Positions 1 to 64,000 of a stretch of DNA of 64,000 bases are shown piece after piece. The DNA is taken from assembly GCA_027922465.2 (NCBI GenBank), contig BQMF02000097.1, forward strand, positions 930,001-994,000, given 5' to 3'. The notes beneath the pieces are model-generated. The model searched no databases, was not told the DNA's origin, and saw only the letters and a list, made by a program, of their open reading frames with translations. The translations under genes were made by a program, and so were the position numbers. Source of the stretch: Turritopsis dohrnii. Its lineage: Eukaryota > Cnidaria > Hydrozoa > Anthoathecata > Oceaniidae. How positions within the stretch are numbered: position 1 is the stretch's first letter; each line of letters starts with the position of its first letter.

Positions 1-978
1 GAAAAAATACTAAAGGCTACCGGAGAGATAGCTCGAATATTGGGTAAGAAGGGGTTACGTAGTTTAGGGTTTGATATACCTAAGGGTAAAATAACAGCAC
101 GACAAGCAGTTGCACTTAACAAAATACAAGAAGAGCTTCCCTCGACATCTAAAATCACAAAATCGAGTGATGTAGAGCTTGAGGAAATTACAGGGAACAT
201 TGCAAACAGTACGGAAGATTTAATTTCAACGCTTAGACAACAATCTATCGATCATGAAATGACTCAGACCGGCGATCTATTTGAATATCCTGTACGTGAG
301 TTGTTAGGATTGGATAAAGCGCTGAGAAACATACGAGGAGGTCTTCAGGAAGAGGTTGCGAAAAAGGTTCGAATAGAACAGCATATCGATCGAGAGAAAA
401 ACAAGTTGGAGGAGATGGAAAATGATGCAACATACACGGACGAACAACGAAAAGAGGTTGAAGAGAGAATGGATGGATTACGTGAAGAGTTGAAAGCTAG
501 GAAAGAGAACATTGATATTCTCAAAGGTAAATTAAACAGTCAAGTTACGAGCATCAAAGAAACCATTGCTAAAGTCCTCGACAAAGATACCTCATTAGGT
601 GAAAGGATACGAACACTATTCCGCGAACAAGGTATAACAATCGTTAGCATTCTGACAGCGTTTGGTATGGCTATCGGTGTCCTTGTGGAAGCTTTGTTAC
701 CATCAGCAGCTGGAAACTCTTCGCAAAATCCTGACAAAGGTGGTGATAAAAAGGACGATGCAAAGGAATGGATAAAAAATAAACTAAAAGCGTTAGCATC
801 ACTTCTAGGTAGATTAGCATCTAAAGCGGCAGAGGCTTTACCAGGAATAATTGGGTCTATCGTATCGTGGATACTCACTAGAGCAAAAGAAGTTGTAGGT
901 TGGTTGAGTCAAAATTTATGGGCTCTGATTGTAGGGGTTGGATGGATGATCTATACGTACCTCGTGACTAGACGATAA
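1..978 (+). CDS. Polinton coiled-coil/membrane protein (5' end outside window)
   Basis: The frame is open from base 1, so the true start lies left of the window; a TTG at 40 is not a credible start. Visible order: a charged N-terminal part, a long heptad-like coiled coil (about codons 95-195 from base 1, rich in E, K and R), a hydrophobic segment after an RTLFREQGITIVSILTAFG block, a Gly/Lys/Asp linker, an amphipathic Ala/Leu-rich stretch and a C-terminal transmembrane segment ending in basic residues. I recognise this layout from predicted proteins of cnidarian Polintons, where it sits with the capsid genes; its role is unknown. A virion membrane-active or internal protein is my inference. 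It converges on the minus-strand gene at 1036-1458, with a hairpin between them. The frame is intact to its TAA. Confidence 0.75.
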   Translation, partial: EKILKATGEIARILGKKGLRSLGFDIPKGKITARQAVALNKIQEELPSTSKITKSSDVELEEITGNIANSTEDLISTLRQQSIDHEMTQTGDLFEYPVRELLGLDKALRNIRGGLQEEVAKKVRIEQHIDREKNKLEEMENDATYTDEQRKEVEERMDGLREELKARKENIDILKGKLNSQVTSIKETIAKVLDKDTSLGERIRTLFREQGITIVSILTAFGMAIGVLVEALLPSAAGNSSQNPDKGGDKKDDAKEWIKNKLKALASLLGRLASKAAEALPGIIGSIVSWILTRAKEVVGWLSQNLWALIVGVGWMIYTYLVTRR

Positions 979-993
979 CCATCTGAAAGTGTA

Positions 994-1018
994 TATGTTA
1001 CATGTATCGTGTAACATA
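994..1018. terminator. Convergent-gene hairpin, copy 1
   Basis: Perfect 9-bp stem (TATGTTACA / TGTAACATA) with a 7-nt loop in the 57-bp gap between two convergent genes. Same 9-7-9 geometry as the hairpins at 3148 and 8426. A bidirectional transcript-end or polyadenylation signal is inferred from position and recurrence. Confidence 0.65.
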
Positions 1019-1035
1019 ATTTTTGTTGATGGTCT

Positions 1036-1458
1036 TCATCTTTCAAAATACCACACAATTCCACCAATACCGAGCATACTCAGAGCTATAAAAGCCAACT
1101 CTCTTTCATGTTGATCATGACTCGGTGTATAAAAGTCGCTCAATACAGGCTCTCGTGGTAGCGGTTCAAGATGATTACTAAATACACTATTGTACTCTCT
1201 CATTGCATCATTTAGTTCTACGAATTTTGAATCAGCCTTCTTTTCGAGCATGAGCTGCTTATTGATAAAATCGATCCTTTCCTGTCGTTTTTGCTGCCAT
1301 TCAATCTGTGCTTTTTGTAATTTTTCTATGGCCAAATCATGACGTTTTCTTTCCTTATCGATTCTGTCTTTGGATAAACTTGAAAACAGATAGCTTGATC
1401 CTGTGAAAGCCAAAGCGTTAGCCAAAGCTCCACCCAACATCATTGCGATAGAAGCCAT
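1036..1458 (-). CDS. Polinton small membrane protein with coiled coil (140 aa)
   Basis: Starts MASIAMMLGGALANALAF, a hydrophobic N-terminus, followed by a basic coiled-coil region (about residues 28-75, many K, R, E and Q), a DAMREYNSVF block, and a hydrophobic C-terminal segment (about residues 121-137) ending in a charged FER. I recognise this arrangement from cnidarian Polinton loci, where it travels with the three genes upstream of it here. Function is unknown; a virion membrane or scaffold protein is possible. It is last in a minus-strand cluster running 2656 to 1036, only 2 bp from the previous stop, suggesting joint expression. Termination probably uses the hairpin at 994-1018. Confidence 0.75.
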   Translation of the reverse strand: MASIAMMLGGALANALAFTGSSYLFSSLSKDRIDKERKRHDLAIEKLQKAQIEWQQKRQERIDFINKQLMLEKKADSKFVELNDAMREYNSVFSNHLEPLPREPVLSDFYTPSHDQHERELAFIALSMLGIGGIVWYFER

Positions 1459-1460
1459 AT

Positions 1461-1688
1461 TTAGATATTGATATTTTCAGGTAAAATCTTTTGTTTGATT
1501 AAGTAGTCCTTTGTCACTTCACTAGCGGCGATAATGGCAACTAGTTTTCCCGTATCTTCCAAGTCGAACTTTTGAATAGAGGGTGGTGTCATTTTTAACA
1601 CCTTTTTTCCTAACATAGAGTAGCCGATAGCGAAAACGCAGACGACTGATGCATGATATAAATCGTTGATGATACTTTTCTTGTCCAT
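1461..1688 (-). CDS. Polinton small hydrophobic protein (75 aa)
   Basis: I take the Met at 1688 (MDKKSIINDLYHASVVCVFA) as the start, because the frame upstream of it is Lys/Asn-rich low-complexity sequence from an A-rich leader. One transmembrane segment (about residues 10-25) is followed by a KKVLKMTPPSIQKFDLEDTGK stretch and a second mildly hydrophobic helix. A gene of this size and pattern recurs beside the 140-residue gene in cnidarian Polintons as I remember them. No enzymatic motif; function unknown. Confidence 0.65.
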   Translation of the reverse strand: MDKKSIINDLYHASVVCVFAIGYSMLGKKVLKMTPPSIQKFDLEDTGKLVAIIAASEVTKDYLIKQKILPENINI

Positions 1689-1716
1689 GTTTGTTATATA
1701 TACATTTTTTTTCTTT

Positions 1717-2064
1717 TTATTCCATTTCATGTTTATTGATTTTCACTGGTATTTTAGATTTTTGTGGAAGTGGGGTGGATGGTGACCCACGGGGTAATAT
1801 TTGCTCTTTCTTTTTATACACAAAATAAGCAAATCCACCAACTAAACCGAGAGCTATTATTCCACCTACACCTATGGTGTAGTTCATAGGTTGTTGTTCA
1901 TTTGGTTTGGTGAGAGAGTCATCGAGCTTATTCACTTCTTTTTGAGGTGACACTTGTTTTAATTGTTCTCGTTTTTTACGGTTGTATTCCGCCAACTTCT
2001 TACCCGCTTCAACCTTTTTTGGGTTCTTCGTTGTCACTTGAATGGGAGTCTGTTCTTCTGACAT
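1717..2064 (-). CDS. Polinton single-pass membrane protein (115 aa)
   Basis: A Lys/Arg-rich N-terminal half (NPKKVEAGKKLAEYNRKKRE) is followed by one Gly-rich transmembrane segment (about residues 63-84) and a short basic tail. No signal peptide, so probably a cytosolic N-terminus. Its start overlaps the 3' end of the next gene upstream by 56 bp in another frame, a compact virus-like arrangement. Gene order and the Gly-rich anchor match other cnidarian Polintons I remember. Function unknown; a minor virion membrane component is a guess. Confidence 0.65.
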   Translation of the reverse strand: MSEEQTPIQVTTKNPKKVEAGKKLAEYNRKKREQLKQVSPQKEVNKLDDSLTKPNEQQPMNYTIGVGGIIALGLVGGFAYFVYKKKEQILPRGSPSTPLPQKSKIPVKINKHEME

Positions 2065-2656
2065 TTTTATTATCTACTACTGTATTTATATTATCATCGG
2101 ATTTATTTAAATTCCTTTCATTGATATAATGCCTCCCGGTAATAAGTCCAACACTGAGTGGTGCTAATAATGAGCCGAATTTATAATATAAGTCACATGT
2201 AAATCTTTGAAGGGCAGAGTTTAAGAAGGGGTCAGTTTCCAGGTCATTGCTCAGCGCTTCTTGATTATTTATTCCTAATGTTGCACAAGCCCCCATCGAA
2301 TAAATGCGTATCAGTGATTTCCCCAAGGATTTTACCATTTGACCTGATAGTTTAGCCTCGTAAATACTAAAAAGTTTTTCTACCTCTTCATCTTTGAGTT
2401 TGTTAATTTGCTCTTCCGTGTACATTTTCCCTAAGTATAGCTTGCTTTTCCCGGTTAAGACACACTCGAGTAATTTTTGTCTTTTACCATCTGAAGGTGG
2501 AAATTCACCCGGAACATCATAACTCTGGTTGATTAAATTATCGATCGCTGTTTCCGCCATTTTTATTAGAGAGAGGTATTTTTTTAACACAAAATAAAAG
2601 TAAAATAGCGAGATCAGCAGTATGCTTAATAACACGAAGTTGACATATTCTATCAT
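2009..2656 (-). CDS. Polinton conserved protein with N-terminal membrane anchor (215 aa)
   Basis: A hydrophobic N-terminal segment (about residues 5-30) precedes a region ending in a conserved-looking YEAKLSGQMVKSLGKSLIRI block and an ALQRFTCDLYYKFGSLLAPL block, then a charged, probably disordered tail (about residues 180-215). Those two blocks are what I recognise from Polintons in other cnidarians. A Met at residue 33 could be the start if the anchor is not used, but the first Met fits the frame. Function unknown. It is the 5' gene of the minus cluster 2656-1036, and its first ~36 bp are duplicated at about 2820-2856, beside the PPP1R15-like gene. Confidence 0.7.
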   Translation of the reverse strand: MIEYVNFVLLSILLISLFYFYFVLKKYLSLIKMAETAIDNLINQSYDVPGEFPPSDGKRQKLLECVLTGKSKLYLGKMYTEEQINKLKDEEVEKLFSIYEAKLSGQMVKSLGKSLIRIYSMGACATLGINNQEALSNDLETDPFLNSALQRFTCDLYYKFGSLLAPLSVGLITGRHYINERNLNKSDDNINTVVDNKNVRRTDSHSSDNEEPKKG

Positions 2657-2687
2657 TTTGTTGTGTTTGTTATAATTTTCTTATACT

Positions 2688-2812
2688 CTCTTATAATTTT
2701 GTTGAAATTTGCTGTATAAGAGTTTGCTATCCTCTTATAAGTTTGTTGAAATTTGCTGTATAAGAGTTTGCTATCCTCTTATAATTATTTTGTCTTAAAT
2801 AATTATAAGAGG
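2688..2812. repeat. 44-bp tandem repeat plus perfect 16-bp inverted repeat
   Basis: A 44-bp unit starting CTCTTATAA begins at 2688, 2732 and 2776 (2.3 copies, almost identical). The last, partial unit runs into a perfect inverted repeat: 2775-2790 (CCTCTTATAATTATTT) pairs with 2797-2812 across a 6-nt loop. It lies in the divergent gap between the 215-residue gene and the PPP1R15-like gene, so it could be a promoter element, a recombination scar or an origin; the sequence does not decide. Confidence 0.8.
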
Positions 2813-2888
2813 ATGATGATGTTTAATAATATAAAGTTGATATATTCTAACATTGTTAAATAAATAAACATTGTTTACTTAAACAATT

Positions 2889-3134
2889 ATGTTCGATGAT
2901 GAATCCTCAGATGATGATATTATATTTTCCCATCAAGATACAAAAAGGGTTACTTTTAATGATAAAGTAATGGTCCATTATATCTCTGCTTGTGAATCTC
3001 GTAGAAGTAACTGGATAGAGGCTGCTGTTGACAGAGTACGCTTTGAATCGAGGATTAAACATATTGGTAAAATTCTAGATCCTGTATTGAGACGTAAATT
3101 ATTCTCTTATAGTAGTCTTATAGGAGTCTTATAA
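2889..3134 (+). CDS. PPP1R15/GADD34-like PP1 adaptor, Polinton-encoded (81 aa)
   Basis: An acidic N-terminus (DDESSDDD) leads into an RVxF-type protein phosphatase 1 docking motif (R20-V21-T22-F23), then a V-x-V-H-Y-I hydrophobic stretch (27-32), a short linker, and W42 with A46, D48-R49, R51-F52 and R55-I56. This order and spacing is the signature of the C-terminal module of PPP1R15 proteins, which recruits PP1 and actin to dephosphorylate eIF2-alpha; herpesviruses, asfarviruses and some poxviruses carry versions that keep host translation running. Here it is a minimal stand-alone module on the opposite strand from its neighbours. ATG at 2889 is the first in frame; the last ~15 codons come from short AGTCTTATA repeats. 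A role against translational shut-off is inferred. A host PPP1R15 fragment captured by the element is equally consistent. Confidence 0.8.
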   Translation: MFDDESSDDDIIFSHQDTKRVTFNDKVMVHYISACESRRSNWIEAAVDRVRFESRIKHIGKILDPVLRRKLFSYSSLIGVL

Positions 3135-3147
3135 CAGTCTTATAGTT

Positions 3148-3172
3148 TTTGTTACAAGAGTCATGTAACAAA
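3148..3172. terminator. Convergent-gene hairpin, copy 2
   Basis: Perfect 9-bp stem (TTTGTTACA / TGTAACAAA) with a 7-nt loop in the 51-bp gap between the PPP1R15-like gene and the ATPase frame. The six inner stem bases match copy 1. Confidence 0.65.
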
Positions 3173-3185
3173 TATGTCAACTTGT

Positions 3186-3791
3186 TTAACAAATCACGTG
3201 CGTTCTTGGGTGTTCCATCCTCATGACTAGGCATGTGTGTTTCCCTCCTTTCAGTTTTTCCTTGACATTTTTCAATTCTTCTCGCGAATCAATGACATCG
3301 TTCTCTTCATGAATGGCGGCTAGATCGTTTCTATCTTTTGGATACCACACATATAACATTTTAGCTTGCCGCCGTAAATTTTTAGGTATAGCCGTTTATG
3401 ATTGTGTAAGTAACCATAGCGAATGGTTTCGATGGCGACCACTAATTGCCAACTCGAGCAAAGGCTGTCTCTTTTTGTCCAATTCCTCATCAGCGATTAT
3501 GTCGTCAATGAGGAATAAGGTTTTATATCCAGCACAATTAGTGGTCATTTCCTTAATCCATTCATACAAGCGACCTTGCGGTTCAATTAAAATCACATAG
3601 TTGTCAGTCCAAAACCACTTCCGATCTCTGTATGTTTGATTCCACCTCAAAGTTGGACATATAATCACGATGTAATCAAAGTGATTATAGTATTCATTTT
3701 CTAATAATTTTATGACACGATCCGTTTTGCCGCACGATGTTGGTCCGACGAATAATGCTGTGTGAGGTTCTTTCATGTAAAGTGTGTTCAT
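3186..3791 (-). pseudogene. ATP: Polinton packaging ATPase, one in-frame stop
   Basis: The N-terminal two thirds carry a Walker A motif (GPTSCGKT, about residues 17-24), a Walker B motif (TLFLIDD) and a sensor-like LWLLTQS end, the pattern of the FtsK/HerA-type (A32-like) ATPase that drives DNA into Polinton, adintovirus and virophage capsids. A TAA at 3396-3398 stops the frame after about 131 codons. The same frame then stays open for 69 more codons to TAA at 3186-3188 and still looks like coding sequence, so one substitution probably broke an otherwise normal ~200-residue gene. The start is 4 bp downstream of the capsid gene's stop, implying co-transcription. A sequencing error is the alternative. 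Confidence 0.8.
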
Positions 3792-3795
3792 TTTA

Positions 3796-5112
3796 CTAAT
3801 ATACTGCAGACATAAATTGACCGTTTTGTATGTTTAATAGAGCATCCATGATTAGATATACATATGCGTTTAAGTTTCCTGCAGTTTCAGCGGTCTTTTC
3901 AATCTGTAAAGTGATACCTTCAGTCGCATTTTCAATCCTTCGACCGGTCCCATGCAAGGCATTCTCATCAATTGTTCTGAAATCTAACCATAGAGCATAC
4001 TTGTTTGTCAAGTAATCAGAGACTTTTACATCATGTAATCCTAAGCGCTTTCGGTTTTCGCCGACGCTATTATCTTTTGGTTTTCCTTCAGCAAAATACT
4101 TGCAAATCTCATTGTATTGTTCAAACGGCTGCATCCCTTGAGCAAAAAGTTGGTTAGGCTTGCCCTCGACGATAACAGATAACTTTTTGATTTTTGGATT
4201 GTAGAATTTACCGGTATCTCGTTTGTAGGATTCTTCTTCTTCAAACAGAACTAAGATACCCTTCAAAGATTTGGCAGGTGTGTTGAATGACCAATTCCAC
4301 GTTGTGTCTGACTTGTTTACTCTAATTTGTCTGTGTCGCAAAATCCTATCATAGAGCAAAGCCATTTTTTGATATTCAGAAGCGATTTGTCTAGCCAACG
4401 TGGGCTGTGTCACAATCTCATATTCAAGTGAGATGTTAGATATTTTGTATTTACCGTCTGGGGTTTTTCTTGAACCTGTGGTAGGAGTTGGAGGGTCAGA
4501 ATAGATAACTCGGTTATAGTCGTTAAATGTGATCTCGTAGCATAACCTGTGCCCTAATCCAGCTTGATAATATGGGATAGTACTATCCAGCATTTCAAAG
4601 TCGAGTGGAATGACAAACTTGTTTTTATAGGTGTCAGCAATGGCTTTGTCTTCCGCATCATCGTCCTTTTTATCAGAAGCACCAATCCTCAATTTCATAC
4701 AATTCTCTGTACACCCATCGTCGATGATGATACCCTGTCTTATCGCGTTTCTCTTTTCAAACTTGGTTAACCATAAATCTCTGTAACACCCAAAAAGATC
4801 AAAGTCATCGATGCTCAATATCTCGTTACCTTCGAACTTAACAGCCAACTTCTTAACAATAGCTCTTCCAATGTTACTGACCAATGTTCTTTTTGAGTCA
4901 GCTTTCGATTCGAGTTCAATATCAAAACTTAGATTAGCTGTTCCTGGAATAATGACATCATCACTTCCTAAATTTGGAAACCTAACCAATAATAGCTGAT
5001 TTTGATCGATCTCACTCGGATTGTGTGTGACAATTACTTTTTGACGAGAGCCTTTTACACCGCGGGCAGTTCTAAGTGAACGTTCTGGATTCAACTTCTT
5101 TCCGTATTCCAT
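3796..5112 (-). CDS. MCP: Polinton major capsid protein (438 aa)
   Basis: An uninterrupted frame starting MEYGKKLNPERS. Features I associate with cnidarian Polinton MCPs are the LLVRFPNLGSDDVIIPGTA block (about residues 40-58), the GRAIVKKLAVKFEGNEILSI block, IPLDFEMLDSTIPYYQAGLG in the middle and an aromatic C-terminal part ending in a hydrophobic helix. The family is a double jelly-roll protein forming the hexameric capsomers of an icosahedral virion; the fold is known for the family and not visible directly. It sits between the minor capsid gene and the packaging ATPase on the same strand, the usual morphogenesis order. The intact frame suggests recent activity. Confidence 0.8.
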   Translation of the reverse strand: MEYGKKLNPERSLRTARGVKGSRQKVIVTHNPSEIDQNQLLLVRFPNLGSDDVIIPGTANLSFDIELESKADSKRTLVSNIGRAIVKKLAVKFEGNEILSIDDFDLFGCYRDLWLTKFEKRNAIRQGIIIDDGCTENCMKLRIGASDKKDDDAEDKAIADTYKNKFVIPLDFEMLDSTIPYYQAGLGHRLCYEITFNDYNRVIYSDPPTPTTGSRKTPDGKYKISNISLEYEIVTQPTLARQIASEYQKMALLYDRILRHRQIRVNKSDTTWNWSFNTPAKSLKGILVLFEEEESYKRDTGKFYNPKIKKLSVIVEGKPNQLFAQGMQPFEQYNEICKYFAEGKPKDNSVGENRKRLGLHDVKVSDYLTNKYALWLDFRTIDENALHGTGRRIENATEGITLQIEKTAETAGNLNAYVYLIMDALLNIQNGQFMSAVY

Positions 5113-5157
5113 TGTTAATTTTATGATATATAATTAATTTTTACTTTTTATCTCGGT

Positions 5158-5718
5158 TTAGCGGATGTGCAAAACAATGGTTCTTCCCAGGTCTTCTTTT
5201 AGCATACTGCCATGCTGATCTGTGAGTTTCAACGTGAGAGACTGAAATACACCATTTTTTAATTTTTTGTACTGAGGGTTTTTAGGCTCAACATGTGTGA
5301 AGTCGCTATGTTCAGCCATGTGATGGGTTAGTAAAATATCACTTAGCTTTCCATTCTCAAGATTTTGAGTGTTGTCAAGTTCAGATAGATGCAAATTAAT
5401 TTTGGTTACGTTAGCGAGCTTATTTGTTTTGATTACTTGAGGGTTTTTGCCTAATGAGGTAAGTTCTACATCACCTGCTAAAAAGGTACCTGCTAAAAAG
5501 GCATTCAATTCCCTGCTCGTGAATGTTCCTTGAGGTACCAACTTTTTAGCTTTCCTATAACCAAGCATAGTCAGTGTTAGGTCTGTGGTTATTTCATACG
5601 TAACATTGTCTGCAAACATATCAACCAATGCAATTTCTTTTGAGCCATCCAAGTTTTGAATGGGGTAAGGTAGATTTATGGTCTTCTCACCCCTTACGAG
5701 ATTTGCTGTGATATACAT
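5158..5718 (-). CDS. Putative Polinton minor capsid (penton-type) protein (186 aa)
   Basis: Beta-rich sequence of 186 residues beginning MYITANLVRGEKTINLPYP, with GTFTSRELNAFLAGT in the middle and a C-terminal SLTLKLTDQHGS and IVLHIR pair of strands. Length, lack of membrane segments, strand pattern and position directly upstream of the MCP fit the single jelly-roll penton protein of Polintons. I recognise the N- and C-terminal blocks from similar loci, but the penton assignment is by position and strand content. The ~45-bp gap to the MCP start is AT-rich and could hold a promoter. Confidence 0.6.
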   Translation of the reverse strand: MYITANLVRGEKTINLPYPIQNLDGSKEIALVDMFADNVTYEITTDLTLTMLGYRKAKKLVPQGTFTSRELNAFLAGTFLAGDVELTSLGKNPQVIKTNKLANVTKINLHLSELDNTQNLENGKLSDILLTHHMAEHSDFTHVEPKNPQYKKLKNGVFQSLTLKLTDQHGSMLKEDLGRTIVLHIR

Positions 5719-5757
5719 TTTCTTGTATTAAATATAAGATAATAATATTGAATAATA

Positions 5758-6915
5758 ATGGAGGATATTTTTAAATATGTTCCCAATGCGCTTTATAAGG
5801 CAAATGGAGGACAATACCTTCAGATATTGAATGCTAAAGATTTATACAAACAAACAATTATTGTCTCTGAGAGCGGTTCTTTCCCCGCAACTTTTCCAAA
5901 TATATTTACTAATTACGAAATGGAAGAGAATGATCAACGTATGAAAATTTGGCAGGAACAACCGTTTAAATTATGGCAAACCCAACTCAATTTTGTCACT
6001 TGGTGTGCTTCAAGCGCTTGTGGAGTCAGTTCTGAACATCTGAAAGAAAGTCGCTCTACTCCTATGATTAGAGCAGTATATCGTTTTCACGTCTATTATC
6101 ATATTAGACGAATCATTTAGCGTCTGCAGACACCTCTACCTTTTGAAGATAGTTTCAACCAATATGATAATCCTTATAACAAAGAAGAGTTTTTAAAAAT
6201 CTGTAGTGAATACGGTGTCGATTCTGATCCTAAAAAATACAAAGGGCAATATTTTTACAGCTCGTATCAAAAAAGACGTAGAGACTATCCAACGCCAGGT
6301 GTGAGTTATTTCACAGACGACTCCATGACACGATGGATTATAGAAAAATCTAAAGGCTTTACAAAAACAGGTCTTGTAAAAATTTCAGAGAGTGTTAGAG
6401 CATATGCTTATCTTATTCTTAGTTCCCAAGCCTCTGCTCGTTCTTCTATTTTAGGTAATAATTCAAGCTCTTTGACAGCTCAAAGAGTTTTTATGAACAA
6501 CTTTGAAGACATTGTTAATCGCAGAGTTGATATTCAAGATGACATTAAACGTTATCAAGATACTTTAAATTACGCTTCAAGCAAAGTTGATTATTCTGTT
6601 TGACAAGGTATTTACATGTTACCTAGTGACATGAATCTAAACATCAAGTCGGGAGTGTCTGGTTATAATAATAAAATTCTCATATCTAATGACAACTTGA
6701 GCCTCGGAAGAAACAAAATGATTAATGTTATGCAAGAGCATCATATTTCACCCAAAGTGACTAGCTCTCCAACAAAAAATAAAAGTTCACAAAAGGAAGT
6801 TCATAAAAGAGTAGTGAGTCAAACAGATTCACCCCCATCTCATGAAGAAGAGAAAACAGCTTTGGTTTTAGCGATTACCACGATGTTTAGTATATGGTAT
6901 TATTATTATTATTGA
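5758..6915 (+). pseudogene. Polinton structural gene with two in-frame stops
   Basis: One reading frame runs from ATG 5758 to TGA 6915, broken by TAG at 6118-6120 and TGA at 6601-6603. Segment 1 has QPFKLWQTQLNFVTWCASSA and RFHVYYHIRRI, blocks I recall from a conserved but uncharacterised protein of cnidarian Polintons. Segment 2 is charged with GQYFYSSYQKRRRDYPTPG. Segment 3 is low complexity (SGVSGYNNKILISNDNL) and ends in a hydrophobic helix followed by a run of Tyr from a TAT repeat, suggesting a C-terminal anchor. Segment 3 could also be its own 99-residue gene from ATG 6616. It diverges from the minor capsid gene across a 39-bp promoter gap. No function known; virion assembly is likely from context. 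Confidence 0.65.
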
Positions 6916-7404
6916 AAACAAAACTCCCTTAGGAGAACCCCCTAGGGTTTTTGTTGTTGTTGTTGTTGTTGTTGTGATACCCTAGAGGGTTTTTAATTCA
7001 TTGTCTTCGATCTAACCGGCACTCCACCCTGGCTTCTCCAATCCACCAGCTCTGAGCTCTACCCCTAGATCTTAGACTATTTGTGTGTGACTACTTACGA
7101 ACTCCGACTACTACGCACGCAATGGCCGTTCATGATCTGTTCGAGTATATTACATCTAGTCACATTGTTTTTCCCGACAACTTTTGGCACATTTTGTGGT
7201 GAATACCGGGAGCGGACGGCACCATCCAGTTCCAATCTAGCCGCTCCACTAGACCTTTCCTTTCCGGCAGACTCTGTCGCCTGTTCACCACAATTTTCAA
7301 ATTATTCCGCTCTTGGGTTTTATATCATTCATTTAGACCTTAGTGTCTGCTTGTGGTGTCTCTCGGAACGCTATAATTTTGTTTTTTATTTTGATTACAT
7401 AACA
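6902..7404. other. Inserted segment of higher GC between duplicated gene ends
   Basis: After the structural gene come a loose inverted repeat (CCCTTAGG / CCCTAGGG), a GTT microsatellite (about 6950-6975), and then ~400 bp clearly richer in G and C than the element around it. It holds no convincing frame. It is bounded on the right by a second copy of sequence found at 6714. Probably foreign DNA inserted during a rearrangement; no transposon ends recognised. Confidence 0.45.
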
Positions 7405-7522
7405 AAATGATTAATGTTATGCAAGCGTATCATATTTCACTCAAAGTGACTAGCTCTCCAACACAAACAAAAAAAAAGTTCTTTGGTTTAGCGATTACTA
7501 TGATGTTTAGTATATGGTATGT
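7404..7522 (+). pseudogene. Partial duplicate of the upstream gene's 3' end
   Basis: Bases 7404-7522 repeat 6714-6900 with an internal deletion: the same ACAAAATGATTAATGTTATG start, the same TGACTAGCTCTCCAACA block and the same GATGTTTAGTATATGGTA end. It is a truncated duplicate of the tail of the 5758-6915 gene and is not expected to be functional. Confidence 0.8.
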
Positions 7523-7537
7523 ACTATTTCGCTGATC

Positions 7538-7875
7538 AGCGTATGTAGTTTGCAATTATAGCCGGCATTGTGGATACATGCTAACACTTCTAAGCCCTGG
7601 CGTTTGTTGAATTTCGATCGAAATGACGGTAACCTGAATGTCTCTATGGACCAGAGAAACCTGACAGTGATAAATCACCCAGACGCAATGCTAACCATTC
7701 CGCGATATATTCAACACAACTGCGGGGAAGTGCGCACTCATGCAAGTTTTACAACCAGAACATGAGAGATCTACAACCGCCGAAGTATATATACTTCCTC
7801 TCAGACGAACTGCGTGGGGTTCGAACACACGACCTTGTTGTTACAAGTTAGCGTTCTTATCCACTAGACTACGCT
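7538..7875 (-). mobile_element. tRNA-derived SINE candidate
   Basis: On the minus strand, starting near 7875, there is a tRNA-like head with an A-box-like TAGTCTAGTGG and a B-box-like GTGTTCGAACC at tRNA-like spacing. The anticodon arm does not fold into a proper 5-bp stem with a 7-nt loop, so this is not a working tRNA gene. About 250 bp of unrelated body follow. An 8-bp direct repeat CGCTGATC lies at 7530-7537 and 7872-7879 and could be a target duplication, although the left copy is part of a 12-bp palindrome. No A-rich tail is seen. Confidence 0.45.
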
Positions 7876-7880
7876 GATCT

Positions 7881-8012
7881 GTATGTTATATGTATTGTTA
7901 GCTCATTTATGTTATAAAAATGAAACTACTACAAACTGCTTTTTACTACATTTTTATGAGATATTTAATTGTTTACAATTATGAGTAATTTGTGGTTATA
8001 TAATAGAAACTG
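7881..8012 (+). repeat. Direct repeat flanking the replication module, left copy
   Basis: About 132 bp from GTATGTTATATGTATTGTTAG to ATAATAGAAACTG, repeated in the same orientation at 13963-14118. It lies just upstream of the OB-like gene. Confidence 0.85.
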
Positions 8013-8071
8013 TTATGTGTTGTTATTTGTTATGTAATAGAAACTTACCACGTACACACAAAAAAACTGAT

Positions 8072-8085
8072 ATAAAAAGATATGA
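8072..8085 (+). promoter_or_regulatory. Candidate promoter motif before the OB-like gene
   Basis: AAAAAGATAT lies 18 bp before ATG 8102. The same 10-mer lies about 23 bp before the polymerase ATG at 10001 (near 9969), and related ATAAGATAATAA or AAAGATAATAA stretches precede the ATGs at 5758 and 9568. A shared A/T promoter word is plausible but not proven in DNA this AT-rich. Confidence 0.3.
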
Positions 8086-8101
8086 AACAAGTATATAGAC
8101 A

Positions 8102-8407
8102 ATGGAATTTCCAACAGTTGAAACATTTGAACAAATAATCGAACAATCTACATCGATCATAAAGTGGAGGGATCTACCTGAAAACGTGATTTATCATGTT
8201 AAATTTGTTTCTACAAAGGCTATGTATGCAGAAGTGCAAGACGGAACGGGAAATTTATATAAGGTGTGGTTGCCTGAAAGACTTTCCATTGAATTAAATG
8301 ATTATGGTTGCATCTCTAGAGAGGCCTTTGTCAGACCGAAAGGTCTCAAACAATCTCAAAAGAATCCAGAAAGACAATTCTTTGATTATGACATTATATG
8401 GCGTTAG
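8102..8407 (+). CDS. Small OB-fold-like Polinton protein (101 aa)
   Basis: 101 residues with a strand-rich middle (NVIYHVKFVSTKAMYAEVQD, then GNLYKVWLP) and a C-terminal GLKQSQKNPERQFFDYDII block. The alternation of short strands around Gly-Asp turns resembles an OB fold, and equivalents sit near the polymerase and integrase in cnidarian Polintons as I remember them. A single-stranded DNA-binding role during protein-primed replication is inference. The start is the only good ATG. It converges on the integrase with a hairpin between. Confidence 0.6.
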   Translation: MEFPTVETFEQIIEQSTSIIKWRDLPENVIYHVKFVSTKAMYAEVQDGTGNLYKVWLPERLSIELNDYGCISREAFVRPKGLKQSQKNPERQFFDYDIIWR

Positions 8408-8425
8408 ATAAAATCTCGTCGACTC

Positions 8426-8450
8426 ATCTTTACTAGAAACAAGTAAAGAT
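8426..8450. terminator. Convergent-gene hairpin, copy 3
   Basis: Perfect 9-bp stem (ATCTTTACT / AGTAAAGAT) with a 7-nt loop in the 66-bp gap between the OB-like gene and the integrase. Its length and TTAC-W core match copies 1 and 2, although the outer bases differ, so structure is kept while sequence varies. Confidence 0.65.
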
Positions 8451-8473
8451 ACTTTTTGTATGAGATGTATGAT

Positions 8474-9457
8474 TCACCAACCTTGCACATAATCAGGAGG
8501 TAATTCTGTATCTTCAGGTATCAACATCAACTCTTCTTTTACAAAAGCTCGTTCAGGTCCATCTTGAAGGTAATACATTACACGGTTACCTGGTTGATCT
8601 ATCACCTCACTCAATCTATAAGTCTTCTTTGACCATATCCTATCTGTTGCTCTTTTTCGATGGTCATCGTGCTCTTCACCCGGTTGCAATAGATATCTAT
8701 ACAAACCATCTTGAGGTAATTTTTCTTCGGGTGGATAGCTCTCTCGTTTAGCGAGAAGTACCTCTTTCATTTTAATAGCATCTTTCGGTTTCATATCGAT
8801 CATCCGAGTCTTCGTATCGTTTAATCTATCCACAAGTTTATACAAATATTTGACCCACGTAGATGATACCTTTTCCGAATCGTTCAGTTCTTGAGCATCT
8901 TGTATTTTGAATAAATTTTCGGCAAGTATCTTGTTCAACGCCTCGACAAACGCTGTATGGGTATGCTTATATTTAGTAGTTACTCTTTTAATTTCGACGT
9001 TATTCTTCCCCAACAATTTTGCCACATCCGCTTTGAATTCTGAACCGTTATCACATTGAAATACTTTTGGATAGTTTAAGGGTCCAACTCTATAGATATC
9101 TCTTATCATATCGGCAACCTCTTTGGCTTTCTTAGTCTTCAAAGGTCGCGCCACCTTGTAACGTGAAGCAACATCGATACCGGATAAGATGTACTTGTAT
9201 TTATTACCATACAGCATATCACTAGGCATGTACAATATATCAAATTGGTGAATCTCATTCGGTTTAGTCACTTCATAATGTGAACGTTCAACGTGTTTCG
9301 GTGCGGGTAAATGTACTTGCCACAAAGCTTGTTTTGATAGCCATTTCTTAATTACCTTCAGTTTGAAGCCGAATCCTCTTAGATTGCGAACAGCCTTTTG
9401 TCCTTTCCACAAGTTTTGAGGTTGATAATAAATCTCTTGAAGTTTAGTGTCTGACAT
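8474..9457 (-). CDS. INT: Polinton RVE-family integrase (327 aa)
   Basis: A retroviral-type DDE integrase that inserts the linear element DNA into the host genome. The catalytic triad is visible: D73 (HQFDILYM), D136 (QCDNGSEF) and E172 (AFVEALNK), with 35 residues between the last two, i.e. D,D(35)E. The first ~60 residues are a basic helical N-terminal domain without an obvious HHCC finger. Past residue ~270 a WSKKTYRLSEV / YYLQDGPERAFVKEEL region resembles the chromodomain-like or SH3-like C-terminal domain of Polinton integrases. The frame is intact. It is divergently transcribed from the SAP gene across a palindrome-rich gap and converges on the OB-like gene. Confidence 0.9.
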   Translation of the reverse strand: MSDTKLQEIYYQPQNLWKGQKAVRNLRGFGFKLKVIKKWLSKQALWQVHLPAPKHVERSHYEVTKPNEIHQFDILYMPSDMLYGNKYKYILSGIDVASRYKVARPLKTKKAKEVADMIRDIYRVGPLNYPKVFQCDNGSEFKADVAKLLGKNNVEIKRVTTKYKHTHTAFVEALNKILAENLFKIQDAQELNDSEKVSSTWVKYLYKLVDRLNDTKTRMIDMKPKDAIKMKEVLLAKRESYPPEEKLPQDGLYRYLLQPGEEHDDHRKRATDRIWSKKTYRLSEVIDQPGNRVMYYLQDGPERAFVKEELMLIPEDTELPPDYVQGW

Positions 9458-9465
9458 TTTTATTT

Positions 9466-9559
9466 ATAAACAACGTTTATTTAGCTCATTTTTTTTAACA
9501 AAAATGACACGAGAAAAGTGACTTAAACGTTGTTTATTATCTTTATATAAAGATAATAA
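9466..9559. promoter_or_regulatory. Divergent integrase/SAP control region with nested palindromes
   Basis: 9466-9479 (ATAAACAACGTTTA) is a perfect inverted repeat of 9524-9537, and 9534-9559 is a perfect 26-bp palindrome centred on CTTTATATAAAG, just before the SAP gene's ATG at 9568. Symmetry across a divergent gap suggests a shared operator or two mirrored promoters; a replication role cannot be excluded. Confidence 0.55.
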
Positions 9560-9567
9560 ACATAAAC

Positions 9568-9849
9568 ATGACCGACAAAATAGAATCAGATTACAAGTCA
9601 ATGACTCGTGACGCTTTACGAAAATTATGTGCGTCACGAAAAATAAAATATGCTAACCTAATGAACAAAGCTAAATTACTCGAGGTGCTTGAGAAAAATG
9701 ATGAGGATCCATCTTATATTCTCGATCCTGATACGAAACAAACGGTTAATAAATACTGTTTAAACTGGATAAAAAATAACAGAGAAAAATATCTCAGCTC
9801 TCAAAAACGTTATAACGCTAAGAGAGAGAAGAGAGTTTACAAAAAATAA
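9568..9849 (+). CDS. SAP-domain protein of Polinton (93 aa)
   Basis: Residues about 11-45 (SMTRDALRKLCASRKI, then NKAKLLEVLEKND) form a SAP motif: two amphipathic helices with the L..L/C pattern and a lysine turn, known to bind AT-rich DNA. The rest is strongly basic (KNNREKYLSSQKRYNAKREK), consistent with DNA binding. The polymerase downstream begins with its own SAP domain, so this may be a stand-alone duplicate. A role in packaging, replication or tethering to chromatin is inferred. A 10-bp hairpin follows the stop codon. Confidence 0.7.
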   Translation: MTDKIESDYKSMTRDALRKLCASRKIKYANLMNKAKLLEVLEKNDEDPSYILDPDTKQTVNKYCLNWIKNNREKYLSSQKRYNAKREKRVYKK

Positions 9850-9864
9850 ATAAATTGACCTCGC

Positions 9865-9893
9865 TTTTGTTACTTAATCAACGAGTAACAAAA
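9865..9893 (+). terminator. Hairpin after the SAP gene
   Basis: Perfect 10-bp stem (TTTTGTTACT / AGTAACAAAA) with a 9-nt loop, 15 bp after the SAP gene's stop. It shares the TTAC-W core and the TTTGTTAC arm with the hairpin at 3148. Confidence 0.6.
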
Positions 9894-10000
9894 ATAGAAC
9901 ACAAAGGTTACGAATCTTTTGGATGAAAAATTGGAAAATGATAATTGAAAATTTTAAAAAGTGATTTAAAAAGATATAATCGTGATATATATATTACAAC

Positions 10001-13000
10001 ATGACTACTAGAAAAACTGTTGTTGAATTAAAAGCTCTCGCTAGAGAACGCGGTTTACATGGCTACTCAAAACTCAGAAAAGCTGAGTTGATCGAATTAT
10101 TAGCAAACCCACCTATCCGACCTGTTCCACCACCAAGACCTGTTCCATTTATTCCTACCCAACAAGATATGGATTTGTTTGAGCAACAAGAAATGGGAAA
10201 ATCTCGACCTGTTGTGAAAAGCAAGTTGAATGAATGGAGAGATTGGTTAATAAATCATGTACCTAAAGCTATTAAGGAGAAAGTGAGTGGCGCTTTCAGA
10301 GAGATGAAGAAGAAGATTCTCAATCTCTACAAGAGGAAGAATGATGAAAAAGATGAAAAATTGGTGGAACCAGAAGCGTTTGTCCCCATTGAAACGGCGT
10401 TTGAGGGTTCTTACAAAAGGTTCAAGATAAACTCAGATGGAAAAAAGGACGTTGATTTGTTTCTCGAAAAGGTTCGACCCATTTTAAGTGATCTGATTAT
10501 GAGAGAACTCAAAAACAAAAAATCAATAAAAATTCAAGCAACTGTGTGGATCAAATGGAGAAAAGAAGATCTATCCAATCCTGAAGCGACAATCTATGTT
10601 GATAAGGCGTTCAATAGCAATATGGAAACAATTCACAATGAAAGCGATATATCTGATGTTATTAATAAGATGTTCAATAAGATAATCGAACAGGTTGAAA
10701 ACCCTGCATTACCTCAATCCGGTTTTGTTATCGATAAAATTTTAAATATTGATGTAGACTTTCACAAGCTAAAATTAACGAGAGGTAGCTCTTACTTACC
10801 GCTACCTAAGAATTTCAGTGGTAAGTATTCGATAATCAATCCTAAAAACGAAGATGATGAAGAGTGCTTCAAATGGGCTGTTATCGCAGCTCTCAATCAT
10901 GATAACATTAAGAAAAATCCACAAAGGATAATGAATCTCAAGAAACATGTTGATAAATATAATTGGGAGGGTTTATCGTTTCCAATGGCGCTAAATAAAA
11001 TAGATTTGTTTGAGAGGAGGAACCCTGATATCGCTGTGCATGTTTTGACAAAAGACGATAAAGAAGGTATCTATATGTGTCGTAAGTCGAAGCATCTTGA
11101 TCGCAAAGAAACGGTTGTTTTGTTTTTACTATGTGAAGAGGAAAAGAGACATTATATAGCTGTAAAGAACTTGAGCGGTGTCTTGAGTAAGGTCAACTCG
11201 AAGCACAAAAATAAAGAACATTATTGCTTGAATTGTCTCAATGGTTTCTCAAGTGAGAAAACACGAGATGAACACTTTGAATATTGTAAAAATAATGATG
11301 TCGCGAAGATTGAGATGCCAAATGAGGGTAGCACCGTTAAGTTTCATGACGGTCAGTACCAGCTCAAAGCTCCTTTCATAATGTATGCTGATTTCGAAGC
11401 TTTGTCAAAAGAGGTTTGTAAAGAACCGCGTAGCGTTATTGGATCATCCACTAAAAAGGTTGGTATACATATCCCCACAGGCTTCTGTTGTTATAGCAAA
11501 TTTGCTCATGGTGAAGTTTCAGACCCTCTAACGCTTTATCGAGGTGAAGACTGTGTTTTACGTTTTGTAGATCATGCGGTAGGTGAAGTGAAAAGGCTAT
11601 ACAATATGTTTCCTAAACAGAGAATGCGAGACCTCACATATGAAGAGGAACAGGGATTTATCGATTCTGATAAGTGTCACATATGTATGAAAGAATTTGA
11701 AAAAGATAATATTAAGGTTAGGGATCACTGTCATTTTACTGGTAAATTTCGTGGAGCTGCTCATCAGTCTTGTAATCTCCGTTACAAAGTGCCTAAATAC
11801 ATCCCGATCGTCTTTCACAATCTGAGCGGATATGATGCTCATCTGTTTATCAAAGAACTAGCCAAACAGTATGGAGATGAAGGGATTGCTGTCATCGCTG
11901 AAAACAAAGAAAAATATATCTCTTTCTCATTGGATGTTAAGGTTGGTGAATACATTGATAAAAATGGGGTGACTAAGGTTCAAAAGATACAGTTGAGATT
12001 CATCGATAGTGTGCGTTTCATGGCTAGTAGTCTGGATAACTTGGTAAACAATCTATCCGACGATCAGTGTAAAAACCTTCGAAAATTCTTCAAGGGTGAT
12101 GAGCAATTCAAACTATTGAGAAGAAAAGGAGTTTATCCTTATGAATACATTGATTCTTTTGATAAGTTTAACGAAACTAAGCTCCCACCGAAAGATGCTT
12201 TTTACAGCAAGTTGAACATGAAAGGTATCAGTGATGCTGATTATACACATGCGCAGAATGTGTGGAAACATATGAAAAATAAAAATATGGGTGCGTATCA
12301 TGATCTCTATCTCAAGACAGACGTTCTATTGCTTGCTGATGTTTTTGAGACTTTTAGGGAAACATGTATAACAAACTATAAACTGGATCCTGCACATTTT
12401 TACACTGCTCCAGGACTAGCTTGGCAAGCCTGTTTGAAAAAGACAGAGGTTGAGCTGGATCTATTATCAGATATGGATATGTTTCTCTTCGTAGAGCAAG
12501 GTATTAGAGGAGGTCTCTGTCAGGCTGTTCATAGACATGCTAAAGCTAATAACAAGTATATGGATGCTAAATATAAGAAGACTGAAGAAAGTAGCTATCT
12601 CCAATATCTTGATGCAAATAATCTATATGGATGGGCTATGATTCAGAAGCTACCGACAGGGAATTTCAAGTGGGTAGATGCTAATAAATTTACCACCGAT
12701 TTGATTTCAAAGTTGGCTGAGAAAGACGGTAAATATGGTTATCTTCTTGAAGTTGATGTGAACTATCCTCAGGAGCTTCATGATTCACATAACGATCTTC
12801 CGTTTATGCCTGAGCGAAAGAAGATCAATGGTGTAGAAAAGCTAACTCCATGTCTTTCAGACAAGAAGAACTATATTATTCATATCCGTGCACTTGATCA
12901 AGCGCTGAAGCATGGTCTTGTTCTTGAGAAGGTTCATAGAGTACTGAGATTTAGGCAAAGCGCATGGTTGAAGCCGTACATCGATTTCAACACCAATTTG

Positions 13001-13822
13001 CGTACCAAATCAAAGAATGACTTTGAAAAGGACTTTTTCAAGCTCATGAACAATTCAGTCTTTGGTAAAACTATGGAGAATCAACGTAAACATAAAGACA
13101 TACGCTTGGCTACCAAGAAAGAACAATATGAGAAGCTGGTGATGAAACCTAATTTCAAAGGTAGTATCTGTTTCAGTGAACATTTGATGGCTGCTGAAAT
13201 GCAAAAGATCAAACTCGTGTTGAACAAGCCGATCTATCTGGGACCTACAGTTCTTGATTTGTCAAAGACGATTATGTACGAGTTTCACTATGATTACATG
13301 AAACCAAAATATGGTGACAATCTAAAGCTCTGCTATATGGATACAGACAGCTTTGTCTATCACATCAAAACCGACGACTTCTACAAAGATATTGCTGATG
13401 ATGTAGCTTTGAGATTCGACACTTCAGCGTACGATGAGAAAGATAACAGACCTTTACCCATAGGTTTGAATAAGAAAGTCATTGGTCTAATGAAAGATGA
13501 GTTGGGTGGTAAGATAATGACAGAGTTTGTTGCTCTAAGAGCAAAGACATATGCATATAAACAGCTAGACGGAAAAGAAGACAAGAAGTGCAAGGGAGTC
13601 AAGAAGTGTGTAGTAAAGAAGACGATGGGGTTTGATGATTACAAGAGATGCTTGTTCGATGGTAAGAATGTTTACAGAGAACAGATGACCTTTCAATTGA
13701 TTAAGCATGATGTCCACACTATAAAAACAAACAAACTCGCTCTCAATGCGGATGATGACAAAAGAATTATTGCAAAAGATGGTATTGCTACATATGCCAG
13801 AGGACATTATAGATATGTATAA
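10001..13822 (+). CDS. POLB: Protein-primed family B DNA polymerase of Polinton (1273 aa)
   Basis: Replicates the linear element from a terminal-protein primer, as known for the family. In order: a SAP motif (about residues 5-38); a Lys-rich linker; a conserved N-terminal region (about 125-350); a C2H2-like finger (CLNCLNG...H..YC, about 408-427); an exonuclease motif MYADFEA (about 461); an endonuclease-VII/HNH-like zinc cluster (CHIC at about 559, HCHFTGK at about 576, C at about 590); a second exonuclease block HNLSGYDAH (about 606); polymerase motif A DANNLYG (about 871); motif B NSVFGKTMEN (about 1018); motif C MDTDS (about 1113); and a KTYAY motif. All catalytic aspartates are present and the frame is unbroken over 3.8 kb. 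An AAAAAGATAT word and TATATATATA lie before the ATG. Confidence 0.95.
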   Translation: MTTRKTVVELKALARERGLHGYSKLRKAELIELLANPPIRPVPPPRPVPFIPTQQDMDLFEQQEMGKSRPVVKSKLNEWRDWLINHVPKAIKEKVSGAFREMKKKILNLYKRKNDEKDEKLVEPEAFVPIETAFEGSYKRFKINSDGKKDVDLFLEKVRPILSDLIMRELKNKKSIKIQATVWIKWRKEDLSNPEATIYVDKAFNSNMETIHNESDISDVINKMFNKIIEQVENPALPQSGFVIDKILNIDVDFHKLKLTRGSSYLPLPKNFSGKYSIINPKNEDDEECFKWAVIAALNHDNIKKNPQRIMNLKKHVDKYNWEGLSFPMALNKIDLFERRNPDIAVHVLTKDDKEGIYMCRKSKHLDRKETVVLFLLCEEEKRHYIAVKNLSGVLSKVNSKHKNKEHYCLNCLNGFSSEKTRDEHFEYCKNNDVAKIEMPNEGSTVKFHDGQYQLKAPFIMYADFEALSKEVCKEPRSVIGSSTKKVGIHIPTGFCCYSKFAHGEVSDPLTLYRGEDCVLRFVDHAVGEVKRLYNMFPKQRMRDLTYEEEQGFIDSDKCHICMKEFEKDNIKVRDHCHFTGKFRGAAHQSCNLRYKVPKYIPIVFHNLSGYDAHLFIKELAKQYGDEGIAVIAENKEKYISFSLDVKVGEYIDKNGVTKVQKIQLRFIDSVRFMASSLDNLVNNLSDDQCKNLRKFFKGDEQFKLLRRKGVYPYEYIDSFDKFNETKLPPKDAFYSKLNMKGISDADYTHAQNVWKHMKNKNMGAYHDLYLKTDVLLLADVFETFRETCITNYKLDPAHFYTAPGLAWQACLKKTEVELDLLSDMDMFLFVEQGIRGGLCQAVHRHAKANNKYMDAKYKKTEESSYLQYLDANNLYGWAMIQKLPTGNFKWVDANKFTTDLISKLAEKDGKYGYLLEVDVNYPQELHDSHNDLPFMPERKKINGVEKLTPCLSDKKNYIIHIRALDQALKHGLVLEKVHRVLRFRQSAWLKPYIDFNTNLRTKSKNDFEKDFFKLMNNSVFGKTMENQRKHKDIRLATKKEQYEKLVMKPNFKGSICFSEHLMAAEMQKIKLVLNKPIYLGPTVLDLSKTIMYEFHYDYMKPKYGDNLKLCYMDTDSFVYHIKTDDFYKDIADDVALRFDTSAYDEKDNRPLPIGLNKKVIGLMKDELGGKIMTEFVALRAKTYAYKQLDGKEDKKCKGVKKCVVKKTMGFDDYKRCLFDGKNVYREQMTFQLIKHDVHTIKTNKLALNADDDKRIIAKDGIATYARGHYRYV

Positions 13823-13838
13823 GAGGTAAGAGGTAAAA

Positions 13839-13879
13839 AAAACAAACAAACAAACAAACAAACAAACAAACAAACAAAA
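13839..13879. repeat. (AAAC)n microsatellite
   Basis: About ten copies of a 4-bp unit directly after the polymerase gene. A 29-codon frame follows (ATG 13895), acidic at first and then running into repeat DNA; it is too short to call. Confidence 0.9.
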
Positions 13880-13962
13880 TAAACGAATTATACATGATAC
13901 CTATGGATATTGACTTTGAAGATCTTTTTGACTGCATCGATGATCTGTGTGTGTCTGTGTCT

Positions 13963-14118
13963 GTATGTTATATGTATTGTTAGCTTATTTATATTATAAA
14001 GTTTAAACTGCTACAAACTGCTTTTTACTACAATCGGGTATTTCCCCATGGACATTTTTTATGAGATATTTAATTGTAAACAATTATGAGTAATTTGTGG
14101 TTATAATAATAGAAACTG
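13963..14118 (+). repeat. Direct repeat flanking the replication module, right copy
   Basis: Matches 7881-8012 in the same orientation with a ~21-bp insertion (ATCGGGTATTTCCCCATGGA). It marks the outer edge of recognisable Polinton-associated sequence. I could not find the terminal inverted repeat of the element, whose other end lies outside the window. Confidence 0.85.
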
Positions 14119-14648
14119 CTTACGTAATCAAAATAATACGTTTCATAACTCGTATCGCGTTATGAAAACAAAGATGATAATATTAGCTATAGTAGGGAAA
14201 TTCCTGAAATCATATGATTTTGGGCTAGCATCCGCACTTTCCTATCTCTCCTCCATGCTGCAAGCAAATTCTTCTTTGGCTAAGTGGTTGAACAAACTTC
14301 CTTACCTTTTCTTTCATTACTCACCACTTATGAGTACTTCATGATCGCTTAAGAGATAGTCATTCAATTAATGAATAACAACATGGCAAATCTTAAATGG
14401 AAGTCTAGGTTTTTCTGCAACTCTTTAACTGAAATATACATTTCAAATCATATCAGCAACCAGTTATAGCTCATTAGATACAGAATAAAATAAAAAATTA
14501 TCTTTTATGTAGCGCCTATATAAAGAAGCATTAGGGCAATCCTGAGGCCACGTAAGCTCATGGTAGCAAGGAAAAACGCTAGTAGCAGGGCCAAGTGCGC
14601 AATCAATTTGCCTTTAGTAAATTTCATTAATTAATTAATTTTCATTGA
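14119..14648. other. Gap between Polinton and Penelope fragment
   Basis: No gene seen. It contains an AATT-rich low-complexity stretch (about 14625-14665). The small frame at 14162-14344 has no recognisable features. Confidence 0.4.
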
Positions 14649-15133
14649 TTAATTTTGATTAACTAAAAAACGGTTCCTTCTTTGCCAAGATAAGTATGTG
14701 ATTTTGTCATTTTTATGAACACCATTGACGACATCAGCATCAGCACACAACTGTGGCACGCAGGTATTGATCGTTTCATCCAGTGGAATATTCATGAACA
14801 AAAAATCCATATCTAAACTCGCCATAAAAAGATTATGATCACAGAAAGAGTCCTTAGCAGTATAATCATGACATGTCATTGTTTTTAGTATTTCGACCAG
14901 GAACATAGCTACATTATATGTCGGTTTACCAATGATGGGATAAGTCGAAAAAGTTGAAATTCATTTGAAGAATTCGTATGTATTTTTTGGAAGTCATACA
15001 TAAAACCAGGTTTAAGTCTTGTTGTTGCCAATTTGTTATAAGTTGTGTAAGATATAGATTCCTTATCAAGCAACGCTTTCAAAGTGTCTCTAATCTTCAT
15101 TTCCTTTTTAAAAATTATATAAATATTAAGCAC
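14649..15133 (-). pseudogene. Decayed Penelope-like RT fragment (minus)
   Basis: Two minus-strand frames carry pieces of a Penelope-type reverse transcriptase. The upstream one has SYTTYNKLATTRLKPGFMYD, resembling the start of the RT core. The downstream one has an AKDSF block and then MASLDMDFLFMNIPLDETI, a degraded motif A (normally FDV-SLFTNIPL, with the catalytic Asp changed in context). They are joined by a frameshift. The corresponding 3' half lies next to it on the opposite strand, so the element was broken and inverted. Not functional. Confidence 0.6.
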
Positions 15134-15204
15134 CTCATATCAACTTCACTTCTGAAATTGAATCCTTCCTGGATGCTAAAATCGATAAAAAAGTTATCAC
15201 TAAT

Positions 15205-15900
15205 GTTCATCTTTTAGTGGCGTCTATACAATGTTTCCAGCTTTGTTCCATGGTCTTATATGTAAGGCGTGGTTGATATGTTGTTGTTTTGCTGTTTAAC
15301 CTTGGTGTCTACCTTTTCTAAGTTTCATGTGGGAGTAAATTTTTAAAGGAATGGAATTATATAGAAATGGTTATCCACATAGACGCCTGTGTAAGAAGGT
15401 ATCTTAATAGGATACATACGTCTCGTGTTGCTATATCTATAGTTTTGACCTGCCTAAGAAGAAGTTTTCTATTTCTTTACAAGTTTTACACGACTTAGGG
15501 AATGTTTCATAAGCAGTTACATTGTTGTTCCTTACATGAGGTTTTTTAAAGCTTCTTTAAGATTGTCCATGTTTCGTTTCAAGAACAATCTTCTCAGGTC
15601 TTTGCTTTCTAATGTTCGGGTAGTTGTTGCAACACTACTTATGTTGGTAAAACTATACGACACTTGAAAGTAAGATCTTGCGAACCCCTTAAAATTTCAC
15701 ATCACACAGGCTAAAGACTTGTTTCTCATCAATATTCAGCAGTCAGATATCACTGGCTCTCTTCATTACATCATTCTGACATCAGCAATGTTACTATTCC
15801 AACTTTTGATTTTACTAATTATGTTCTGGAGATAAAGCCTGCTCATACGGAAAGAAAGTTCTTCTCAACTTTTACTTTATTAATCCAAACTGTAATGCAC
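15205..15900 (+). pseudogene. Decayed Penelope-like 3' half with GIY-YIG remnant (plus)
   Basis: Translated in shifting plus frames, this reads as the region between RT and endonuclease followed by the endonuclease core: CNTTYVGKTIRHLKVR at about 15630-15680, the YIG part of a GIY-YIG nuclease with its Lys and Arg. A degraded tail with a VLEIKPAHTERK stretch follows at about 15820. Several stops and frameshifts are present. Orientation is opposite to the RT fragment at 14649-15133. Confidence 0.6.
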
Positions 15901-16260
15901 AAGAATAACAACAAATCTCGCAGCAATTGGTAAAATCTGGTAATAGGATATCGCCGGTAGAGCCGTACATGGAAGTCCACATCAGTGTGCATAAATCAGT
16001 AACCTTCCATGTCAAGACTTCATCAAAAACCTAATTTTTTTGTTAGCAATTGACGTTTTAAAAAATTAACATGAAAGTTTTTCGTTCACGTCTCTCTAAC
16101 GAATGAACCAAAGTTTTGCATGATTCATCATAATTTAAGTGAAGCAATTCTCTTTACAATAAAATTAAGATAATATCTAAAAATTTTGTAGTTTTTGAGA
16201 AATGTCTAATCAAACACCTGCACTTTTTTTGGCGCACCCGATAGAATCTGAAAATGAAAA
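15900..16260. other. No recognisable feature
   Basis: AT-rich DNA without a supported gene or repeat. Confidence 0.3.
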
Positions 16261-17119
16261 ATGGGACAGTTTTTCTTATTTTTCTTATTTTCTTGCACAC
16301 CACACACATTCTTGCACAAATATTTGATCAATTGTGAATCTGTTTTAATTGTGATGAAAATTTGCACGTCCTGCAGTTTAATGCTAATGATTCGAACAGA
16401 ATTTCTTTGTGTACCTACTGAAAATTACAGCATAAAGTTCGTCAAAATGCAAAGGAAAATGAGAAGATTTTGCAGTCTCTTATAGTTATACACTATAGTT
16501 GACGATTATAATTTAAACGCAAAATTTAAATGATAATATATATTCACTGATAGCGCGTTGATAAGCAGACTATAATCCTCTTCTAGGAAAGGGATCAAAA
16601 GAGAGAAACTAATCAATGATATAACCATATATACAATATTTAATGTAAAATCTTAAATGTTTAATATGTATAAAGGCTGAAATACATTATACATTTTTTA
16701 ATGTATCAGTTTAAATTGTTTGAAATAAAAGAAAACGTGATACATATAGCGAATTAAATAGAAATATAGTCCGCGTGGTGAAAACCGTCATAAGTAGAAC
16801 AAATAAAACAACCTTAACGTTTGTTTGAATTAACTGTTGCTTTTATCGATATCATAGCAAAAGCCCAAATCTCCTTATGTCTTTCGGAATGAGCTTGTAA
16901 AGACGTAGAATTAGAATACCAGCAGAATAGCAGCATACCATCGTCGCTATCGAAACGTCCGCTGTCACGACCATAGTCGGTCAATCTTTGACACTGTCGT
17001 GTTTCTGTGGGTGTCAGGCTTGTATAGGACACTTTCGATACCATATCACATTCTTTGATATTGTAGTCACCTGTGGAAGTGTATTGAGTTTGAGAAGATG
17101 TTGCAGCAAGGACATCCAC
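16261..17119 (-). pseudogene. Decayed relative of the ITAM-repeat gene (copy A)
   Basis: The minus frame 17119-16814 contains STGDYNIKECDMVSK followed by SYTSLTPTETRQCQRL, matching the second half of one repeat and the first half of the next in the intact gene at 29861-31183. It then breaks down after a DYGRDSGRFDSDDG stretch, where the second tyrosine of the pair has become Phe. Downstream noncoding sequence (16261-16620) aligns with the 3' end of the intact gene, including its C-terminal and 3'-flanking segments. The middle repeats are gone. A pseudogene left by an old tandem duplication. Confidence 0.65.
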
Positions 17120-19100
17120 AATACAGCATGTTGATCTGCTTTTCTATCAGTATTAGCCAAAATTATATATTGTGGTGCTCTTATAGCAATTCATGTTCTT
17201 TCCTCTGTTCAATTTCTCCCCTGAAGCAACTGAAATACAAGATTCGCAAAAATGCGACTATATATTTCCCCAAAGTTGCGAACATTTTATCAATTATTGT
17301 GTGTACATTGATAACAAGAAAAATGTATCATTAAATAATTACAGTGGTATATCTACTATCAAACTGATGTTCAGATAAAAACGCTGTCAATACCAATCAG
17401 GGTGGATTTGAACTTAATAGTACAAAACGACTTATTTTGAAGTTTATGAAATGAAAATGTACATGGCCAAATGATAAGATTTTTCTCAATCTTTGCCAAG
17501 GAATTAAAAAGTGACTTTGAAGTTACTATGGACATAGCTAAAAACTATAAGACCTAAATGCGGCTAATATTTCCCCTTAAACAACTGAATAGTCTTTCAC
17601 AGGACAAATGTAATAGATGAGTGATGTTTATAAACATTAGTGTTTTTTGCTAGATAATTCCTGTGAGTTTCAACATAAATGCTTCAGTGGCGGATCTAGA
17701 GGTATGTCGAAATTTGTGTAGGAGAGTGTTAGCAATCTAACCATAAAAGAAAAGTGTTCAAATAATCCCATTATATATTATGTGTCAAGTTTTCAAAATA
17801 AACATCTCTGATTCAAAAAAATATGTTCACATCATAATACATCACTATATATCACATACATATATCACTAGTGAAAATATACATCCATAACCAAATCACT
17901 GCATATTTGGAAGTAGAAGTTTTTGTTTCGGCTTGATTTATTAAATTACAGACTGTTATGTTGAATGTGTTTTGATTTACCTTCGTTGCTTGTAAGGAAA
18001 ATTGACTATATTTAATTTCTACGAAATAAAATATCATATATATTTATACAATATCAAAACAGTATACGTAATCATGGAATTGAATGAATGTTGTTGGATT
18101 ACATCTCAGGAGGCACATTCAACCAGATTCTTTCACATTATTATGTCTCAATCCTGTCTGTGTGTATTTAATATTTTACGTATCATTGGTTTTCTGAACT
18201 TCCTTTTGCATATACAAGGAACATCACGTTTTTACTTGCAATTCTTGTTATATGTACTCTTTGAATTAACAACTGGTTGTTGTCCACCTAAAAAGGGTTT
18301 CCTTGATATGGTTGTACATCTATATGTGTTTTCAGTTGGGCTACATTATAATCAGGATGTAAATAAAAATAAGTCTTCAGCTTGGCTTTTAATGATGAAC
18401 TTTCAACTTTGCACTGAAATCACAGATTCAATGTTCTACTGTTCCAAGCATTTAATTACCATTCATCATAACATTATTGTTATCAACAAAAACATAAACA
18501 CCCGTGACATAATGATATCTCGCTTTTTTCTCTTTTACTTGCGTTCATTCAAAAATGTTAACAAAACTTTTAGAAAAACATTGAATTAAAATGTTTTTAT
18601 TTCCATCATTTAACGTTTGAATCTCTTGAATCATCTTAAAAGCTGGGAGACAAAGCAAAACTCTTCCACTGCTGACTGCCCATCTGCACTGACTGAAAAA
18701 AATGGCGCACTACTTCACTGAAGACTAGCCTCTATTCTTACCTATCTTGGCTAGGCCAAAGTTCAATACTGAACCGAGGCTATAAAAGTGAACGGAGAAG
18801 ATGAAGGAGGAGGAGAAGGAAAATGCCGGTTTTAACATATATTTCGCCCTATGGGGAAATATATAATAAGCATTTCTATACCAAATAACCAATCAAAATC
18901 TATTGGCTGTTGTATGTGTATGTCATGTTTATAGTTAAGGTAAATATTTACTTATTTCGATTTACTATTTCAATTTACTATTGTAAAGTCTTCATGTTTT
19001 AACTCCCACTTGCATTTCTTTAACCAATACTAGCAGGAAGAAAATAAAATCAATACCAAATATACCAGTATCTACACAACTTTAATACTGATCAACATTT
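17120..19100. other. AT-rich spacer
   Basis: No gene supported. A 195-codon frame at 18002-18589 is Phe/Ile/Asn-rich with no domain and looks like chance. At about 18838-18866 a 9-bp inverted repeat (ATATATTTC / GAAATATAT) surrounds GCCCTATGGG. Confidence 0.35.
17685..17702 (+). mobile_element. hAT-type left terminus (solo)
   Basis: CAGTGGCGGATCTAGAGG followed by TATGTCG closely matches the terminus at 48103 and, inverted, the end at 61066. This CAG-GGCGGATCCAG word is the terminal repeat I know from hAT elements whose transposase has the DUF4371/TTF layout. No partner end was found nearby. Confidence 0.5.
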
Positions 19101-19107
19101 GTATATG

Positions 19108-19460
19108 CTACAATTCAATGCTGGTGTTGTGAAATGAAATAAAGTGAAGTTCAAGTATGCGGTCTGGTGGAGATTGTGTAAAAGACAGTCTATATTCCTC
19201 TTCTACCATTGGAATCAAAAGAGAGAAACCAATCAAACATACAACTAGTGGAACAAAATGAAAAAAAATTTTCAAATGTTGAACACGATGGTTATTGTTT
19301 CCATAAACTGTTTCTTGTTTCGATCCCATCCCTTCATTTCGTCATAAAACCCTGTGACGGAGGCCCAGCATGTGAAGACGTACCTGTAGAAGCATCAACT
19401 GCAACAGCAGAGACGTTATCAACCATATTGATACTTTCTTTATTATTATTGTTATTATTA
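19108..19460 (-). pseudogene. Decayed relative of the ITAM-repeat gene (copy B, 3' part)
   Basis: The minus frame (SKQETVYGNNNH, then a hydrophobic FVPLVVCLIGFSLLIP segment and VEEEY) matches the C-terminal end of the intact gene, which has SKQETAYGNKNH, its membrane segment and LEEEY. Homology continues to about 19460 through the region encoding the stretch before the anchor. The tyrosine repeats are absent, so this is a truncated duplicate. Confidence 0.65.
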
Positions 19461-19656
19461 AAAACATATTTACACAGGTTGACTTCGTCAGAAAAATAAA
19501 ATTCTGCTATAAAAGAAGGACCTGCAACATAAGATAAAAACTATATAAAACATACTGGCTGGCAAGAATAAATCAGAAAAGAATTGAATCCGAGATTGAA
19601 AACGAAATTGAGGTCACTAAGTAATTTGCAAATTAGACATAAGCAATTGAACTCAA

Positions 19657-21760
19657 TCAAAACTTAAAATTTGATATAAACCTTTTAAAGTTTACAAAAG
19701 AAATTTCTTTCCTACAGTCTTGTGGAATTTTGTTAAAAATTAATGCTCCTTGGACGGTAAAGGATTTCCTACCAGCTTCATTACGACAATTTGGGATGAT
19801 CAACCAATTTCCGTTTCCCCTCGTGTGAATCTCGTGATTAAATCTCTGGAAGGTGAGGATGTTATTGTTTGGTTTAATACCATGGAGATATTTGAAGACT
19901 TCAATTGCGGTTCTTTGTTGGACTTTGTTTGATAAATCGTTATCGTTTGCTTTGCCGATGATTTTAAAAGCTCTTTTCTCGATCTGTTTCCCTTTGGTGT
20001 GAACTACGGGGATACCAGCCTGTATTGGTGCGCAGTATAACAAGATTGGCTCTATCATCGATCTGTATATAGTTTTTGCTGCTTCTGACGTTAGTTGTGG
20101 AAAAACTCTTCTTAGTAAATTTAATCTTTGGTTAACACGTTTAAATAGTTTGTTAGTATGGCACGATAGAGTGCGATAGAGTACAAGGTTATTTTCCTGA
20201 AACCATCTGAACAGCCTTTCTCCTTCCAGTGATAATGGTTGCTCTATCATTTTTACGGAGTTATGAGAGAACAACAGTACCGTGTCATCAGCATACATTA
20301 ACATTTTGCAAGCATTGGTTGGCATCGTTAATTAAAATCATAAAGAAGAGTGGACCAAGAATGGGGCCTTGTGGTACACCCAGTGTTATCGACTGCTTTT
20401 CAGAGTTTCTTTGGTTGTATGACACATATTGCTGTCTTTCATAGAGATAACTACTTATCCATTTAATACCGTAGTAGGGCAGCTTTGCAAGTAAGCAAGA
20501 ATGGTTGACGGTATCGAATGCTTTTCGAAGGTCGATGCACAGGGCACCTGTGCAGCATTTGTTGTTCATGTTATGGCGTATATGATCGTGCATATGCAAA
20601 ACAGCGTCTTGAGTACATTTGTTTCTTCGAAAGCCATATTGGTTTACAAAGAGTAAGTGGTTTTGCTCAAGGTAATCGATGAGCTGCTGGTAAACAATCT
20701 TTTCGAGAACTTTCGACAGTGTATTTAAAATAGATATCGGTCTGTAGTTATCAAAATCTGATCTTTCACCTGATTTATAAATTGGGGTAACCTTGGCGAC
20801 AGTTCTCCCTTTACGTCCTTGATCATGGAGGCAGGGATGTGGGACCAGTTGCTTTTGACGATTTTAATGTCTTTAGGATCGATAAAATTTTAATTCTTGA
20901 AACTGGAGCAAATCGAAAGGTTGTATTAATGTTTCTCATACGAATGTTTGTGTGAGAATAGTTTTTCCAGATGTGGTTTTCAAGTGACGTAATTTGGTTT
21001 ACTAACTTGGATCCAATGTTGGTGAAAAAGTTGCAGAACGAATTAGCAATAGTTTGTTGGGTCGGATATTTTCGTGCCATTGACATTCATCATTGATGGT
21101 AGGTAACTCGATTTCGATTTTGTAGGGAACACTTTCTTTATAGTCTTCCAAAAGTCTTTGGGTTGGTACGAATTTTCTTTCAGAAGCTTACGACAGTAGG
21201 CAGCTTTGGCTTGGCGAATAGCATAAGTTACATTGTTGCGAGTTCGTTTGTAGAGCGACCAATCTGGTTCTTTATTTGACTGTCTGGCTTTTTTTTAGGT
21301 AATAGTCTCTCTCATTCATTTGTCTCTTGAGCTCTAATGTTAATCATGGTGCTGGTTTACCACGACAAATCTTTTCCTTGGGTGGTGCATGTTTATTAAA
21401 AGTCTCAGTAAGTATCCACTTGAAGTTATTCCATAACACGTTATAATCTCTGCTTGACAGATAACCAATCCAGTCAATGTTTTGTAAATAACTTTTCAGA
21501 GCTGAAGGATCATATTTAGAAAAGTCTCTCGTGTGTATCTTACGTGGTTTGTACTTTTGTGTATGCATTTTTCTATTCACGCCAATTATATCATGATCAC
21601 TTATTGAAGAATGTTCGAAAAAGGTGTCAGATATTGTCTTTGCTGTGTTAGAACAAAAGATATCTATAAGTGTCTTTGAATGAGGCGTGATTCTTGTACA
21701 GTGTATATCAAGATGTCTTATCCACCAACTTTCAAGGCGTATATTTCATTACATGTCTGA
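19657..21760 (-). pseudogene. Decayed CR1-like LINE (minus)
   Basis: Reading right to left: an end-of-endonuclease/linker stretch (about 21580-21344), a connecting region with NSFCNFFTNIGSKLV (about 21040), then RT motifs A (LRKAFDTVNH, about 20520), B (GVPQGPILGPLFF, about 20370) and C (YADDTVLLFS, about 20290). The thumb and C-terminal part follow in a different frame to a NFKRFISNFKF end at 19657. At least three frameshifts and several stops are present. Most of the endonuclease domain is missing, so the copy is 5' truncated. Layout and motifs fit the CR1/L2 group; the exact clade needs a tree. Confidence 0.8.
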
Positions 21761-22318
21761 TAAAATATTGTGAATTTTATATCACGAGAAAGAGCTTTTC
21801 ATGCTCTATCCGTTAATATAAAATGTTTGCCAAAATATTTGTTCTTCGAAAAGATATTGAAGAAAAACTCAACGATTTGGTTCATTAAATTCTTAAAAGT
21901 CAATTAACTGACATGCTAATGACTGTTTAATGATGTAATAATCTTTTGTTGTGCAGTTGAAACCTTTAGAAAGTTTTTGAAAAATGCTACCTCTAGATTG
22001 CCTATAAAAGCACTCACAATCCATAATTTCAACATGATTTTCAAATTTTGGACAAAAACAAATTTATCATAATTGACTCAAGCCAAGCCAAGGCTTTTTT
22101 GCGCACAAAGCAATACTCTTTCATGTTAGGTTTGAACTGACAGAATATGGGCTAAAAAGCGCTGGACACCAAAGGTGCCAACGAAAGAATCGCAGAAAAA
22201 AGCCATGATCTCTTGGAGATAATTTTGATTGAATGAAGATCGGCTTAAACATATTCTACATAAATATAGATTTTCGTCCTCTCTGATTGATGTTCGGTGA
22301 ATAAATTTGATGCGTCAT
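21760..22318. other. No recognisable feature
   Basis: AT-rich DNA between the LINE and the repeat cluster; only short degenerate frames. Confidence 0.3.
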
Positions 22319-25127
22319 TGCCCCCGCAGCGAGCGTAAGCAAGCGAGGAGACATAGTAGTTTCACAAGATAGGCGAAAGCCAGTTTTCGATTTTGTTCAT
22401 CATCATCTTCCAACTTTTCGTGTTGTTGTTATACGGTGGTATACAATTGTTTGCTGATTTTGCTTTTTCCCGTTTCAAAGCATGGTACTGTAGGTGGGAG
22501 AAAGAATGTTTTTTCGTATCCTTTTCCTAATTTATTACTAGCAAGTAGCTTTCACGATGAGGGCACCCGTGATTCCATTTCCGTTAATACCACTATACCG
22601 GCGCAAAATACATCGAAGAAAATGACGAAACCGCGGATGAAATTTTTTTCCAAGACGTTGACATTACGTGAATGAAACGGATGTCAAAAATGTTTTTTGC
22701 ATAAATCTTTGCCAAGTCACATAAGAAATCATGGAATAACAGTAAAACTTCCCAATATGCATGGAAAATGCGCAAAAAAACTAATTTCTTTTTTGAAATG
22801 CTATTACGGTCGCCGCCATTCGCATTTCGCAATAACGTCATGTAGTGAATGGAGAAAGGAAAGTGTATTTGTTAGTGAACTCTTTGTTTAAGCAAAAATC
22901 CTTTTGAACACAGCCTTCATTCAGTATCAGAGGTTCCAAAAAAAATTCAAGTATGTCAAGGAAATGAGTACGTCATATACCTATCTATGTTATTTTTTCA
23001 TTTTAAATATGTCGCATATTTCTTTAGTACTTCACATACACGTGATCACTATTCATAACAAGATGTTTTTATTCAAAATAAAGAGTTGCAAAAAAAGTAT
23101 TGTAAAGATGGATCTAAAGTCGGCATTGTCTATTAAAATGTAAAGACACGGTAGAGAGCGACCCTTTTACCTCATTAATTATTCATAAGATGCGACACGT
23201 GCGTTGCAATGCATTGTTGTTAAGAAAAAAGATGATGACGGGGGGTTTAACAACTATTTAATACGGCAATTATAAAAAGGATTTTTAATTTTATTCGCAA
23301 GTTTTTGAATAACTTAAAGAAAACATATATTAATTTAATTTAAATAGAAATAAGCTAGCCCCCGGGAATTAGGCAAGCGAGTTAAAAAAACATCGAGAAC
23401 ACAGTTGCAGTCGAGGTTTTTTCCAGTACAACAGCATTCTAATAATACGCCCGGGGCTCGTTATTAAAAGCGCACTTACGGGCGCAATTATATTATACTA
23501 TGTTATTTAGGAAGGTCGTATACTAAAATTGCTTGGATTTTAGATTTTTCATATTACTCTTGTGTTGTTTTAGTGAAGGGAACGACAAGGATTTTGAAGC
23601 ACGGCTTGAAATCTGAAATTGCGCCAACCATGTATTTAATTTTTGTATATATGATGTTTTAGCTCTAAATTTTGTGAATCAAAGCTTGAAACGCTTGAAA
23701 TGATTTCTAGTGGATTTTTCGCTTTAATTTTTTTTTCGAAAAAGTTTGTTTTTTTCTTTTGGCTCTTACATAATTTTTGCCCCCGCAGCGAGCGTAAGCG
23801 AGCGAGGAGGCATAGTAGTTTCACGAGATAGGCGAATGTCAGTTTCCGATTTTGTTCTTCATCCTCATCATCCTCATCATCATCTTCCAACTTTCGTGTT
23901 GACGTTACACGGTGGTATACAATTATTAGCTGACTTTGCTTTTTTCACCGTTTCAAAGCATGGTACTGTAAGGGAGGTGGGAGACAGAATGTTTTTTTGT
24001 ATCTCTTTTCTAATTTATTATTATACTATACTATGTTATTTAGGAAGTTCGTATGTTAACATTGCTTAGACATTTTTCATATTACTTTTGTGTTGTTTTA
24101 GTGAAATGAACGATAAGGATTTTGAAGCACAGCTTGAAATCTGAAATTTTGCCAACCATACATTTTATTTTTGTATATGTTTTAACTCTAAACCTTTCAT
24201 TCAATTAATTTTATTCAATGCACTGATTATTGGCGGATCTTGCCTTAAAAATATTTAAATTGGATTTCTGTGTATGTAAGAAAGCCATATTTACAAACTA
24301 TCGTTCTTCGTGTTTTTTTAACTGTCCTCCAAACCTAGTGTGATCATGATCAATAAAATCTTTCTGTATTTTTTCTTGTTTTCTTATTTAAACTTTGCCT
24401 ATTTTTAGTTTTGAATCAAAGTTTGAAACAGAGATTTCTAATAGATTTTTTTTTAAAAGTTTTTTTTTCTTTTGGCTCTTACAGAATCTTATTTTGATTA
24501 TAAAATACGTATTTGATTACAAAATACGTATCCATGGTTTCAGTTCACACATTTCTTTTGTTTGTAGCAAATACTTTCTGATATTACTTGTTAAGCCTTA
24601 TTTACACTTTTTAAAAGGTATATTAGCATCAATTATCGAGTTTGTCTTGAAGTTCAATTGATGCCATCATGTCAACTCTTTGAATGAAGGGTGTTATTGT
24701 ATGCCTGTTTCGATGCATTAAAAGTTACAAATTAAATGTTAAATGCTACTCATCTCGTGATCATAATGCGAGACAGTTCTAAAACGATTGAGTGTTGAGT
24801 AGCTTTGAGGCTTCTTAAAAAACTGGGTTTGTCGAAATATTTAAGCATATAAATATGCCACTTACCAGGCCCACAATAAACCAAAACATTTGTTTTCGAA
24901 CAAAACTTATTTTTATTTCCGTTGTATAGCTTGCAATGTATAGCTTGCTGTGTATACAAATTGAAATGCTTGAGTGCGGGGGCATTTTTTAGCTAAAGCT
25001 ACATGCTAGTTTTAATAAATCTAATTGTAATTATGAAATACGTATCCATGGTTGCAGTTCACACATTTCTTTTGTTTGTAGAAATACTTTCTGATATTAC
25101 TTGTTAAGCTTTATTTACACTCTTTAA

Positions 25128-25906
25128 GGAGTGGGTTACACGTATCCGAAGTGAAATTTTTTTAGGTTACACGTATGTTTCACTTCACTTCACTTCGGGT
25201 ATATTTCAATTCGCTTTCAGTTCGGGTCAAAAGTTAATTTTGCAACTTGCAGTATGATAAACATAAAAGATTTCATTTTTATATTTGTCTCAACTTATAT
25301 TTTGTCTTTTTCAAAAAACAGAGAAAAAAAAATGAACGAGCTTAAGCAGTCAAGTCTTTTGATCTGATGTATATCGAGCATCTTAATCACCGCTTTGCTG
25401 TTATTACAACTTCAAGCAGTTATAGCCTTAAAGATCGGCCAAAGTCATCTTCGTCATCTTCAAAATGAAGCAATAATGCTCCTAGTTTCCATATAGTAAC
25501 CAAGTCAAAAATGGTTTATATTTGAAAAAACAAACATAAGAAAATGCTTACAATTTTGTAATGTCAGACATTTTCAACACTTTCCAAAGGGATTGCAAAA
25601 ATGACTTTCTCTTTAAAAACACGATATCATCATTTTATGTACATTTTTCTTTTCATAAAACATACATCAAGTTGCAAGATTACTTTTCACTTCGGTTTAT
25701 GCACAAATATTTGGGGATACACGTGTTTTTCACGCCGGCGTGAGATTTCACTTCTGTCTTTTTGACAGAAGTGAAATTAGACCGGCGTGAAATTTCTCTT
25801 CACCTAGAACGTGTAAACAACATATGGAGTTTCTGAGGAGACCGAAGTGAGTTCACTTCACTTCACTTCAAGTTGCCGAATTGAAATCGTACGTGTAACC
25901 ACCCCC
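25128..25906. mobile_element. Harbinger-type MITE with TAA target duplication
   Basis: 779 bp bounded by imperfect inverted termini (GGAGTGGGTTACACGTA / TACGTGTAACCACCCCC) and flanked by TAA at 25125-25127 and 25907-25909. The paralogous copy of the host repeat (about 24600-24625) shows the unoccupied site, TTTTTAAAAGGTATATTAGCA, confirming both boundaries and the 3-bp duplication. Short CACTTCACTTCA repeats lie near both ends, and a 14-bp perfect hairpin (ATTTCACTTCTGTC / GACAGAAGTGAAAT) sits near 25746-25778. No transposase. A TWA duplication fits PIF/Harbinger. Confidence 0.8.
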
Positions 25907-25997
25907 TAAAAGGTATATTAGCATTAGTGAGACTTATGCCTAAGAGATAGCAAAAATTAACAAAAAAGTTTTATGCAGATTTTCAGCTGCGTAAGTA

Positions 25998-26523
25998 CAG
26001 TGGAACCTCCTTATAGCAGACACTTCGGGACCAGAGATTTTGTCCGCTTTAGAGAGGTGTCCGCCTTGGAGAGGTTTTGCTTATTTTGGCCAAAAACTCG
26101 GAAGAAATGCTAATCGTAAATCGGGAACCCATTAGGTCTTTTGCTATTGCCTAGTTAGGTAAAAATCATTCATAAAATGAAACTTGACCAGAAAATAAAC
26201 ATTTGTTTGAAGCCGTTAGGACTGAAAATTACCGGGAAGCTGGTTATGGATTAGAGTTACCATGTATAATCCACGATAGTGGGCAAAAAAAGGCTGTCAT
26301 TTGGCTAACTAAACCTTGTATGGTGATATTAAAAAAAGATGTTTACAATAAGAAAAAGAAATAAAATACTGAATTTTGATGTTCTTGTCGAATTGTTTCA
26401 GTGTCTGCTTTATAGAGGACATTTTAGGGAGAATTGTCGTGCAGGACCAGGAAAAAATGTTCGCTTTAAGGAGGTGTCCGCTTTAGACTGTTAGAGGATG
26501 TCCGTTTTAAGGAGGTTCCAATG
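25998..26523. mobile_element. pogo/Tigger-type MITE, copy 1
   Basis: 526 bp starting CAGTGGAACCTCCTTA after TA and ending TAAGGAGGTTCCAATG, an almost perfect inverted terminus. The right-hand TA is not kept. The interior repeats variations of GTCCGCTTTAGAGAGGTG. The CAGTGGAACCTC terminus with TA target is that of pogo/Tigger elements. Non-autonomous. Confidence 0.75.
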
Positions 26524-26711
26524 GAAAACTATTTATTTTGCATATTCCAAGTTAGTGTAGCCAATCAAAAATATTTTTACAAAAATCCTTAAATTACAAA
26601 AGGTTTGGGCGAAAAGTTTTCTTTTTTAATGTATAGCTTGCTGTGTGTACAAATTGGAAAGTTTGAGCGCGGGGGCAATTTTATCTAAAGCTACATGCTA
26701 GTAAATACAAT

Positions 26712-27312
26712 CATTGTAATAATGGCTAGCGTACAAACCGAAAGCTCAATAAATTGGAAATGTCGAACAAAATGTTTTCCTAAAGCTTCCCTGGGCATAT
26801 TTTATCCTACTCTATAAGTTGTGTTTACTTTATAGGGTGTCTCAACAGCAGGAGGAGGGAATACCAGAATTTGCAAAAATAGCTATCTATTGATTTATTT
26901 ATCATGTTTACAAAAAAATATTCTAAAAAATTCCTATAAAATGAAAAGTGCGCAGAAAACGTATGAATTTTTTCCCACACTGAGCAACCGTTGTAGTACT
27001 ATGTCATGTAGAGTTTCTTAACTTTGCTAACAAGTATCAACTGTAATTGTGAGGAAAACTGTTAATACTGTGATTGTGTTCGGCAAACTAACAAGCGTTG
27101 CAGACCTCTGCTGCCTATTTGAACAAAGCTGGGTAAGAAATGTTTCGTTGAGATTCCGTGTATATGTAGAAATACGATATTTTAAAAACGTGTTAATAGA
27201 GGAAAGAAAGTTAAGCTAGCTAAATGACATCTCTATTTTATTACCTATTCCGTCTCTGCTCTAGCAAACTGTTTAAAATGGACATCGCTTCTATAATACA
27301 TATAATATAACG
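26712..27312. other. Spacer before the Penelope element
   Basis: No gene or recognised repeat. AT-rich. Confidence 0.3.
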
Positions 27313-27491
27313 TATAAAATGAAAGCAATTCCGAAGATGTTTGTCATCTTGTAACTCGAAATTCAAGTCAAAACAAGAAACAAAATTTTTAATAGGTCGA
27401 TATTTCGATTTATTTGCTAAATCATTATCAAGACAGTAAAAGTGTAAAAGTCTAAAACAAGCTTATATACAAATTGAGAAAATCATAAAAG
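27313..27491 (+). repeat. Left terminal inverted repeat of Penelope element
   Basis: 179 bp, the near-perfect reverse complement of 29395-29574 (one base of length difference in a T run). Contains AATAGGTCGATATTTCGATT. I looked for a hammerhead ribozyme core (CTGATGA with GAAA) and did not find one. Confidence 0.9.
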
Positions 27492-29282
27492 ATTGATCTT
27501 GACAACAAACAGATATTCAAAGATAAAAAGAAGCTCAAAATCATCAACAACCTACGTAAAGATACAGCAATACTGAAACCAGATAAAGGAAATGGTGTCG
27601 TAGTTGTTGACATTTGTGATTATTACAAATCTCTTGAAAACCTGTTTTCCGATGAAACCAAATTCAAAAAGCTTGATAATGACCCAACAAACTCTCGACT
27701 TAATTCTTTGCAAGCATATCTCCGCAAGCTAGTCAACACCCAACAGATCACTGAAGAAATCTACAATCAAGTACGCCCTCGTAATGCTAGGATAGCCCGT
27801 GCACATGGCCTCCCGAAGGTACACAAAGAGTATGAACGAATACCACCTTTCCGTCCAATCATAGACACAACTGGATCAACCCATTATGGTATTGGCAAAT
27901 ACATCACCCAATTACTCAATCCTCTTACCCAGAATGAATTTGCCCTTAAAGATAGCTTCGACGCTGCCCAGCGGATTAACGCCATACCAAAAGTCTTACT
28001 TGATGATGATGAATTTACTTTCATATCACTGGATGTTGTGTCTTTATTTACAAACGTTCCCCTCGAGAAAACGGTCAACGTTATCCTTCGTAGAATATAT
28101 GATGATAAGTTGATTTCCACTACACTTAAAAAGAGAACATTAAAGAAACTTATTTTGGACACCTGCCAGAAAACCGCGTTCACATTTAATAATGTCATTT
28201 ATGAACAGAAAGATGGTGTAAGTATGGGTGCATCACTAGGTCCAGTCCTAGCAAATATCATTATGACCGAATGTGAACAAGTAGTTGTGAATAAGTTGAT
28301 CAATGATGGATTGATCAAATATTACATGAGATATGTTGATGATACTCTCCTCCTGGTTAAACGTAGCGAAATTGCAAAAATCTTGAATGCTTTCAATCAG
28401 TTTGATAAGAACTTAAAATTCACAGTCGATACGTTTGAAAACACCAACCCTCATTTCTTGGATCTTGAATTATGCAAAAATGGCATCGCCATATTCCGTA
28501 AAAACACTCACACTGGTCAATATACCAATATGTCATCTTACACACCTTGGAATTGGAAAACTGCGTGGATTCGCTCACTTGTTACTCGTGCTAAGAAAAT
28601 TTGTTCCAACGAATATTTCCAGTTGGAGCTGAATCATATCAAAAAGTTTGCTTCCTGGAATCATTATCCAAAGAGAATCACCAATGCCATAATCAAACGA
28701 ATACTTACTAATAGAGACACTCCGTATAACAATAATGAAAATGACGAATTGCCAAAAGTCTACTGCCACTTGAACTACGCCGGTCAAGATGGTGAATACC
28801 TCATTAAATCGTGCGTCAAGAAATTGAAAAGATACACCAACCAGAAAGTTAACTTTGTCGTCCGCTACACAGTTACTAAAATTTCCTTTTTTACAAACAT
28901 GAAGGACCGGTTAAAAAACCTGTCTAAATCGTTCGTTGTCTACGAATTTCGCTGTCCTGGCTGTAATTGTTCTTACATTGGTAAAACTGAACGCTCGTTG
29001 CACCAAAGAACAAAAGAACACGCGCTTTGCAATGATTCAGCCATCAATGAACACATAATGAACTGCTCCGGTTGTCAATATCTTTACGACATTAACGGAC
29101 TTTTAATTAACGACGTTGACGCACGTGAATATAAAATACAGATGGTTCAACAAAATACAAAAGTTATTGACACTCATAGAAATTGGGACATTCTTCTTTT
29201 CAAAGAAGCTTATTTTATTAAATTAAGAAATCCAGTACTTAACAATGGTGTCAAGGCCTCGAAAGACTTCGAATTGTTTTAA
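27492..29282 (+). CDS. Penelope-like reverse transcriptase with GIY-YIG endonuclease (5' truncated)
   Basis: A 597-codon frame open from a TAA just inside the left repeat to TAA at 29282, with no Met before the RT motif B (the first in-frame ATG encodes the Met of GVSMGASLGP). RT core: LPKVHKEY and PFRPIIDTTG, motif A ISLDVVSLFTNVPL, motif B GVSMGASLGPVLANII, motif C YMRYVDDTLLL. The C-terminal endonuclease has a CxC-type zinc cluster (CPGCNCSYIGKTERSLHQR) with the YIG, Arg and EH residues of GIY-YIG nucleases, then a C-terminal Glu-containing segment (LLFKEAYFIKLRNP). These nucleases nick target DNA for reverse transcription in this family. The N-terminal domain of a full-length element is missing: the copy is truncated where the inverted repeat begins. 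No stops or frameshifts, so the insertion is young. Confidence 0.9.
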   Translation: MDLDNKQIFKDKKKLKIINNLRKDTAILKPDKGNGVVVVDICDYYKSLENLFSDETKFKKLDNDPTNSRLNSLQAYLRKLVNTQQITEEIYNQVRPRNARIARAHGLPKVHKEYERIPPFRPIIDTTGSTHYGIGKYITQLLNPLTQNEFALKDSFDAAQRINAIPKVLLDDDEFTFISLDVVSLFTNVPLEKTVNVILRRIYDDKLISTTLKKRTLKKLILDTCQKTAFTFNNVIYEQKDGVSMGASLGPVLANIIMTECEQVVVNKLINDGLIKYYMRYVDDTLLLVKRSEIAKILNAFNQFDKNLKFTVDTFENTNPHFLDLELCKNGIAIFRKNTHTGQYTNMSSYTPWNWKTAWIRSLVTRAKKICSNEYFQLELNHIKKFASWNHYPKRITNAIIKRILTNRDTPYNNNENDELPKVYCHLNYAGQDGEYLIKSCVKKLKRYTNQKVNFVVRYTVTKISFFTNMKDRLKNLSKSFVVYEFRCPGCNCSYIGKTERSLHQRTKEHALCNDSAINEHIMNCSGCQYLYDINGLLINDVDAREYKIQMVQQNTKVIDTHRNWDILLFKEAYFIKLRNPVLNNGVKASKDFELF

Positions 29283-29394
29283 TTTTACTTTGCCTTGCAC
29301 GATTCTCGTTTCTTTGTTCCCAGGAGCGTTCTAGCCTTTTTGTTCTACTTACATTTCTTTTGTTCTATCAATGCGTTTTAACATTTCATCACTT

Positions 29395-29574
29395 CTTTTA
29401 TGATTTTCTCAATTTGTATATAAGCTTGTTTTAGACTTTTACACTTTTACTGTCTTGATAATGATTTAGCAAATAAATCGAAATATCGACCTATTAAAAA
29501 ATTTTGTTTCTTGTTTTGACTTGAATTTCGAGTTACAAGATGACAAACATCTTCGGAATTGCTTTCATTTTATA
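29395..29574 (-). repeat. Right terminal inverted repeat of Penelope element
   Basis: 180 bp, inverse of 27313-27491. The element is thus 2.26 kb between outer ends and lies ~290 bp beyond the 3' end of the ITAM-repeat gene. No clear target duplication seen. Confidence 0.9.
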
Positions 29575-29860
29575 TATTCTAAATGTGTCAGCTGGTAAAG
29601 GATAACGTATAATTGAGGTCAATTATAGTAAAAATATTTAATGAACTGTGTCCACGCTTCATTACTAAAAAGAAAAATGGAAAATAGGACAAATTTTCTT
29701 AATGACTTGCACACGATATAACTGTCAAATCTGGTGTAATTCTCATGAAAATCTGCACGACTTATATTTTAATATTAGCAATGAGAACTTAGGATTTTTT
29801 TGTCTATTTGCTGAAAATTACAGTTTAAATGATAAGGCTTTGCAGTCTATGCAAAAGCAG

Positions 29861-31183
29861 TTACGTTAATATATATTCAATGATAGGGTGTTGATCAGTC
29901 AGAAGCACACCATATTCCTCTTCCAGCAGAGGAATCAAGAAAGAGAAACTAATCAAACACATACCTAGTGAAACAAAATAAAAAACATTTCTAAATGTTG
30001 AAGACCCATGGTTTTTGTTTCCATAAGCTGTTTCTTGTTTCGATACCAAATCAAAACTCTTCATTTCATCATAACCTTGGGAGGGAGACTCAACATGAGA
30101 AGACGTACCAGTGGAAGCATCAACTACAATATTTATTGTGTTGTTAACTGTAATGACCTTTTCGTTGTCGTCTCTAACGTTGTCACCTATAGGAAGATGT
30201 CCGGTTCGAGGAGAAGGAACAGTAACATCAACGGGAACGTAATCATATTGAAGATGTTCGGCTTGAGGCGATACAGTGGTAACATCATGAGCAATGTCAT
30301 CATATTGATCGTTATCTCCATCAATACCAGTCAAAGTTGTATACTGTGGTTCTGTGTCTTTCAAGCTTGTATAGTACGGTTTCGATACTATATCACCTTC
30401 CTTAATTTCGTAATCACTTGTTGGAAGATGTTCGGTTTGAAATGATGCAGCGGTAAGATCATGAGCAATGTCATCATATTGATCGTTTTCTCTATCACTA
30501 CCAATCAAAGTTAAATACTGTGATGGTTCTGTGTCTTTTTTATAGTGCCGTTTCGATACGATATCACTTTCCTTAATTTTGTAATCGCCTGTTGGAAGAT
30601 GCTCGGTTTGAAAAGATGCAGCGGTACGATCATGAGCAATATCATTATATTGATCGTTATCTCTATCACTACCAATCAAGGATGTATACTCTGATGGTTC
30701 TGCGTCTTTCAAGATTTGATAGTGCAGCTTCGATACTATATCGCATTCCTTAATTTCGTAATCGCCTGTTGGAAGATGTTCACCTTGTCGAGAAGAAGTG
30801 GTATCGTCATGAACAATGTCTTCATATTGATCATTATCTCTACCAGTGTTTGTTAAACTTGAATGCTGTTGATTGTTCCTGTCTTTCGAGGGCTTATTAG
30901 GCGTTTTTGATACTATATCACGCTCCTTAATTTCATAGTCACCTGTTGAAAGATATTCGGTTTGAAGAGATAAAGCGGTAAGATCATGAGCAATAACATC
31001 ATATTGATTGCTATCTTCAACAATATCAGTTAAACTTGTATACTGTTTTGTTCCTTTGTCTGTCAAGTTTTTGCAGTCGGCTTGTGGTGGCGATTCATGT
31101 GGTGGAAAAGCATCAGTTATTTCTTCATATAGATCAACAGGCATATCATGTGTCACGATCTCCATTGTATTTGTTAAACTCAT
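29861..31183 (-). CDS. Multi-ITAM-like repeat protein with C-terminal membrane anchor (440 aa)
   Basis: About residues 45-330 hold five tandem repeats of ~57 residues. Each begins with a tyrosine pair of the form YTSL-x9-Y[DN]DI, then AHD, a linker, GDYEIKE and DIVSK. Pairs: YTSL/YDVI, HSSL/YEDI (first Tyr lost), YTSL/YNDI, YLTL/YDDI, YTTL/YDDI. YxxL/I-x(6-12)-YxxL/I is the ITAM pattern, phosphorylated by Src-type kinases to recruit tandem-SH2 kinases such as Syk. Near residues 395-415 is one hydrophobic segment (VFYFVSLGMCLISFSFLIPL) followed by ~20 residues with two more tyrosines. There is no signal peptide, so I predict a tail-anchored protein with cytosolic tyrosines. A possible acceptor (TTGTAG) precedes ATG 31183, so upstream exons with an ectodomain are possible. 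Frame uninterrupted; two decayed relatives lie at 16.3-17.1 and 19.1-19.5 kb. Confidence 0.7.
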   Translation of the reverse strand: MSLTNTMEIVTHDMPVDLYEEITDAFPPHESPPQADCKNLTDKGTKQYTSLTDIVEDSNQYDVIAHDLTALSLQTEYLSTGDYEIKERDIVSKTPNKPSKDRNNQQHSSLTNTGRDNDQYEDIVHDDTTSSRQGEHLPTGDYEIKECDIVSKLHYQILKDAEPSEYTSLIGSDRDNDQYNDIAHDRTAASFQTEHLPTGDYKIKESDIVSKRHYKKDTEPSQYLTLIGSDRENDQYDDIAHDLTAASFQTEHLPTSDYEIKEGDIVSKPYYTSLKDTEPQYTTLTGIDGDNDQYDDIAHDVTTVSPQAEHLQYDYVPVDVTVPSPRTGHLPIGDNVRDDNEKVITVNNTINIVVDASTGTSSHVESPSQGYDEMKSFDLVSKQETAYGNKNHGSSTFRNVFYFVSLGMCLISFSFLIPLLEEEYGVLLTDQHPIIEYILT

Positions 31184-32110
31184 CAAGCTTGTAAACTACA
31201 ATATGCTGTCCAACGTCCAATTAACCTTTAGACTTCAGTACAGTTTACACAAAGCCTTTCTTTAGAAGATGTGACAGAAAATTATGCACATTTAATAAAC
31301 TTTCTTGTTAATTTTCTCTGTTAGTTCAACGAAACAGAATTGAAAGTTGTTTATTTGCTTATTTGTTGGCTGAAACTAACCACATTCAAGTGTAATTACT
31401 CTCAATACATATAATTGTTAGTTAATTTCTCATTAATTTAATAGTTTTCGGTCTCCATTGAAATTTAAAGTGATGAAGGAACATCAATAGTTTGCTCATC
31501 TATTTAAACATGCATGTGATGGACCACTATCTCTTTCAATGATGTCAACCTCGCATACTGCGTGTGCGGCATTACGTTACCAATCTTTTGACGTATTCAC
31601 CGTTAGATAAAGTCTCAGGCTGTACAAACATTGTCTCATCTTCGTCATTGTTCAAGTCCTTTTGCTGCTCTCATGCGAATAGGGAGCTTAAGCAACTGCG
31701 ACGGCGACATAGACGACGATATGAGCAAAAACAACAAGATAGATAATTACTACCGACTAAAAGTCAGAGTAACTTGTTTTGCAATTGATAAACTTGTATC
31801 AATTGGAACGTTGTCAACTTACTATAAAATCTATATCTACTTATGTGTAGATCTTTCGAGACCACTAATATGTCTGTTTTAATTTGAGGTTGATTTTAAA
31901 TTGAAAGTATGAACATAAACTTCTATGATGTTCATGATTGATTTATAAATGATCGTTTCACTAATGTGATTAAATTAAGTAACATCATAAGTAATATCAT
32001 AACAATTCTTTGCTGGTGGTAACCTATATGGCTTACTCACATCGCTTGCAAACAGAAAACACTTCCTAAAAATACTAACACACGTTTCACCAACTCGCGT
32101 TCGAACCACC
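31184..32110. other. Spacer right of the ITAM-repeat gene
   Basis: No gene supported. If the gene above has upstream exons they should lie here or further right on the minus strand; I could not identify one by eye. Confidence 0.3.
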
Positions 32111-32136
32111 CAGCGGGCACAAATGGTTGTTTGCTT

Positions 32137-32497
32137 TTCAGATCATTTTGCGACGTCGTAGGGACGTCTAAAAACGGGACGTCGCAATTGGGATCCTTTT
32201 ACGATCAAATTGCGACCTAATAAAAATTTTCAAATTTTATTCTGTAGTCATTAGACAGTATATATCGAGTAACACTAACATGCTTATATAAAATTTAAAT
32301 TCGTATCAAATTCTGTTTATTGGTATGTGTGAGGGATAATTTTACGACGTTCTTGGGATGTCTTTATACGGATTGAATAACGACCTTGGAAACAATTATA
32401 AACTTAAGATCATTTTGCGACGTCGTAGGGATGTCTGAAAACAGGATGTCGCAATTGGGATCCTTTTACGATCAAATTGCGACCTGACAAAACTTTA
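32137..32497. repeat. Pair of ~95-bp direct repeats with CGACGTCG cores
   Basis: 32137-32230 and about 32403-32497 repeat ATCATTTTGCGACGTCGTAG, a GGATCC block and ATCAAATTGCGACC with few changes. The left copy is preceded by AGCGGGCACA, a word I associate with ends of a common non-autonomous element in aquatic invertebrates. The DNA between the copies also carries ACGACGTTC-type words. Class uncertain. Confidence 0.55.
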
Positions 32498-32651
32498 AAA
32501 ACAAAACTGATAAAAACAAGTGGACTGGATAAGCAGAGAGCACAAAAGGAAAGCTGCGTACACAGAAGAAAGAAAAAAGTAAAAGAGCACATGAGAAATA
32601 CACAAGCAAAGGTCAAGCAAAGAGTCCGCACTATATGGTTAAAAAAAACAT

Positions 32652-35600
32652 CTATTCAAACTCATATAAATTCAATTTCCTAGTAAAATCAGGTCCACTC
32701 TGCCGTATTTCCACTGGTAAGGAGTTAAAAAGTCTAACTCCCTGGAAGAAGAAACCCGACTTAGCGAACTCAAGTTTCACCCTAGGAACCTGTAGGAAGC
32801 AATTTTGATTCCTTGTTTCTTTCGTATGTATATCAAAATTAAAATACTCTTTAAAATTTGAACATACAGTTCCGTCGACGCATTTTTTAACCAACTTGAC
32901 TGCGTGTCTGTAAAATAAGTTGGCTGAATTTGCATCCAGACCTGCCAAAGATTTAACTCGTACATCGAACGATTTTAGCTTTTCCATCTGGGTTTTTGAT
33001 AAGCACAAGTAACAGAGACTGTTGTATCGCATACCAGGTTGTATAATAGATCGGAAAACACACTTCGTTGCTTCCCAGTAAGGTAATACTTCAATTTCGA
33101 CAGCAATTTTAATTTTGATGACGCACTCTTGTACATTTTATCGAACTGACTGTTTAATGTCAGAGATGGATCAAGTAATGTACCAAGGTATTTATACGAA
33201 GTAGTGGCTGCAATTTGAAGAAGATCGTAAAACAATTCAAGTGGTTTTGACGCTTTATTTAGTCGTTTCGCCGTTCCAAATAACATGCATTCGGTCTTCC
33301 CAATTTTCAAGTTGATGACAAGTTCATTGGTCCTGAGGTACATTGAGACACGTTTTAAATCGTCATTTAGCCATCTTTCAATTTCACAAATATCACTGCT
33401 TGAAACATAGATCACCGTGTCGTCAGCAAATTGAACTGCACTTGCATGTTTTAAAATATCCGGAAAATCATTAAAGAAAATTAAAAAGAGGAGAGGCCCC
33501 AGAATAGACCCCTGGGGGACACCACAATTTACAGGGAAGCGTTCTGATAACTTGCTGTCCATGCATACTACTTGCGTTCGTCCAAATAAATAATCAGAAA
33601 ACCATTCCAGAGTGACGTCTTTGATACCGTAACTTTGAAGTTTCGTCAGGATAGTAGCATGGCCTAAGGTATCAAATGCCTTCGATAAATCAATAAAAAC
33701 AGCACCAGTTAACTTTCCTTTATCACTGGCTTTTCTCACATTGTCGAGAAGCAACGTTGTAGCGAGCTCGGTTGATCTCCCTTTGCGATATCCAAACTGT
33801 TTGTCGTTGAGTAAATCGTTTGTTTCCAGGTAGTCGATTAATTGCCCATGTACGGCCTTTTCAAGGATTTTAGATATAACAGACAAGATAGAAATTGGTC
33901 TGTAATTATCAGCACTATCCTTATCACCAGACTTATGCAAAGGTTTTATCAAAGCTGTCTTCCAATCACTAAGGACAACACCAGATTACAAAGAAAGATT
34001 TATAATGTATGTTAGCGGTCCAGCAATTTCTTCTGCGCCATCCTTTATCAAATTTGCAGGTAAGTCGTCAAATCCTGTTGCCTTGTGCCGCTTTAAAGAC
34101 TTTAATTTTTTTAAAACAAAGATTTTACTGACGTAACTAAAATTGAAAGTCTTGAGTGTTTTAGGGAGCTTATTAGATGATAATCGGCAAGTAAAGTCTA
34201 ACAGCGGTAGGGAACGAGATTTCAAATAACTGGCAACATTACTGAAGAAGCTACAAAATGTGTTAGCTTTGTTAACATTGTTCCGTATCAGAGACATTAA
34301 ACAGTGGCTCCGTGTTCGTTTTATTCGTAGGATAAACGGTTTTGATAGACTTCCAGAATTTTCGAGGGTTACTACGATTTTCATTTAAAAGGTTGTGATG
34401 GTAAATCCTTTTAGCTTTTCGAACCAAATTGTTACATTGGTTTTTGGCATTTTTAAACACGTTCCAATCCTCATTCTTATTTGATTTCCGAGCTTTACGT
34501 AGTAACTGATCTTTCTTGTTTATATGACTCGTAAGGTCAGCGGTTAGCCAAGGACAAAATCTTCCCTTAACTCGTTTCGCAATTTTAGGTGCCTGATTGT
34601 TAAACACGTGAGTAAGAATGTCCTTAAATAAAGTCCATGCTTGATTTACGTCACTCTTTGTCTAAATAATGTCCCAATTTTGTAACATCAACTCGTCTTT
34701 TAATGCTTTGGGTTGATATTTGGAAAAATTTCGACAAACAATAGTTCTATACGTGAAAGTTTGATGGTTTATCTTTCTGACACATCCTACTAAATCGTGA
34801 TCACTAAGACATAGCGGAGCGACATCAGCAGCTGAAATTACATGTTTGTTGTTACTTAATATAACATCGATTAACGTACTCGTATCTTTTGTTACTCTCG
34901 TTGGTGACTTAATCAATTGATCAAATCCATGAAGACGTATCATATCTTTTAAGTTTTTGCAACAAGTTCTTTTCAAATAGTTAGCGTTTAAGTCTCCAAG
35001 GATTATTGTTTCCAAAGATGTTCCGTTAATGGCAGTTAACATCTCATCAAATATTTTGTTGAAATTTTTATGAAGATACTCTGATCCTTCCGGGGGTCGA
35101 TAAAAGCCAACTAGAAAACTTTTCCCCTTTAATTGAAGTACTTCTACAAATATACCTTCAACTTCTGACTTCTCCAGATCTTCCCGTCGCTTCCACTTAA
35201 TTTTCTCTGAAATATACATCGCGACTCCACCATACGTTCCATTAACTCTGCCACGATTTATAAACATGTACCCCGGAATATTATACAACTCAGTGTTATC
35301 ATTGTAGCCATGAGAAAGAATATGTGTTTCCGATAATGTTAATATTCCAATATTTTTATTTCTCGCTAAAAACGTCTGAAGTTATGTAGCAAACCTCTAA
35401 TATTCTGATGGTAAATATGCATACCAGTCTTGCTTGATAAAAAATCCATTGTATTCTGCGGGCCAGGGCAAGATTCCACATCTCCACAGATTATCAGCAG
35501 TAAACACAACAAAGACTTAGGTTGGAAATTTCTGTACCTCTTCTTATGTACAAATAACGATGAATAAGTATAGCCCTCGCATTCATACAGATCTTCAGCT

Positions 35601-35743
35601 TGTAGCGTGAGACTTATGCCATCGTTTGTACAGAAACTCTTCTTGTGTACTTGGAGGAAAACCACAGAAATCAGCACAGAAAAGATTATAAGCGACAACA
35701 ACTGAGACACGACCGGCCACTTCGCCGCCATTATGACCGTCAT
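32652..35743 (-). pseudogene. Nearly full-length CR1-like LINE (minus), few frameshifts
   Basis: Right to left: an N-terminal part (35743-35366) with a hydrophobic leader, a Cys-containing stretch and a 2A-like GDVESCPGP; the exonuclease-endonuclease-phosphatase domain (about 35330-34662) with HQNIRGL, GGVAMYISEK, GFYRPPEGS, LGDLNANY and SDHDLV motifs; a linker (34607-33986); and RT (33952-32975) with DNYRPISIL, motif A LSKAFDTLGHA, motif B GVPQGSILGPLLF, motif C FADDTVIYVS. The C-terminal end (33032-32652) is in another frame. Breaks: about three frameshifts and one TAG at 34662. The clean domain order and few lesions suggest recent insertion. No long A tail at 32650. Confidence 0.85.
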
Positions 35744-35837
35744 TGGGATGTCATCGAGACGTCTCAGTGAAGATATGATATGAATTCAGCACTCCTCCGT
35801 GGTGCCTTCATTACATCAACGTTTATTACGGTAGCAG

Positions 35838-36660
35838 TGTAAGCGAATACCGTATTAAAACACCCTTGGACTCCTACTACTCCTACTACTACTCCGGCCG
35901 AAACGGCAGTTTTTAGCCTACGATTTAGAGTATGTCAGTCCCCACTAAAAACTCAATATACATTCTAATGAACGAACGCAGCCTTTTGAATTTTCGAAGG
36001 TTTTCAATCACATACATTTAAAATACGTTTTCTTTGATATTTTATCACTTAATTGATGAAGGAATGAATATTAATCAAATAGGTCTACATAAAACTGGGA
36101 CTTTTAGTTACTTTTATGGTACTGAATCAATGAACTTTGGCACTTGAAAATAGATATGTTTTTCGTGTCAGTTAAGCACAGATCAGACTTTCTTATTACT
36201 TTCTACGTTTGTTAGCTATCGGTTCTGTCTTTGAACATCAAGGTTTTCAAAAATCGAGTTAAAAAAAGGCAGTTATCTGTTTGAATTCATTTTCGGTTTC
36301 AAAAAATTATAATTCAAAACATACATTTTTTTTTCTACATAAGCTCTTATAAAAAAAACGTACGTTATAAACAGCTCATGCATGTATAATTCTTTTGTCT
36401 TCTAATAAATTAAATTGCTGGTGTGTTGCGATTAGACCTTATTTACACGAGTTAGAAATTAAACATTATAATATCGTTTATGCCTGTTTTCCACCAGTAA
36501 GATATCTCAAGAAATAACGTTTACAGAACGTTTAAGAATTTGAAGTAAAATTTCAAATTTAAAAGTATTCTTGTGGCAAGTACTTTTGCTGCTACCGTTT
36601 TGCGCCATCTGGCTCTTGTTAACTTAAGAACACCCTGAAGAATCGCTGCTACGAAAAATT
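35838..36660 (+). repeat. Dispersed repeat, copy 1
   Basis: Starts AGCGAATACCGTATTAAAAC, then (CTCCTACTA)n, CGGCCGAAACGGCAGTTTTT and a TTTAGAGTATGTCAGTCCCC block, a TATTTTATCACTTAATTGATGAAGG block, then AGACCTTATTTACACGAGTT and CTGTTTTCCACCAGTAAGAT, ending near GCGCCATCTGGCTCTTG. An inverted copy lies at 57283-58090 and a partial direct copy at 61309-61570. A shorter related piece is at about 45530-45600. No coding potential seen. Confidence 0.7.
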
Positions 36661-36959
36661 CCATGTAAAATGAAGAATTCCATAAATCCATTCATTCCAT
36701 TACTCACTATTCTTCCGTGATGTCTTCTTCAAATAAGTCAAATAAGCGACTCTTTATGTGTCACTACAAAGCATACTTCATAAGATAATCGATTCGAAAA
36801 TCATTTAGATGTCATACAAAACATATGCAAACAGCAACGGACACATAGGCCTGAAAGAAGCATCCAAACGATACAACACTTACTCGAGCACCTTTTACCA
36901 TTCAAAACGACGATAAACGATAAACTTGGTTGCTACGAATATCTCAAATTTATTAGTGA

Positions 36960-37217
36960 AGAAAGTTAAAGACCACGAGAAAGAACAGCTGAAATCTGCT
37001 CAATATAGCAGAAGAGAGTGCTCGGAATACCCAAAGATATTGAAGACGATAAAGTGGAAGGCAAGGTTTGTAAAATTCTTTCCAGCATTGGGTTGGAAAT
37101 AAACAAAGAAAATGACATTCAAGCGTGCCATAGATATGGGAATAAAGGTGTGGTTATCACCAAATTTTCAAACCGAAAGGTATTGAAAGAAATCTTATAC
37201 AAGAAAATGAAGCTACA
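36960..37217 (+). pseudogene. LINE ORF1 / Transposase_22-like fragment
   Basis: From about 37018 the frame reads LGIPKDIEDDKVEGKVCKIL, then NDIQACHRYGNKGVVITKFS and NRKVLKEILYKKMKL. This matches the RNA-recognition fold of L1-type ORF1 proteins and related retroelement proteins (alternating strand/helix with CHR.G and V.KF...R). Only this domain remains, with no start or downstream RT. It abuts a Penelope endonuclease fragment, so two elements have been joined. Confidence 0.6.
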
Positions 37218-37317
37218 CTTCTGGAATTTATATAAATGAGACCCTATGTTCAAGAAATAAAGTAATAAGAGGCAGATGCAATTCACTAAAGAAATCTGGT
37301 TCAGAACTACATGCCGT

Positions 37318-37635
37318 ATCGGTGATCTGTTTCACTACAAAGACATCATACCTAAAAGGTTCAGATCTCACGTGGTGTACGGAGTGCACTGAACAGATTG
37401 CGTTTCGGTTTATGATGGGAAAACTAAACGTCACATGCAAACACGCTTCAACGAACACAGAAATCTGAGAAAACACTGTCTGCAACGTAATCATGGAGTG
37501 CTCCTCGATAATGTGAAGTTTTTTGCAACGGGGAAGAGCGACAAAGAACTGTCGATCAAAGAATCGCTGACCGTGAAGAAACTTAAGCCAAATTTAAATG
37601 TTACTGTTGCTTCGTATCCACTGGAGCTTTTCTGA
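37318..37635 (+). pseudogene. Penelope-like GIY-YIG endonuclease fragment
   Basis: In shifting plus frames: LFHYKDIIPKRFRSHVVYG, then a Cys pair and YDGKTKRHMQTRFNEHRNL, then NVKFFATGKSDKELSIKESL and KKLKPNLN to a stop at 37635. The K-T-K-R-H, R and EH residues and the closing KESL..K...P.LN pattern are those of Penelope GIY-YIG domains (the YIG has become YDG). A frameshift at about 37430 separates the halves. RT part absent. Confidence 0.65.
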
Positions 37636-37668
37636 ATAGATATCTTTTGTACGTCATTTATATAATTA

Positions 37669-38195
37669 CAGTGGAACCTCCATACATCGGTCACCTCCTG
37701 ATAAGCAGCCAGAAAAGAAAGTCCCTGCCAAATTTATTGTCAAACTCTTATAAAAAACCTCCATACATCGGTCACCTCTAATCAACGGCCAATTTCTATT
37801 GTCCAAATGTCTAATTTTACCTCTTATTAACGGTCAAATAAAATCTTTATGCAAGCAAATGAATGGAAAAATAAAACAATTGTTACTTTACTTACAATAA
37901 TTATTTACAAAAATAAAGTCAAGTCAAGCAGCCTTATCTATTATCTTTTGTGAAACATTAGGTGATGTTAACTTAGTAAGTGCTTTGAATCTTGTCACAC
38001 TACGACTTGAATCACTAAGGCTAAATAATGTTGTGTTTATTTTGATCATGAATCATTCTTTATGCTCCTCCCATCCTGACCAGCCTTTTTGATAAAAAAA
38101 GTATATTCATATAAAAGCTCCATACATCGGTCACCTCTAATGCAACGGCCACTAAGCTGGATCCCCCAAAGTGGCCGCTATTAGAGGTTCCACTG
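37669..38195. mobile_element. pogo/Tigger-type MITE, copy 2
   Basis: 527 bp with perfect 12-bp ends (CAGTGGAACCTC / GAGGTTCCACTG) flanked by TA on both sides. The interior has repeats of CTCCATACATCGGTCACCTC. Different interior from the copy at 25998, same length and ends. No transposase. Confidence 0.85.
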
Positions 38196-38769
38196 TATTT
38201 ATATAATCTTGTTGATGTATACGTGAAAATTCATTGTTAGTAAACATGGTGCAAGACAAACCGTAACGTTTAATATGAATAAAACATTGTTTTATATTCT
38301 GACTTTTCTGATTAAATTGATATGGCCCACTGGAAAATTTTTTATAACAAATCTGGTAAAATCTCTAAAATTGCAACTCGTTATGGAATGATTCAAATTT
38401 AGTGGGATGGGTCAAACTCCTTCACAGAGATTGACCATGAAGATGTTCTCTCAGATTTGTTTCCAGATTTCGTATTTAAATTTTAATTAAGATTTCGATA
38501 TCTGTCGACCATGTTTATTTAAGAAAACGCCTGTTTCCGTTTCCTAGGTTACAGAAAAAGTAATCATTTTGATATTTTGCTGCTTGTGTTGATGATCTAA
38601 TGTTTCGTTTAATTTCTGTTTTGTATTTTTAAAAAAGTCTTAATTACCCACTTTAACATATCGCCACCTACAGTAATAGCGATCCTTTAATATTTTTCTT
38701 CTCCTTTATATGCTACGCCATTATCAAGGCTAATTGCATGTCATATTTTTTTGTTAAAGCTTCTTTTTT

Positions 38770-41700
38770 ATGTTATTATCTGTGTGTTCTGTATGCAGTA
38801 AAGAAGTCAGTGACAAATGTAAGTCGATTTTTTGTGAGTTTTGTAAATGTTATGTTCATCTACAATCTTGTTCTAAGCTAAGCCGTGCAGACATCTTGAA
38901 TGTTCCTTCTCATTGGACATGTCCAAAGTGTTTAGAATCTATTTTACCGTTTTGTTCTCTGGATTCCGAAAATTTGTCTATTTCTAGCCCTGTGTTGCGT
39001 ATTAATGAGCGGACTAAATCTTTTATGTTTGATTTAAGTAGTGTAGTCAGTCGATGTCAAAACGATAACATTAACGACAGTGTATCTACCTTCAAAACTG
39101 ATGATTGCAAGTATTATGAGTGTGATGACTTTGGTAAGCTCAACTCTCAATGTAAATATTCAACGTCGTTTTTACGTCTCAACATCGCCTCATTACCAAA
39201 ACATTTTGACGAATTAAATGCCCTGTTGACCCTTTTGAAAACTCAATTTAGTGTTATTGGAATTTCCGAAACTAGACTTTATAAACACAGCTCAATGCAT
39301 TTCAATTTGCCTGGATATTCTTCAATCCATACTTCAACAGAAGCGACCGCAGGAGGTGCCTTACTTTTTATTTCCGATAAATTTGCTTACAAAGCTAGAG
39401 CTGATCTTGATCGACAGCTTTATACTCCTAGGCAACTTGAACCTGCATTTGCAGAAATTTTTCCTAACAAAGCCAACATAATAGTTGGTTGTATTTATGA
39501 CCTATGATCCTTGTATGACTATGGATGACATTCTTCCTTCTTTTAAAGACTTTTTGAATACAATTGGAAAGGAAAACAAGAAAATTCTACTACTAGGTGA
39601 TTTCAAGATTAATCTTTTAAAAGCAAGTGAGGATGAAAATGTTTCCTACTTTCTTGATTCACTAGGCTCAAATTTAATCCTCCCTCAGATACTTCTTCCA
39701 ACAAGAATAACAGAGAGCTCCCAAACGTTAATTGATAACATCTTTTCTTCCGTCACTGATAATCAATTTACTTCTGGCAATATTATACATAACATTTCTG
39801 ATCATTTACCTCAGTTCTGTCTTTTCAAATCTGATTCCTTTGATAATGACGGAAGAAGAAAGCCTGTATTCATTAAAGATTGGTCTAAATTTGACCGGGA
39901 AAACTTTATACTTGAATACCTTGACATTAACTGGGACGAAATGTTTTCTCAAGCAGAGTCAAACGACCCAAACCACTGCTTTGATATTTTAACGACAAAA
40001 TGCAAAACCTTGTAGATCGTCATCTACCCACAGTCAAACTCACCAAAAGACAACTGAGAACTCGTCAAAAACCATGGATTACTAAAGCTATGATCAAGTC
40101 AATGTCTAAACGGGATTTTTATTTCCGAAAATTCTTAAAAGCTAAGAATCCTACCACAAAAAGAGAATTTCATGCACTATTCAAACGTTATAGGAATATG
40201 AATGTAAGCCTCATCAGACGAAGCAAAAACAATCATTTCACACCTTATTTCCAAACTCATTCCAATAACATGCAAAAAATCTGGCAAGGCGTTAGGGAAC
40301 TTACTTTAATGAAACCAAAGAAATTATTTTCACATATTTCCCTAAGTCCCACAACAGTGTTATTTCTGATCCTATCCAAGTAGCTGAATCTTTTAACGAC
40401 CTTTTCACTTCTATACCTGACTCTGTCCGATCAAAAATTCCCAAATCACACAAGCATTTTTCTTCTTATCCTCATAATAGAAATCCCAGCTCCATGTTCG
40501 TATCTCCTGTTACTGCTGAAGAAGTCTCTAAAGTTATCTTGTCTTTTTCGCTTTCCAAATCATCTGGTCCTAACAGTATTCCTATACGAATCTTAAAATT
40601 TCTTCATCGTGATATATCCAATCCAATTGCTTTCCTTGTTAACCCCTCCTTCGAAACCGGTAGCTTTCCAAACACTGAAAACTACTAAAGTTATTCCCAT
40701 TCCCATTATTCCCATTCTATCTTCGATATCGTCATAGGCTATAGTCTCCGTGAGTGTCTGTGAAATGAATCCAATCCCTCTTTTTTATCTAATGTATATA
40801 CTGTAAAAAATTAAAAATAACAAAAAAATTTCTTGTGATATTTATTAACATTTTTTGTTTATTTATTTTTGTCAGGTCACACGTTGATACCAGAATTTTT
40901 ATAAATTTTCTGAAGTTGTACACCTGGATAAATATGAATATTAATAATAATAATAATAATAATAATAATTTTCAAAAAAGGCTCACCACTTGAAGTCTCT
41001 AATTACCGCCCAATTTCCTTATTATCCAATATTGAAAATTTTTTTGAAAAACTAATGTATCATAGGGTAGTAAATTTTGTTAATGTTCATAACATTATCT
41101 ACCAAAAGTAGTTTGGCTTTCGGAAATCTCATTCTATCATTCACACACTACTTAATATTGTTGAGCGATTAAGACGTTCTTTAGACAAAGGTGAGTTTGC
41201 CTGTGATGTGTTTGTCGATCTGCAAAAAGCATTTGATACCGTTGATCATTCTATTCTCCTCTCGAAGCTTCAGCACTATGGATTAAGAGGAGTTGTTAAC
41301 CAATGGTTTAGATCTTATCTTTCATCTCGTCTTCAATACGTAGCTGTTGGTAGTTCTAAGTCTAAGCTCAAATTGGTTAAACATGGTGTCCCTCAAGGGT
41401 CAGTTTTGGGGCCTCTGTTATTCTTGTTGTATATCAATGACCTTAACACAGCAATTGTGTCATCTGAAACTTACCACTTCGCGGACGACACTCACCTGTT
41501 ATACTTTTCAAACTCATTAGGACGCCTATGTAGGAGAGTCAATCTTGACCTTAATTTCCTGAGCAGCTGGCTAAATGCCAATAAAATTGCTCTAAATGCT
41601 GAAAAAACAGAATTTCTAATTTTCAGTTCAAAAACTAAATCTTTGCCTTTCATACATGTTCTTAAAGTTTTGGAAAGCGTATTTACCCAAGCACTAGTGT

Positions 41701-42600
41701 GAAATATTTAGGTGTTTATTTAGAAGAACATCCTCAATGGAAAACGCATATTTCCGAATTGTGTCTTAAACTGCAAAGGGCTAATGGGCACTATCGAAAA
41801 TTCGCCATTTTATTCCAAAATAAGCTCTAGTTGGAATTTACCATTCTCTTTTTAACTCTCATATTCGTTACGCTTGTCAGCTTTGGGGGCTTTGTGATAC
41901 TCAAACCACACACCGGATACTGGTTCTTCAAAAGTTTGCTATAAGAATCATGACATTCTCTAATAACCGTACATCTAGTACTCCGATTTTTTCCGAACTG
42001 AAAATCCTAAATGTTTTTGATCTTGTCAAAGTCCTTAACATACAATTTGTGCACCAAAACATGAACTCTTGTTTACCTCTAGACACGCTTAATACTTTCC
42101 AATTCTCAAAAGTTAATCATTTATACGGAACCAGGAAAAGAAATAGGGGTTTATTAAGTTGTCCTAACTTCAAATTTACGGCCTTAGATCTTTAAGTCAT
42201 CTTGCCATCCAACAGTGGAACTTTTTCCAAAATCTCAATCCTAGCATTGACCTGTCTAATTTAACTCTCCCTAAGATTAAATCAATTGTGGTGAAACATT
42301 TCTTTGATAGCTATACCGTCACTGACTGATTCTGCTGCATATATATTTATCTTATTGTTATTATTTTTATTTTTATTTGTACTTTTATTTGTTTTTTTTA
42401 ATTTTTCATTATTTATTTATTTATTTTTATTTCATTTATTATATTATTTTTTTTTCCAATATATTGAAGTAGCATATTTGGTGGCCACTCCCTCTGATTA
42501 GTATTATACTATTGGGTGGTCTCCTTCCATTTTCAGTTATTGTAAAGTATTTAGTTATTCTTATGGAAAATAAAATAATACTTACTTACTTACTTAATTA
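38770..42600 (+). pseudogene. CR1-like LINE with N-terminal PHD-like finger (plus), broken
   Basis: The first part (38770-39507) begins with a Cys/His-rich PHD-like finger (CSVCSKEV, C..C, CYVHLQSC, WTCPKC) and enters the endonuclease domain (LNIASLPKHFDELNALL, GISETRLY, GGALLFISDK). Endonuclease continues in another frame (39485-40015: LLLGDFKINLL, SDHLPQF). After a linker, RT motifs A (LQKAFDTVDH), B (GVPQGSVLGPLLF) and C (FADDTHLLY) lie at 41208-41702, with the C-terminal region to about 42200. The 3' end is T-rich and finishes in (ACTT)n at about 42584-42598, typical of CR1/L2 tails. At least five frameshifts. A ~265-bp foreign insertion splits it at about 40703. Confidence 0.85.
40703..40968. 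mobile_element. Short insertion with (AAT)n tail inside the LINE
   Basis: The LINE frame reads up to a KVIPI codon block at about 40700 and resumes with FKKGSPLE at about 40970. The ~265 bp between do not belong and end in nine AAT units. A SINE or LINE-tail fragment is likely; no A/B boxes recognised. Confidence 0.6.
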
Positions 42601-42615
42601 AAGAACTTAACGAAA

Positions 42616-43203
42616 ATGCACAGACATGCAGGAACGCATCAGCACCGAAGGAAGCATACAATCACAGCACAAACAGACACCAAGACTCACGGTACTTCAT
42701 ACACTGTCTCAAAACACGTTATTGCCTACACCATCCGCAAAACAGAGCACACGCATGCAACAACACCAAGCACGTCGATTTTTACTGTCTACACCCGAAC
42801 CACCCACATCCTACCCATGTCGTCCACAGGTAGCTGTTTCAAGATGGCAGCAACATGCACCTTCACCGGAGACGAATTACAAAATAAAATCTTAAATGCC
42901 ATTAAAATTATGAGATCAGTAAAGAAGAAGAGAGTTACATCTCAACAACTACACAGCTTTCTGAATAAAGGAGCAGCTTTTATGGAAAACCAAGAAATCA
43001 AAGACAGGTTATAAAAGGTGGAAGATACTGGAAAAGTTTATAAGAAAGGTATCGGGAAATTTTCTTCTTACCTTATCGTCAAATCAACACAAGATACAGG
43101 CATTGTCAAAAATGTCCCAACAGAGGAGAAAGAAAACTTTCAACTTTGGTCAGTAATTAAAGGGCAATCTTTTCTCGTCGTTTTCATGAAAAGAAGGAAC
43201 TAA
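42616..43203 (+). pseudogene. Unrecognised gene fragment with one in-frame stop
   Basis: A frame opens at ATG 42616 with a His/Thr-rich low-complexity start, then a more gene-like part from about 42840 (MAATCTFTGDELQNKILNAI, KKKRVTSQQLHSFLNKGAA). TAA occurs at 43012-43014 and the same frame runs on for 63 codons (KVEDTGKVYKKGIGKFSSYL). The helical, Lys-rich second half suggests a small DNA- or RNA-binding domain but I do not recognise it. It directly follows the LINE tail and could be LINE-transduced sequence. Confidence 0.35.
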
Positions 43204-43499
43204 GAGTCCTGAGTGACAGGCTCATAATGTTACACTTTAACGTCAATATGAAAATTTTGCAGTGGTTATTGTATGATAAAGACAAATAAAAGTTTTTAAT
43301 TGAACTTTAGGTGAGTTGCTGTTCAAAGCATGGTTGTAACAAAGGAACTGAAGCGGAGGCATTAAAAGGAAATAGCGGAAACAAAATTCAGTCGTGGACC
43401 AGGTTTCATCTTCTGTGTTTTGGGTTCCTTCTTCAGAACTTATTTGGAAATAACATTATATCCCACAAATCCTAGATCATAGTAAACAAGAAGCCGCTT

Positions 43500-45480
43500 G
43501 GCTTGAAGACTTCAGGACGTAACACAACGATGCATATTTAGTCTCAAAATACAACGTTGCCGAATTGCCAAATTATGTTCAAATCTAATAAAATGACTGG
43601 CAAATTCAAAATCAGCAACTTCTAATTGTGATTTGTAGAAATTTTTATGAATATTGCGGAAATTTCTAAGTTTGATCCAAATTTGGCCCCAATTACCCAT
43701 TTCTGTTCAAATCTGACAAAATGACTGACAAATTCGTAATCAGCACCTTTCAAAAGTGATCGGCGCAAAAATTTTTGAAATTTGAAGAACTTTCTAAATT
43801 TGGTTCAAATTTGACTTAAATTGCCCAATTTTAGTAAAACCTGAATAATAGTTGTCAAATTTGAAATCAGCACCTTTCAATTGTGATCTTTGCAAAATTT
43901 CCTGAAAATTGAAGAACTTTCGAAATTTGGCCCAAATTTGGCCTAAATTGGCCAATTTTAGTCAAATCTGGCAATATCATTGTCAAATTCGAAATCAGAA
44001 CCTTTCAAATGTGATCCGTGCAAATTTTAGTGAAAATTGAAGAATTTACGAAATTCGATCCAAATTTGGCCTAAATTGGCCAATTTTAGTCAAACCTGAC
44101 AAAATCATTGTCAAATTTGAAATCAGCACCATTCAATTGTGATCCGTGCAAAATTTCATGAAAATTGAAGAACTTTCGAAATTTGGTCCAAATTTGGCCT
44201 AAATTGGCCAATTTTAGTCAAACCTGACAAAATCATTGTCAAATTCCAAATCAGCACCTTTCAAATGTGATCCGTGCAAATTTTTGTGAAAATTGAAGAA
44301 TTTACGAAATTTGGTCCAAATTTGGCCTAAATTGGCCAATTTTAATCAAAACTGGCAAAATCATTGTCAAATTCGAAATCAGAACCTTTCAGATGTGATC
44401 CGTGCAAATTTTTGTGAAAATTGAAGAATTTACGAAATTTGGTCCAAATTTGGCCTAAAATGCCCAATTTTAGTCAAAGCTGGCAAAATCATTGTCAAAT
44501 TTGAAATCAGCACCATTCAATTGTGATACGTGCAAAATTTCATGAAAATTGAAGAACTTTCGAAATTTGGTCAAAATTTGGCCTAAATTGGCCAATTTTA
44601 GTAAAGCCTGGCAACACATTGTCAAATACCAAATCAGCACCTTTCAAATGTGATCCGTGCAAATTTTTGTAAAAATTGAAGAATTTACGAAATTTGGTCC
44701 AAATTTGGCCTAAATTGGCCAATTTTAGTCAAACCTGGCAATATCATTGTCAAATTCCAAATCAGCACCTTTCAAATGTGATCCGTGCAAATTTTTGTGA
44801 AAATTGAAGAATTTACGAAATTTGGTCCAAATTTGGCCTAAATTGGCCAATTTTAGTCAAACCTGGCAAAATCCTTGTCAAATTTGAAATCAGCACCTTT
44901 CAATTGTGATCCGTGCAAAATTTTCTGAAAATTGAAGAACTTTCGAAATTTGGTCCAAATTTGGCCTAAATTGGCCAATTTTAGTAAAACCTGGCAACAC
45001 ATTGTCAAATTCCAAATCAGCACCTTTCAATTGTGATCCGTGCAAATTTTTATAAAAATTTAAGAATTTTTGAAACTTGGTCCAAATTTGGCCTATATTG
45101 GCCAATTTTAGTCAAACCTGGCAATATCATTGTCAAATTCGAAATCAGCACCTTTCAAATGTGATCCCTGCAAATTTTTGTGAAAATTGAAGAATTTACG
45201 AAATTTGGTCCAAATTTGGCCTAAATTGGCCAATTTTAGTCAAACCTGACAAAATCATTGTCAAATTTGAAATCAGCACCTTTCAATCGTGATCCGTGCA
45301 AAATTTCCTGAAAATTGAAGAACTTTCGAAATTTGGTCCAAATTTGGCCTCAATTAGCCAATTTTAGTCAAACCTGACAATATCATTGTCAAAATTGAAA
45401 TCAGCACGCTTCAATTGTGCTCTGTGCAAATTTTCATGAAAATTGGTCAACTGGAAGTCCTAATTTGACCAAATTTGCGA
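43500..45480. repeat. 128-bp satellite array (~15 copies) with A-B-B higher-order pattern
   Basis: The word CAGCACC (or CAGAACC) recurs at 43613, 43741, 43868, 43996, 44124, 44252, 44380, 44508, 44635, 44763, 44891, 45018, 45146, 45274 and 45402, a spacing of 127-128 bp. The unit contains AATTTGGCCTAAATTGGCCA. Two variants alternate: A (CAATTGTGATC, GAAGAACTTTCG) and B (CAAATGTGATC, GAAGAATTTACG). From 44124 the order is A B B A B B A B B A, giving a ~384-bp higher-order unit. The first copies are the most diverged. Short minus-strand frames inside are by-products of the repeat. Confidence 0.9.
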
Positions 45481-46740
45481 ATTCGTCAACGATGTCATGT
45501 AAACGCTGCACGAAAAAGTTCATAACTTGGAGGAGTACTACTACTCGAGTACAACTAGTAGGAGGAGGAGGAGAAACCACTGGTATTTTAAATACTTTAC
45601 TCCACCACGGGTGTCCTAAAGTCAATAGCCTATACATTATGATCATTGTAGATCATTTATTAGGATAGTTATGATTCTAGGATATTAAGCTGATAATGCA
45701 ATTTTTTTTATTACGTCAGAGTTTTCTTTATCTTTTTTGACTGCAAAACATTACACAGTTTTCTGCCCATACAACAAATTGACCTCTTTAATAGAAGGTT
45801 TACACAAATGCGTTGTCATTAAGGATTAATGAAAATTTAATGTAGTCTTTATAATGTGTTGTCTTAAAACTTCTTTTCATTATTCAATAGGACGTTTTGA
45901 GAAAACGAGGAAAACGGCCTCCCAAAGGTATTGTTTAAAGGATTTGCTCTTTTATGCGGTCGTCAAATGTGACGGTTGCTTTTGAAATATCTTTGAGAAG
46001 ATAATTACTTCCATGTATTTCACGCTCGAGAGCAAACTCTAAATTTTGATGAAAGTTGTTGATTCCATGCAGGTTTTGCTGGGGCACTTGCAGTGTACGC
46101 GTTGGAAGGGTAACGAATGTGACCGTTCTCAAAGAGGGACGGATGATAAGGAAGGAATTACTATTATTGTGAAAAAGTGATTAGTTTTTGAAGAATACTT
46201 TCTAATAACAATGCAAATTGAATACATAGAAGCGGTTTTCCACTTGGCGAAAAATGTCACGGCAGGAAAATTTTCTGTAATTTCATTGGTGCAGCAATTA
46301 TCTCTCGTAGTGAGCAATTCGCCATTCAAAATGTAACAAACGTTCAAGAACTATAATGCGAAATCTTTATTACGAAGCTTTTCGTAGTGAATAATACTAT
46401 ATCACTGGCAAAATATATAATAATCTCTCGGTTTTGTGAACCAATGAGATTGCACGGAAATTTTTCGCCTCCACATTCTTCGATAAGTGAAAAAAACCCT
46501 TTCTATCAGAATAAGATAATAAGAAATAAACATTCATCTCTTTATGATCGTATATTTTATAATTAAAATTATATACCTAAATCAAATTGATCGAAGACTG
46601 CATTTAACCCAATCGGAAGTTGCAATGTATCATTATAAAATCGAACGCTCCCACTAATCTCAGAAAAAGAGTAGAGTAAACAAACAAACTTCAAATAATT
46701 AATTCATTGTAAGTATTTTGTATAAGTACTTTTGTAAGTC
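45480..46740. other. Spacer between satellite and zinc-knuckle/J-like gene
   Basis: 45530-45600 is a short piece of the dispersed repeat at 35838. The rest has only short frames (45935-46132 and 46129-46347, minus) with no domain I recognise. Confidence 0.35.
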
Positions 46741-46746
46741 GGTTTA

Positions 46747-47931
46747 TTATTTTAATTTGATTTCGCTTAATTTTGCACGAACAGCTTCGGTGATATCATC
46801 ATCCAGTGTCTCAGTTTCTTCCCCTTTATATTTCTTGATTAGTTCATTCATTTCCGTGATGGTGTTAAATACTCCACCGGATGTTGCAGAAGGAGACGGT
46901 GCATTCTTTGGATTATCGATCATGTCAACAATCTGATTAAGAACTTGCATTGCTTTATTCCCAATATTTCTTTCCAATTCAGTTGCATCGCGTTGTAATT
47001 GCCGGTTCAGTCGATCAGGATGGAAACGTAACTTCAGCTTTCGCAAATCTTGCTTATGCAACACCTTGACAGCCGAACAAATATCATTCCAGCAGTAACT
47101 CTGCTTCGCTTCAAATTTGCTTCTGGCTGACTTTGCTGATGTAAAGATAGCATTAACGACATCAAAATCAAATTCTACGCTTGCTTCAGATTCCTGAGAT
47201 GCTGCAGATCTGGTAGAATTTTTTTGGGAAGCTGCTTTAGCAGTATTGAAGAGCTCAGTAATACATTTTAAAACATTACATGCAGTGAGACTTCTTACCA
47301 TATCTAAAGCAAACCCGTGTACATCCTTTTTTATGTACGGCGCAGACAAAAGATTGCTTTGAGATACCCATTCAAGCCTTTTTACACCTTCACTATAAGT
47401 ACCAGCACACAAGACATCAATTTCGCAATCGTTCCATTCTGTGACCTCAAACAAAAATAGTGCATACTTGGAATCTCTTCCACTCCAATGAACAAGGTGT
47501 GGTTTCCCCATCGCATGCAATGTTGATCTCAACAATTTTCTTCCACTTTCTTTATCAACTTTTTTCAACGCAACTTCAACAGGTGTTTCAGCTTTACGTA
47601 CTCGTTTACCTCCAAGGAAGTTCAAGAGATCATCTTCATCCCTGTATTCTCGAGCCATTAAGAATTCAATATCCCCTTCAATACGTTTCCACAACATAAA
47701 CCCAGCTGCAGCGAAACCATCCTTGTCCCTTTCTTTTAAATCGACTTCAACATAAGGCTCGTCGGAAATATTTGATTTCAGACTCCTGAAGACAGGACAC
47801 TGTCTTCGTGTATGTGACTCATCGAATTCGCTTACACCAGTGCAAAACATGCAACCAGCTCCACTGTCAAAAAAACGCCTGTTAAAGTTTCCTCGACCAT
47901 AATTATTGTATCTGCCATATCTTCCAGCCAT
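46747..47931 (-). CDS. Zinc-knuckle, Nudix-like and J-like domain protein (394 aa)
   Basis: An uninterrupted 394-codon frame and the best host-gene candidate here. Residues 1-21 are Gly/Arg/Tyr-rich (MAGRYGRYNNYGRGNF). C27-x2-C30-x9-H40-x4-C45 is a CCHC-type zinc knuckle. Residues ~73-135 (FAAAGFMLWKR, LMAREYRDEDDLLNFLGGKR, then E and ALKKVDKESG) look like a Nudix fold, but the catalytic REUXEE core reads KKVDKE, so hydrolase activity is unlikely. A Ser/Ala-rich linker follows (~240-260). Residues ~280-340 contain WNDICSAVKVLHK and LKLRFHPDRLNR with an HPD at 304-306, a J-domain-like hairpin. I chose Met at 47931: just upstream is a polypyrimidine tract ending TTTTTATTTCTATAG, a good acceptor, so a 5' exon lies further right. 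RNA binding with Hsp70 recruitment is a guess. Confidence 0.7.
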   Translation of the reverse strand: MAGRYGRYNNYGRGNFNRRFFDSGAGCMFCTGVSEFDESHTRRQCPVFRSLKSNISDEPYVEVDLKERDKDGFAAAGFMLWKRIEGDIEFLMAREYRDEDDLLNFLGGKRVRKAETPVEVALKKVDKESGRKLLRSTLHAMGKPHLVHWSGRDSKYALFLFEVTEWNDCEIDVLCAGTYSEGVKRLEWVSQSNLLSAPYIKKDVHGFALDMVRSLTACNVLKCITELFNTAKAASQKNSTRSAASQESEASVEFDFDVVNAIFTSAKSARSKFEAKQSYCWNDICSAVKVLHKQDLRKLKLRFHPDRLNRQLQRDATELERNIGNKAMQVLNQIVDMIDNPKNAPSPSATSGGVFNTITEMNELIKKYKGEETETLDDDITEAVRAKLSEIKLK

Positions 47932-48102
47932 TTTCTCAGATGCTATAGAAATAAAAAGCAACTATGATGACGATCAGTGGGCAACTTCTTTTGAAGAAGA
48001 CATTTAAAAATTGATTAATTTCGCCAAGCTCATTTATTTACAGGAAATTCACCCGTTTTTTCAGTGTATAGAAAATCAATCTGTACAGTAAATCATTATA
48101 AG

Positions 48103-48119
48103 CAGGGGCGGATCCAGGG
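48103..48119 (+). mobile_element. hAT-type left terminus (solo)
   Basis: CAGGGGCGGATCCAGGG followed by TATGTCAAGTCAG matches the start at 17685 and is the inverse of the end at 61066. It could be the left end of the hAT element decayed at 59-61 kb only if the Helitron block inserted inside it; flanking 8-mers do not match. Confidence 0.5.
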
Positions 48120-48306
48120 TATGTCAAGTCAGTCCGGTCGACGTACTTGTTTTTTGCGGAAATACACTTTATAAAATCACCATCGTAGATTTCATTTTTC
48201 AGTTTGGTCGATCTTTTCTACGCGGTGTTATTATCGAAACCAGCGTTGAAATGAAATGTTATTTTCAAATACATTAAGCTCTTAAATCAATGAAATAATT
48301 TATCTA

Positions 48307-49274
48307 TCTATATACTAATACGCGCTGTGCATACCACTTTTTTCACGCTTTCACTCTCTAAAATTTCGGGTCGTTTTTGCGGTCACTTATTCATAATGGA
48401 GTGTCAGACCACGGCGGTTAATATTTTTCTACGATTAGTATAGGGGAAAACATTGCATTGCATTTAATCGTTTCAAATGTTTTGATTATTCGTGAGATCA
48501 AACAATAGACAACAGCGAAAGTATTGCGCGAAGATTTATTAATGTTTTTAGGGTAAGTACGCTTTAGAACTTTTTTGTTTGTTTGTTTTGTTTTTTCTTA
48601 TAGTATTAATAGGGTTTCTGCGTCATTACTTTTCAAATAATACGGGATTGAAGAAATGAATATCATGGTTTTTAATCATGACGGTCTGGGTTCGTAAAGA
48701 AAATCGCAATTGTTTTTAATTCACATTTCGACACTTTTACGACTTTCGCGTTTGGCTTTTATTTACATTGGGGTGTGGATTCCATGAACAGTTACAGCGA
48801 TTTTAATCTTTTTGTTGTTTACCTGTACGCACAATTTATTTTTACTACTGCATACATCGTATCGTGAAAGATTTATTACGAATATTTTGATGTGTTTCAG
48901 ATCTTCTGATTAAAAAGCTTTTCTGTTCATACTAAATATGCTTTAACCGAATACCTAAAGATTTTTAAAAGAGTGATGAGTGTTTTTTTCTGTATTGACG
49001 TTAGAAATTTTTAATCATGGGGAACCATTGAATTGCTTCTTCAATTTATAAAAGTGAAAAAAGTGGACGCACAGGGCGTATTTTTTTTTTTTTTTGATGA
49101 ATTAAAACCCGTGTTCTACACGCTGTTCTACACGGGATACTACATTCTAAACAACATTCTACATTCCAAACAATTGAGGAACTTTATCATACTAAAATTC
49201 ATTATAATAAGCCTTTCTCTCTGTTCAGCTCACATCGAATAAAACCTGTAAAAATTTTTTACACGGGTTACTAG
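48307..49274 (+). mobile_element. Non-autonomous Helitron, long form L1
   Basis: 968 bp starting TCTATATACTAATACG and ending with a hairpin (TGTAAAAA / TTTTTACA), a short spacer CGGGTT and ACTAG. It lies between A (48306) and T (49275), the Helitron A|T target. No terminal inverted repeat, no target duplication, no Rep/helicase frame. A near-identical copy starts at about 49866. Confidence 0.8.
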
Positions 49275-49865
49275 TGATATATATAAGCGAAGCGCTAGAT
49301 GTCCGACTACAATTCCCGTAGTGAGGTCAAAAAAAATATTGGTAGCCATTATATAGTGGCAAGAGTGAAAACGAAAGTGAATTTGTTTAAACACAAATAG
49401 AAAAATAAAACCATGTTTTTAAGTCTTATGTTCCAGCAGATGCACAAATCAATTTCAGAACAGTTGTAGTATCCATTTTATGCGTTTCCGATCGAAAATT
49501 ATGTGCCAAATGGATAAATGAGCTTTATTTAAGAGAAAGATTCACCAACTATACAAAAACATTCCTGTATGTGCAGTAAACACTTTCTCCCAAGAGATTA
49601 TATACTCTTCAGTTTTGGTGATTCAAAACCATATTGGAAATCTAATGCCATTCCGTCTATCTTCAAATTCCCGATACCACATTCATTAAACACCATCAAA
49701 AGGCCCCAGGAAACTTCCCACAAAAAAGAACTGCAGATTTACTGCTTTCGAACAAATATATTTCAACACTTGTAAACAAGACATACAAAAACAACTAAAT
49801 AATATGTATATCTCAATCAATCATAAAATATAAACCAAACTGTGGGCATGGGTAGAAAAACATGA
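49275..49865 (+). pseudogene. Decayed THAP-domain fragment between Helitrons
   Basis: At about 49475-49690 (plus), with one frameshift, the reading is LCAKWINELYLRERF, then CSKHFLPRDYILFS and SNAIPSIFKFP. The Cys, Trp, Cys-x2-His and AIPSIF pattern is the second half of a THAP zinc finger, a DNA-binding domain of P-element transposases and host regulators. The first Cys pair and the rest of the protein are absent. The remaining bases are AT-rich spacer. Confidence 0.55.
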
Positions 49866-50837
49866 TTATACTAATACGCGCTGTGCATACCACTTTTTCA
49901 CGCTTTCACTCTCTAAAATTTCGGGTCGTTTTTGCGGTCACTTATTCATAATGGAGTGTCAGACCACGGCGGTTAATATTTTTCTACGATTAGTATAGGG
50001 GAAAACATTGCATTGCATTTAATCGTTTCAAATGTTTTGATTATTCGTTAGATCAAACAATAGACAACAACGAAAGTATTGCGCGAAGATTTATTAATGT
50101 TTTTAGGGTAAGTACGCTTTAGAACTTTTTTGTTTGTTTGTTTTGTTTTTTCTTATAGTATTAATAGGGTTTCTGCGTCATTACTTTTCAAATAATACGG
50201 GATTGAAGAAATGAATATCATGGTTTTTAATCATGACGGTCTGGGTTCGTAAAGAAAATCGCAATTGTTTTTAATTCACATTTCGACACTTTTACGACTT
50301 TCGCGTTTGGCTTTTATTTACATTGGGGTGTGGATTCCATGAACAGTTACAGCGATTTTAATCTTTTTGTTGTTTACCTGTACGCACAATTTATTTTTAC
50401 TACTGCATACATCGTATCGTGAAAGATTTATTACGAATATTTTGATGTGTTTCAGATCTTCTGATTAAAAAGCTTTTCTGTTCATACTAAATATGCTTTA
50501 ACCGAATACCTAAAGATTTTTAAAAGAGTGATGAGTGTTTTTTTCTGTATTGACGTTAGATATTTTTAATCATGGGGAACCATTGAATTGCATCTTCAAT
50601 TTATACATATGTAAAAAGTGAAAAAAGTGGACGCATAGCGCGTATTTTTTTTTTTTTTGATGAATTAAAACCCGTGTTCTACACGCTGTTCTACACGGGA
50701 TACTACATTCTAAACAACATTCTACATTCCAAACAATTGAGGAACTTTATCATACTAAAATTCATTATAATAAGCCTTTCTCTCTGTTCAGCTCACATCG
50801 ATTAAAACCTGTAAAAATTTTTTACACGGGTTACTAG
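49866..50837 (+). mobile_element. Non-autonomous Helitron, long form L2 (array start)
   Basis: About 972 bp, almost identical to L1, but the first bases read TTATACTAATACG, so the 5' TC is lost. Ends in the same hairpin and ACTAG at 50834-50837, directly followed by the first short unit. Confidence 0.8.
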
Positions 50838-53800
50838 TATATACTAATTCGCAATCGTGTGCAACACATTTAACTTAGAGAGTGTTTGTTTTTTTGTTTT
50901 TTAATGGTCAAAATCTTCTTAATCGTGGTCATTTTTTCGTTAGACCATTGATAATTGACGATTAGTATAATAGCACGCGGCGTGACGTCAGTTATTTTTG
51001 TCGTATCACGGGGGAGCCATTGCATTGCATCCCCAATCGAACGCGGCGTTTTTGGGGAAATATCTCGAGAACCAATAGCGATAACTGACGTTTTTTAGGG
51101 TTGGTGGCACGGGTGATGGGGTGACGCAACATTTGGGCGTAAATTTTATTTGGTACTGCGGATATGACGTCATCAAAACCTTTGATCGACGATATCTCCG
51201 CAACGGTTGGTCGTAGCGAAACGATCCCATACATTTTTTTGCTCAGTTTTTCAAGCTCTACAGCATGGGTACACTTTCCATTTCCAATTCGGTAATTAAA
51301 ATTTTCGTCACGGAGTACACACACGGGAACGCGTCGTATTTCTGCGGATTCCTTTCGAAATTAAAGTCGTAAAAAACTTTTACGCGAGATACTAGTCTAT
51401 ATATACTAATCCGCAATCGTGCATCCCACTTTTATTTTAGAGAGTGTTGTGTTTTTTCTAAATTTACGGTCAAAATCTTCTTAATCGTGGTCATTTTTTC
51501 GTTAGACCATTGATAATTGACGATTAGTATAATAGCACGCGGCGTGACGTCAGTTATTTTTGTCGTATCACGGGGGAGCCATTGCATTGCATCCCCAATC
51601 GAACGCGGCGTTTAACCAATAGGGATAATTGACGTTTTTTGGGGTCCACGATACGGGTGACGAAGTGATGCAACATTTGGTCCTAAATTTTATTTGGTAC
51701 TGCGGATTGACGTCATCAAAATCTTTGATCGAGGATATCTCTGCAACGGTTGGTCGTAAGGAAACAATCCCATACATTTTTTTGCTCAGATTTTCAAGCT
51801 CTACAACATCAGTATACGTTCCTGTCCCGATTCCGTAATTGAAATTTTCGTCACGGGGTACACACACGGGAACGCGTCGTATTTCTGCAGATTCTTTTCG
51901 AAATTAAAGTCGTAAAAAACTTTTACGCGAGATACTATCTATATATACTAATCCGCAATCGTGCATCCCACTTTTATTTTAGAGAGTGTTGTGTTTTTTT
52001 AAAATTTACGGTCAAAATCTTCTTAATCGTGGTCATTTTTCCGTTAGACCATTGATAATTGACGATTAGTATAATAGCACGCGGGGTGACGTCAGTTTTT
52101 TTTACCTTATCACGGGGGATTCATTGCATTGCATCCCCAATCGAACGCGACGTTTTTGGAGAAATATCTCGAGAACCAATAGGAATAACTGACGTTTTTG
52201 AGGGTCGGCGATACGGGTGACGGGGTGACGCAACACTTGGGCCTAAATTTTATTTGGTACTGCGGATATGACGTCATTAAAATCTTTGATCGACGATATC
52301 TCTGCAACGGTTGATCGTAGCGAAACGATCCCATACATTTTTTTGATCAGCTTTTCGAGCTCTACAACATGGGAACACTTTCCAGTCACGATTTTGTGAT
52401 TTAATTTTTCGTCACCTATTTTCGACACATCCTTTTCGAAATTATAGCCGTAAAAAACTTTTACGCCAGTTACTAGTCTTATTATACTAATCCGCGTAGT
52501 GTGTAACACATTTAACTTAGAGAGTGTTTTGTTTTTGTTCTTTTAATGGTCAAAATCTTCTTAATCGTGGTCATATAGCGGCGGTTCGACCACGCAAGAC
52601 ACATTCACGATTAGTATAATAGCACGTGGTATCATTTGACGTCAGATGTTTTATGATCACGGGGAACCATTGCATTGCATCCCCAATCGAACGCGACGTT
52701 TTTGGGGAAATATCTCGAGAACCAATAGGGATAACTGACGTTTCTTAGGGTCAGTGACACGGGTGATGGGGTGACGCAACATTTGGACCTAAATTTTATT
52801 TGGTACTGCGGCTATGACGTCATCAAAATATTTGAACGACGATATCTCTGCAACGGTTGGTCGTAGCGAAACCATCCCATACATTTTATTAATCAGTTTT
52901 TCGAGCTCTACAACATGGGCACACTTTCCATTTCCAATTCCGTTATTAAAATTTTCGTCACGGGGTACACACACGGGAACGCGTCGTATTTCTGCAGATT
53001 CTTTTCGAAATTAAAGTCGTAAAAAACTTTTACGCGAGATACTATCTATATATACTAATCCGCAATCGTGCATCCCACTTTTATTTTAGAGAGTGTTGTG
53101 TTTTTTCTAAATTTACGGGCAAAATCTTCTTAATCGTGGTCATTTTTTCGTTAGACCATTGATAATTGACGATTAGTATAATAGCACGCGGCGTGACGTC
53201 AGTTTTTTTATCTTATCTTATTGCATTGCATCCCCAATCGAACGCGACGTTTTTGGGGAAATATCTCGAGAACCAATAGGGATAACTGACGTTTCTTAGG
53301 GTCAGTGACACGGGTGATGGGGTGACGCAACATTTGGACCTAAATTTTATTTGGTACTGCGGCTATGACGTCATCAAAATATTTGAACGACGATATCTCT
53401 GCAACGGTTGGTCGTAGCGAAACCATCCCATACATTTTTTTGATCAGTTTTTCGAGCTCTACAACATGGGTACACTTTCCAGTCCCGATTCCGTAATTGA
53501 AATTTTCGTCACGGGGTTCGCACACGGGAACGCGGGATTCTTGGACATCTGTTTCGAAAATAAAGCCGTAAAAAACTTTTACGCGAGATACTATCTATAT
53601 ATACTAATCCGCGTTGTGCATACCACTTTTATTTTAGAGAGTGTTGTGTTTTCGTTTTTTTAATGGTCAAAATCTTCTTAATCGTGGTCATATAGCGGCG
53701 GTTCGACCACGCAAGACACATTCACGATTAGTATAATAGCACGTGGCATTTGACGTCAGATGTTTTTATTATCACGGGGAACCATTGCATTGCATCCCCA

Positions 53801-55800
53801 ATCGAACGCGACGTTTTTGGGGAAATATCTCGAAAACCAATGGGGATAACTGACGTTTTTTAGGGTCCGCGATACGGGTGATTGGGTGACACAACATTTG
53901 GACCTAAATTTTATTTGGTACTGCGGAGATGACGTCATCAAAATCTTTAATCGACGATATCTCTGCAACGGTTGATCATAGCGAAACGATCCCATACATT
54001 TTTTTGATCAGTTTTTCAAGCTCTACAACATGGGTACACTTTCTATATATGATTCCATGGTTTAATTTTTCATCACCTATTTTCGACACATCCTTCCCGA
54101 AAATAAAGCCGTAAAAAACTTTTACGCGAGATACTAGTCTATATATACTAATCCGCGTTGTGCATACCACTTTTATTTTAGAGAGTGTTGTGTTTTTTCT
54201 AAATTTACGGTCAAAATCTTCTTAATCGTGGTCATTTTTTCGTTAGACCATTGACAATTGACGATTAGTATAATAGCACGCGGCGTGACGTCAGTTTCAT
54301 TTTAGAATATCACGGAGGAACCATTGCATTGCGACCCCAATCGAACGCGACGTTTTTGGGGAAATATCTCGAGAACCAATAGGGATAACTGACGTTTTTA
54401 GGGGTTGGTGACACGGGTGATGGGATGACGCATCATTTGGGACTAAATTTTATTTGGTACTGCGGATATGACGTCATTAAAATCTTTGATCGACGATATC
54501 TCTGCAACGGTTTATCGTAGCGAAACGATCCCATACATTTTTTTGCTCAGTTTTTCGAGCTCTACAACATGGGTACACTTTCCATTTCCAAATCCGTAAT
54601 TAAAATTTTCGTCACGGGGTACACACACGGGAACGCGTCGTATTTCCGCAGATTCTTTTCGAAATTAAAGTCGTAAAAAACTTTTACGCGAGATACTAGT
54701 CTATATATACTAATCCGCAATCGTGCATACCACTTTTATTTTAGAGAGTGTTGTGTTTTTTTAAAATTTACGGTCAAAATCTTCTTAATCGTGGTCATTT
54801 TTTCGTTAGACCATTGATAATCGAGGATTAGTATAATAGCACGCGGCGTGACGTCAGTTATTTTTGTCGTATCGGGGGAGCCATTGCATTGCATCCCCAA
54901 TCGAACGCGGCGTTTTGGGGGAAATATCTCGAGAACCAATAGTGATAACTGACTTTTTTAGGGTCGGCAACACGGGTGATGGGGTGACGCAACATTTGGG
55001 TTAAAATTTTATTTGGTACTGCGGATATGACGTCATTAACACATATAATCGACGATATCTCTGCAACGGTTGATCGTAGCGAAACGATCCCATACATTTT
55101 TTTGCTCAGTTTTTCGAGCTCTACAACATGGGTACACTGTCTATATATGATTCCATGGTTTAATTTTTCGTCACCTATTTTCGACACATCCTTCCCGAAA
55201 ATAAAGCCGTAAAAAACTTTTACGCGAGAGACTAGTCTATATATACTAATTCGCAATGTGTGTAACACATTTAACTTAGAGAGTGTTTTGTTTTTGTTTT
55301 TTTAATGGTCAAAATCTTCTTAATCGTGGTCATATAGCGGCAGTTCGACCACGCAAGACACATTCATGATGAGTATAATAGCCACGGCATTTGACGTCAG
55401 ATGTCTTTATGATCACGGGAAGCCATTGCATTGCATCCCCAAATCGAACGCGGCGTTTTTGGGGAAATATCTCAAGAACCAATAGCGATAACTGACGTTT
55501 TTTAGGGTCGGCAACACGGGTGATGGGGTGACGCAACATTTGGGCCTAAATTGTATTTGGTACTGCGGCTATGACGTCATTAAAATCTTTGACCGACGAT
55601 ATCTCTGCAACGGTTGGGCGCAGCGAAACGATCCCATACATTTTTTTGCTCAGTTTTTCAAGCTCTACAACCTGGGTACATTTTCCAGTCCCAATTCCGT
55701 AATTGAAATTTTCGTCACGGGGTTCGCACACGGGAATGTGGGATTCTTGCACATCCTTTTCGAAATTAAAGTCGTAAAAAACTTTTACGCGAGATACTAG
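50838..55800 (+). mobile_element. Head-to-tail array of nine short Helitron units (U1-U9)
   Basis: Nine units of 536-568 bp: U1 50838-51395, U2 51396-51937, U3 51938-52476, U4 52477-53044, U5 53045-53593, U6 53594-54137, U7 54138-54699, U8 54700-55235, U9 55236-55800. Units begin TCTATATATACTAATCCGC (U4 has TCTTATTATACTAAT, U1 lacks the TC) and end in a hairpin (CGTAAAA-AAC-TTTTACG in most), then CGAGATACTAG or ACTA. They lie end to start with no spacer. U4, U6 and U9 carry a variant 5' part with GGCGGTTCGACCACG. All share ATTGCATTGCATCCCCAATC, AACCAATAGxGATAACTGACG and ACGATATCTCTGCAACGGTT. Short minus-strand frames recur in the units, but they change length and break from unit to unit and are not genes. 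Confidence 0.8.
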
Positions 55801-56122
55801 TCTTATTATACTAATTCGCTTTGTGCATACCACTTTTATTTTAGAGAGTGATATATTTAACTAAATTTTACGTAGGATTTCCTATATTGTCCGCGTAAAA
55901 CCACGTAGAGGCGAGAATGTTTTTTTCTCTGTAATGACGTCAGATTCTACTGTATCATATTGATTTGACGTCAGTTTTTTTTATCAGTACATACAACAAC
56001 TTTTATACGCTTACACGGGATTTGAATAAAGGGATCATTTTCGAAATAAAAACCGGTAAGAAATGTTTTACCTCAAATGCATGTTGATCGTTGGCGGCGT
56101 GCGACGACGCCTTGGCGTCTAG
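55801..56122 (+). mobile_element. Truncated/variant Helitron unit U10
   Basis: 322 bp. The start matches U4 (TCTTATTATACTAATTCGC), the middle differs, and it ends with a different hairpin (GGCGT-GCGACG-ACGCC), TTGGCGT and CTAG at 56119-56122. The end has its own sequence but the same architecture. Confidence 0.7.
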
Positions 56123-57103
56123 TCTATATTCTAATACGCGCTGTGCATCCGCTTTTTTTCACGCTTTCACTCTCTAAAATTTCGGGTCGTTTTTGCGGTC
56201 ACTTATTCATAATGGAGGGTCAGACCACGGCGGTTAATATTTTTCTACGATTAGTATATGGGAAAACATTGCATTGCATATAATCGTTTCAAATGTTTTG
56301 ATTATTCACGAGATCAAGAAACAATAGACAACAACGAAAGTATTGCGCGAAGATTTATTTATGTTTTTAGGGTAAGTACGCTTTAGAACCTTTTTGTTTG
56401 TTTGTTTTATTTTTCTTATTGTATCAATAGGGTTTCTGCGTCATTACTTTTCAAACAAAGAAATGAATATCATGGTTTTTAATCATGACGCTCTGGGTTC
56501 GTGAAGAAAATCGCAATTGTTTTTAATTCACATTTTGACACTTTTGCGACTTTCGCGTTTGGCTTTTATTTACATTGGGGTGTGGATTTCATGAACAGTT
56601 ACAGCGATTTTAATCTTTTTGTTGTTTACCTGTACGCACAATTTATTTTTACTACTGCATATATCGTATATATCGTGAAAGATTTAATACGAATATTTTG
56701 ATGTGTTTCAGATCTTCTGATTAAAATTTTTTCTGTTCATAACTCCAGTGTTGAACTAAATATGCTTTAGCCGGAATACCTAGAGATTTTTCATTAAAAG
56801 AGTGAAGAGTGTTTTTTTCTGTATTGACGTTAGATATTTTTAATGAAGGGGAACTATTGCATTGTATCTTCAATTTATAAGGTAAAAAGTGAAAAAAGTG
56901 GACGCACAGCGCGTTTTTTATTTTTGATGAATTAAAACCCGTGTTCTACACGCTGTTCTACACGGGATACTACAATCTAAACATTCTACATTCCAAACAA
57001 TTGAGGAACTATATCATACTAAAATTCATTATACTAAGCCTTTCTCTCTCTGTTCAGCTCACATCGATTAAAACATGTAAAACATTTTTACACGGGATAC
57101 TAG
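56123..57103 (+). mobile_element. Non-autonomous Helitron, long form L3 (array end)
   Basis: 981 bp, a diverged copy of L1/L2 starting TCTATATTCTAATACGCG and ending hairpin plus GGGATACTAG at 57100-57103, followed by T. It closes the head-to-tail array. Confidence 0.8.
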
Positions 57104-57282
57104 TATTACCTAAATGTAAAGTCAAAATAATTTATTGTTTTTTATCCACCTACTTTGATAGCCCCCACAAAAAAGTGCGACCCTCTCGCTCGTGAAAATA
57201 AGTTTTTTCGACCATGTTGGCTCTTTTCAGCCATGGAACTGTTTGGAACGGTAAGGAATTTGTGCGAACGAAATGATATGTT

Positions 57283-58090
57283 ATGTTTAAGAAGATCCAG
57301 ATGGCACAGGAGGGTAGCAGTAAGTTTACTTTTCACACAAACGCTTTCGAAATTTTACTTTAAATACTAAAAACGTCTTTACCGGTGTTTTCTGAAATAT
57401 CTCACTGGTGGAAAACAGGCATTAACGATAAATTTGATGAAAATGATTAATTAGTGTAAATAGGGTCTAATCATAAAACACCAGCAATAATTTATTTAAA
57501 GACCGAGGAATTATACATGCGTGAGCTGTGTAACATATGTTTTTTATAAGAAATTTTTCATAAGAGCTTGTGTAGAAAAAAAAAGTTGGTTTTATAATAA
57601 TAATTCATGATGAAACCAAAATTGAATTGCAACAAATAACTGCCTTTTTCAGCTAGATCTTTGAAAGTCGTAATACACAAACACAGTGTAGTAGCTAACA
57701 AACGAGGTAATAAGAAATTTTGAAGTGATAAGCTTTACTAACAAGAAAAGCAACATATCAAGTATTTTCAGTTAGCATAATGAACTAAATGTCCCATTTT
57801 ATGTACGCCTATTTGGTTAGAATTCTAATTTTGTGGATTAAGTTATAAAATATCAGGTTATGTACTTTTAAATGAAACTTAATCTACTCTTAAATGTTTG
57901 ATATGAAAAAGCTTCCAAATTACGAAGGCTACGTTCCTTCATTAGAATTTACATTGCGTTTTTGGTAGAGTCTCGCAAACTCTAAATCGCAGACTAATTG
58001 CCATTTCGGCTGGAGTAGGAGAATGAGTAGTAGGAGTAGGAGTTGGAGTCCACCGGTGTTTTAATACGGTATTCGCTTTCACTGCTTCCG
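57283..58090 (-). repeat. Dispersed repeat, copy 2 (inverted relative to copy 1)
   Basis: The reverse complement aligns with 35838-36660 along its length: CAGATGGCACAGGAGGGTAG, GGTGGAAAACAGGCATTAAC, a TAGGGTCTAATCATAAAACA block, CTCTAAATCGCAG and GGTGTTTTAATACGGTATTC. The (CTACTCCTA)n block is present in inverted form near 58020. Diverged with small gaps. Confidence 0.7.
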
Positions 58091-58129
58091 TAAAAAATTG
58101 GAAGAGAAAAAGAGAAAAGAGTGCGGGAA

Positions 58130-58985
58130 TATTCGTCCTTATCTAATGCTGGTTTATACCAAAAACTTGTTTCTGGTCAACTGCATAGAAATGTTTCTGC
58201 TGAGTCTTGCCTCCCAAGTAATTTAAAGGAAGACAAAGAGCACATTTGGATTGCCTTGAGGTAAAATATTTTCGTTTTTGGTCTGACAGTTTTCCTACCT
58301 AAGATGATAAACATTCTTGTCATTACTTTCATTTTTGTGGCGTGTTTATTTCATGAGAACTTATATGGCTTTTCTCAATAAAAATAAAGTAAAACAAGAC
58401 GTAAAAGACAAGATGGGGGATCTGAAACTTATTGTTTATTCCTTTTCATGTTTCTTATAGATCAAATGCCACTTGAAATTGTTTATTTAGTTCTGTGTCA
58501 ATTTGTTTGGTGGGCGATAACTCCTTAGAGGTTGATTTGAGAGTTCTCACAGTCATTGACATGTTCTTGAATGCTTCTTACTATTCCAATCACCCATTGC
58601 TTTCATCATTGTTAAATTCTCATGCTAAAATGTTTACATGTGTAGGTAACATTTTATCATTATGTTTATTCCATTCATCTATTGACAGTGGACATACAGG
58701 TTCAAACAAGGTTTAATTTGAGGCAATGTGTATTTGTTCAGATAATGTTTGGACAAGCTTTCTTTGTATAATGTCGCTGTGTAATGTAATTAAAAGGGAT
58801 ATCAAATGTTTTTATCCACTTTCTGGCCCGGAAAAATTTAATAATCTTTTAAAATGTAATACGGTCACATCAGGTGAATGGCTTAACATTTTGTTTTGCT
58901 AAGAGGGTATCTTGAGTAAAAATGAGACGTTCAAACATAACTATTACGTCCCTCTTCTTCTTTGTTCTCCTGCATGTAACAGTAA
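58130..58985 (+). pseudogene. Decayed OTU-like (vertnin-type) gene remnant with one intron
   Basis: A possible exon reads HRNVSAESCLPSNLKEDKEH and WIALR, ending at a GT (CCTTGAG|GTAAAAT, about 58260). An acceptor TTTCTTATAG at about 58460 is followed by a frame reading NCLFSSVSICLVGDNSLEVD, then YYSNHPLLSSLL, SDNVWTSFLCIMSL and YVPLL, with stops between. NCLFSSVS resembles the catalytic Cys block of OTU peptidases (normally DGNCLF; the residue before N is now a stop). I recall the SICLVGDNSL layout from OTU-like vertnin-type proteins. It leads directly into the hAT remnant; whether the two were one gene is unclear. Confidence 0.5.
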
Positions 58986-59035
58986 AGATAAATCAAATCA
59001 AAGTCATAAATCTAAAATACAAACTAAACTAAGAT

Positions 59036-60590
59036 TTGAAAGTTAAAAGATCAGCCAAAGTGAGTGACTCCAGTAATCCACTGCTTTCTCACAATCAGGA
59101 AAAAACGTTTCCTTCAAACGTGACATCCAATTCTAATGAATCATCGTCTGCTACTAGCATGACTGTATCTTCTTCAAGTGCCTGTACCACAACTTTGGAA
59201 TCAAATACTACTTTTCCATATTCATATGACATAGCTAGATTTGTTGTAAAAGCTTCTTCATTAGCAAGTGCAGAAATTTTTGACATAATCCAGAATCTTT
59301 TTTATCCCATCAGAATCATTTGTTTTTCCTAAATCTAATAATGGAAGAAGATTTATTCTATTATGGCTAAAGCAATACTCTTGGCTTTGCTATTCCCCAA
59401 GCCTCGATGGTGCTTTTTGCTTATCTTGTGTCCTTTTTGGACACAGATTTTCCAAAAGTTTATAAAAGTAAAGAAGCTTTTTGCTGAGCCAATTCAGTAC
59501 TGGCCTGATGCTGTTTCTTCTTTTAAGAAGCATTGTGAAGGGAAAAAAGGAAATAAGTACAAAAACTTAACTTAACATATGGAAACAAACAACTTGTTTT
59601 TTAATTTTATCAAAACTTATTCCGGAAAAGCTCATTTTGTTGATATTTTGCTTATTGATCAAGTGAGACAGGAGGTCGACCAGAATAGGAAATTTCTTGT
59701 TCCTATCGTAGACACAATAATTCTTTTGGGACGTGTGAGTTTACCATACCGTGGCCATAGGGATGATTCCCAGTATCATCCAGATGTTGGTGAATACTAT
59801 TCTGGTAGTATTAGAAATTTCATTGAAGTGTTGAATTACCGTATTCGAAGGGGTGACCATAATCTCAAATCGTATTTACAGAAATGTGCTAAAAATGCAA
59901 AATACATTTCCAAGACATCTCAGAATGAAATTATTAAATGTTGTGGAGATTTCATCCAAGACAGTATTTTGTCTGAAATCAAACGTAACAAATTCTTTTC
60001 AGTTTTGTGTGATGAAGCATCTGACAGTTCCAACCAGGAACAAATGTCTCTATGTCTGTTTGTTGACAAAAACTGTAACATCAAGGAAGAATTTCTTGGT
60101 TTTATACCATGTGAACTGGGACTGTCTGGGAAAGCTCTGAGTGATACTGCCCTTGCTGCTATTGCTAATCTGGGACTTGACATTCATGACTGCAGAAGCC
60201 AAGGGTATAATGGTACAGGTACAGTTGCAGGACCCATCAATGGTGCATCTGCACATATTCTTAATATCAATCCTAAAGCCATCTTTGTCCATTTGCCATT
60301 CACATCGCCTTAGTTTAAGTGTTGTAAAATCTTGCAGCATTCAAATGGTGAAGAATGTTAGGGAGCAAAAAGTGGGAGTTTCAGAGGCTAAGCCAAGGGT
60401 ATCTGCCATACAAGTGCACCGAAGTAACATTCCATGTGAAACTCCCTATGAATATTTCAAACGGTCAGTTTCCATACCAGTAGTTGATCATTTGATAAGT
60501 GAGTTGAATCATAGATTTGATGACTGCAGATCATATGAAGATTTGGTTTTCATACCATCAAAAATGATTTCTTTGGTACATTAATCTAAT
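59036..60590 (+). pseudogene. Decayed TTF-finger/DUF4371 hAT transposase
   Basis: 59036-59290 is Ser/Thr-rich. About 59300-59560 reads, across frameshifts, as a TTF-type zinc finger (RWCFCLSCVLFGHRFSKS-like, with Cys pairs). The core frame 59579-60313 has VDTIILLGRVSLPYRGHRDD, FFSVLCDEASDSSNQEQMSL (first catalytic Asp) and CRSQGYNGTGTVAGPINGAS (second conserved block), all typical of hAT transposases of the ZMYM/DUF4371 group. A frameshift near 60300 moves the continuation (HSHRLSLSVVKSC) to another frame to 60584. The C-terminal dimerisation part is absent. Not functional. Confidence 0.8.
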
Positions 60591-61065
60591 AACCATAATT
60601 GGAAAGATAGATGCCTTTCTTTTGCCAACTTGTACAGAGACGATTTACCATCACCTTTGTCTATTGAAAATGCGTTAATACTTTGGGAAAGATATTGTAC
60701 TGGGTATGAAGGTTCTCTTCCGGTGCATTAATGCACATTCATCAAAAGATAGAGGTAAATATTTCGTCAGTAATTGATTGATTCAGTCGTAAAATTAGAA
60801 AACTTTCATTTACACGCCCAATTTCTCACTAGTTTCATAATTTTGGTCACCCCCTTAACTTTTCTTTTCTCTTCTTCTTAATTTGAATTTTTTACTTTCT
60901 TCTGCACTCTTTTCTAAAACTTTAATTAACTGAACATAATCTTAATACATAAATGTAATTTTGTCATAATACATATCCAAAGAGACAAACTTGGAGCTGA
61001 TATTTAATAATTTGTCGCTCCGCTTCGCAACAAATGTTTTCGCTTCGCGACTGACTTGTTTAAAA

Positions 61066-61082
61066 TCCTGGATCCGCTCCTG
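61066..61082 (-). mobile_element. hAT-type right terminus
   Basis: TCCTGGATCCGCTCCTG, inverse of the solo termini at 17685 and 48103, preceded by TCGCTCCGCTTCGCAA and TTCGCTTCGCGAC subterminal words. Probably the right end of the hAT element decayed at 59.0-60.6 kb. Confidence 0.6.
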
Positions 61083-61308
61083 AAGTAATGGTCAATCTAG
61101 ATTATTCAGTGTTTTTATGCATATGAATTAGAGCATCAGGTAATTTATTGGCCATTTTATTGTTTATCTTTTAGACATAGATTTTACGTTAATAACAATA
61201 TTTTCTTTTCTCTAGTGTACTACAGCACATGTATCACATAATATTAATCAACTTTTTTTCGAGTTCTAAACTTTCAAAGGGCTATTTCAGCCAAAATCCT
61301 AAAGATTT

Positions 61309-61570
61309 GTAACGGTAACGAAAGCGAATACCGTATTAAAAGACCTCGGGTTCCTATTACTAATTTTCCTAATCAGGTTAAAAATGGTAGCTTTTAGCCA
61401 ATTCATTAGAGTCTGTGAGACTCCACTATAACCCTACATAAAATTTAACGAAGAAGCACATCAAACATTTGAAAATACGTTTTCTTCGATATTTTTTCAC
61501 TTAATTCATGAAGGAATGAATGTTATTAAAATAACTGTAAAAATGTGAATTTTAGTTACTTTTACTAATA
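61309..61570 (+). repeat. Dispersed repeat, copy 3 (partial)
   Basis: Same orientation as copy 1: AAGCGAATACCGTATTAAAA, AGCTTTTAGCCAATTCATTAG, CTTCGATATTTTTTCACTTA and a GAATTTTAGTTACTTTTA end. Confidence 0.65.
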
Positions 61571-63341
61571 ATTTGATGCTTTGATATTAGAAATTAATGG
61601 GTTTTGTAATCCCTCTTGTAATCCCTCGCACAAAATTTTTCAATTTTCGAATTTTATGGAATTTTGAAGCTGCTGTTGACGTCACCGGATTTTTCTAATC
61701 AAGCAAAAGTTTCTTAAGAAAATCTTTGCACTGAATGTAATCAGTACCGTGTGGAACTCTTCCGTCTTGCGCTTTCTGAACTTTCGTTAGAAATTGTTTC
61801 GCTCACGCGAACTCAATTGCACAATAAACAATAATAATGGATAGAGATTGATGAGAGAAATATTACACGACATCACTAGAAATGTGTTTATTCATTGCAT
61901 TTTAGGTAAACATCAAAATATGTAAGTAACTGAGGTACGAAAAAATACATCCCTACTTTGGTAGGTGGTACTTATCCCTACTCTCCTACCAGATTCCTTC
62001 CCCATTCAATATTTGTTCAAGTAACAGAAGAGGGGCTGGAAGTAAAGGAATCAAAATAGCCATCCTACTAAAGAAAATCCTGAAAATTCAACACTAAAGC
62101 ACTATTTACATTGCGCAAATTATAAAAAAAGATGGCGCTAAAACGGAAAACAACTTCTTTATTTTGATTAATACAAAAATACTTTATATCGAAAATTTTT
62201 TATATCGTGATGTCACAGACTTGAACTAAGTACTAACTACGCCCCCCCTTTTTTTTAACCGTCACACTGCGTCACGAAAATCAGGAAGAACCACCCACCC
62301 CCTAGCGCGACGTCAATATTGAATGGTTCCTATCTACATCGTCTTTGTTTCTAGTTCTTGGAACCGGCGGATGTAATAAGAGATTTTTAAAATTTCCTGA
62401 TCACTTGAATAGCACTAACGTTTCATTTGTTTCACGAAATCTGTTTTTAAGCAGTCTAAACTCAATAAGTATAATAAAACCACTCGAATAATTTAATTTC
62501 TAAAGTGGTAAATCGAGTAGATAACAGATTTATTCTGAACATGGAATCTTCGGGAGTCCATGAGTTTTTCTGAAGGAATGTTTCTTCATTTCATTTATAT
62601 ACTTTATGATGAAGTCAGCTTTTATAAATGTACATTGCGTTAGTATTTTATCGAAGAAGCTTCAGAAATTCGATTTACTCTCTAACAAATGTTGTTGCGA
62701 AGACATTGATGGGTAAAAAAACTTGTGGTTTATTTATTCCAATTTAGCAGAAGAATGTTTAAACGTTTGTTCATCATTTTCTAGCAGGTAATATAAATAT
62801 AAACAATATTCAGTATGAAAAATAGAAAAGGTTACTGAAGTAAATAAATTCGATTCACAAAAGGAGTACATAAGGAAAAGGAATATGTATATGATGTTTC
62901 TGAACATAGATAATATAATTCATAAACTATTGTCAGAAATTTGTGACTCTTACCGAGGAAGAAACCCTTGAAGAAGTAACCGATTCGTAAGGTACATTGT
63001 TCATGTAGAGAATGTTGAGGAGGAAACTGTTGAAGAAGTAAAAATCTCTGAAGATACAGATGTAACTTGTTGATTAGAGAATATATCACATTCTATGACA
63101 ATTCCTCACTTAAAAATCAATTATATGAAATGATAATATTAATAGATACTATTTACTATTAGTACTACATGATCAAACTTATTTTTTATCTGACTGTTTC
63201 TCCCAGTTTTGCGGCCAAGTGGCTGCTTGTTTTCTTTTCAAATAAGGTTTTTCTACATACGCTTGATAGAAAAATTAACATATGTTACACAGCTTTCACA
63301 TGTATAAATGTTTTGTGTTAAAAAGTAGACAGATATGCTAG
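61571..63341. other. Sparse region without supported genes
   Basis: AT-rich. At 62945-63065 the plus strand has two degraded repeats reading EEETLEEV and EEETVEEV, possibly leftovers of an acidic coding repeat, in a frame full of stops. Confidence 0.35.
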
Positions 63342-63760
63342 TCTATATATTAATAGCCGATTCTCCGTTTGTTTGTTTGTTTGTTTGTTTGTAAGTCACG
63401 CAAAATAGTAGATTGAGTTGTGAGCGAAATTATTTCTTTTTTTGTGTGCGACGTGAGTTCGCAGCAAATACATTGTAATCCCAATCGAACGTGACTTTTT
63501 TGGCTGATGAACTAATAGGAATAACGTTTTGTTTTTATTATTATTGTTAGTTTTATATTCCACGTTGACTTGGCTTTGAAAACATTACATCAACTAAATA
63601 CAAAGAAACTAATTGAAATAGAAAGAAACTGATTAAACATTTTGGACAAAAAAGTTGATAGCATGTTCGGTTTGCCAGTGTATCCTAACGTATCCTTGCC
63701 TGACTGTCTGAGACGGGTGAACGTTTTTTTGAGCAATCAAAATGTTTAAAAACCGATAGA
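63342..63760 (+). mobile_element. Helitron-like 5' end of a third subfamily (end not found)
   Basis: TCTATATATTAATAGCCG directly after CTAG (63338-63341), then a (GTTT)n microsatellite. About 100 bp later comes ACATTGTAATCCCAATCGAACGTGAC, related to the CATCCCCAATCGAACGCGAC block of U units, followed by GAACTAATAGGAATAACG. Right boundary not recognised. Confidence 0.5.
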
Positions 63761-64000
63761 TATAAAAAGAGTATCATGAAACAAAATATTTTTTTGCTTT
63801 TGTCTTAATAGTTGTCTTAATTTCTTTTAATCGATTTCTTTTAATCTATTTCAATCTGATCGTTTTTTATTCACTTCATTCATTTGGCACGTGCATTTTT
63901 TTCTCCTCCCGTGTGATCTTTTTAAGAGAAACCATTTTTTCACCTACTTCTGACAGCACCCATGTTAGAGCGCGTAAAACAAAAGCTAATAAAAAGTTGA

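Follow-up and report, generated by a model that had tools for sequence, protein, structure and literature searches.

Gene content of the locus

The window, the whole stretch of DNA analysed here, comprises 64,000 nucleotides of Turritopsis dohrnii DNA with a G+C content of 35%, in which no tRNA and no Rfam match at gathering score was found. Its first part is occupied by an element that runs from base 1, with the left end lying beyond the window, to a presumed end at about 14 kb. As listed in Table 1, this element carries an rve (retroviral-type) integrase, a piece of an A32/FtsK-type packaging ATPase, and two frames that we take, by gene order, to encode the major and the minor capsid or penton protein. 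The probable major capsid protein gave no PDB sequence match, and its fold model was unusable (pLDDT 30.9). The long frame downstream of the integrase contains YADFEA, DANNLYG, NSVFGK, and YMDTDS, in this order, presumably the motifs of a PolB-type polymerase, and its product matched neither a PolB profile nor a PDB sequence. The first-pass annotation had placed the locus in a Polinton/adintovirus. The integrase and the ATPase piece support this setting, and the capsid and PolB labels follow from motifs and gene order. An adintovirus has been described with genes for PolB, an integrase, a capsid protein, a protease, and FtsK (PMC8363768, excerpt).

TABLE 1 Features of the ORF and of the element around it, with positions in the window
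Feature	Position	Strand	Basis
Divergent neighbour gene, 215 aa	2009..2656	-	No Pfam match up to E 0.1
Gap 5' of the ORF, 232 bases	2657..2888	.	Repeats, hairpin, partial copy of the neighbour gene start
PPP1R15-core-like PP1 adaptor, 81 codons (P0001)	2889..3134	+	PF10488 profile and PDB sequence matches
Conserved core, about residues 14-72	2928..3104	+	Alignments to PPP1R15B and DP71L
RVxF motif RVTF, residues 20-23, PP1 docking	2946..2957	+	Alignment; role from PMC4394352 (excerpt)
V29-H30, corresponding to the phi-phi pair V564-H565 of GADD34	2973..2978	+	Spacing from RVxF; role from PMC10743859 (excerpt)
R38, counterpart of PPP1R15B R658, PP1 Arg pocket	3000..3002	+	Alignment; role from PMC4394352 (excerpt)
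W42-I56, stretch facing eIF2-alpha and actin	3012..3056	+	Spacing from Trp and alignment; roles from papers (excerpts)
L63-x-x-x-L67, counterpart of DP71L L57/L61 (LSAVL)	3075..3089	+	PDB-sequence alignment; role from PMC5346070 (excerpt)
11-base tandem repeat encoding the last nine residues (73-81)	3105..3146	+	Sequence repeats
A32/FtsK-type packaging ATPase, first piece	3396..3791	-	Pox_A32 E 2.3e-4, 21.2 bits, just under the cut-off of 22.8
Probable major capsid protein	3796..5112	-	Position; Capsid_N only E 0.09, below cut-off
Probable minor capsid/penton protein	5158..5718	-	Position; no profile match
rve integrase	8474..9457	-	PF00665 E 1.2e-10, 42 bits, cut-off 32.6
PolB-like protein, 1273 aa	10001..13822	+	Rho_N/SAP-like start, endonuclease VII domain (E 8.6e-6), motifs

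In the ATPase frame, a stop lies at 3396-3398 and the next one at 3186-3188, and a second frame, at 5758-6603 on the plus strand, is interrupted by a stop at 6118-6120; this copy of the element is therefore probably not fully functional. Past 14 kb the window contains pieces of a reverse transcriptase (RVT_1, E 1.8e-13), suggesting that the element is an integrated copy. A search of positions 1-20000 for inverted repeats of at least 30 bases found none, and the left end of the element lies outside the window. Direct repeats at 7878-8000 and 13960-14105 (two blocks, 92% and 96% identical), approximately 6.1 kb apart, flank the part from the integrase to PolB, and parts of a plus-strand element gene at 6712-6900 and 7401-7520 recur 0.6 to 0.7 kb further on (two blocks, 92% and 90%). 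Outside the element, positions 27489-29282 hold a long ORF of 597 aa (stop to stop), probably from a Penelope-like element, judging by what we take to be reverse-transcriptase-like and GIY-YIG-like motifs.

Between the divergent neighbour gene and the ATPase lies an intact ATG-to-TAA frame of 81 codons, preceded by an in-frame TAA at 2880-2882. Downstream, 51 bases separate it from the last stop of the ATPase frame, which runs towards it, and no poly-A run was seen by eye 3' of its own stop. The length by itself is weak evidence for a gene, since a frame of at least 81 aa occurred in 19 of 2,000 shuffles of the local 538 bases. The 15 element frames measured span a GC3 of 0.17-0.43, and the ORF, at 0.22, falls near the bottom of this range.

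Both sides of the ORF are repetitive. Upstream, the gap holds tandem repeats with a 44-base unit (2688-2786; 2.2 copies) and a hairpin of 18 bp that pairs perfectly (2773-2814). Further on, at 2819-2854, the start of the neighbour gene is copied over 36 bases, 30 of them identical (reading MLEYINFILLNI versus MIEYVNFVLLSI). Together, these make positions 2657-2855 look like a local duplication. When folded as single-stranded DNA, positions 2670-2890 gave a z of -7.05. The repeats that overlap the 3' end of the ORF read TCTTATAGTAG and have the word CTTATA in common with the upstream repeats, so that the ORF is bracketed by similar repeats. The residues encoded by the downstream repeat are probably not conserved protein sequence.

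Similarity of the ORF product to the PPP1R15 core

In the first-pass annotation the ORF was described as a PPP1R15/GADD34-like PP1 adaptor, and a profile search against the Pfam family of the PPP1R15 C-terminus was proposed as a check. That family, PF10488 (PP1c_bdg, the PPP1R15 core), matches the ORF significantly, with an E value of 3.2e-7 (a single protein searched with 24,736 Pfam families) and a score of 30.7 bits, above the curated cut-off of 26.1. The match places ORF residues 13-59 on profile positions 164-210 of 230, and correction for the 646 stop-to-stop ORFs of at least 40 aa in the window leaves an E value of about 2e-4. A human PPP1R15B peptide scored 27.5 bits with the ORF, whereas 20,000 shuffles of the ORF residues reached no more than 12.0 bits. 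When the 646 ORFs of the window were scored with this peptide, the real ORF obtained 27.4 bits and the runner-up 5.5.

The ORF product was also compared with PDB sequences. Up to an E value of 10, eight distinct sequences matched, namely six PPP1R15A/B chains, DP71L, and one unrelated chain (1v8p, E 1.1), which was dropped. The three top-ranked matches were two PPP1R15B chains followed by DP71L, and four had an E value below 0.01 (PPP1R15B chains at 7.9e-6, 1.1e-5, and 0.0069, and DP71L at 1.6e-4). The PPP1R15A chains and one short PPP1R15B chain followed at 0.21-0.76. No NCBIfam profile matched up to an E value of 0.1. A SHR3_chaperone match (E 0.15, under its cut-off) was dropped and a single PHROGs match (E 0.39) was disregarded.

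The published eIF2-alpha motif reads Rx[Gnl]x1-2Wxxx[Arlv]x[Dn][Rg]xRFxx[Rlvk][Ivc] (PMC5346070, excerpt). The part from the Trp onward, searched as W...[ARLV].[DN][RG].RF..[RLVK][IVC], occurs once in the six frames of the window and never in 100 control windows made by shuffling the bases within 500-base blocks. Adding the Rx[Gnl] start leaves no occurrence in the six frames; the ORF therefore departs from the complete motif, at that start.

Conservation of PP1, actin, and eIF2 contact positions

The coordinates of the 81-residue gene in the first-pass annotation proved exact, and each residue it had named is in place: RVTF at 20-23, V27-x-V29-H30-Y31-I32, W42, A46, D48-R49, R51-F52, and R55-I56. 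Residues 14-58 align without gaps to PPP1R15B with 19 of 45 identical, and residues 16-70 align to DP71L with one gap. Ten PPP1R15B positions were checked, of which eight are identical in the ORF (V641, F643, I652, R658, W662, F672, R675, and I676), with I32 as the counterpart kept at I652. The two changed positions are K640, which is R20, and Y650, which is H30; a His is also present in the phi-phi pair of GADD34 (V564-H565).

GADD34 positions were assigned by counting rather than by alignment, with 535 subtracted when KVRF was the reference and 540 when it was the Trp. Counted from the Trp, the actin contacts F592 and R595 of GADD34 (PMC8500838, excerpt) are kept as F52 and R55. The reported eIF2-alpha contacts are R587, D588, R591, and R594 (PMC8500838, excerpt), of which D588 and R591 are kept as D48 and R51, and R587 and R594 are replaced by V47 and S54. 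The PPP1R15/GADD34-like identity thus holds as regards the profile match and most mapped positions, but not for every contact.

Several of the conserved positions have known mutant phenotypes. Alanine at R658, W662, F672, or I676, or at the PPP1R15A counterparts, weakens the in vitro response to actin (PMC4394352, excerpt), and a double mutant of GADD34 F592 and R595 shows a nearly 50-fold loss (PMC8500838, excerpt). Mouse PPP1R15A F585A and I589A are weak actin-side mutants that behave like the wild type in cells. Mutation of L57 or L61 in DP71L reduces function, and both are needed for full function (PMC5346070, excerpt).

Other parts of known PPP1R15 proteins were not found. Actin binding of GADD34 is helped by R612 and the W616-R620 stretch (PMC8500838, excerpt, among others). 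Plain spacing found no counterparts of these residues in the ORF, where they would correspond to F72 and to the residues encoded by the repeat. A helix that binds eIF2-gamma, with F and W on one face, has been described in vertebrate PPP1R15s and ICP34.5 (PMC10998612), which is why we place it outside the PF10488 core profile; it is also said to be conserved in ICP34 and DP71L (PMC7615683, excerpt). No such helix was seen in the ORF when F..W and F...W spacings were looked for, and no RARA repeat was seen. A single-sequence fold of the ORF product gave one long helix over residues 25-73 (mean pLDDT 68.8), and was set aside because, on its own, the PPP1R15 core is natively unstructured (PMC4394352, excerpt).

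Search for relatives

In IMG/VR viral contigs, 31 stretches matched a peptide pattern made from the ORF and 69 matched one made from the alignment of the ORF with PPP1R15B, none of which was confirmed by tblastn. The same applies to the pattern matches for the probable capsid (6), the integrase (26), and a part of PolB (4). A PolB DNA pattern had no match there, and a shorter form of it is present in the window. These scans may omit records from the genome to which the window belongs and from very close ones, and the negative results are therefore of little weight for other Polintons. Neither the ORF nor the PolB-like protein matched a phage record.

In the open-licence literature we found no text that contains both PPP1R15 and Polinton, and with broader queries none among the matches listed that joins PPP1R15 or GADD34 with Polinton, Maverick, or adintovirus. 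This agrees with the first-pass annotation, which knew of no such gene in a Polinton. PMC6401483 and PMC6259494 mention polintons and eIF2 together, but their excerpts concern translation factors of giant viruses. PPP1R15 and phosphatase are mentioned neither in PMC11071296 and PMC11071308 nor in the excerpts of PMC8363768, and GADD34, eIF2, and ICP34.5 are likewise absent from PMC11071296. Conversely, the excerpts of PMC4394352 mention neither Polinton nor transposon, and 'transpos' does not occur in those of PMC10743859. PPP1R15 mimics are already known in herpes- and asfarviruses and hypothetical in insect viruses, and the Polinton is a new carrier; this is likely the first PPP1R15-type gene in such an element.

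Discussion

We consider it probable that the ORF encodes a minimal PPP1R15 (GADD34/CReP) core and serves as an accessory gene that keeps translation on for a Polinton/adintovirus-like element. The element protein would wrap around host PP1 via the RVxF, V-H, and Arg-pocket contacts, and would use the portion beginning at the Trp to bind G-actin and to present eIF2-alpha. PP1 would then dephosphorylate eIF2-alpha at Ser51, so that protein synthesis could continue despite host eIF2-alpha kinases triggered by infection. Going by its sequence, the ORF product may in this way suppress host translational arrest, which would imply that the ORF is expressed, that its product binds PP1, actin, and eIF2, and that the element benefits. 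Several points speak against this proposal. A single copy is known and the scans described above found no relative, R587 and R594 are replaced, the Rx[Gnl] start is not matched, and neither a counterpart of the GADD34 actin tail, by plain spacing, nor an eIF2-gamma helix was seen. The wild-type behaviour of the two weak actin-side mutants in cells, the argument that the C-terminal core alone lacks substrate selectivity, and the stops in two other element frames also count against it. The absence of the actin tail lowered our confidence both in this proposal and in the view, discussed below, that the element belongs to infectious viruses, and raised that in two of the alternatives, a stray host gene piece and a different substrate.

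The ORF could also be a fragment of a host PPP1R15 gene that strayed into one copy of the element and is of no use to it. In mammals, the PPP1R15 core occupies an exon of its own (PMC4394352, excerpt), only one copy is known here, and tandem repeats and a duplicated gene start show the gap 5' of the ORF to be rearranged. We nevertheless find this unlikely, as the ORF has its own ATG with an in-frame stop close upstream, lacks a poly-A run after its stop, lies 51 bases from where the converging ATPase frame ends, and is uninterrupted while two other element frames carry stops. Moreover, its AAVDRxRF stretch resembles viral DP71L more closely than PPP1R15B. That an intergenic ORF should look like PPP1R15 by chance seems very improbable: the length of the ORF is unremarkable (19 of 2,000 shuffles) and its tail is built of repeats, but the PF10488 match (E 3.2e-7), the score of 27.5 bits against at most 12.0 across 20,000 shuffles, and the coincidence of matching residues with functional positions all argue against it.

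The product might, alternatively, bind PP1 but act on another substrate or merely sequester PP1. Among PP1 regulators, at least 85% have an RVxF motif and about 20% a phi-phi motif (PMC10743859, excerpt), and DP71L without residues 52-66 still binds PP1 but no longer supports dephosphorylation of eIF2-alpha (PMC5346070, excerpt). The absence of two Arg residues that face eIF2-alpha, and of the actin-boosting tail of GADD34, would fit this possibility. We regard it as rather unlikely, because the part after the Trp, which is not conserved in other PP1 regulators (PMC4394352, excerpt), is conserved here, including F52, R55, L63, and L67.

If the ORF is indeed a functional PPP1R15 core, the viruses carrying this core now include the Polinton/adintovirus lineage, and the gene would be evidence of an element fighting an intracellular host defence in a virus-like manner. 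A further step, which we take only tentatively and at slightly less than an even chance, is that Polintons of this lineage are recent or current infectious animal viruses equipped with an antagonist of the integrated stress response, with eIF2-alpha phosphorylation acting as a host antiviral defence, and that the gene was acquired separately from those of asfarviruses, herpesviruses, and insect viruses, or marks an old exchange with them. The copy in the window may itself be dead, given the stops in two other element frames. The ORF is also a very small natural core, useful for asking whether the core alone aims PP1 at eIF2-alpha. The core by itself has been reported to be selective with G-actin (PMC4394352, excerpt), whereas the C-terminal core alone, without the middle region, has been argued not to be substrate-selective (PMC8633803, excerpt), so that the two papers disagree.

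Comparison with known systems

Hypothetical analogues have been described in invertebrate viruses, namely an entomopoxvirus, ascovirus, granulovirus, and salivary gland hypertrophy virus (PMC4394352, excerpt). The authors of that study aligned them to the same core of approximately 70 residues; they belong to other virus lineages. The cores of human PPP1R15B/CReP and PPP1R15A/GADD34 have the PP1-docking residues, the Trp, and two actin-contact positions in common with the ORF. The human proteins are more than 600 aa long, compared to 81, and have a long N-terminal region that the ORF lacks; their eIF2-gamma helix and RARA repeat were not seen in the ORF, and the counterparts of R587 and R594 are changed. 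The RARA repeat is absent from DP71L, too (PMC5346070, excerpt). The short form of DP71L from African swine fever virus (PDB chain 9nb9_B, as named by its depositors) matched ORF residues 16-70 in the phmmer search. DP71L is encoded by a large cytoplasmic virus and the ORF by an integrating Polinton-type element, and the ORF has an acidic N-terminus and a different tail. Short DP71L is 70-72 aa long (PMC5346070, excerpt), and the length of the ORF fits such a core-only protein, which we counted in favour of a minimal PPP1R15 core. The two have in common this core-only size, an RVxF motif near the N-terminus, the AAVDRxRF stretch, and two leucines in the tail.
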